Shown here one piece after another: positions 1 to 21,328 of a stretch of 21,328 nucleotides of DNA. Within the stretch, counting starts at the first letter, position 1, and each line of letters begins with the position of its first letter. A program made the translations under genes and the position numbers. Below the pieces are notes generated by a model, which made no database searches, was not told where the DNA came from, and saw only the letters and a list, made by a program, of their open reading frames with translations. The stretch is from IMG/VR virus record IMGVR_UViG_3300044825_002499, positions 1-21,328 of that record; one strand, 5' to 3'. This DNA comes from a virus.

Positions 1-201
1 ATTAACCATGTCATTCAAAAGCAGACCCATCGGAACCTTGCCCGAAGGATCAGCAGAATAAGTGACAAGAGCAGCGCCATTGTCCATCGACGCGCCACTA
101 CCAGCAGTACTCAGGGCAGCAACGCCACCGCGAGTCGCGACTTCATTCATGAAGAACGAAATGTCTGTTTCGAGAGTAGATCTATCTTGTTTAAGAGCCA
201 T
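1..201 (-). CDS. Putative capsid or head-decoration protein, N-terminal part
   Basis: Only the first 67 codons are in the window; the gene runs off the left edge. The start is ATG at 199-201, with AGGAG (210-214) 8 nt upstream. The visible protein begins MALKQDRSTLETDISFFMNE and has a Gly/Ala/Ser-rich stretch followed by a segment ending GLLLNDMVN. From memory this resembles small phage head proteins that lie after the prohead protease and scaffold, but that match was not checked. Position supports a capsid role: it follows the protease/scaffold gene by 30 nt on the same strand, where tailed phages usually encode decoration and major capsid proteins. It could be either of these. Structural role moderately sure, exact identity not. 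Confidence 0.55.
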   Translation of the reverse strand, partial: MALKQDRSTLETDISFFMNEVATRGGVAALSTAGSGASMDNGAALVTYSADPSGKVPMGLLLNDMVN

Positions 202-231
202 TATGTATTCTCCTGTAAAAATTAATTAGAG

Positions 232-876
232 TTACTTGTTATACTTGAGAACGGAGCCAATCCATTCGGTGGCAACAGCGCGAAGATTCTGAACAGAATC
301 CTCAACCACTGCTTCGGCAATGGCTACGCCCGAAGGAGCTTCAACTGCATCAAGAATTTCGTCGGTAGCTTCAGCAGCATCAACGTCATCAGCCTTGGCT
401 GGCTTCTTCGCTTCTTCCTTCATCATTTTGTTTTTCATAACCGCCTTCTTCTTCATCATCATGGCGGCAACAACCTTATCAAAGGTTTCGTCGTCAAGAT
501 TTTCAAATTCAGCAGCAGTGGAAGTAGCGTCTTCAGCGTCAAGACCAGCTTCTTCAAGCTGTGCCTTTCTCTTCGACATAGTTTCCTTCTTTTTCATCTG
601 CTTCATTTCTTCCATTTTCTCTTTCATTTCCTTGTCTTTCATAGCAATAGCTTCTTCAGCTTGCTTGAGAGATTCAGAAAGAGTTTGGGCTTCGGCAATT
701 TGCTTTTGCAGCTTTTCGTTCTGTTCGGCAATCGTGTTTTCCAAGGACTTAATTGTCGCTTCAAATTCAGCCTGCTGCCCTTGGGCAACTTGCTGCTTGA
801 GCGCTTCATTAGCAGCCTTAGCTTCTGCCAACTCAGCTCGCAAGTCTTCAACTTGCTTTGTTAAAATATCTGACAT
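232..876 (-). CDS. Scaffold protein from an internal in-frame start
   Basis: A strong internal ribosome site, CAGGAG (minus strand, 883-888) 6 nt before ATG at 874-876, opens in frame within the protease/scaffold gene. The product would be 214 aa, beginning MSDILTKQVEDLRAELAEAK and containing only the coiled-coil, Lys/Glu-rich scaffold part. The start falls at the boundary between the protease-like domain and the coiled coil. Phage lambda makes scaffold Nu3 from within protease gene C in the same way, so separate scaffold synthesis is a reasonable inference. The ribosome site is as good as or better than those of most separate genes here. No protein evidence is available. Confidence 0.68.
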   Translation of the reverse strand: MSDILTKQVEDLRAELAEAKAANEALKQQVAQGQQAEFEATIKSLENTIAEQNEKLQKQIAEAQTLSESLKQAEEAIAMKDKEMKEKMEEMKQMKKKETMSKRKAQLEEAGLDAEDATSTAAEFENLDDETFDKVVAAMMMKKKAVMKNKMMKEEAKKPAKADDVDAAEATDEILDAVEAPSGVAIAEAVVEDSVQNLRAVATEWIGSVLKYNK

Positions 877-1692
877 ATCATTCTCCTGTAGTGAAGATAA
901 AGATAAAGTTTGTGCTTGAGATTCATCAAAAAAATCATTTCCTTCCAGAATTATACTTCGTGGGTTAGCGGGTTTGGAAACTAAGCCTTTACCAGAGAAC
1001 GATAAGTTTCTTAATAATCTTCCCACTTGGTAATCTTCGTACTTTCCATCTCCTCCATATGATCTTAAATGTTTTGTTAGAAATGCGGAGGCTTCGTTTC
1101 TTTTGATTACCTTCATTTCCCCTTTGCTGCTTCTAAGAGCATAGTCAAAGTTTGGAAACAAGCATTCCATTGATACAAACCATTTATTTTCTTCAATCTC
1201 TGCAATAATCTTTCTCATTCTTTCCCGTTGTTCGGGATCAGACCAAGAAGTATAAATTACAGCAGAAGTAAGAATATTAAACTCATTAGGAACTTCTTCG
1301 GTATCAGAAGTAATTCTGTTGCCATCAAAGTCCACGACTTCATTTGCAGTAATGTGTCCGATAATATCTTTTTCATTGTGCATGAAGTTAAATGGTTTGT
1401 CTTCTGGAGTATCTTTCGCATTCCAAAGTTCACGCGAATCAAAAACATCGTCGTTTTTGTTCCAGCCTGTGCTAACCAGAATTGATTTTATATAGTACAA
1501 GTCGATTTGGTTTTTATTTTCTGCTACAGCCAACTCTTTGTCTGAGCTAGAAGCCATTATCTTTTGCATCTTTTCTACTGTCTCGGGAGACGGTTCAAAA
1601 GACTCGGCAACTGCACAACAAGCAATAGAGTTATTGCTGATAGCTTGATACAAGCCATCTCTTATTTCTTGTTCGTATATTTTTATTTTCAT
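232..1692 (-). CDS. Prohead maturation protease fused to scaffold/core protein
   Basis: 486 aa. ATG at 1690-1692 is preferred because GGAG lies about 9 nt upstream; an in-frame TTG at 1713 would add seven residues but has no clear ribosome site. Residues 1-255 look like a herpesvirus-type prohead protease: a candidate catalytic His in FNFMHNEKD (His105), a candidate Ser in WFVSMECLF (Ser174), and a segment GLVSKPANPRSII (237-249) like the conserved end of the phage prohead protease fold. Residues 273-486 are Lys/Glu/Ala/Gln-rich, predicted coiled coil (280-390) with a Met/Lys-rich stretch (about 360-430), typical of scaffold. Its role would be to guide shell assembly and then cleave scaffold and shell proteins. 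It lies between portal and capsid genes. Catalytic residues are inferred by motif only. Confidence 0.82.
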   Translation of the reverse strand: MKIKIYEQEIRDGLYQAISNNSIACCAVAESFEPSPETVEKMQKIMASSSDKELAVAENKNQIDLYYIKSILVSTGWNKNDDVFDSRELWNAKDTPEDKPFNFMHNEKDIIGHITANEVVDFDGNRITSDTEEVPNEFNILTSAVIYTSWSDPEQRERMRKIIAEIEENKWFVSMECLFPNFDYALRSSKGEMKVIKRNEASAFLTKHLRSYGGDGKYEDYQVGRLLRNLSFSGKGLVSKPANPRSIILEGNDFFDESQAQTLSLSSLQENDMSDILTKQVEDLRAELAEAKAANEALKQQVAQGQQAEFEATIKSLENTIAEQNEKLQKQIAEAQTLSESLKQAEEAIAMKDKEMKEKMEEMKQMKKKETMSKRKAQLEEAGLDAEDATSTAAEFENLDDETFDKVVAAMMMKKKAVMKNKMMKEEAKKPAKADDVDAAEATDEILDAVEAPSGVAIAEAVVEDSVQNLRAVATEWIGSVLKYNK

Positions 1693-1749
1693 ATTTGGAT
1701 TCTCCATAACCAATATTACACAAAAACTAAAATTAGTGGATTATTTTGG

Positions 1750-3879
1750 CTAAATATCACTAGAGTCACAAAGCATTTCAGCATAGGCCGAAGCGTAAAT
1801 ATGCCGCATTTCTGCGATATTTGGCTTTCTTTGTCGCATATTATTAAATGCCGTCTGTTTAGTTTCTACTAATTCAGTAAATGCAGCACTTGGTTTGGTA
1901 TTCATTTTAAGTATTTGCTGTATAACTTCTGGAGTAACTTCTATCATAGGTTCCATTCCAGTAAATATACATAACTTCAAATACTCTAAATCGTCAACTT
2001 CCGACTTGCTCAAAGCTCTGGCATCCTTTTTACCAAAATGCGAACATGCAATCGGAGTCATAACCTCTGATATTTTTTCTTGGGCTTCGATACCCCATAA
2101 AGTAGCAGCCGTAGGTTCGCCGCTTTTAGGCAATACTCTACGCTGTTTTCTTGGGGCCGTATCCTGAGAAAACTGAGGTCTTCCTCGTTGCGGAGAAGGT
2201 TGTGGCGATTTTGGACTTTTAGGGGTTGTTGCTGTTGGGGCAGAAACAGGCTGAACATCAGCCGCAGGAAGTCCAAGTTTTTCTAGATACTCGTCTGATT
2301 TTAAAACATCTTTGGTCATAGCAATCTTTGCTATGTCTTCGCGATGATGAGGATTATGATAAGGACTTGCCTTTTTGGGCATATCTGTATCAGTCATTCT
2401 TTCCCTTTCTTCGCGACGTACACGAACACGTTCGATGCTTGGAATTTCACGGAATCTTTCAAGTAATGTTTCTTGAGAAATAATATCTCGATCAGCCAAA
2501 TCCATCAAAAGCTTTTTCTGGGCAGCTTCGTCGGAAAGTATGATAGAATCGAAGTGTATTTCGGCTGGAAGTCTAAAACCCATAGCCTTTCTAACATATT
2601 CAATTTCTTGCTGCCAAAATTGAGTTAGAACTTCGCGGCCATACTCTAATCTTTCGATCAAAGTTTTAAGCGAAACATAATTGTTTGTATAACCACCGCC
2701 AGAGCCAGAAGCTCCAGTTAGTGTCGGAGGAATACCAAGACCAGCATAAATACTTGTTAATACCGGCTGATATTTTTCCGAACCCAGAAATTTATAAACC
2801 TGAGAATTGCTTTCTGTAAATTTAAGTTCTGGACCCCAAACCAAATCCATTGTACCTCCGCCAACATTGCTTGCCAGAATATCGCGTATTTTCTGCAAAC
2901 CAGCTTTGGTTGGAACAATCTTTTGTTCAAAATCGCCAACGGTCCAAAGTCTAACTTGACTTATCGCACCATCTAAAGCAGCAAGATCGGCAAGCTTCAT
3001 TTTTTCCAACATGCGAATATCATCAAGAATCGCATAAATCATTGGGTTTGCCCAAAGTAGCCAATCATCTTTTTTGTAATGATAAAAGAACGTATCGCCA
3101 TTGATTGGAATTCTTCTATCTCCATTTTGTAGGCGTTGCTGTAAATCAGTTGGCAAAGTCTTGAATGCATTATTGTTTGTGTTGGATGTTTGCATCAAAG
3201 AGTTGTATGTATACTTGGAAATATTCAAGTAAAACTTGGGCTTGCCAACTGCAAGCAAACCAGCATCGTCGATTTCTACTGCAAGAGGATTTAAAAAATC
3301 ATAAACCCACGGAATTTCCCGTCGCGGAATTTTTGAATCTTCGATAATAACATCTGCGCCAGCAGCGCGACGAAGTTCAGCTTCTTTGTTTCGATTTATT
3401 TTAGCTGTGCGACGTTGAACAACAACATTGCCGCAACGATAAAGATAGTTCAAAAATCTTTCCGAGCGGTCATAACCTTTGATTTGAGAAAACCATTTTC
3501 TATAAAACTTTTCAATCGTTTTATTTGGATGCACAAGCACCAAACCTTGGCTGGCAAAATCACTCATCAAATCAATAACATTACGGATAATACCAACTCT
3601 GTCATAAGCAACCATACAAGCTGCCATTATTTTCTTTTGGCGGGTTGGAATTGATTCGCCCGGACGAAAAGCATCATAATCAGAACGGTCAAAAGAAGGG
3701 CGAACAGTGCGGTTTGGCTCGATATCTAAGTATGTTTGCTTTCTGTACGTTCCGTCATAGCCGTTACCGTGAGCCAAGCTTCTATAAACGACACCATCAT
3801 ATCCATCCAAAATTGTAGAATCATATACTTTTTCCTTATCGGAATCGCTTGCCCATGTTTGATAGAGTGGTTCAGACAT
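1750..3879 (-). CDS. Portal protein
   Basis: 709 aa; starts ATG at 3877-3879 with GAGGAA upstream. The portal is the dodecameric ring at the capsid vertex through which DNA is pumped and to which the tail attaches. Support is position directly after large terminase and before prohead protease, the size, and portal-like content: an N-terminal segment leading to YDRVGIIRNVIDLMSDFA (about residues 92-109), a central alpha/beta region with aromatic-rich segments, and the segment GLGIPPTLTGASGSGGGYTN, which resembles the hinge region of many portals. The last 180 residues are a Pro/Ser/Gln-rich linker and a helical tail. A 57-nt gap separates it from the next gene. The family was recognised by overall pattern, not by a catalytic motif. 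Confidence 0.88.
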   Translation of the reverse strand: MSEPLYQTWASDSDKEKVYDSTILDGYDGVVYRSLAHGNGYDGTYRKQTYLDIEPNRTVRPSFDRSDYDAFRPGESIPTRQKKIMAACMVAYDRVGIIRNVIDLMSDFASQGLVLVHPNKTIEKFYRKWFSQIKGYDRSERFLNYLYRCGNVVVQRRTAKINRNKEAELRRAAGADVIIEDSKIPRREIPWVYDFLNPLAVEIDDAGLLAVGKPKFYLNISKYTYNSLMQTSNTNNNAFKTLPTDLQQRLQNGDRRIPINGDTFFYHYKKDDWLLWANPMIYAILDDIRMLEKMKLADLAALDGAISQVRLWTVGDFEQKIVPTKAGLQKIRDILASNVGGGTMDLVWGPELKFTESNSQVYKFLGSEKYQPVLTSIYAGLGIPPTLTGASGSGGGYTNNYVSLKTLIERLEYGREVLTQFWQQEIEYVRKAMGFRLPAEIHFDSIILSDEAAQKKLLMDLADRDIISQETLLERFREIPSIERVRVRREERERMTDTDMPKKASPYHNPHHREDIAKIAMTKDVLKSDEYLEKLGLPAADVQPVSAPTATTPKSPKSPQPSPQRGRPQFSQDTAPRKQRRVLPKSGEPTAATLWGIEAQEKISEVMTPIACSHFGKKDARALSKSEVDDLEYLKLCIFTGMEPMIEVTPEVIQQILKMNTKPSAAFTELVETKQTAFNNMRQRKPNIAEMRHIYASAYAEMLCDSSDI

Positions 3880-3932
3880 TTACATTGTTCCTCATTTAAT
3901 AGAATTGCCAATCATATTACCAATTGTATTGC

Positions 3933-3942
3933 TATACACACT
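3933..3942 (-). promoter_or_regulatory. Candidate late promoter box AGTGTGTATA
   Basis: Read on the minus strand this is AGTGTGTATA, directly after the large terminase stop and 54 nt before the portal start. The same ten bases occur upstream of the first gene of the minus-strand cluster (10312-10321). No good -35 hexamer accompanies either copy. It may be a box used by a phage sigma factor. This is inference from two copies. Confidence 0.35.
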
Positions 3943-5922
3943 CTAGTATAAACCCTGCACTTTTTCGGTAAACCAAGAAGGGCCAGCAAATAATTTCTCG
4001 TTGCTGTAATCATAAAAAGATGGCTGACCGCCACGAGCAAAGCCGCCAATGGCTCCAGTTTCTATAGTTGTCTTTTCGGTAAGAAGACTTCTGGCAGACA
4101 TATTGGCCATGATTAAAGATGAGTAACGGTCTTTTCTTAGTCTATTCTTTTTGCCGGTTCCGGTTTTAACTTCTGGAGTATCCCATCGCTCGCGACCATT
4201 TTGGGTTTGTGTCATAACTATCATTGATAGCTCATCTTTGAGTTCTTCTATTTCCATAACACAATCTTCTAGCGTATCATATTTTCTTCCCACAGACTTA
4301 TCTACTTCGAGCGATAGTCCCAAACTAACAGAATCAAAGTAAGGAAACAAAACAACTTTATCTTCAAAGTCTTTTCTTAGCCCGTGATTGGCTTCGGCCA
4401 GCCATTCAGACCTTGCAAACTGACACATGCGCAATATATGCAGCCCTTGTTTGTCGTCCGTATCTTTTGGTTTTTCTTCTATCACTGGCCATATTGGAAG
4501 TTCACCTTCTGGAATTTTGTCTTTATCATGCAAAGCTTCCATAACGGCAATACCACCGCCTTGCGCGTCCATTGCTATTTCAGAACATGGAAACACTTTC
4601 ATTAATTTTCTTATCTTCTTTGCGCAATAAGAATAAAAATCATCTTCTTCGACTATTTTAGATTTGACTAACTCTTTGTGTGATTTTCTATTTGTAGTCC
4701 AACAATGAACTATTTTTCTGTGATCGCTATTTACTTCCATAACAACAATACTAAAGTTGTCAACTTCGGACGCAGGGTCAACGCCAAACACATACTTTTT
4801 ATCCGAATCGCCAGTGAGACTAGCCTCAAAACAGACTTCGCCCGATGGAAGTTTTACTGGATTTGTTGGAGAAACTGTACACGATTCAATCAAACTACGT
4901 TTAAAAAACCCTTGGCTATCGGTAGTAAACACAGCGCCATATTCCATTTGAAAAATACCAGAATGGACCGTGGCTTTGGCGCGTCCGATTTGACCAGAAT
5001 CCATAAATCCGTCTGGAAGTTTATCGACTGGTATTCTTATTACCGAATAATTGCTGTAGTCAAAATCAACAGGAACTTCGCCATTAAAAACTTCTTCTAA
5101 TCTTCTTCTATCGCCGCCACTGGTTACTATTGCATGATATCGTTTAAAATATTCGGCAAAATGATTAAAGTCATAATAAGCAGTACCAGACAAAATTATT
5201 TGGTTTGATTTATCAGAAGGATTATCGACTTCGCTTGCTTGTGGTATTGAAATACCAAGCTCTTTAGCCTTTTTCTCTCGCGCTTTTTGCTTTACCTTTT
5301 CAATTGGCGAAGAAGACACGGCAGCAAAACCAGCAACCACATTTTCAAAAATGTCGCGCGGAATACTTGCAAATTCGTCGGCAATAATATCATTTGCGCG
5401 TTGACCGCGAATTTTAGAACCATCGCCAAGCGGCAAGCATGTTATTGTGCTTTGTCCAATATGCATAACGCAACGGTCGATATCTCTTCTTGGGCCACTA
5501 TTACTGTCGCATAAATCGCGAAGCACTGGAGCATTTTTCCATATCGTATCCATGTATTCAAACAAAACTTTAGACTGTCTAAATGCAGCACCAACAATGA
5601 TTATCTTTCTTCGCGGCATAAACAATGCCCGTAAAAGCGGATACACCGAAAGTATAAAACTTTTACCCATACCGCGACTTCCGACAAGCATTGGAAATTT
5701 ACGATTCCACATTTCATACAGCAAAAGTGACTGGAACGGACTAAGCTCGACATTGAGAATATATTTACAAGCAAAACTAAAATACTCTGGACGCATCATT
5801 AACCATGACAGTCTTTTGAGCAGTGTTTCGCTATCCAAATCCTGCATTACAAAATCCATTGGATTGAATAATTCAGAATCGTTTACATCTATACCAAGCC
5901 AAGCATCATCTAGGTTTTTCAT
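3943..5922 (-). CDS. Terminase large subunit (packaging ATPase and nuclease)
   Basis: 659 aa. The DNA-packaging motor protein: an N-terminal ATPase drives DNA into the prohead through the portal and a C-terminal RNase H-fold nuclease cuts the concatemer. The sequence shows a Walker A-like GSRGMGKS at 81-88, a Walker B with acidic pair in DIIADEFASI (Asp182-Glu183), a coupling-type SGT at 245-247, and nuclease acidic residues in FGVDPASE (Asp382) and IAMDAQGGG (Asp452). Length is usual for the family. The start ATG overlaps the upstream protease stop as ATGA and lacks a clear ribosome site, suggesting translational coupling. Confidence 0.97.
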   Translation of the reverse strand: MKNLDDAWLGIDVNDSELFNPMDFVMQDLDSETLLKRLSWLMMRPEYFSFACKYILNVELSPFQSLLLYEMWNRKFPMLVGSRGMGKSFILSVYPLLRALFMPRRKIIIVGAAFRQSKVLFEYMDTIWKNAPVLRDLCDSNSGPRRDIDRCVMHIGQSTITCLPLGDGSKIRGQRANDIIADEFASIPRDIFENVVAGFAAVSSSPIEKVKQKAREKKAKELGISIPQASEVDNPSDKSNQIILSGTAYYDFNHFAEYFKRYHAIVTSGGDRRRLEEVFNGEVPVDFDYSNYSVIRIPVDKLPDGFMDSGQIGRAKATVHSGIFQMEYGAVFTTDSQGFFKRSLIESCTVSPTNPVKLPSGEVCFEASLTGDSDKKYVFGVDPASEVDNFSIVVMEVNSDHRKIVHCWTTNRKSHKELVKSKIVEEDDFYSYCAKKIRKLMKVFPCSEIAMDAQGGGIAVMEALHDKDKIPEGELPIWPVIEEKPKDTDDKQGLHILRMCQFARSEWLAEANHGLRKDFEDKVVLFPYFDSVSLGLSLEVDKSVGRKYDTLEDCVMEIEELKDELSMIVMTQTQNGRERWDTPEVKTGTGKKNRLRKDRYSSLIMANMSARSLLTEKTTIETGAIGGFARGGQPSFYDYSNEKLFAGPSWFTEKVQGLY

Positions 5923-6557
5923 AGTTTTATTGATTTAGAAAAAATATAGTCGGCAAAACCGTAATCAACAGCACCATCGGCTGTCAAATACCAATCACCG
6001 TCTTTCATTTTCCTTTTTATATAGGATTTAACTTTGGAAAGCGAGTCGCCTCGCTGTTTGAAATACTGTCCAGTTTTGTGACACTTTTCGGCATAAATGT
6101 CAACCATAGTTTGCATATTATGGCGGTCGATCATTGCATAATTATGCGCGCTAAGATAATCGCCCGAAAGTTCACTTACTCCATAGTGGCACATAAAAAT
6201 ACAACTAGGCATAAGAATACGCCGGTGAGCAGCTTGCATGATAATTGTACCCATCGAACAAATTTGGCCATAACCAATAAGAGTTACTTTACAAGTACAC
6301 GATTTGATAGCGTCAAAAATACCCATACCAGAATGCCAATCGCCTCCAATCGTTTGCATGTAAATAGTAATTGGCTCTTGCGAAGCGTTTTGAAGAATGT
6401 TGATATTCTTAACAAAATTTTGACTCATTCTGAAATTAACTTCTGGACTTTGGTTTTCAGAATAGTCTTCGCGTTCGTGCAAATATATTATTCTACTTTG
6501 AAAGTCTAGATTATAGTCATGAATATCAGAAATCGTATCGCTCTTGTCCCGGCTCAT
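5919..6557 (-). CDS. ClpP-like serine protease
   Basis: 212 aa, close to normal ClpP length. Motifs in order: TIGGDWHSGMGIFDAI (69-84), the oxyanion glycine turn; Ser101 in ICSMGT, matching the ClpP nucleophile; His124 in FMCHYG; and Asp188 in GDWYLTA near the C-terminus, followed by GAVDYGFADYI, the usual ClpP ending. The triad therefore looks intact. Start ATG at 6557 with AAGGA upstream; it overlaps the nuclease gene by 32 nt and its stop overlaps the terminase start. ClpP-like proteins in phages can act in prohead maturation or target host or phage proteins. A separate prohead protease exists in this window, so the role here is open. Confidence 0.9.
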   Translation of the reverse strand: MSRDKSDTISDIHDYNLDFQSRIIYLHEREDYSENQSPEVNFRMSQNFVKNINILQNASQEPITIYMQTIGGDWHSGMGIFDAIKSCTCKVTLIGYGQICSMGTIIMQAAHRRILMPSCIFMCHYGVSELSGDYLSAHNYAMIDRHNMQTMVDIYAEKCHKTGQYFKQRGDSLSKVKSYIKRKMKDGDWYLTADGAVDYGFADYIFSKSIKL

Positions 6558-7101
6558 TGTCGTCTTGTTCCTTGTCGAATAGTTCGGTGAGTCTTTTGAA
6601 AATACTGTTGCAAATTAAAAACGCATTATGTTTGTTATCGCAGAAAATAACATTGACTTCATACTTGATTGATATTTCCAATAAACATTTAATCAAATAC
6701 TTGCCGGTTATTTTAGTTTCTTTTACTATATCGAATCTTTTGCCGGTTGGCTTTGGTCCTCCGTTTAGATACCTTTCATAAAACTCTTGGTCTTGGGCAT
6801 TGAGCAAACTCATTGGATAACCAATTACATCCGATGCCGAAAATTCAAGCAAAATATAGCGAAAAGGAAAATCTCGCATTCTTTCAATTTCGCTATAAAA
6901 TGCCTCTTTCTTTCTGCCCAAATTCATTGCTATTTCAGAAACAGAAGCCTTGCGCTCAACGCAAACCACATCTTCGTAACCTTTGAGAGTATAATCTCCG
7001 GTCAGCAAAGTACCTATTTCCATTCCTTCGCATTTATCGTAAGCAGAAAAAAACCACCCCTCTTGCTCGCGGGTATCTTTTATTACGGTATAATTACTCA
7101 T
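6526..7101 (-). CDS. ERCC4 (XPF-type) domain nuclease
   Basis: 191 aa. The N-terminal half matches the ERCC4 nuclease fold: VIKDTREQEGW (6-16, with catalytic-type Asp9 and Glu12), LTGDYTL (33-39) and the signature VERKAS (48-53). In classical XPF/Mus81 an Asp follows ERK three residues later; here the sequence is ERKASVSEI, so a Glu one step further may take its place. Later KEAFYSEIERMRDF (65-78) fits the conserved helix. Such phage enzymes cut branched or flap DNA during replication, recombination or processing before packaging. It lies in the late cluster beside HNH and terminase genes. Ribosome site is weak. Target structure cannot be read from sequence. Confidence 0.86.
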   Translation of the reverse strand: MSNYTVIKDTREQEGWFFSAYDKCEGMEIGTLLTGDYTLKGYEDVVCVERKASVSEIAMNLGRKKEAFYSEIERMRDFPFRYILLEFSASDVIGYPMSLLNAQDQEFYERYLNGGPKPTGKRFDIVKETKITGKYLIKCLLEISIKYEVNVIFCDNKHNAFLICNSIFKRLTELFDKEQDDNEPGQERYDF

Positions 7102-7110
7102 TCAGCCACA

Positions 7111-7365
7111 TTAAAAAAATGATTTTTCTTTGGTTTCAAATGAAGTTGGCTCGGGCGCAGGAGCAGGGTTGAAACCTTCGACCGGAGTTGCGTCGTGTTT
7201 TTGGATTCTGACTGTTCCAGCAACTTGGTCGAAACTGGTAACGCGAATTCCATACTTTCTGTTATACTTCTCGCAAAAATCATTCACAACAGCCAAATCA
7301 TTGCAAGAAACCGTAATATCGCCACCATTTAAAATCTGAGCTAAACCTTGTTCAAGAGCATTCAT
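7111..7365 (-). CDS. Small protein of unknown function (84 aa)
   Basis: 84 aa, start ATG at 7363-7365 overlapping the HNH stop as ATGA, with AAGGAG 10 nt upstream, so translation is well supported. The first 60 residues form a likely compact alpha/beta domain (DITVSCNDLAVVNDFCEKY, then GIRVTSFDQVAGTVRIQK). The last 25 residues are Pro/Ala/Glu-rich and look disordered, ending KEKSFF. No family recognised. Its place between two nuclease genes hints at a DNA-processing or packaging accessory role, but that is only context. Confidence 0.75.
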   Translation of the reverse strand: MNALEQGLAQILNGGDITVSCNDLAVVNDFCEKYNRKYGIRVTSFDQVAGTVRIQKHDATPVEGFNPAPAPEPTSFETKEKSFF

Positions 7366-7637
7366 TGTTTGCTTCTCCTTACTTTTTCTGTAAAAAACGA
7401 AATATAATGCGACTCGAAACCAGTAACTTCTTTATGGCATGTTTTGCATAGTGTTATGCCATTGTCGGTATCGTATCGCAAACTGCTTGCCGAACTCCAT
7501 TTGAAGATGTGATGAACATTCAAACGCAAGTTCCTACCCTTTTTATTACACATTTGGCATGTGAATTTGTCTCTTTTTAGAACAGCATCGCGAAACTTCT
7601 TGTACACAGGATCGCTGTAATCGCGCTTCTTGGACAT
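7362..7637 (-). CDS. HNH endonuclease
   Basis: 91 aa, a typical small phage HNH protein. The zinc-binding and catalytic layout is visible: CQMC (32-35), the VHHIF His pair (47-49), an Asn in DTDNGITLC and a second zinc pair CKTCHKE (68-74). HNH proteins encoded near large terminase are part of the packaging machinery in several tailed phages, where they help terminase cut DNA. Here terminase is three genes downstream. The start ATG lies 92 nt inside the 3' end of the dehydratase gene and is preceded by GGTGGATC, a modest ribosome site. A free-standing homing role is less likely given the small size and clustered position. Confidence 0.9.
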   Translation of the reverse strand: MSKKRDYSDPVYKKFRDAVLKRDKFTCQMCNKKGRNLRLNVHHIFKWSSASSLRYDTDNGITLCKTCHKEVTGFESHYISFFTEKVRRSKQ

Positions 7638-8682
7638 CGTGATCCACCATTCTTTCTGCTAGTTGAGTAAAACTTACGTCGCGCCGCCATCCAAGTTTTG
7701 TTTCTGCTTTTGTTGGGATTCCAAGCAAGTAATCGACTTCGGATGGACGATAAAACTCTGGGTCAACAACAACATAATTTGACCAGTCGCTGATACCAAT
7801 ACGAGCAAAAGCAACATCTAAAAACTCACGAACACTATGAGTTTCGCCCGTGGCAACCACATAATCGTCGGGAGTTTCTTGTTGCAACATAAGCCACATG
7901 GCATTTACATAATCTTGAGCATGACCCCAATCGCGCTTGGCATCCAAATTACCCAAACGCAACTTTGGAAAAGAATCTTTTGTGGCAACTATATAATGGT
8001 CATCAAAAGCAACATCGTCCGATAAATTAACCTTGTTGCTCCACTTTACAAATTCACCAATCCACTTGGTAATCTTTCGAGTAACAAAATTCTCGCCGCG
8101 ACGTTCCGATTCGTGGTTGAACAAAATACCGCTGCTTGCGTGTATACCATAGCTTTCGCGATAGTTTCGCACTAAATGATGAGCTGCTAGTTTGGCGATA
8201 GCATACGGACTCTGCGGCATAAACTTGGTTTCTTCGTCTTGGAATTTTAATACCGGACCATTGTATTCATCGTAACCTTCGTCGTAAGAAGCCCCAAACA
8301 TTTCGCTGCTGCTGGCTTGGTAAAACTTGATTTCACTTTTGCGCGACGAGTAGCGTATTGCTTCGAGTATGTTCAATGCGCCACCGGCAGTAATATCCCA
8401 TGTTAAACTGGGCTGTTTAAAGCTAGTACCAACGTGCGATTGTGCAGCTAGGTTGTATATTTCATCGGGTTTTGTGTCTTCGATAACCTTGCTGACATTA
8501 AAACCATCGGTAATGTCACCCTCGACGATATTTATTTTTGGCAGAAGGTGTTCGATGCGAGCAAGCGTGTTTACACTCACGCGGCGCGTTACACCCGTAA
8601 CCGCATAGCCCTTGGCAAGCAGCAACTCGGCCAAATAGCTTCCGTCTTGTCCGGTGATTCCCCAAATTAAAGCTTTCTTCAT
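7546..8682 (-). CDS. gmd: GDP-mannose 4,6-dehydratase
   Basis: 378 aa, short-chain dehydrogenase superfamily. Converts GDP-mannose to GDP-4-keto-6-deoxymannose with NADP, the entry step to fucose, rhamnose, perosamine and related sugars. Visible: the Rossmann loop GITGQDG (8-14), TRR (32-34) after the second strand for NADP binding, NLAAQSHVGTSF (77-88), the SSSEMFG segment (124-130), the YAIAK catalytic pair Tyr160/Lys164, and NHESERRGENFVTRKI (189-204), a GMD hallmark. Good ribosome site AAGGA. The last 30 residues, Cys/Arg/Lys-rich, overlap the HNH gene in another frame and are probably not part of the normal fold. In phages it may alter host surface sugars or supply sugars for DNA or virion decoration; no partner glycosyltransferase is in the window. 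Confidence 0.95.
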   Translation of the reverse strand: MKKALIWGITGQDGSYLAELLLAKGYAVTGVTRRVSVNTLARIEHLLPKINIVEGDITDGFNVSKVIEDTKPDEIYNLAAQSHVGTSFKQPSLTWDITAGGALNILEAIRYSSRKSEIKFYQASSSEMFGASYDEGYDEYNGPVLKFQDEETKFMPQSPYAIAKLAAHHLVRNYRESYGIHASSGILFNHESERRGENFVTRKITKWIGEFVKWSNKVNLSDDVAFDDHYIVATKDSFPKLRLGNLDAKRDWGHAQDYVNAMWLMLQQETPDDYVVATGETHSVREFLDVAFARIGISDWSNYVVVDPEFYRPSEVDYLLGIPTKAETKLGWRRDVSFTQLAERMVDHDVQEARLQRSCVQEVSRCCSKKRQIHMPNV

Positions 8683-8691
8683 ATTTGTTCC

Positions 8692-9486
8692 TTATTCCTT
8701 GATTAATGTTTCGGGTGTTAAAAACGGCTGATCAACAGTTCCGTCATCGTATTGATGATATTCACTGAGCCGTTCTTTTTCTCTTTGCATAGCAAGACGC
8801 ATTTTTTCCATTTCCAAACCAACTCGTGTGCGAAACTCTGCATCGGTTGCAATTTGTTTTACAAGTGCTGCAAATGTTTCGCGACTGTCTTCGATTGCTT
8901 TGATGCGTTGTTCGCGCGTTCCTTTGAGATCTTTCAACATTGTGGCTTTGCGACCTTGCAAATCTTTGTAATCACGCGAAAGCGTTTCTTGCGAAGCCCG
9001 CAAAACCGCCACTTGACGCTCAAGCTGCATGATGTAATCCATGTCTCTTTGATCTTTATCGACAGCTTTCTCTTGTTGAACGAGACGTTCGTACGTCGAG
9101 ATTTCGACTTGATTCTCTTGCTGACTCCTTAAAATTCTGTTCATCAATATTTCCAACTTTATAGTATCAATGATTTGCATTTCTTCGGTATGAAACACAT
9201 CGTCTTTGAACTGACTCCACATCTTTTTAAAATGAAACTCAAACATTTCAAGCTCTTCTTCGCTGAACTGATGCTTCAACTCGCGATAGTAGGGCTTGAC
9301 TTTAAGCTCGTTGGCAACCGCAGCTTCTTGCTTTTGCTTGGCAGAAAAACCAATCTTTTTGCTGATCCAATCGCGCACACTTTCGGGATCGCGATCCAGT
9401 TGTTGGGAGATTTGCTCTATCGACAACGCCTCGGCGTTCGCCTCGATAAAAGACATTTCTTCGACTGAAAATCTACCTTTTTTCAA
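8692..9486 (-). CDS. Helix-turn-helix and coiled-coil protein, possible small terminase
   Basis: 264 aa. The start is TTG at 9484-9486 with AAGGAA 7 nt upstream; no better ATG is near. Residues 1-45 look like a helix-turn-helix of the kind that reads DNA (SIEQISQQLDRDPESVRDWI). Residues 95-250 are strongly helical and Glu/Lys/Arg/Gln-rich, likely coiled coil (about 130-210). A DNA-binding N-terminus followed by an oligomerising helical region fits a terminase small subunit, which selects DNA for packaging, and the gene is in the packaging cluster. However it is four to five genes from large terminase and longer than many small subunits, so this is a suggestion only. Confidence 0.6.
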   Translation of the reverse strand: MKKGRFSVEEMSFIEANAEALSIEQISQQLDRDPESVRDWISKKIGFSAKQKQEAAVANELKVKPYYRELKHQFSEEELEMFEFHFKKMWSQFKDDVFHTEEMQIIDTIKLEILMNRILRSQQENQVEISTYERLVQQEKAVDKDQRDMDYIMQLERQVAVLRASQETLSRDYKDLQGRKATMLKDLKGTREQRIKAIEDSRETFAALVKQIATDAEFRTRVGLEMEKMRLAMQREKERLSEYHQYDDGTVDQPFLTPETLIKE

Positions 9487-9501
9487 AATGTTTTCCTTAT
9501 G

Positions 9502-10020
9502 TTATAACTCGTCAAATTCGCCATTGATAATCTGCTCGATGGCTTGTATGATATTGGCCTTGCGGCCTTTGGGCAGAGGAGAGTTTGACTGTAATCTTAA
9601 ATAATCACGACGCATATGTGTGGGGAGTTTACGATCAATAAGTTCGAGTATTTCCTTCACATAAGCATCGTTGTTTACGTCGGGCGCAACGTGCATTGTG
9701 TAAACATTGTCGATGCTTACAGGTTCAAGCAAGTCGCGCTTTTGGTCTTGTATTTTTTGGGCCTCGGTGCCATAGTCCATTCTAAAGTAATTGTCGCGCT
9801 TGAATGTTTTCAAACGATTGTTTATGTGCGTGTACATAAAATTTTCAAGTGGGCGCGCAGGGTCGTAATTCTTTAGTCCATTTATTCCAATCAAAAAAGC
9901 TTCTTGTTCGATATCTTCAACTTCATAACCAGCAAAAACATATTTTGGGGCCAATCTTTTGGCAATCTTTCTTATTGTTTTGATAACTTCTTCTTCGTTT
10001 AATCCATCAGGTATTTTCAT
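9502..10020 (-). CDS. Sigma-70-family-like transcription factor
   Basis: 172 aa. Residues 34-80 read like sigma region 2: VEDIEQEAFLIGINGLKNYD (a DxxQEx-type core-binding helix) followed by FMYTHINNRLKTFKRDNYFR, corresponding to the helix that opens and reads the -10 element. The C-terminal part (about 130-170) is helical with basic residues and may be a reduced region 4, but no clear -35-reading helix is seen. Start ATG with GAGGAA upstream; overlaps the preceding gene by 14 nt. Phage sigma-like proteins such as T4 gp55 direct late transcription from promoters lacking a -35. A similar late role here is inference; it sits near the start of the virion gene cluster. Confidence 0.72.
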   Translation of the reverse strand: MKIPDGLNEEEVIKTIRKIAKRLAPKYVFAGYEVEDIEQEAFLIGINGLKNYDPARPLENFMYTHINNRLKTFKRDNYFRMDYGTEAQKIQDQKRDLLEPVSIDNVYTMHVAPDVNNDAYVKEILELIDRKLPTHMRRDYLRLQSNSPLPKGRKANIIQAIEQIINGEFDEL

Positions 10021-10270
10021 TCAATTCCTCGTCTACTTCATCGATCAAACGCTCTTCTTCGAGACGTTCGCGCTCGGGATCGGGCTGTGGCACATAGCTC
10101 CAATCAATTGCTGGCTTGATCGTTCCGGCATTTTCTATTGCTCGCAACTGGGCAAGCTCGGAAATTGTCAACGGACGGTCGGGAAGCTCAAGATCGCGGG
10201 CTATCGACTTTCTCAACTCTTCGGTATCAACCGGTTCGATGTTGAAAATATTTTTAGGTTTGTTGGGCAT
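10007..10270 (-). CDS. Small acidic protein of unknown function (87 aa)
   Basis: First gene of the minus-strand cluster. Start ATG at 10268-10270 is chosen because AGGAGG (minus strand) lies 7 nt before it, one of the strongest ribosome sites in the window; an ATG 48 nt upstream is not needed. The protein begins MPNKPKNIFNIEPVDTEELR, has a central helical stretch (PLTISELAQLRAIENAG) and a strongly acidic C-terminal end (ERERLEEERLIDEVDEELNE). No family recognised. It overlaps the sigma-like gene by 14 nt, so the two are probably coupled; an accessory or regulator of that factor is possible but unproven. Confidence 0.72.
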   Translation of the reverse strand: MPNKPKNIFNIEPVDTEELRKSIARDLELPDRPLTISELAQLRAIENAGTIKPAIDWSYVPQPDPERERLEEERLIDEVDEELNENT

Positions 10271-10282
10271 GTTTGTTTCCTC

Positions 10283-10321
10283 CTGCTCCATTATAGATAT
10301 AAACAACGTAATATACACACT
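10283..10321 (-). promoter_or_regulatory. Candidate promoter of the minus-strand (late) cluster
   Basis: On the minus strand, AGTGTGTATA (10312-10321) is followed by a TATAAT hexamer (10290-10295), which would place the RNA start only about 12 nt before the ATG at 10270, leaving just enough room for the ribosome site. No convincing TTGACA lies at the proper distance. The absence of a -35 and the shared box upstream of the portal gene fit a phage-sigma-dependent late promoter. Experimental start sites are needed to confirm. Confidence 0.4.
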
Positions 10322-10397
10322 TTTTCACAAAACGCCAAAAATAACGCACAATTCAAGCTTTTGTGTATTATATGGCAGAGAGAAATTCAAGGTCAAT

Positions 10398-10931
10398 ATG
10401 GAACAACTAATGATCAATATCTTTGTGCTGGGTTTTGTGTGTCTATTGGGACTATTTTTGGTGCTGGTGGAATTGCACAACATCAACCTAACCTTGAACG
10501 AACTAGTTAAAGCTGTTAAAATGGGCCGCAAGCCCGGAATCGTATTTCCTGTTTTTAAAGATGGAGAAGGTAACATGTTAAAGTTTTATTTGTCGCTGCC
10601 CGCCAAGGGCGCTTCTGATGTGGTTGCTCGCGAACTGCTTGTTTCGATTGCTGGTGCCGAACCAGCTTTGTATGTACTCGAAGCCGATGCTGCTCAAAGC
10701 CCAGAATTTGCTGGCTCCGACAATGCCACAGTTGTTGGTACGCTCGTAGACGTTGACGATGCTGGCAACCGCAGCGCCGCAAGCGAATTCGAGTTTGTTT
10801 TGGTGGACACCATTCCGCCTGCTACTCCGGGCGCTGTTGGACTCGTAGTCACCGAAGAAGTAGCCGATCCAGCACCCGTTGAACCAGCAACTCCGGTCGA
10901 ACCCGAAGTTCCCGAAACCCCCGAAGGCTAG
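10398..10931 (+). CDS. Membrane-anchored protein with beta-rich domain and Pro/Glu tail
   Basis: 177 aa from ATG 10398, preceded by AAGG. Residues 5-25 (MINIFVLGFVCLLGLFLVLV) are a clear membrane helix. Residues 60-145 look like a beta-sandwich or Fn3-type domain: alternating strands and ending FVLVDTIPPATPG, a common domain-edge pattern. The tail (150-177) is Pro/Glu/Val repeats. A second in-frame start, ATG 10575 with GGAGAAGG upstream, would give a soluble 119-aa form without the membrane helix. The gene stands alone on the plus strand, divergent from the late cluster, and ends at a terminator. Unlike the following genes it lacks the GCCGATA promoter. Function unknown; an envelope or virion-associated role is possible. 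Confidence 0.72.
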   Translation: MEQLMINIFVLGFVCLLGLFLVLVELHNINLTLNELVKAVKMGRKPGIVFPVFKDGEGNMLKFYLSLPAKGASDVVARELLVSIAGAEPALYVLEADAAQSPEFAGSDNATVVGTLVDVDDAGNRSAASEFEFVLVDTIPPATPGAVGLVVTEEVADPAPVEPATPVEPEVPETPEG

Positions 10932-10962
10932 TGCAACAAACTGCTGCAAAAAGCGTCGAATC

Positions 10963-10995
10963 AAAACCGTTGGAAGCAATTCTGACGGTTTTTTT
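10963..10995 (+). terminator. Rho-independent terminator
   Basis: Inverted repeat AAAACCGT (10963-10970) and ACGGTTTT (10985-10992) with a 14-nt loop, running into a seven-T tract. It ends transcription of the gene at 10398. Confidence 0.8.
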
Positions 10996-11153
10996 ATCAA
11001 CAACCATGTGTAATCAATTTGGTTTAGCTAAGACATTTATAAAATATTGATGGTAATTTAGTCTGAACCACCCCGGCGTTTGTCAAGGGGAAATCGACTT
11101 TTTTTTCTGAAGATAAAATTCCGACTTTTTTTCTTGGAATTGCCCTAAAGTTA
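10996..11153 (+). other. Intergenic segment before the small-gene array
   Basis: No convincing gene. It holds two related T-rich segments, each CGACTTTTTTTT-like (around 11096 and 11122), and a 6-bp inverted repeat AATTCC (11117-11122) and GGAATT (11136-11141) with T-rich loop. Purpose unclear; it may end or insulate transcription before promoter P1. Confidence 0.4.
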
Positions 11154-11182
11154 TTGACAGGCTTTTGCCGATAGAGTATATT
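11154..11182 (+). promoter_or_regulatory. Promoter P1 with GCCGATA spacer
   Basis: -35 TTGACA (11154-11159), 17-bp spacer with GCCGATA (11167-11173), -10 TATATT (11177-11182). CTAAAG precedes the -35. First of the family. Confidence 0.85.
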
Positions 11183-11216
11183 AGAGACATACGAAACACA
11201 ACTAAGGACAACTAAG

Positions 11217-11396
11217 ATGACCAACAACAAACTGACTGTAAACAACCTGCTCGACGGCGAATGGTACACAATCAACGACTTGATTGAAGACATTCAGAAT
11301 TGGGGAATTGAGAAGACCGCTCGACGGATTTCAGAAGAAAGATTCCGCACAAAATACCAAGAAGAAATTTTGGAAATTCTTAAAAATTTGGTCTAA
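11217..11396 (+). CDS. Small protein of unknown function (59 aa)
   Basis: 59 aa, beginning MTNNKLTVNNLLDGEWYTIN and ending in a helical, charged tail EEILEILKNLV. Its own promoter P1 lies upstream, with a leader of the shared type (CATACGAAACACAACTAAGGA) and AAGGA about 9 nt before the ATG. The short DGEWY segment is also seen as GEWYEI in the 42-aa protein at 12633, though similarity is otherwise slight. The stop TAA is part of the CTAAAG box upstream of promoter P2. No family recognised. The strong private promoter supports it being a real early gene. Confidence 0.75.
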   Translation: MTNNKLTVNNLLDGEWYTINDLIEDIQNWGIEKTARRISEERFRTKYQEEILEILKNLV

Positions 11397-11402
11397 AGAC
11401 TA

Positions 11403-11430
11403 TTGACAACTCTAGCCGATAAGGTATAAT
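11403..11430 (+). promoter_or_regulatory. Promoter P2 with GCCGATA spacer
   Basis: -35 TTGACA (11403-11408), 16-bp spacer with GCCGATA (11415-11421), -10 TATAAT (11425-11430). Preceded by CTAAAG, which supplies the stop of the gene before. An ATG lies at the expected RNA start (11437). Confidence 0.9.
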
Positions 11431-11451
11431 AGAAACATGAAAGCAAACGAA

Positions 11452-11604
11452 ATGAAAATCATCGAAACACAATCGCGAATCTCTCTCACTGGTAAATTCT
11501 TCAAGGTTTACATCAACGGACAATGCGTTGCAACGCGAACAACTCGCGAAGAAGCTGAAAAGGTAGGGAAAGAAATTTTGGAAAAAAAGGTTTATCGCTC
11601 TTGA
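11452..11604 (+). CDS. Small protein, paralogue family A (50 aa)
   Basis: From ATG 11452 the product is 50 aa, MKIIETQSRISLTGKFFKVY and ending VYRS. It is clearly paralogous to the 52-aa protein at 13454: both have the order IIET, SLTG-FF-VYING, EAAEK or EEAEK, and end VYRS or VYRRS. An in-frame ATG at 11437 sits at the predicted transcription start and would give a leaderless 55-aa form; 11452 is preferred by comparison with the paralogue, though no good ribosome site is seen. The TGA stop lies inside the TTGACA of promoter P3. Small basic beta-type protein; function unknown. Confidence 0.75.
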   Translation: MKIIETQSRISLTGKFFKVYINGQCVATRTTREEAEKVGKEILEKKVYRS

Positions 11605-11628
11605 CAATCGCGGTCGATATGGTATAAT
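11601..11628 (+). promoter_or_regulatory. Promoter P3 with GTCGATA spacer
   Basis: -35 TTGACA (11601-11606) contains the TGA stop of the previous gene. 16-bp spacer with GTCGATA (11613-11619), -10 TATAAT (11623-11628). Confidence 0.9.
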
Positions 11629-11667
11629 GAGAGTATAAGTTAATAACAAACATTTAAGGAAAAAAAA

Positions 11668-11877
11668 ATGACATTCGTAAAGAAAATCGTAAAAAGCAAA
11701 ATTCGTCAATCTGGTTTTCAAGTTAATATTGAAACATACGAAAATAGTTCGGTTGGTGATTATTTTGCACTAGGTAAAAAGTACTGGATTGTTTACAATG
11801 GTAGCGATACTAGAAACGTGTTGTATCGTTCAAACAGTCTGAAATATTTGGAAAAAATTCTAGAAAAAATGGTCTAA
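11668..11877 (+). CDS. Small protein of unknown function (69 aa)
   Basis: 69 aa, start ATG with AAGGAA about 9 nt upstream, under promoter P3. Lys-rich and basic, with a beta-type middle (YFALGKKYWIVYNGS) and a helical tail (SNSLKYLEKILEKMV). The tail resembles that of the 51-aa protein at 12842 (SKSLNYLVKKIKKIS), so the two may be distant paralogues. Caution: both tails are encoded in AT-rich DNA just upstream of the next promoter, so likeness could partly come from DNA constraint. Stop TAA overlaps the CTAAAG box before P4. No known family. Confidence 0.78.
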   Translation: MTFVKKIVKSKIRQSGFQVNIETYENSSVGDYFALGKKYWIVYNGSDTRNVLYRSNSLKYLEKILEKMV

Positions 11878-11882
11878 AGTTA

Positions 11883-11910
11883 TTGACAAAGATTGTCGAT
11901 AAGATATAAT
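11883..11910 (+). promoter_or_regulatory. Promoter P4 with GTCGATA spacer
   Basis: -35 TTGACA (11883-11888), 16-bp spacer with GTCGATA (11895-11901), -10 TATAAT (11905-11910), followed by the shared AGAAACATAC start region and a CA-rich leader. Confidence 0.9.
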
Positions 11911-11950
11911 AGAAACATACAAGTTAAACACAACACAAAGGAAAAAACGA

Positions 11951-12142
11951 ATGAACGAAACAGAATTCACAATGGTAGTAAACGGAGTCGAATACAAAGC
12001 CGTTTGGTTTGATAAAGAGGATGACCGTAAGGCTGAATGGTACATCAATCGCAATGGTGAAAAAATCGGCAAGTATGCTGGCTATCCTGCTGATAGAAAG
12101 CATGTAGAAAATTTTATCGAATTTTTTCTTGCAAGTAAGTAA
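11951..12142 (+). CDS. Small protein, paralogue family B (63 aa)
   Basis: 63 aa, ATG 11951 with AAAGGAA upstream, under promoter P4. Paralogous to the proteins at 14724 (67 aa) and 15530 (69 aa). Shared plan: a short first strand, NG-EYKA or GQQVEA, then a strand ending EWYI or EWFV, then (D/N)G(E/K)-IG (GEKIGKYAG here), and a C-terminal helix (VENFIEFFLAS). This reads as a small beta-hairpin plus helix fold. No known family. Three diverged copies in 4 kb, two under their own promoters, suggest amplification of a useful early effector, function unknown. Confidence 0.8.
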   Translation: MNETEFTMVVNGVEYKAVWFDKEDDRKAEWYINRNGEKIGKYAGYPADRKHVENFIEFFLASK

Positions 12143-12147
12143 AGGGC

Positions 12148-12175
12148 TTGACGGCTGTTGCCGATAAGTTACAAT
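12148..12175 (+). promoter_or_regulatory. Promoter P5 with GCCGATA spacer
   Basis: -35 TTGACG (12148-12153), 16-bp spacer with GCCGATA (12160-12166), -10 TACAAT (12170-12175). Nearly identical in layout to P8, including the TTGACGGC start. Confidence 0.82.
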
Positions 12176-12211
12176 AGAAACATACAACACAACACAAAAG
12201 GAAAAATAAAA

Positions 12212-12418
12212 ATGGCTAGATTCAAACCCTATGGCTCTGCTGCTAACAATTACAATGGTAGTGGAATGAATTATTATCGCGATTACAATACCGACCGCGA
12301 ATACGATTCCCGCAAAGATAGCTGGGAATTGGGCGATAAGCCCTTGACAGAAACACAACGCCGAGAGGATGAATCTTGGCGTGAAACATGCCGACAAAAT
12401 CGGCGTGGTGGTTGGTAG
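12212..12418 (+). CDS. Small Tyr/Asn/Arg-rich protein (68 aa)
   Basis: 68 aa from ATG 12212, preceded by AAGGA; an upstream in-frame ATG at 12158 lies inside promoter P5 and is not used. The N-terminal half is rich in Asn, Gly and Tyr (NNYNGSGMNYYRDYNTDREY) and looks disordered. The C-terminal half is charged, with many Arg and Glu and two Trp, ending CRQNRRGGW. Such composition suits a peptide that binds nucleic acid or a partner protein, but nothing specific is recognised. The stop overlaps an inverted repeat (12418-12431). Confidence 0.72.
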   Translation: MARFKPYGSAANNYNGSGMNYYRDYNTDREYDSRKDSWELGDKPLTETQRREDESWRETCRQNRRGGW

Positions 12419-12443
12419 TGTATAGCTACACTAGTGTACACTA
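12418..12443 (+). repeat. Palindromic sites before boundary element R1
   Basis: GTGTA-TAGC-TACAC (12418-12431) overlaps the perfect 12-bp palindrome TAGTGTACACTA (12432-12443) at its edge. The first is one of four GTGTAC-N4-GTACAC-like sites found just before boundary elements (see also 14271, 15805 and 21147). Confidence 0.6.
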
Positions 12444-12463
12444 TCTCACAACTCTAAACTGTT

Positions 12464-12535
12464 GACGTAAGTCCTAGTGCCGCAAGGACTTGCGACGGGC
12501 GCGGCCCGCCCAGCTTTGGACACCTTTGGTCCACG
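12464..12535 (+). repeat. Boundary element R1 (hairpin core then GC box)
   Basis: Imperfect hairpin CGTAAGTCCT and AGGACTTGCG around the loop AGTGCCGCA, then a GC-rich box GCGGCCCGCC, then TGGAC-ACCTTTG-GTCCA, a second hairpin. It is non-coding and lies about 40 bp before promoter P6. R2 and R3 share this order of modules. Confidence 0.8.
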
Positions 12536-12574
12536 AAAATTTCTAAAAAAATTTCTGTTTTTCGCTTCAGACTA

Positions 12575-12602
12575 TTGACAACGCTTGCCGATAGTGTATA
12601 AT
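12575..12602 (+). promoter_or_regulatory. Promoter P6 with GCCGATA spacer
   Basis: -35 TTGACA (12575-12580), 16-bp spacer with GCCGATA (12587-12593), -10 TATAAT (12597-12602). A/T-rich tract upstream may be an UP element. Confidence 0.9.
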
Positions 12603-12632
12603 AAGGACATACGAAACACGAAAGGAAAAACA

Positions 12633-12761
12633 ATGAAAAAAGTAACAGTCGAATTGGCCCAATATGCTTGTGGTGAATGGTACGAAATCAAGGTCAACGG
12701 AGTTGTTGTTGCTTGCTGTGGTACGCTTCACGGCGCGTTAGAAATTGCCAAAAATTCTTAA
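12633..12761 (+). CDS. Small protein of unknown function (42 aa)
   Basis: 42 aa, MKKVTVELAQYACGEWYEIK, then VNGVVVACCGT and a helix ALEIAKNS. Start ATG with AAAGGA upstream, directly under promoter P6 with the shared leader. The strand plan (WYEIKVNGVVVA) resembles the YING core of family A and of family B, so it may be a reduced relative, but the likeness is weak. Two adjacent Cys (29-30) stand out. Stop TAA 18 nt before the -35 of P7. Confidence 0.72.
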   Translation: MKKVTVELAQYACGEWYEIKVNGVVVACCGTLHGALEIAKNS

Positions 12762-12779
12762 AAAAATTGCTCAACTCTC

Positions 12780-12807
12780 TTGACAGCCCTTGCCGATACT
12801 GTATAAT
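12780..12807 (+). promoter_or_regulatory. Promoter P7 with GCCGATA spacer
   Basis: -35 TTGACA (12780-12785), 16-bp spacer with GCCGATA (12792-12798), -10 TATAAT (12802-12807), then AGAAGCATACGAAACACAAC leader. Confidence 0.9.
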
Positions 12808-12841
12808 AGAAGCATACGAAACACAACACAAGGAAACGAAA

Positions 12842-12997
12842 ATGACAACTGCAATGACAATCAACGGATTCACCTTCAAGCTCTGCAACGGTGAAAAGTC
12901 TTTCGCTGAACGATACTACCAAGCAACTAACGGTACAATCGTACTCACTTCAAAAAGCCTGAATTACTTGGTAAAAAAAATCAAGAAAATTTCCTAA
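12842..12997 (+). CDS. Small basic protein of unknown function (51 aa)
   Basis: 51 aa from ATG 12842, with AAGGAAA upstream; in-frame codons further upstream lie in the previous gene and promoter P7. The sequence has an N-terminal strand pair (MTINGFTFKLCNGEK), an aromatic middle (ERYYQATNG) and a Lys-rich tail (LNYLVKKIKKIS). Possible distant relative of the 69-aa protein at 11668. No family recognised. The stop lies in the CTAAAG box upstream of P8. Confidence 0.75.
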   Translation: MTTAMTINGFTFKLCNGEKSFAERYYQATNGTIVLTSKSLNYLVKKIKKIS

Positions 12998-13003
12998 AGG
13001 GGC

Positions 13004-13031
13004 TTGACGGCGATTGCCGATAGGTTATAAT
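13004..13031 (+). promoter_or_regulatory. Promoter P8 with GCCGATA spacer
   Basis: -35 TTGACG (13004-13009), 16-bp spacer with GCCGATA (13016-13022), -10 TATAAT (13026-13031). Close sequence twin of P5 although the genes that follow are unrelated. Confidence 0.86.
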
Positions 13032-13065
13032 AACAGCATACAACACACAATACAAGGAAAAGAAA

Positions 13066-13269
13066 ATGACTACTAAAAACGCAATCCAACAAACCGCTCT
13101 GCAATATCTTCCAGCCGTTACCGATTACAAGCTGATTAACGAACTGCAAACCCGCATTGTAGCCGACATCGTAGGTCATGAAAACGGACGCGGTTGTCTA
13201 AGTGCCGAATACATTGCCAAGCTAAACGCCCTTAATGACGCAATCAACGCCGTTAAGGTTCACTGGTAA
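13066..13269 (+). CDS. Small helical protein of unknown function (67 aa)
   Basis: 67 aa, ATG 13066 with AAGGAAA upstream, under P8. Mostly helical by eye: AIQQTALQYL, DYKLINELQTRIVADIV and a C-terminal helix YIAKLNALNDAINAVKVHW, joined by a Gly-rich turn (GHENGRGC). Nearly neutral, unlike many neighbours. No family recognised. The stop is followed four bases later by boundary element R2. Confidence 0.78.
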   Translation: MTTKNAIQQTALQYLPAVTDYKLINELQTRIVADIVGHENGRGCLSAEYIAKLNALNDAINAVKVHW

Positions 13270-13273
13270 CATC

Positions 13274-13344
13274 GACGCAAGTCCTAGAGCCTCAAAGACT
13301 TAGGACGGTCGCGGCCCGCCCGCCGTGGACACCTTTGGTCTGGC
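13274..13344 (+). repeat. Boundary element R2 (hairpin core then GC box)
   Basis: Core AAGTCCTAGAGCCTCAAAGA then TCGCGGCCCGCCCG and GGACACCTTTGGTC, as in R1 and R3. The stem has an A in place of G (AAGTCC against AGACTT), so the hairpin is imperfect while the loop TAGAGCC is kept. Precedes promoter P9. Confidence 0.8.
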
Positions 13345-13395
13345 AAGGAAAAAAAATTATTTCTGGAAAAATTCTGGATTTTAGGCTCAAGACTC

Positions 13396-13423
13396 TTGAC
13401 ATTTGCTGCCGATATGGTATAAT
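13396..13423 (+). promoter_or_regulatory. Promoter P9 with GCCGATA spacer
   Basis: -35 TTGACA (13396-13401), 16-bp spacer with GCCGATA (13408-13414), -10 TATAAT (13418-13423). An in-frame ATG (13430) lies at the predicted RNA start. Confidence 0.9.
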
Positions 13424-13453
13424 AGAAGCATGGAAAACAACAAGGAACAAAAC

Positions 13454-13612
13454 ATGAGCTACCAAATCATCGAAACCAAAACCAACAAGTCTCTCACCGG
13501 AAGTTTTTTCCGAGTTTACATCAACGGGTTTTGCGATGGTCGAATTTTCACCACACTTGAGGCAGCAGAAAAGTTTGCCCAAAATCAGAAAAAAGTTTAT
13601 CGCCGCTCTTGA
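13454..13612 (+). CDS. Small protein, paralogue family A (52 aa)
   Basis: 52 aa, MSYQIIETKTNKSLTGSFFR, then VYINGFCDGRIF and an EAAEKFAQ helix, ending VYRRS. Clear paralogue of the protein at 11452. ATG 13454 is chosen because AAGGAAC stands 6 nt before it; an ATG at 13430 at the RNA start would add eight residues. As in its paralogue, the TGA stop is inside the TTGACA of the next promoter (P10), so gene and following promoter may have been copied together. Function unknown. Confidence 0.8.
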   Translation: MSYQIIETKTNKSLTGSFFRVYINGFCDGRIFTTLEAAEKFAQNQKKVYRRS

Positions 13613-13636
13613 CACTGGCGAATCACAAGCTACAAT
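13609..13636 (+). promoter_or_regulatory. Promoter P10, without GCCGATA
   Basis: -35 TTGACA (13609-13614, containing the previous stop), 16-bp spacer, -10 TACAAT (13631-13636). The spacer ends AATCACAAGC instead of carrying GNCGATA; it resembles P15. Confidence 0.75.
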
Positions 13637-13667
13637 TCAAGCATACAAATCACACAAGGAAAACACA

Positions 13668-14021
13668 ATGAACACTCAAAAAGCAATCCGCGAATTTCAA
13701 GCCGCTATCGAAGCTGCAATCGTTATCCCCAACAGTTGGCTTCCTGCCGAACTGCAAGACCAAAAGCGTGGTGGTCGTACTGTTACCAAGCTGAACAAGC
13801 TGTTGGATAAACGCGATGGTATCACCGAACATCGCAAGCTCAAAGCAATCAAAGCTCGAAACATTGCTCGGCTTGCTGCTCAATTTGAAGCTGGTTGCGA
13901 ATCGTTCGACTATAGCGGTAACGAGCGTAACGAATTGCAACTCTACCGTAACGAGTGTGCAATGGTAGAGGGTATGATTCATGCTGGCCATATCGACGCT
14001 GATGATTTGGAAAATGAATAA
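13668..14021 (+). CDS. Helical protein of unknown function (117 aa)
   Basis: 117 aa from ATG 13668, with AAGGAAAA upstream; upstream in-frame codons belong to the previous gene and P10. Predicted almost all helical: AIREFQAAIEAAIVIPNSWL, a basic segment (DQKRGGRTVTKLNKLLDKR), HRKLKAIKARNIARLAAQFE and an acidic C-terminus (HIDADDLENE). Many Arg and Lys in the middle could contact nucleic acid. No family recognised. It is the largest gene in this block. Confidence 0.8.
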   Translation: MNTQKAIREFQAAIEAAIVIPNSWLPAELQDQKRGGRTVTKLNKLLDKRDGITEHRKLKAIKARNIARLAAQFEAGCESFDYSGNERNELQLYRNECAMVEGMIHAGHIDADDLENE

Positions 14022-14069
14022 TGAAAATATGGTGCAAAGGGTTCGTTACGAGTATTGACCTGAGTTAAA

Positions 14070-14098
14070 TGGTTGCTCTCTCAACCAGCCACTTTTTT
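14070..14098 (+). terminator. Possible terminator
   Basis: Perfect 6-bp hairpin TGGTTG-CTCTCT-CAACCA (14070-14087), then GCCAC and a six-T run (14093-14098). The T run is five bases from the stem, so efficiency is uncertain. It follows the gene ending at 14021. Confidence 0.5.
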
Positions 14099-14113
14099 CG
14101 TGGATGATTTATA

Positions 14114-14206
14114 ATGTTTCGCACTACTTTTTTTCTTGGATTTTGGGCCTTGATTTTATCGGCCCTTTTGTTTTTATTTTTAGATTTTATCAAATGGCTT
14201 TTATAA
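14114..14206 (+). CDS. Possible single-span membrane microprotein (30 aa)
   Basis: ATG 14114 opens a 30-codon frame, MFRTTFFLGFWALILSALLF and then LFLDFIKWLL, hydrophobic throughout with one basic residue near each end. This is what a one-helix membrane peptide (holin-like, toxin-like or envelope-acting) looks like. Only a weak ribosome site (GGAT) is present and no promoter was found between the hairpin at 14070 and the ATG, so expression is uncertain. AT-rich DNA can give such frames by chance. Confidence 0.35.
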   Translation: MFRTTFFLGFWALILSALLFLFLDFIKWLL

Positions 14207-14298
14207 TTGAACTTATCGAGCGTGTAATATTCTATATATCGGAATATGTCGATATATTAGAGCGGGCATAGTGTACAAGAGTATACAATAAAGCAATC
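14207..14298 (+). other. Non-coding segment with inverted repeats
   Basis: No gene seen. It contains an AT-rich inverted repeat, CTATATATCG (14232-14241) and CGATATATTAG (14250-14260), and GTGTAC-AAGA-GTATAC (14271-14286), one of the four GTGTAC-type sites found just before boundary elements. Confidence 0.5.
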
Positions 14299-14368
14299 GA
14301 CGTAAGTCTTAGAGCCGCAAGGACTTATGGCCGACGCGGCCCGCCCGCGACGGACACCTTTGGTCACG
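14299..14368 (+). repeat. Boundary element R3 (hairpin core then GC box)
   Basis: Core AAGTCTTAGAGCCGCAAGGA then ACGCGGCCCGCCCG and GGACACCTTTGGTC. Same order as R1 and R2, preceded by ATCGACG as R2 is. Precedes promoter P11 by 50 bp. Confidence 0.8.
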
Positions 14369-14418
14369 AAAACGCACAAAAATTCTTCCAAAAAAATCTT
14401 TTTTTCTGCTCAAGATGC

Positions 14419-14446
14419 TTGACAAACCTAGCCGATAATGTATAAT
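14419..14446 (+). promoter_or_regulatory. Promoter P11 with GCCGATA spacer
   Basis: -35 TTGACA (14419-14424), 16-bp spacer with GCCGATA (14431-14437), -10 TATAAT (14441-14446). Confidence 0.9.
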
Positions 14447-14485
14447 AAGGACATAACGCAACGACAATCTTTTGGAGAAAACACA

Positions 14486-14656
14486 ATGAACGACCTACTC
14501 GACATTCAATGCGACGAAGCCCCTTACATTCCAACCCAAGACGATTGGGCTGAGTTTGAGTTGTGGCTTGATGCTCAAGAGCGTCAAGAGCCAATCACGT
14601 TTGTTGTGGTTGGCGAAGATTTCCGCCCAGAAAATTGCGAAGATTGTCCTTTTTAG
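14486..14656 (+). CDS. Small acidic protein (56 aa)
   Basis: 56 aa from ATG 14486, with TGGAGAA upstream. About 16 Asp/Glu against two Arg and no Lys, so strongly negative. It begins MNDLLDIQCDEA, which matches the start of the very acidic protein at 16325 (MNSFDDIQSDEF). A central Trp-rich helix (DDWAEFELWLDAQE) is followed by a strand (ITFVVVGEDF) and a CEDC pair near the end. Acidic small phage proteins sometimes mimic DNA to block host nucleases, which is a possibility here, not a finding. Confidence 0.78.
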   Translation: MNDLLDIQCDEAPYIPTQDDWAEFELWLDAQERQEPITFVVVGEDFRPENCEDCPF

Positions 14657-14669
14657 TTCAAGATTGGGC

Positions 14670-14698
14670 TTGACAACGGACGATAAATAGAGTATACT
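14670..14698 (+). promoter_or_regulatory. Promoter P12 with shifted GACGATA
   Basis: -35 TTGACA (14670-14675), 17-bp spacer, -10 TATACT (14693-14698). The motif, here GACGATA (14679-14685), lies 7 nt from the -10 instead of 3, close behind the -35, as in P13 and P20. Confidence 0.82.
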
Positions 14699-14723
14699 TA
14701 AGACATAACAAAAGGATAAAGAT

Positions 14724-14927
14724 ATGAAGAATGAAATGAAATTTCGGTTTTACGGTCAACAAGTTGAAGCTATTTTGATTGACGGCGACCCTGAACGTCG
14801 CGACGAATGGTTCGTTAAAGTTGACGGTAAACAAATTGGCCGAATCTACGATTCTTGGCAAATTGATGAAACCGACATCATGCGGTTTGTCGAGAAAAAA
14901 ATTCTGGAAAGTTTGAAGGGTTGCTAA
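14724..14927 (+). CDS. Small protein, paralogue family B (67 aa)
   Basis: 67 aa, ATG 14724 with AAAGGATAAAG upstream, under P12. It follows the family B plan seen at 11951 and 15530: FYGQQVEAILIDGD, then RRDEWFVKVDGKQIGRIYD and a C-terminal helix (DIMRFVEKKILESLKGC). The EWFVKVDGKQIG segment aligns with EWYINRNGEKIG of the 11951 copy. Likely a small beta-sheet plus helix domain. No outside family recognised. Confidence 0.8.
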   Translation: MKNEMKFRFYGQQVEAILIDGDPERRDEWFVKVDGKQIGRIYDSWQIDETDIMRFVEKKILESLKGC

Positions 14928-14936
14928 AGTTTTGGC

Positions 14937-14964
14937 TTGACAACGCCGATAACTATAGTATAAT
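14937..14964 (+). promoter_or_regulatory. Promoter P13 with shifted GCCGATA
   Basis: -35 TTGACA (14937-14942), 16-bp spacer, -10 TATAAT (14959-14964). GCCGATA (14945-14951) starts only two bases after the -35. Confidence 0.87.
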
Positions 14965-14991
14965 AAGAGAGTAAAAGTTAAGGATAAAAAA

Positions 14992-15216
14992 ATGAAAACA
15001 CGAATCACAATCATCGAAAGCGACATTCTTGGCAGTTGGGATATTTACTGCAAGGGTCAATTGAAACACAGCGGGAAAAACAATCCTGCATCGCTCCGTT
15101 ATCGTGCGAAGTGCTTGGAAAATCTCAAGAAGTTTTACTCGGAAGTTTTTCCCAACGACGAAATCGAAGTCGTCATTATGAACACTGAAAACGTAACGGT
15201 AGTTCGTAACGTATAA
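14992..15216 (+). CDS. Small protein of unknown function (74 aa)
   Basis: 74 aa, ATG 14992 with AAGGATAAA upstream, under P13. An N-terminal strand pair (TRITIIESDILGSWDIYCKG) is followed by a basic helix (SLRYRAKCLENLKKFYSEVF) and a C-terminal strand (EIEVVIMNTENVTVVRNV). The pattern of strand pair, helix and strand again recalls families A and B. No family recognised. The next gene follows after 24 nt with its own ribosome site and no separate promoter, so they are likely co-transcribed. Confidence 0.78.
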   Translation: MKTRITIIESDILGSWDIYCKGQLKHSGKNNPASLRYRAKCLENLKKFYSEVFPNDEIEVVIMNTENVTVVRNV

Positions 15217-15240
15217 TAAACACACACACAAGGAAAAAAT

Positions 15241-15543
15241 ATGATTGAGCGACAAAAGTATATCAATGGCGAAGTAGGTCATCGCGAGTATTATGGCCAA
15301 TTTGTAAACGATACAATCAAAGCCCGATTGCTGCACTACATTGGCAAAAAACAATTGCTAGAATCTAAAGACAAGCATTTTAATGATATTCCATTGTGGA
15401 TGTGGGATAGAATCGACAATGGCAATCTTGGATTGACGCAAGCACTCCGAATTTCTGGCGATTGTATTACCAAAGCCGGTTTGGTTTGTATTTTCAAAGA
15501 AGCAGCACGACAAATTGTAGAGGCAGAAAATGAAGTGGCATAG
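15241..15543 (+). CDS. Protein of unknown function (100 aa)
   Basis: 100 aa, ATG 15241 with AAGGAAAA upstream. Mostly helical: YGQFVNDTIKARLLHYIGKK, then HFNDIPLWMWDRI and an ALRISGDCITKAGLVCIFKE segment leading to EAARQIVEAENEVA. The layout is similar to small phage proteins of unknown function seen widely, but no named family was recognised. Its 3' end overlaps the next gene by 14 nt, indicating translational coupling. Confidence 0.8.
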   Translation: MIERQKYINGEVGHREYYGQFVNDTIKARLLHYIGKKQLLESKDKHFNDIPLWMWDRIDNGNLGLTQALRISGDCITKAGLVCIFKEAARQIVEAENEVA

Positions 15544-15739
15544 TTTCAAATTTGACAATCACCAAGTTGATACTTTTATCGTCAAGTCGATTGCAACTGG
15601 TCGAAAGTATCTTGATATTGAACTCGACGGCGAATTTATTGGACAAGTCGCATACGATGGTTTCGATATACCCTTACAATCCGAAGTTGAATTGTACGTC
15701 GAAGAATATTTTTCTGAACTTGCATTGGGATACGAATAA
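15530..15739 (+). CDS. Small protein, paralogue family B (69 aa)
   Basis: 69 aa, ATG 15530 within the end of the previous gene; GAGGCAGAA upstream is a modest ribosome site. Third family B copy: FDNHQVDTFIVKS, then RKYLDIELDGEFIGQVAYDG and a helical end (EVELYVEEYFSELALGYE). It is more acidic than the other two and lacks its own GCCGATA promoter, being carried on the P13 transcript. This shows that family members have moved between promoter contexts. Confidence 0.78.
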   Translation: MKWHSFKFDNHQVDTFIVKSIATGRKYLDIELDGEFIGQVAYDGFDIPLQSEVELYVEEYFSELALGYE

Positions 15740-15805
15740 ATGGGAGCAATCATTGGGCTGATTTGCGCATACTATTTTGTGAAGTATATATTTTATTCCA
15801 ACTAG
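15740..15805 (+). CDS. Possible membrane microprotein (21 aa)
   Basis: ATG 15740 follows directly on the previous stop (TAA then ATG). The 21 residues, MGAIIGLICAYYFVKYIFYS plus Asn, form one hydrophobic helix. GGGA lies nine bases upstream, so coupled translation is plausible. No promoter of its own. Very short, so chance cannot be excluded; the stop TAG merges with the palindrome at 15805. Confidence 0.4.
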   Translation: MGAIIGLICAYYFVKYIFYSN

Positions 15806-15873
15806 TGTACAGCCGTACACTCGCGGGGCCGCGCCGCCGAGCCATAAGTCCTAGAGCCACAAGCACTTACGAC
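15805..15873 (+). repeat. GTGTAC palindrome and boundary element R4 (GC box then hairpin core)
   Basis: GTGTAC-AGCC-GTACAC (15805-15820), a perfect inverted repeat, abuts R4 (15822-15873). In R4 the GC-rich box (GGGGCCGCGCCGCCGAG) comes before the core AAGTCCTAGAGCCACAAGCA, the reverse of the order in R1-R3. The stem is broken (AAGTCC against GCACTT). Precedes promoter P14. Confidence 0.78.
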
Positions 15874-15920
15874 AACGAACAAAAAATAAAAAATAATTTC
15901 TTTTTTTTCTGCTAAAGCTC

Positions 15921-15948
15921 TTGACATTCTCTAGCCGATAAGTATAAT
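15921..15948 (+). promoter_or_regulatory. Promoter P14 with GCCGATA spacer
   Basis: -35 TTGACA (15921-15926), 16-bp spacer with GCCGATA (15934-15940), -10 TATAAT (15943-15948). The gene start lies only 10 bases past the -10. Confidence 0.9.
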
Positions 15949-15957
15949 AGAAACACA

Positions 15958-16188
15958 ATGTTCAAGTGCGTTGTCACTGAATATTACGGCCCGTTCAATG
16001 GGTTTGGCGGTTATGGCTCCTACACCAAAGTAGGCTTTAATCGTTCACCCAAACGAGCGGTCGAAATTGCGAAGTCCACAAGACCTCACGCAGTTTCCGT
16101 CACCAACGATTGCGGTGGTGGCGTTCCGATTCTAGGTCAGTTTTCGCTGTACAAAAACGGCAAACTGATTCTAGATCGTTGGAATTAG
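15958..16188 (+). CDS. Small Gly-rich protein, probably leaderless (76 aa)
   Basis: 76 aa. The ATG at 15958 is 9 nt after the -10 of P14, so the RNA would have only about 2-3 bases before the start codon and no ribosome site: a leaderless message. No later ATG fits. The protein opens MFKCVVTEYYGPFNGFGGYG and continues with KVGFNRSPKRAVEIAKSTRP, a Gly/Asn/Cys turn (TNDCGGGVP) and a final strand pair (QFSLYKNGKLILDRWN). Basic, likely alpha/beta. No family recognised. Confidence 0.8.
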   Translation: MFKCVVTEYYGPFNGFGGYGSYTKVGFNRSPKRAVEIAKSTRPHAVSVTNDCGGGVPILGQFSLYKNGKLILDRWN

Positions 16189-16204
16189 CCGTAATACGAA
16201 GCGT

Positions 16205-16220
16205 CACTGGTTAGCCAGTG
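16205..16220 (+). other. Stem-loop after the leaderless gene
   Basis: Perfect inverted repeat CACTGG-TTAG-CCAGTG. It is followed by TGGAGATTTT, so a weak terminator or an mRNA-stabilising hairpin is possible. Confidence 0.45.
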
Positions 16221-16263
16221 TGGAGATTTTGCCCTTTCTCTGTCGGAAATTACTCATTAGGGC

Positions 16264-16291
16264 TTGACAATTCCAATTCACACGTTACAAT
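16264..16291 (+). promoter_or_regulatory. Promoter P15, without GCCGATA
   Basis: -35 TTGACA (16264-16269), 16-bp spacer, -10 TACAAT (16286-16291). Like P10 it has CACA about 3-6 bases before a TACAATT -10 and a downstream CAATCAC or AAATCAC. The two form a minor class. Confidence 0.75.
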
Positions 16292-16324
16292 TTAACTATC
16301 AATCACGCACTTTTGGAGATAGCT

Positions 16325-16498
16325 ATGAACAGCTTCGACGACATTCAATCCGACGAATTCGACCCACGCGATTATTACCACACCGCCGACTTAGAGTATT
16401 TCGAGGATTTCGACGACAACTTTGACCCGCACGAACGCGACCCGTACTACAGCGAGTACACCGACGATGGGTACTACGACGAAGTAGATTTTTACTAA
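16325..16498 (+). CDS. Extremely acidic, Tyr-rich small protein (57 aa)
   Basis: 57 aa from ATG 16325, with TTTGGAGAT upstream; the in-frame TTG at 16313 overlaps the ribosome site and is not used. It holds 21 Asp/Glu, 2 Arg, no Lys, and 15 Phe/Tyr, a net charge near -19. Starts MNSFDDIQSDEFDPRDYYHT, the first part matching the acidic protein at 14486. The rest alternates acidic and aromatic residues (FEDFDDNFDPHERDPYYSEY). Such composition is typical of DNA-mimic inhibitors of restriction, nucleoid or CRISPR proteins, but disorder is equally possible. Under its own promoter P15. Confidence 0.78.
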   Translation: MNSFDDIQSDEFDPRDYYHTADLEYFEDFDDNFDPHERDPYYSEYTDDGYYDEVDFY

Positions 16499-16689
16499 TC
16501 GGGAAAAGTGGTGTGTGAGAACACCAAGCGCGTAACACCGCTTAACGGCTCCACACTGAAAGGAGTACGGCCACGAAGTACCATTTGTCTTTGCCAAACT
16601 ACACGGAGTCTTTTGCTTCGCGTGGCCAAAATCCCATGATTTGTCTCTGCTTAACTATGCAGAGTTTTGCGCGAGCGTGGCCGATTTCC
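16499..16689 (+). ncRNA. Structured non-coding region with tandem repeat
   Basis: No credible gene in 190 bases; it would be the 3' part of the P15 transcript or a separate RNA. Hairpins: GGTGT-GTGAGA-ACACC (16512-16527), AAGCG and CGCTT (around 16528-16545), and GGCCACGAAG (16569-16578) with CTTCG-CGTGGCC (16616-16627). Two related units, 16583-16627 and 16639-16682 (56 bp apart), both run TTTGTCT to GCGTGGCC. Each has a central hairpin: CUUUG with CGGAG in the first, CUCUGC with GCAGAG in the second, so pairing is kept while sequence differs. Either GCGTGGCC copy could pair with GGCCACG. Hypothesis only. Confidence 0.45.
16583..16682 (+). repeat. Two-unit diverged tandem repeat
   Basis: Units of about 45 bp at 16583-16627 and 16639-16682, period 56 bp, both opening ATTTGTC and closing CGTGGCC. 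Diverged in the middle. Confidence 0.65.
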
Positions 16690-16740
16690 GGGGCGCGGCC
16701 CGCCGAGTCGCAAGTCCTAGAGCCACAAGGAGTTACGGCA
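16690..16740 (+). repeat. Boundary element R5 (GC box then hairpin core)
   Basis: GGGGCGCGGCCCGCCGAG then core AAGTCCTAGAGCCACAAGGA with mismatched stem end (GGAGTT). Same module order as R4, R6 and R7. Precedes P16 by 34 bp. Confidence 0.8.
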
Positions 16741-16774
16741 GGGAAAAATAATTCTTTTTTTTGTGCTAAAGTTC

Positions 16775-16802
16775 TTGACATTGCGTGCCGATAATGTATA
16801 CT
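16775..16802 (+). promoter_or_regulatory. Promoter P16 with GCCGATA spacer
   Basis: -35 TTGACA (16775-16780), 16-bp spacer with GCCGATA (16787-16793), -10 TATACT (16797-16802). Predicted RNA start at about 16809, the first base of the three-way RNA. Confidence 0.88.
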
Positions 16803-16808
16803 ATGAGA

Positions 16809-16884
16809 GTCGCCGCAGATTGCAGAAGGTTCACCCGAAGCAATTAAACACTGAATCAACAGTTGGTTTCTGCGGTGACTTTTT
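16809..16884 (+). ncRNA. Three-way-junction leader RNA ending in a U-run
   Basis: The predicted P16 transcript begins at 16809 with GTCGCCGCAG, which pairs with CTGCGGTGAC (16870-16879, one G-U pair), directly followed by five U. Inside, ATTGC (16819-16823) pairs with GCAAT (16840-16844), and AAACACTG (16846-16853) pairs with CAGTTGGTTT (16860-16869) with a two-base bulge. The helices meet almost without unpaired joints. The outer helix plus U-run looks like an intrinsic terminator. The operon starting at 16903 has no other promoter, so the RNA may be an attenuator, antiterminator or processed small RNA. Seen by eye, not folded by program. Confidence 0.65.
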
Positions 16885-16902
16885 AATTTAAGGAGAATGA
16901 GC

Positions 16903-17061
16903 GTGAGAGTTTACATTGTGGTTTGCTACAAACAAGTTGGTGCGGCAAGTTTTCATTATGTTTGCGATGTACAATCTTTCGACACTGTTGACAAAGCCAT
17001 TGCATATGGTAAAAATGGCAAGTGGGACGATTATCAAATCTTTGAGAGGAACGTAAAGTGA
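16903..17061 (+). CDS. Small protein, paralogue family D (52 aa)
   Basis: 52 aa from GTG 16903, with AAGGAG 7 nt upstream; the ATG at 16897 is too close to the ribosome site. Sequence: MRVYIVVCYKQVGAASFHYV, then a helix (DTVDKAIAYGKNG) and an end KWDDYQIFERNVK. Paralogous to the next protein (45 aa): both have V-VVVC near the start and DD(Y/W)-(Q/E)-(I/V)-(F/Y)-ER near the end. First gene of a six-gene co-transcribed set up to 18332 behind the P16 leader RNA. Stop overlaps the next start as GTGA. Function unknown. Confidence 0.8.
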   Translation: MRVYIVVCYKQVGAASFHYVCDVQSFDTVDKAIAYGKNGKWDDYQIFERNVK

Positions 17062-17195
17062 AAGTTTTCGTTGTTGTTTGTTGGCGTAGTCAGGCTGTTG
17101 TAAATGTTGGCGTATTTACCAACAAGCAGGCGGCAAATGCTTTTGGTGAACGATACGACGATTGGGAAGTTTACGAACGAGAAGTAGACGATTAA
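17058..17195 (+). CDS. Small protein, paralogue family D (45 aa)
   Basis: 45 aa from GTG 17058, which overlaps the previous stop; GAGAGGAAC lies upstream. MKVFVVVCWRSQAVVNVGVF, then helix KQAANAFGERY and end DDWEVYEREVDD. A shortened paralogue of the 52-aa protein just before it, so a tandem duplication. Predicted small alpha/beta protein; role unknown. Confidence 0.78.
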   Translation: MKVFVVVCWRSQAVVNVGVFTNKQAANAFGERYDDWEVYEREVDD

Positions 17196-17211
17196 AGTAG
17201 GAGAACGTAAA

Positions 17212-17580
17212 GTGAACGCAAAGTATTACATTTACTGGAACTTACATAAAAAGTGCTTTAGTGCAAAATATCGCGGTAAAGTTATAAAGCATTTTCACAA
17301 TGCCATTGTTGCTGTGCCTGAATTTAGAGTATCGGCAGCAGGCCGCGAACGTGTACGACGCGAACGCAAAAAGACCGTTCACGCCTACATTGTATCCAAC
17401 TATGTAAATGTTCAGTGTCCGAATTTTGTTCCAGTTTTTGATACTCAGCCAGCCCGTACTGCAAAATATAATCCGTATGTAAACGAAAGTTTTGTTGACA
17501 ACGAGGGCAACGCATTGTATAATGCACATGAAGCGAGGTTGAGTATTTTTAACGGCAAACCAGTAATTGAGGTTGTATGA
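17212..17580 (+). CDS. Conserved-type phage protein of unknown function (122 aa)
   Basis: 122 aa from GTG 17212, with TAGGAGAAC upstream. Contains YIYWNLHKKCFSAKYRGKVI, then EFRVSAAGRERVRRERKKTV leading to HAYIV, and later YNPYVNESFVDNEGNALYNA. The WNLHKKCFS, the basic AGRxRVRRERKKxVHAYIV stretch and the NPY-FV motif look familiar from small proteins of unknown function in other tailed phages, recalled from memory rather than searched. The Arg/Lys cluster may bind nucleic acid or a negatively charged partner. In the P16 operon. Confidence 0.85.
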   Translation: MNAKYYIYWNLHKKCFSAKYRGKVIKHFHNAIVAVPEFRVSAAGRERVRRERKKTVHAYIVSNYVNVQCPNFVPVFDTQPARTAKYNPYVNESFVDNEGNALYNAHEARLSIFNGKPVIEVV

Positions 17581-17581
17581 C

Positions 17582-17782
17582 ATGAGAATCAATCCAGTAA
17601 ATCGTGACGAAATTCAGAATCGTTATATTCGACAACTTGTAGAAGGTATGGACGTTCAGGCTCTTATCGACCACGTTATATCTTCACTAGAAGTTGATTA
17701 CAGTCATTACAGCAACACAGAACTTGAGGATGAAATCCTAGATTATTACGGCGAAGATTTTGAATGGGAGGTTGAGAACTAA
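17582..17782 (+). CDS. Small acidic helical protein (66 aa)
   Basis: 66 aa. ATG 17582 is preferred: GAGG lies 11 nt upstream, and frames further up overlap the previous gene. MRINPVNRDEIQNRYIRQLV, then EGMDVQALIDHVISSLEVDY and an acidic end DEILDYYGEDFEWEVEN. Helical by eye. The form (a short helix, then a Leu/Glu-rich helix with a final acidic tail) recurs among uncharacterised phage proteins, but no named family is assigned. Stop overlaps the next start by one base (TAATG). Confidence 0.8.
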   Translation: MRINPVNRDEIQNRYIRQLVEGMDVQALIDHVISSLEVDYSHYSNTELEDEILDYYGEDFEWEVEN

Positions 17783-18018
17783 TGCGAGACGTTTATTTAG
17801 ATTTTGGCGGGTGGCTTAAACTTGATGCCAATACCCGTATGCAGTATATTGGGAACGATGAACGATTCGACCCAATTATCACCGTTGCGGTTTGGCAGTC
17901 GCTGCCAGAAGAAAATCGTGGCGAATATATCCTAGAGGATTTCGTTGCGGCTGTTCGCGACAGCGAAGATATTGAGTTTAATGAATTGACAATCACAGAA
18001 GCGGAGATTGTAGACTAA
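17782..18018 (+). CDS. Small acidic protein of unknown function (78 aa)
   Basis: 78 aa, ATG 17782 in TAATG with the previous stop; GGGAGG upstream serves as ribosome site. MRDVYLDFGGWLKLDANTRM, then FDPIITVAVWQSLPEENRGE and an acidic end (EFNELTITEAEIVD). Coupled translation with both neighbours. No family recognised. Confidence 0.8.
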   Translation: MRDVYLDFGGWLKLDANTRMQYIGNDERFDPIITVAVWQSLPEENRGEYILEDFVAAVRDSEDIEFNELTITEAEIVD

Positions 18019-18332
18019 TGCGATACCATCAAAAATTAGCGGTAGAAAATTACGTTGTAGACACAATGCAAATGTTGTGCAATACCCCAAATGCGGAGGG
18101 TGCAGATATTGAATTTGACCAAAGTGTAGATTTTGGCAACGGATATATCATGGATATTCAGGTTTGTCAAGGTGATGATGGATACTGGACGCAAGGCGTT
18201 TTGTATCGCAAGTCAGACGATGTTTATATTGAGGTTACTTGTACCGACGTTGGAGAAAGTTTCGAGGGCGAATACTGTGTACAGTACGGCGACAATGAAT
18301 ATGTTGGAGAAATTGTCAGAAAAAACGCTTGA
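18018..18332 (+). CDS. Acidic beta-rich protein of unknown function (104 aa)
   Basis: 104 aa, ATG 18018 in TAATG; GCGGAGA upstream. After an N-terminal helix (LAVENYVVDTMQMLCNT) the rest alternates short strands: GNGYIMDIQVCQGDDGYW, QGVLYRKSDDVYIEV, GEYCVQYGDNEYVGEIV. Three further Cys in the strands. Last gene of the P16 operon. The TGA stop lies inside the TTGACA of P17, so gene end and promoter share bases. No family recognised. Confidence 0.82.
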   Translation: MRYHQKLAVENYVVDTMQMLCNTPNAEGADIEFDQSVDFGNGYIMDIQVCQGDDGYWTQGVLYRKSDDVYIEVTCTDVGESFEGEYCVQYGDNEYVGEIVRKNA

Positions 18333-18356
18333 CATTCCCGGAACGCGATGTATAAT
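18329..18356 (+). promoter_or_regulatory. Promoter P17 with GAACGCGATG spacer
   Basis: -35 TTGACA (18329-18334, containing a stop), 16-bp spacer ending GAACGCGATG, -10 TATAAT (18351-18356). P18 shares these ten spacer bases and no other promoter does. Confidence 0.85.
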
Positions 18357-18361
18357 AAAAT

Positions 18362-18622
18362 AACTGGGAAGGTGGGATTAGAAGTGTCCATCCTCTAAAG
18401 AGTAGTGATACCCGCGTGTGACCTGAGACAAGTTGACCTACATCAACTCTCTGAACGAAAGAACTGGAATTGTAGGCGAAAACAAATAATGCTCAAGAAA
18501 TTAACAAGAATATCCGGTTTGTAATTGTTAATTGAAGGCTAAGTTGTTAAGAAAAAAGGTTGCGAGGGCGTGCGGTGGAAAAAGACCAATAGCTTTTGGT
18601 GTAACAACACACCCAGTTTTTT
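18362..18622 (+). ncRNA. About 260-nt structured leader or small RNA
   Basis: P17 should start RNA at about 18362. The first bases AACTGGG (18362-18368) pair perfectly with CCCAGTT (18612-18618), and a U-run follows, so the RNA is closed by its own ends. Internal hairpins: AGTTGA-CCTACA-TCAACT (about 18433-18450), AATTAACAA with TTGTTAATT (about 18498-18534), CCAA-TAGCTT-TTGG (about 18586-18599). GGTGT-AACAAC-ACACC (18598-18613) is a competing terminator hairpin. No long frame; a small ATG frame (18489, MLKKLTRISGL) lies within. The gene at 18652 has no other promoter. It does not look like tmRNA, RNase P or 6S by eye. Confidence 0.65.
18598..18622 (+). terminator. Terminator of the long structured RNA
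   Basis: Hairpin GGTGT-AACAAC-ACACC followed by CAG and six T (18617-18622). It shares bases with the end-closing helix of the RNA at 18362, so only one of the two can form at a time. Confidence 0.6.
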
Positions 18623-18651
18623 ATATTTATTAAATTAAAAGGAGAAACGAA

Positions 18652-18933
18652 ATGAAAGTTGAACTAATAGACGCAGAGCCTGATTTCAAGCCCGTCACCA
18701 TCAGCATCACCATTGAATCGCTTGCCGAACTCGGTGTGCTTTATGGGCGGTTTAATTGTCCAGTTTCGATTGTTAAACAGTATGGCTTTGGTGCTGACCC
18801 AATTAGCGGCAGACTCGCAAGAGCGGCAGATTTTAGCATCGAAGATACCCATGAAAGCTACAGAGTTTTCGACTACATCGCAGACATAGCTAAAGGCTAT
18901 CATAATAAAAAACTGGGCCTTGACATTCTTTGA
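18652..18933 (+). CDS. Small protein of unknown function (93 aa)
   Basis: 93 aa, ATG 18652 with AAGGAG 8 nt upstream. MKVELIDAEPDFKPVTISIT and then IESLAELGVLYGRFNCPVSI, with a later acidic helical part (DTHESYRVFDYIADIAKGYH). The opening F-PV-ISITIES-AEL-LY-FN pattern recurs in small uncharacterised phage proteins. Transcription must come through the structured RNA upstream, because no promoter lies between. The last codons run over the -35 of P18. No named function. Confidence 0.8.
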   Translation: MKVELIDAEPDFKPVTISITIESLAELGVLYGRFNCPVSIVKQYGFGADPISGRLARAADFSIEDTHESYRVFDYIADIAKGYHNKKLGLDIL

Positions 18934-18947
18934 ACGCGATGTATAAT
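18920..18947 (+). promoter_or_regulatory. Promoter P18 with GAACGCGATG spacer
   Basis: -35 TTGACA (18920-18925), 16-bp spacer ending GAACGCGATG, -10 TATAAT (18942-18947). It starts within the coding end of the previous gene. Confidence 0.85.
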
Positions 18948-18968
18948 GAAGGAAAAGGAGAACGCAAC

Positions 18969-19112
18969 GTGAAAATTGTAATTAGAAAAGTAGCAACCGG
19001 CCACAATCCGCCCGCATTTCGCTGCGGCAAGTGGCAAGATGCCCGCAAACGTCGCGAGCGTACACGCTCTGCCCAGCGACAAAAGTGGCAAAAGTTTCAA
19101 GAAACCACTTGA
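18969..19112 (+). CDS. Small highly basic protein (47 aa)
   Basis: 47 aa from GTG 18969, with AAGGAG 8 nt upstream. 14 Lys/Arg against 3 acidic residues, net charge about +11. After VKIVIRKVATGHNPPAFRCG comes a basic helix, DARKRRERTRSAQRQKWQKF. This composition suits nucleic acid or ribosome binding. Its stop TGA falls in TTGACA (19109-19114) that has no -10 after it: element R6 begins 10 bases further on. No family recognised. Confidence 0.75.
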   Translation: MKIVIRKVATGHNPPAFRCGKWQDARKRRERTRSAQRQKWQKFQETT

Positions 19113-19114
19113 CA
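19109..19114 (+). promoter_or_regulatory. Orphan -35 hexamer TTGACA
   Basis: A perfect TTGACA that also holds the TGA stop of the previous gene, but where the -10 should be lies the GC-rich start of element R6. It looks like a promoter broken by insertion or rearrangement at R6. Confidence 0.45.
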
Positions 19115-19124
19115 AAAACCAAAA

Positions 19125-19177
19125 CCGGCCCGCCCGCCGAGCCGCAAGTCCTAGAGCCTCAAGGACTTACAACAACG
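19125..19177 (+). repeat. Boundary element R6 (GC box then hairpin core)
   Basis: CCGGCCCGCCCGCCGAG followed by AAGTCCTAGAGCCTCAAGGA and CTTACAACAACG. The stem AAGTCC with GGACTT is perfect here. Same order as R4, R5 and R7. Upstream of P19. Confidence 0.82.
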
Positions 19178-19198
19178 CCCTAGAGCAAATGCCATGCC

Positions 19199-19275
19199 AT
19201 TCCCGCTCGGGACAATTCCAGCCAGTTCACACACTTTTTCCCGTTCGGGAATACAAAAACTTTTTTATTTTTTTT
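19199..19275 (+). terminator. Two small hairpins and T-rich tract
   Basis: TCCCG-CT-CGGGA (near 19201) and TTCCCG-TT-CGGGAA (near 19239) are similar palindromes; the second is followed by ACAAAAAC and long T runs. They may end incoming transcripts before P19. Loops of two bases are short, so the DNA palindrome itself may matter. Confidence 0.45.
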
Positions 19276-19287
19276 CGCTCAAGTCTA

Positions 19288-19315
19288 TTGACCTTGGTGG
19301 TCGATAAAGTATAAT
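19288..19315 (+). promoter_or_regulatory. Promoter P19 with GTCGATA spacer
   Basis: -35 TTGACC (19288-19293), 16-bp spacer with GTCGATA (19300-19306), -10 TATAAT (19310-19315). Drives the amidoligase and amidotransferase genes. Confidence 0.86.
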
Positions 19316-19354
19316 GAGCGAGTAAGTCACACACACTGTTTTAAGGAGAATCAA

Positions 19355-20179
19355 ATGCCTCGCGTTTCTAATCCCAATGTTTTGCCTGCTCTCAAGGTTT
19401 GCAAGAATCCTAATTGTGGGATGGTTGCCACTAGCTTTGACGGTTTATGTCCTGCTCACGCTCCTATTCGTCGTCTCAAAAATTACACTTCGCGTCCTCG
19501 CGTACCGCGTGCGGCTCGCAATCCTATCGGTGTCGAACTAGAGATGCAGAATCGCCAGCGTCTCAACAATCTCACCACTGTTGCCCGTTTCGTTTGCTCA
19601 GACGGTAGTATAGGCTATGACGGTGGCGAAATCAAGCTGGTTCAAGATGCCGCCAAGATTAGCAATCTCGCAGCCGATACCGCTCAACGTGCGGCACTCG
19701 CAGGCTGCGAAGCCGACAAGCGATGCGGTTTTCATGTTCACCTCGGATTAGATAATAACCAGTACCGCATGATTCACAACGACCCACAAGCTGTCAATCG
19801 TTTGTATGCTGCGGTCAAGCATGTCGAATCATACTTTTTCGATATTATGCCTCGCAGTCGTCGCAGAAATCAATACTGCACTACTGTTGACTGTAACTCC
19901 AGTTTGTTCAATCATTATAGTTGGGTTAGCTTGTCTCGGCGTGTTCCAACTATTGAGATTCGCATTCACGGAGGAACAACCAACGCATGGAAGGTGAAAG
20001 CATGGGTTGACGTTTGTATCGAACTCAAAAAGTATTTTGTGAACGCTATCGAAAATACGGTTAATTACTGCGTGTACAACGAACGATTCAGTCGCAATTT
20101 ACCAACTGGCTCACTCGCACAAAAATATCTGCTTGCCCGCGAAAATGCTGGCGGCAGTCTCAAAAAGTTTGGTTTCTAA
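19355..20179 (+). CDS. Amidoligase-family enzyme with N-terminal zinc-binding motif
   Basis: 274 aa, ATG 19355 with AAGGAG upstream, under P19. Residues 16-35 hold C-x4-C-x10-C-x2-H, a small zinc-binding knuckle. The rest fits the glutamine-synthetase-fold amidoligase family: GVELEMQ (59-65), SDGSIG (82-87), GGEIK (90-94), GFHVHLGLD (125-133), with the HxH pair, and EIRIHGGT (201-208). Acidic and His residues of these motifs bind metal and ATP in the family, which joins a carboxylate to an amine, making isopeptide or amide bonds. The class II glutamine amidotransferase next to it is a typical partner. Substrate unknown: a peptide, host protein or cell-surface or nucleotide metabolite are all possible. 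Confidence 0.88.
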   Translation: MPRVSNPNVLPALKVCKNPNCGMVATSFDGLCPAHAPIRRLKNYTSRPRVPRAARNPIGVELEMQNRQRLNNLTTVARFVCSDGSIGYDGGEIKLVQDAAKISNLAADTAQRAALAGCEADKRCGFHVHLGLDNNQYRMIHNDPQAVNRLYAAVKHVESYFFDIMPRSRRRNQYCTTVDCNSSLFNHYSWVSLSRRVPTIEIRIHGGTTNAWKVKAWVDVCIELKKYFVNAIENTVNYCVYNERFSRNLPTGSLAQKYLLARENAGGSLKKFGF

Positions 20180-20216
20180 GTTTTGTTTTTCACACACTCA
20201 CTAGGAGAATTTTACA

Positions 20217-21089
20217 ATGTGTCGTTTAGCTTATATTCCCGGCAAGGCAAAAGTCAATCGTACCGATTTGGTAGACTTGTTACATATGTTGGAAAAAAGT
20301 TGTGGCGGTGACGGTAACGGTTTCTTTGCTGTATCGCCAACCGGCGAAGTATTCAGCGAGAAGGGTTTGAAGCTCGATTGCTGCACTATCGTTGCCAAGG
20401 TTTGGAAACTTATCAAGAATGGCTGGGATGTATATTTCCACACTCGCAAGGTTAGCGTAGGCTGGAAGTCTGACCATCAATGCCATCCGTTCAAAATTGA
20501 AGGTAAAAAGTTTACTGGCTGGTTATGCCATAACGGAACGTGGCGTGACGGTGTTCCACTCGCCAATTATCTTGGTTGCGGCAGCGATACCGCAGCACTC
20601 GCCAAGGTCATCGGCAAGTTTGGAATTGAAGGTGCGGAAAAGCGTGACCTATTCCCATCGTCTGGCATTTTCCTGATTTACGGCAGCGAGAACGGCGAAA
20701 CTCCGATTCATCGCGTTATCAAGAAAGCCGGTGACTTGCAGTATTGCCCCAAAACTGGTATTTGGGCAAGCGAGTTTGACAAAGATTGGCCGTACTGGTC
20801 GCAAGTTTATACTGCAACTGTTGGCAAGCATTTACTATGCAAGCCAGCACCGCAATATATTCCACCGGCACGTTCAAACAACGGGAGGTTTATTCCGAGT
20901 CGCACTAACAGTCATCGCGATATTATTGATTCTGGTATTCCTGCTCCTTGGGATTCCGAGTCTGTTGTAGAAAACAGACAGACCCGTTTGTGGGAACGTC
21001 TGTGGCCTGATAATCCAGAGTCAACAGATTATGAGCATGAACCAGAATGGGAATATCGCGGAGGTTATCCAAAACGCGATTTGAAATAG
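20217..21089 (+). CDS. Class II glutamine amidotransferase
   Basis: 290 aa, ATG 20217 with AGGAGAA upstream, 37 nt after the amidoligase. N-terminal nucleophile fold: the protein starts Met-Cys, so Cys2 would become the N-terminal nucleophile after Met removal. Further signatures: GGDGNGFF (30-37), HTRKVSVG (75-82), CHPF (89-92), CHNGTWRDG (104-112) and SDTAAL (123-128). All are standard for the glutaminase domain that takes the amide from glutamine. The last 90 residues (about 215-290) are Pro/Arg/Trp-rich and specific to this protein. With the amidoligase it probably transfers or activates nitrogen for an amide-forming modification. Confidence 0.92.
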   Translation: MCRLAYIPGKAKVNRTDLVDLLHMLEKSCGGDGNGFFAVSPTGEVFSEKGLKLDCCTIVAKVWKLIKNGWDVYFHTRKVSVGWKSDHQCHPFKIEGKKFTGWLCHNGTWRDGVPLANYLGCGSDTAALAKVIGKFGIEGAEKRDLFPSSGIFLIYGSENGETPIHRVIKKAGDLQYCPKTGIWASEFDKDWPYWSQVYTATVGKHLLCKPAPQYIPPARSNNGRFIPSRTNSHRDIIDSGIPAPWDSESVVENRQTRLWERLWPDNPESTDYEHEPEWEYRGGYPKRDLK

Positions 21090-21094
21090 TGTGT

Positions 21095-21112
21095 TGTGTG
21101 TGTGTGTGTGTG
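21095..21112 (+). repeat. (TG)9 simple repeat
   Basis: Nine TG units shortly after the amidotransferase stop, preceded by TGTGT. It may vary in length; no function seen. Confidence 0.85.
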
Positions 21113-21126
21113 ATGCTCGGCAGTTG

Positions 21127-21142
21127 CGGGACGCGAGTCCCG
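21127..21142 (+). other. Stem-loop with GCGA tetraloop
   Basis: CGGGAC-GCGA-GTCCCG, a perfect 6-bp stem closed by a GNRA-type loop. No T-run follows, so perhaps an RNA-stabilising 3' hairpin rather than a terminator. Confidence 0.6.
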
Positions 21143-21146
21143 TAGC

Positions 21147-21214
21147 TGTACGGGCGTACACTACGCGGGCCGCCCGCTCGCGTCCTAAGTCCTAGAGCCT
21201 CAAGGAGTTACGGC
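21147..21214 (+). repeat. GTGTAC-type palindrome and boundary element R7
   Basis: TGTAC-GGGC-GTACA (21147-21160), then a GC box GCGGGCCGCCCGC and core AAGTCCTAGAGCCTCAAGGA with GAGTTACGGCAAG, as in R5. Same arrangement as R4, a palindrome beside the element. Precedes P20. Confidence 0.78.
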
Positions 21215-21252
21215 AAGAAAGAAAATTTTCAGAATTTCCTAAAGCTTTACCC

Positions 21253-21280
21253 TTGACATGGCCGATATGTATAGTATACT
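21253..21280 (+). promoter_or_regulatory. Promoter P20 with shifted GCCGATA
   Basis: -35 TTGACA (21253-21258), 16-bp spacer, -10 TATACT (21275-21280). GCCGATA (21261-21267) lies two bases after the -35, as in P13. It serves a gene beyond the right edge. Confidence 0.86.
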
Positions 21281-21286
21281 AATAGT

Positions 21287-21314
21287 GTTGCCAACGACGG
21301 CAAGTAAGTTTTTT
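21287..21314 (+). promoter_or_regulatory. Leader hairpin and U-run at the P20 RNA start
   Basis: The RNA would start near 21287; TTGCC (21288-21292) pairs with GGCAA (21299-21303), then GTAAG and six T. GGAG at the window end is likely the ribosome site of the next gene. This resembles the leader RNAs at 16809 and 18362 in being anchored at the transcription start. Confidence 0.5.
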
Positions 21315-21328
21315 CTCAATTTTTGGAG

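Follow-up and report, generated by a model that had tools for sequence, protein, structure and literature searches.

Introduction

What happens at an early phage promoter when the RNA that leaves it can close its own 5' end with an 11-bp helix, directly before a run of U and the ribosome site of the first gene? This question is raised by a locus in the 21,328-base virus record IMGVR_UViG_3300044825_002499. The whole record was analysed and is called the window here. A sequence-only reading had described the RNA at 16809-16884, termed RNA 1 in the following, as a three-way junction that starts exactly at a promoter, ends in a U-run and heads a six-gene operon. RNA 1 probably acts either as a weak intrinsic stop signal or as a protector of the 5' end.

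The source virus is a tailed phage known solely via environmental DNA. One strand of the window carries the genes for terminase, portal, a ClpP-like protease and a sigma-region-2 protein, and the opposite strand a long series of small early genes. The terminase has at least 598 confirmed relatives among environmental viruses, of which 80 were kept. Isolated phages contributed distant relatives alone, with less than 60% identity (40 records). The closest relative used, G002, is the 148-kb record IMGVR_UViG_3300044631_002422, and its terminase is 95% identical to that of the window. Genome bins that contain terminase relatives belong to SAR202, Gemmataceae and Flavobacteriales. Since these bins disagree, no host is claimed for the phage. 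A literature search yielded no report of a comparable leader from this group of phages. Within the collections searched, RNA 1 is new by sequence and ordinary by kind.

The promoter, the leader and the downstream genes

The following features of RNA 1, its operon and the next unit are needed below:

16775-16802, + strand: sigma70-type promoter TTGACA-16-TATACT, near-consensus, with GCCGATA spacer element; homologous to the G002 promoter L205:2578-2605
16808-16880, + strand: leader RNA 1, 73 nt, closed three-way-junction fold (predicted fold, ensemble, shuffles)
16808-16818, + strand: 5' arm of the closing helix P1, AGTCGCCGCAG (ensemble fold)
16819-16844, + strand: hairpin P2, 5 bp plus inner GG/CC (helix 16819-16823/16840-16844)
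16846-16869, + strand: hairpin P3 with a 2-nt bulge (helix 16846-16853/16860-16869)
16870-16880, + strand: 3' arm of P1, CTGCGGTGACT; its last base is the first T of the run 16880-16884 (ensemble fold)
16880-16889, + strand: U-run TTTTTAATTT, with five U at 16880-16884 and 7 U in 9 (read from the sequence)
16890-16895, + strand: Shine-Dalgarno sequence AAGGAG of gene 1, beginning 5 nt past the five U (read from the sequence)
16903-17061, + strand: gene 1, 52 aa, GTG start
17058-17195, + strand: gene 2, 45 aa (read from the sequence)
17212-17580, + strand: gene 3, similar to mycobacteriophage L5 gp82 (PF25735, phrog_586); G002 homologue 57%
17495-17523, + strand: second promoter-like site TTGACA-17-TATAAT (12/12 consensus), inside gene 3 and ahead of genes 4-6
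17582-17782, 17782-18018 and 18018-18332, + strand: genes 4, 5 and 6; gene 4 is phrog_1352
18329-18356, + strand: promoter of the next unit, TTGACA-16-TATAAT
18362-18618, + strand: leader RNA 2, 257 nt; AACTGGG at its 5' end pairs with CCCAGTT (18612-18618), followed by TTTT
18652-18933, + strand: gene whose G002 homologue (68%) is directly driven by the homologue of the 16775 promoter

Five bases separate the promoter from AGTCGCCGCAG. GCCGATA or a one-base variant stands at a near-fixed position between -35 and -10 in 16 of the 27 promoter-like sites of the window; these 16 are spread over 11154-21280. The same promoter pattern occurs in at least 118 stretches of viral contigs. A regulator of the phage or of the host possibly binds to this element. 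The wider phage group comprises 201 promoter-like sites with a GNCGATA spacer element, 155 of which have a gene start at most 400 bases away. By a crude start rule, the leader is shorter than 40 nt at 101 of these 155. A hairpin repeat, AAGTCCTAGAGCCNCAAGGACTTA, is present seven times in the window (12469, 13279, 14304, 15846, 16712, 19146, 21187; none expected from shuffles) and also in G002. Most copies adjoin GC-rich GGCCCGCC stretches and lie upstream of a promoter. The noncoding stretch 16580-16690 upstream of the RNA 1 promoter contains, by eye, a tandem near-duplicate of about 45 bases (ATTTGTCT..GCGTGGCC).

The claim that the six-gene operon lacks any other promoter has become doubtful, yet it is not disproved, as the third gene contains the 12/12 site 17495-17523. 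In G002, both hexamers of this site are intact, though the spacer codons have changed. In five more distant homologues it is absent at that place, and three of the five carry a 10/12 match at a later point in the gene. Because it does not carry the GYCGATA-type spacer element, the site may or may not be active.

RNA 1 is predicted to close on itself

The RNA 16809-16884 folds with -25.3 kcal/mol (z -3.21), and one of 200 shuffles was as good. This bears out the structured fold that had been read from the letters. The expected helix between the predicted start of the RNA and the segment before the five U is present as well: P1 comprises 11 pairs, 7 of them GC, or 10 pairs if the first U is counted to the U-run, and a T follows directly. 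Ten of the 11 pairs have ensemble probabilities of 0.95-1.0, and the terminal A-U pair has 0.64-0.75. The inner helices are softer in the model (P2 0.45-0.85; P3 0.58-0.78 at the tip and 0.18-0.34 at the base), whereas the closing helix is firm. Therefore, the tight junction proposed earlier holds for the minimum-energy fold, which has one unpaired base there, but not for the ensemble. Similarly, the helix at the first RNA base was recovered, while the exact start, 16808 or 16809, is a prediction from the position of the -10 box.

Folding of the growing transcript predicts an order of events. P2 forms at 38 nt, the tip of P3 at 56 nt and P1 at 68-74 nt. P1 would be complete at 74 nt, which coincides with the copying of the U-run.

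A closed junction that precedes the genes of an operon could point to a riboswitch or to an attenuator under protein control, with P1 being set by a ligand or protein bound to P2/P3. A 10-bp helix that would disrupt P1 does exist (16819-16828/16867-16876). The energies are -25.8 kcal/mol for the best fold, -11.8 for this alternative and -15.4 with the 5' arm blocked. No antiterminator fold close in energy was found for RNA 1, the best competitor being 14 kcal/mol worse instead of comparable. Furthermore, no leader ORF with a ribosome site is seen in RNA 1, Rfam returned no match either for the whole window at gathering scores or for 15800-19400 up to E = 1, and there is no relative with different downstream genes that would indicate a common aptamer. 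Such a conditional terminator is thus improbable, and the switch suggested by the sequence-only reading has found no support.

A comparison with phage HK022 had also been drawn. HK022 put RNA binds the zinc-binding domain of the beta' subunit of RNA polymerase. Its putL is about 70 nt long and located just after an early promoter, and put RNA consists of two adjacent stem-loops (PMC9378689). RNA 1 resembles putL in length and in its location directly past an early phage promoter. In contrast to the two adjacent stem-loops described there, the 5' and 3' ends of RNA 1 are joined by P1, and a U-run follows. A put RNA has neither closing helix nor U-run, and an antiterminator acting on its own transcribing polymerase would need the opposite of a U-run right after a helix. 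In addition, HK022 was absent from the blastn matches of 16760-16910 against 50,697 phage records. A put-like function is extremely improbable.

RNA 1 compared with chance and with other leaders

The geometry of RNA 1 was defined by three features: a helix with a minimum of 8 pairs, 5 or more of them GC; a helix start 4-9 nt past the -10 box; and a helix end at TTTT. None of 20,000 dinucleotide shuffles of 16803-16902 reproduced it. Among positions displaced from promoters in related phages, one of 10,752 has, at the corresponding place, a helix with 9 or more pairs including 5 GC. Twenty promoter-driven leaders of the window were folded at 80 nt each (one at only 43 nt because of the contig end). 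RNA 1 yielded z -3.35 and the other 19 between -0.39 and +1.89, so that by this folding model it is the only structured leader among the 20. RNA 1 is a real, isolated and unusual structured leader.

These results also bear on a trivial explanation, a palindromic DNA site or chance fold devoid of RNA function. The P1 arms are at the same time an inverted DNA repeat beside the promoter, and no conservation could be shown. The absence of the geometry from all shuffles, the additional inner helices and a second nearby unit with the same layout argue against this explanation and render it very improbable.

A second unit with the same layout

The next unit (18362-18618) repeats the layout of RNA 1, which is a new observation. 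RNA 2 starts 5 bases past its promoter, and its 7-bp end-to-end helix joins arms that are some 250 bases apart. The ribosome site of the 18652 gene follows about 20 bases beyond the TTTT. The end-to-end helix with UUUU was matched in 2 of 5,000 shuffles. It alone is notable, as RNA 2 as a whole folds no better than shuffles (z -0.46, 62/200). A convincing match to RNA 2 was not found elsewhere.

How frequent is this layout? Once 28 loci that duplicated others or formed part of them had been set aside, the related phages and the window offered 1,568 promoter-like sites followed by sufficient sequence. Four of them are followed by an end-to-end helix before a U-run: RNA 1, RNA 2, one tRNA gene (L138) and one RNA of 287 nt (L161). 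At displaced positions, 24 of 10,752 have this arrangement. If the U-run is disregarded, closed leaders occur at 7 of 198 sites compared with 9-17 of 187-197 displaced ones, and an earlier, looser scan for closed leaders likewise found no enrichment after promoters. Hence, these counts do not support end-closed leaders as a general class associated with this type of promoter, and the case rests on the two sites of the window. At the displaced rate, about 0.04 such sites would be expected in 20 promoters, and 2 were found.

Other closed RNAs were encountered in these phages. The 287-nt RNA on the minus strand of L161, after a promoter at reverse-strand offset 7981, has paired ends and a U-run, folds with -99.8 kcal/mol (z -2.5) and has no Rfam match. 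The tRNA-like RNAs L205:10791-10917 and L218:5049-5174 have paired ends and a T-arm-like hairpin followed by a U-run. In both, a long insert replaces the other arms, and the L205 one was not called by ARAGORN. A closed multi-branch RNA on the minus strand of L206 (11500-11600) directly follows a promoter of the same class as that of RNA 1. It has a long end-to-end stem with one interruption, no U-run, and a further promoter before the next gene.

Could RNA 1 be a stand-alone, trans-acting small RNA of 75-80 nt that ends by termination at P1, the downstream genes being expressed by leak and perhaps from the 17495 promoter? Related phages place tRNA genes and one tRNA-like RNA a few bases past such promoters, with a U-run at the end, and in L206 the gene after the closed RNA has a promoter ahead of it. 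The phage tRNA genes (tRNA-Thr in L138, tRNA-Lys in L087) share with RNA 1 the start a few bases past the -10 box, the paired ends and the U-run. In contrast to them, RNA 1 is no tRNA according to ARAGORN. Between RNA 1 and gene 1 there is no promoter, the ribosome site of gene 1 adjoins the U-run, and no sequence relative of RNA 1 was found in any collection searched. We regard this reading as rather unlikely and rank it third, after a weak terminator and a 5'-end protector.

The latter is the close rival. Here, P1 would shield the 5' end of the message from 5'-end-dependent decay, and the U-run would be an A/U-rich stretch before the ribosome site. For 5'-terminal stabilising stem-loops, a longer half-life of the message is expected. 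Bacterial mRNAs of the ompA and papA type are stabilised by 5'-terminal stem-loops, and 5'-end hairpins can stabilise mRNA and impede RppH (PMC3997798). Like these, RNA 1 has a paired 5' end and a free ribosome site: P1 begins at most one base from the predicted start and leaves no free 5' tail. RNA 1 differs from the ompA/papA type by its three helices and the adjoining U-run. TTTT is found at most 20 nt upstream in 3 others of the 19 listed ribosome-site contexts of the phage. Therefore, the U-run of RNA 1 could belong to the ribosome site. On the other hand, U-runs directly adjoin both P1 and the RNA 2 helix, although protection requires none, and the 19 other leaders tested manage without structure. 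A function limited to 5'-end protection is possible, but considered doubtful.

Comparison with G002 and searches for relatives

The phage G002 allows us to delimit the segment in which RNA 1 resides. Window 16693-16803 aligns with L205:2497-2606 of G002 (79%) and ends one base past the -10 box. Alignment resumes at 18628-18903 with L205:2629-2904 (83%), and on the left side further matches are collinear. Between the two blocks, the window has 1,824 bases with RNA 1, six genes, a promoter and RNA 2, whereas G002 has 22. This means that in G002 the promoter drives the homologue of the 18652 gene directly. Relative to G002, the segment in question is 1.8 kb long (16804-18627), with RNA 1 at one edge and RNA 2 at the other. 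The G002 homologues of genes 3 and 4 (57% and 50%) are found elsewhere, in another operon (L205:7346-8124). RNA 1 itself was not detected in G002 by a covariance model search. Similar copies of both the promoter and its upstream repeat are numerous, and recombination among them would account for a segment border located precisely at the promoter. It is conceivable that RNA 1 and RNA 2 gate exchangeable cassettes, in which case the end helices would be terminators opened by a phage or host factor to release initially silent cassettes. We consider this quite improbable, slightly more so than a ligand- or protein-controlled switch.

Three further observations concern RNA elements of these phages. 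In L032, a 58-nt closed RNA (z -1.96) lies between a promoter of the same class and a gene. The G002 homologue of this gene (53% over 64 residues) has a promoter at L205:5139-5166 and a short leader only. The L032 RNA may be a parallel to RNA 1, not evidence for common descent, as its sequence is unrelated by eye. G002 encodes a Pistol self-cleaving ribozyme between small early genes (L205:3605-3666; Rfam RF02679, 47.7 bits, E 2e-5). Finally, a simple hairpin terminator with T7 at window 10963-11000 is common to both phages, and its stem bases have changed and are still paired.

Searches for the sequence of RNA 1 were negative throughout. An exact 24-mer had no match in viral contigs. The blastn search with 16760-16910 against the phage records covered at most 17% of the query, a blast search against 299 sequences matched only the window itself beyond 18 nt, and one over 50 records returned pieces of 14-21 nt only. 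The one perfect 18-nt match, in L207, was taken as chance, since it falls inside an open reading frame, on a contig of 180 kb, and has no 5' arm. The covariance model R1 is a weak probe, as its input was a single sequence entered twice. Over 189 sources (89 + 100, including the window), its best non-self match (E 0.1) was the opposite strand of its own site, and the remaining matches were short hairpins with E of at least 0.74. Over 100 whole related records it found nothing, the window's own record being recovered as a control in the second batch only. The candidates from L032, L072 and L120 (z -1.96, -1.63 and -1.32) have by eye no sequence in common with RNA 1 and were not counted as relatives. 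Identity with tRNA or tmRNA was rejected, as ARAGORN called no gene in the window. For self-cleaving ribozymes, no Rfam covariance model matched the window, in contrast to G002 with its Pistol.

Discussion

The preferred reading, with a probability of about 0.42, is that RNA 1 is a lineage-specific 5' leader of an early operon in which P1 and the U-run constitute a weak to moderate promoter-proximal intrinsic terminator with read-through. Transcription would start at 16808/16809. P2 and P3 can form first and would bring the 5' end beside the 3' arm as it emerges; the 11-bp P1 would thus close while the polymerase copies UUUUUAAUU. Together with the U-run, P1 would act as an intrinsic terminator with moderate efficiency. 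Some transcripts would stop there and yield an end-paired RNA of about 78 nt, and the others would continue into the ribosome site of gene 1.

This reading is suggested by two successive units that each begin with an RNA whose closing helix adjoins a U-run. An intrinsic terminator requires a GC-rich helix directly before a U-run, and P1 followed by TTTTT has this composition. P1 is predicted to be completed as the U-run is copied, the RNA 2 unit repeats the layout, and the 19 other leaders of the window are unstructured. Moreover, the only one of the four layout sites with a known identity, that in L138, is a stable RNA gene. A simple terminator scan missed RNA 1 because it permits loops of 3-8 only. 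Several points argue against termination. A gene with a good ribosome site, which presumably must be expressed, adjoins the U-run. The latter is short compared with the T7 of the terminator shared with G002 and could be a feature of the ribosome site. No relative of RNA 1 was found that would show covariation, and the layout is not enriched after promoters.

Promoter-proximal intrinsic attenuators likewise have a GC-rich helix directly before a U-run upstream of the first gene. RNA 1 differs from them in two respects: its helix is not a simple hairpin, but the closing stem of a junction at the predicted transcript start, and no competing antiterminator of similar energy was found. Accordingly, from the earlier alternatives, a terminator-like leader or small RNA with read-through is still the best description, whereas the conditional part has found no support.

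If RNA 1 is only a protector of the 5' end, it is ordinary. If P1 works as a terminator, the phage would have a compact means of drawing two products, an end-paired small RNA and a metered message, from a single promoter. Such a scheme, if true, would belong to a group of phages whose small early units are numerous.

Follow-up and report, generated by a model that had tools for sequence, protein, structure and literature searches.

Promoter, gene-free interval and downstream gene

The window analysed here is a virus record of 21.3 kb, a fragment of a marine phage. Terminase, portal and other genes lie on its − strand, and small early genes follow from 11.2 kb onward, nearly all on the + strand. 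A terminase search of IMG/VR returned a large family, in which the closest relative found with an early region was IMGVR_UViG_3300044631_002422 (hereafter G004, 148 kb), with 95% amino acid identity in the terminase and 83.7% nucleotide identity over 11 kb. A second record was identical to G004 over the 8.3 kb compared.

A sigma-70 type promoter, TTGACA-16-TATAAT (P18329), was located at 18329–18356 on the + strand and matched the consensus at 12 of 12 positions. It is part of a 32-bp repeat, positions 18328–18359 being 88% identical to 18919–18950, and the promoter scan and the repeat comparison both identified a second copy of this promoter type at 18920–18947 (+, P18920), which drives the next small gene. 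Among the 21 strong promoters of the window, a leader longer than about 100 nt follows P18329 alone. About 15 early promoters are distributed between 11154 and 19316, and in most of them the −35/−10 spacer contains an invariant CCGATA (or CGATA), a likely operator for a phage regulator. The spacer GAACGCGATG is common to P18329 and P18920, where it replaces the CCGATA usual for this phage.

Behind P18329, a putative non-coding transcript of about 260 nt occupies positions 18362–18622 (+), with the promoter at its 5ʹ end and a U-run at its 3ʹ end. The predicted start reads AACTGGG (18362–18368), and the exact complement CCCAGTT is found at 18612–18618, followed by TTTT, as had been described in the initial annotation. 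That the interval behind the promoter is free of genes also held true: there was no ORF of note between 18362 and 18622, all six frames being broken, and translated pieces of the interval had no convincing match in Pfam or PHROG. A decayed coding gene was rejected on the same protein-family results, together with tblastx comparisons to the relatives, which gave no match beyond chance. The most economical reading of this arrangement, in our view, is a non-coding transcript that is driven by P18329 and ends at a terminator-like U-run.

It had further been argued that, in a genome this compact, 260 bases without a gene are unlikely to be idle. In that form the argument is not right, as one mechanical ORF criterion leaves about 32% of the early region's + strand without coding sequence, with nine gaps of at least 120 nt. 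However, the gap at 18362–18622 is distinctive because the AAGTCC element is absent from it, whereas seven of the other eight gaps of this size carry the element and the eighth is a divergent control region. Copies of this dispersed intergenic hairpin element were observed at 12464–12511, 13274–13321, 14299–14346, 15806–15884, 16672–16750, 19106–19184 and 21147–21225. The element consists of an imperfect hairpin, AAGTCCTAGAGCCTCAAGGACTT, flanked by GC-rich GGCCCGCC, is present in many copies in G004 too, and often precedes a T-run and a TTGACA-CCGATA-TATAAT promoter; it is a candidate recombination or regulatory module for the shuffling of small early genes.

After the U-run, a Shine–Dalgarno site precedes a 93-aa gene of unassigned function at 18652–18933 (+, gene 18652). 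No further promoter was recognised for it in the window, and it would be served by read-through from P18329. The homologue in G004, at 34052, has 68% amino acid identity over 84 codons and is immediately preceded by a perfect CCGATA-type promoter, without a leader. Between the two phages, dS of this gene was 0.25 and dN/dS was 0.7, compared to dS values above 1 (two of them saturated) and dN/dS values of 0.03–0.17 for three other gene pairs, suggesting that gene 18652 was recently exchanged and is weakly constrained. A terminator ahead of gene 18652 would be tolerable because of this weak constraint and the direct promoter kept in G004. As for other early genes, 17782–18018 resembles by eye the G004 gene at 35570–35815 (GGW-L--T-M-Y-GN ... 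W--LP), and the gene neighbourhoods around it are shuffled between the two phages.

Predicted fold and the repeated closing motif

Folding of the 260-nt transcript gave an ensemble dominated by the end helix, with a probability of 0.59–0.998 per pair; when the transcript was extended to 18700, the end helix dropped out of the prediction. With both ends fixed, an end helix of at least 7 Watson–Crick bp arose in 25 of 5000 dinucleotide shuffles (313 of 5000 when G–U pairs were counted), and the observed end-to-end ensemble pairing was reached in 8 of 300 shuffles. This rarity provides mild evidence for the predicted helix, and the ends had been picked in the initial annotation after the sequence was seen. 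The stability of the whole fold was ordinary (−59.6 kcal/mol, z −0.63), as 55 of 200 shuffles were equally stable.

Within the closed ends, single-sequence prediction alone gave a long-range helix at 18409–18581 (+), ACCCGCGUGUGACCU / AGGUUGC(GAGG)GCGUGCGGU, which encloses two side stems. The pairing probability was 0.78–0.92 for its GUGACCU/AGGUUGC part and only about 0.4 for its outer CGCGU/GCGUG part. An AU-rich hairpin of 9 bp at 18499–18533 (+), AATTAACAA/TTGTTAATT, is a perfect inverted repeat with a pairing probability of 0.88–0.98. The 3ʹ end, at 18585–18622 (+), is terminator-like and consists of ACCAA/UUGGU and GGUGU/ACACC hairpins, CCCAGTT and T6, with a weak 5-pair stem. The terminal helix and a terminator hairpin had been described as sharing bases and excluding each other, in a layout typical of switches. 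This claim proved weak: the local GGUGU/ACACC hairpin overlaps the end helix by two bases only, had a predicted probability of 0.4–3%, and cost about 3.4 kcal/mol when forced.

The closing motif itself, ATAAAA(T)AACTGGG, is present in three copies within 570 bp, with alternating orientation. Copy c1 (ATAATAAAATAACTGGG, 18352–18368, +) overlaps both the −10 box and the 5ʹ end of the RNA and is identical to c3 at 16 of 17 positions, with one gap. Copy c2 (18612–18624, −; CCCAGTTTTTTAT on the + strand) contains the 3ʹ strand of the closing helix, and copy c3 (ATAAAAAACTGGG, 18905–18917, +) lies at the end of gene 18652. Viewed as candidate terminal inverted repeats, c1 and c2 can be aligned as 13 bp around a single bulge, whereas c2 and c3 form a perfect 13-bp inverted repeat that flanks gene 18652 and was equalled in none of 3000 shuffles. 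In an RNA, c1 (7 bp, −9.3 kcal/mol) and c3 (13 bp, −15.3 kcal/mol) would be possible but mutually exclusive partners of c2. The c2/c3 pairing, which had been missed in the initial annotation, is predicted to be a stronger alternative than the local hairpin.

As the homology extends into the promoter, the closing motif is at least partly a DNA repeat, and the closed ends may owe as much to cassette boundaries as to RNA structure. The motif counts against the RNA reading, since an RNA helix needs neither the extension into the promoter nor the recurrence at 18905. The interval might then have no RNA function and be cassette-borne intergenic DNA, either MITE-like or a promoter-repeat cassette, whose complementary ends are repeat copies marking recombination or insertion boundaries. 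Such an origin would accommodate the three alternating copies, a c2/c3 repeat far beyond chance, the reach of c1 into the −10 box outside any RNA, the promoter copies flanking the RNA and gene unit, the recent exchange of gene 18652 and the ordinary folding energy of the interval. However, it leaves the exact placement of the start and the U-run unexplained, and neither a clean empty site nor a target duplication was found. No MITE-like target site duplication was clear by eye, and the repeat is a single locus in the window, without copies in the relatives; elsewhere in the phage family only isolated 10-mers were found, and not the repeat as an element. On balance, we consider this explanation unlikely, though a serious contender.

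Relatives and known RNA families

Both blastn and local alignment showed that the RNA is absent from G004. No homologue was found by blastn in 80 related records, by local alignment against G004 plus about 160 kb from other relatives, by nhmmer over 1.73 Mb, or by a single-sequence covariance model over 337 kb; most of the searched records stop short of this region, so that only in G004 and its duplicate can the RNA be called firmly absent. Three collection scans with 16–17-mers revealed no homologue either, the similarity at 16- and 17-mer matches in viral and genome collections not extending further, and promoter-pattern scans and an amidoligase-protein scan gave no matches. Several candidates were discarded: a 23-nt match at G004 100862 is inside a coding gene and due to chance, the G004 promoter at 43606 with CTGGGAA belongs to a different degenerate repeat ahead of tRNA-Lys, and two records (L002 and L003) are unrelated phages with only a 35-aa N-terminal motif in common. 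A conserved leader of gene 18652 was ruled out, because G004 has the same gene (dS 0.25) without a leader. The comparison suggests that the RNA was gained or lost ahead of gene 18652 since the exchange of the gene, in either direction.

The earlier statement that no known RNA could be recognised was confirmed. The Rfam search of the window was negative, and a search of 341 bases at E 10 returned only chance-level matches far below cut-off, so that a known family was rejected as the identity of the RNA. ARAGORN and Rfam detected no tmRNA or tRNA in the window, the Pistol ribozyme (RF02679; cut-off 34.5 bits) had no match there, and manA RNA (RF01745; cut-off 55.2 bits) had none at E ≤ 10 in 18320–18660. 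The proposal of a candidate new RNA class gained no comparative support and no homologue from the searches; a new class is conceivable, but as no relative was found to carry the RNA, it cannot be claimed from one sequence.

Leaders of the manA type are known from cyanophages (PMC2864571). The putative RNA resembles the manA and wcaG leaders (RF01745, RF01761) in being a structured phage non-coding RNA (the manA model has 192 nt), but it matched neither model at E 10 and showed no recognisable manA pseudoknot or 3ʹ hairpin. In end-closed structural RNAs such as 6S, RNase P, SRP RNA and tmRNA, the 5ʹ and 3ʹ ends pair. The same is predicted for the window RNA, here beside a U-run, but it has no family match or recognised conserved core. 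GOLLD and ROOL, with several hundred nt, are large phage-associated structured non-coding RNAs and share this general character, but they are larger and the window RNA has no Rfam match. At most, the window RNA would work like an end-closed phage non-coding RNA or an attenuator, and it might belong to the broad kind of phage accessory non-coding RNAs.

Non-coding RNAs were detected at several places in the relatives. A Pistol ribozyme in G004 at 35004–35065 (L087 19004–19065) scored 47.7 bits, compared to the cut-off of 34.5, whereas the 49 further family records searched had none. It lies in a gap of 268 nt that is free of AAGTCC, has a terminator-like hairpin at its end, and is close to the homologues of the genes on either side of the window RNA. 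G004 also carries a tmRNA at 61045–61333 (L095 5045–5333; 77 bits); eight clustered tRNA genes lie about 1.2 kb upstream of it. In the relative L110, a tRNA-Leu is located in a long leader behind the same kind of promoter, and a manA-like RNA lies at 1367–1557 (−) directly behind a CCGATA-type promoter; its score of 27.6 bits is under the 55.2-bit cut-off, with E 0.0037 in 62.9 kb and E 1.9e-5 in a local search. An RNA behind a promoter in L112 (1870–2025, −) ends in a tRNA-like 3ʹ portion (GTAGGGTTCGACTCCCTACCCCGTCCGCCA) and can form an extended pairing (CTTGCAGG/CCTGCAAG); it was not called by ARAGORN, and no Rfam match came close to the cut-off. In L111 (3430–3823, −), strong promoters precede two long leaders in a row that look structured and have no Rfam match. 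By analogy, the prior for the window transcript as an RNA gene is raised, because leaders and gaps of the relatives hold non-coding RNAs.

Interpretation of the transcript

With a confidence slightly short of even, we read the window transcript as a lineage-specific, accessory non-coding RNA gene in a shuffled cassette of the phage early region, mostly terminated and with some read-through into gene 18652. The promoter sequence, the lack of coding, the complementary ends and the absence from G004 were observed directly, and the missing AAGTCC element, the rarity of the end helix in shuffles and the non-coding RNAs in leaders of relatives also favour this reading. Transcription would start at about 18362, and the RNA would fold into a branched structure in which the 5ʹ AACUGGG pairs with the CCCAGUU directly before the U-run. 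The end helix, alone or with local hairpins, would lead mostly to termination at about 18622, and the product would be a stable, end-closed non-coding RNA. Residual read-through would supply the weakly constrained gene 18652, and the unit may have been gained or lost via recombination between the repeated promoter and motif copies. The ordinary fold stability, the lack of a homologue, the weak terminator hairpin and the loss of the end helix at 18700 count against an RNA gene.

The interval could also act as a regulatory 5ʹ leader of gene 18652, resembling an attenuator or riboswitch, in which CCCAGUU pairs with the 5ʹ end, the local hairpin or the 13-base c3 and thereby sets termination against read-through. 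The order of promoter, non-coding leader, U-run and gene with a Shine–Dalgarno site is that of attenuators and terminator-type leaders, no second promoter was recognised for gene 18652 in the window, the pairings of c2 are mutually exclusive, and the manA-type leaders of cyanophages offer a precedent. However, there is no notable leader peptide in the window, the local terminator is weak and disfavoured, and the predicted access to the ribosome site was nearly equal between the states (0.54–0.56). In addition, the gene is weakly constrained, and in G004 its homologue follows a strong promoter directly, without a leader. A regulatory leader is clearly unlikely. Still more doubtful, as something of a long shot, is an undescribed class of phage non-coding RNA whose 5ʹ end is the upstream arm of its own terminator and in which c3 can take the shared strand in read-through transcripts, giving a three-strand switch of c1, c2 and c3 that links non-coding RNA and mRNA.

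A trans-acting antisense RNA is very improbable. Positions 18373–18386 (UGGGAUUAGAAGUG) could form 14 contiguous pairs (11 Watson–Crick plus G–U, U–G and G–C) with the initial codons of gene 19355, which is amidoligase-like, just inside the reading frame; this was the best of 37 gene starts, and the loop part at 18379–18385 is predicted to be open. However, an equally good site in some gene was found for 5 of 60 shuffled RNAs, which is not significant across the 37 gene starts, 132 of 150 shuffled RNAs did as well by interaction energy, and chance alone can account for an 11-nt match in 21 kb. Antisense pairing to phage gene starts was accordingly rejected as not significant overall. Least probable of all is that the RNA belongs to a known family (tmRNA, manA, RNase P, 6S, Pistol or others) and has diverged strongly from it. 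Although a manA-like RNA, a Pistol ribozyme and a tmRNA occur in relatives, the 341-base Rfam search at E 10 gave only chance-level matches and ARAGORN none.

Phage early regions hold many short unannotated transcription units. If the transcript is not an RNA gene, the locus is a caution that end-to-end complementarity in a single sequence can stem from a DNA repeat. If it is a discrete RNA, it would add to the evidence for structured RNAs as exchangeable cargo in this phage family, alongside the tRNAs, tmRNA, Pistol ribozyme and manA-like RNA of its relatives.
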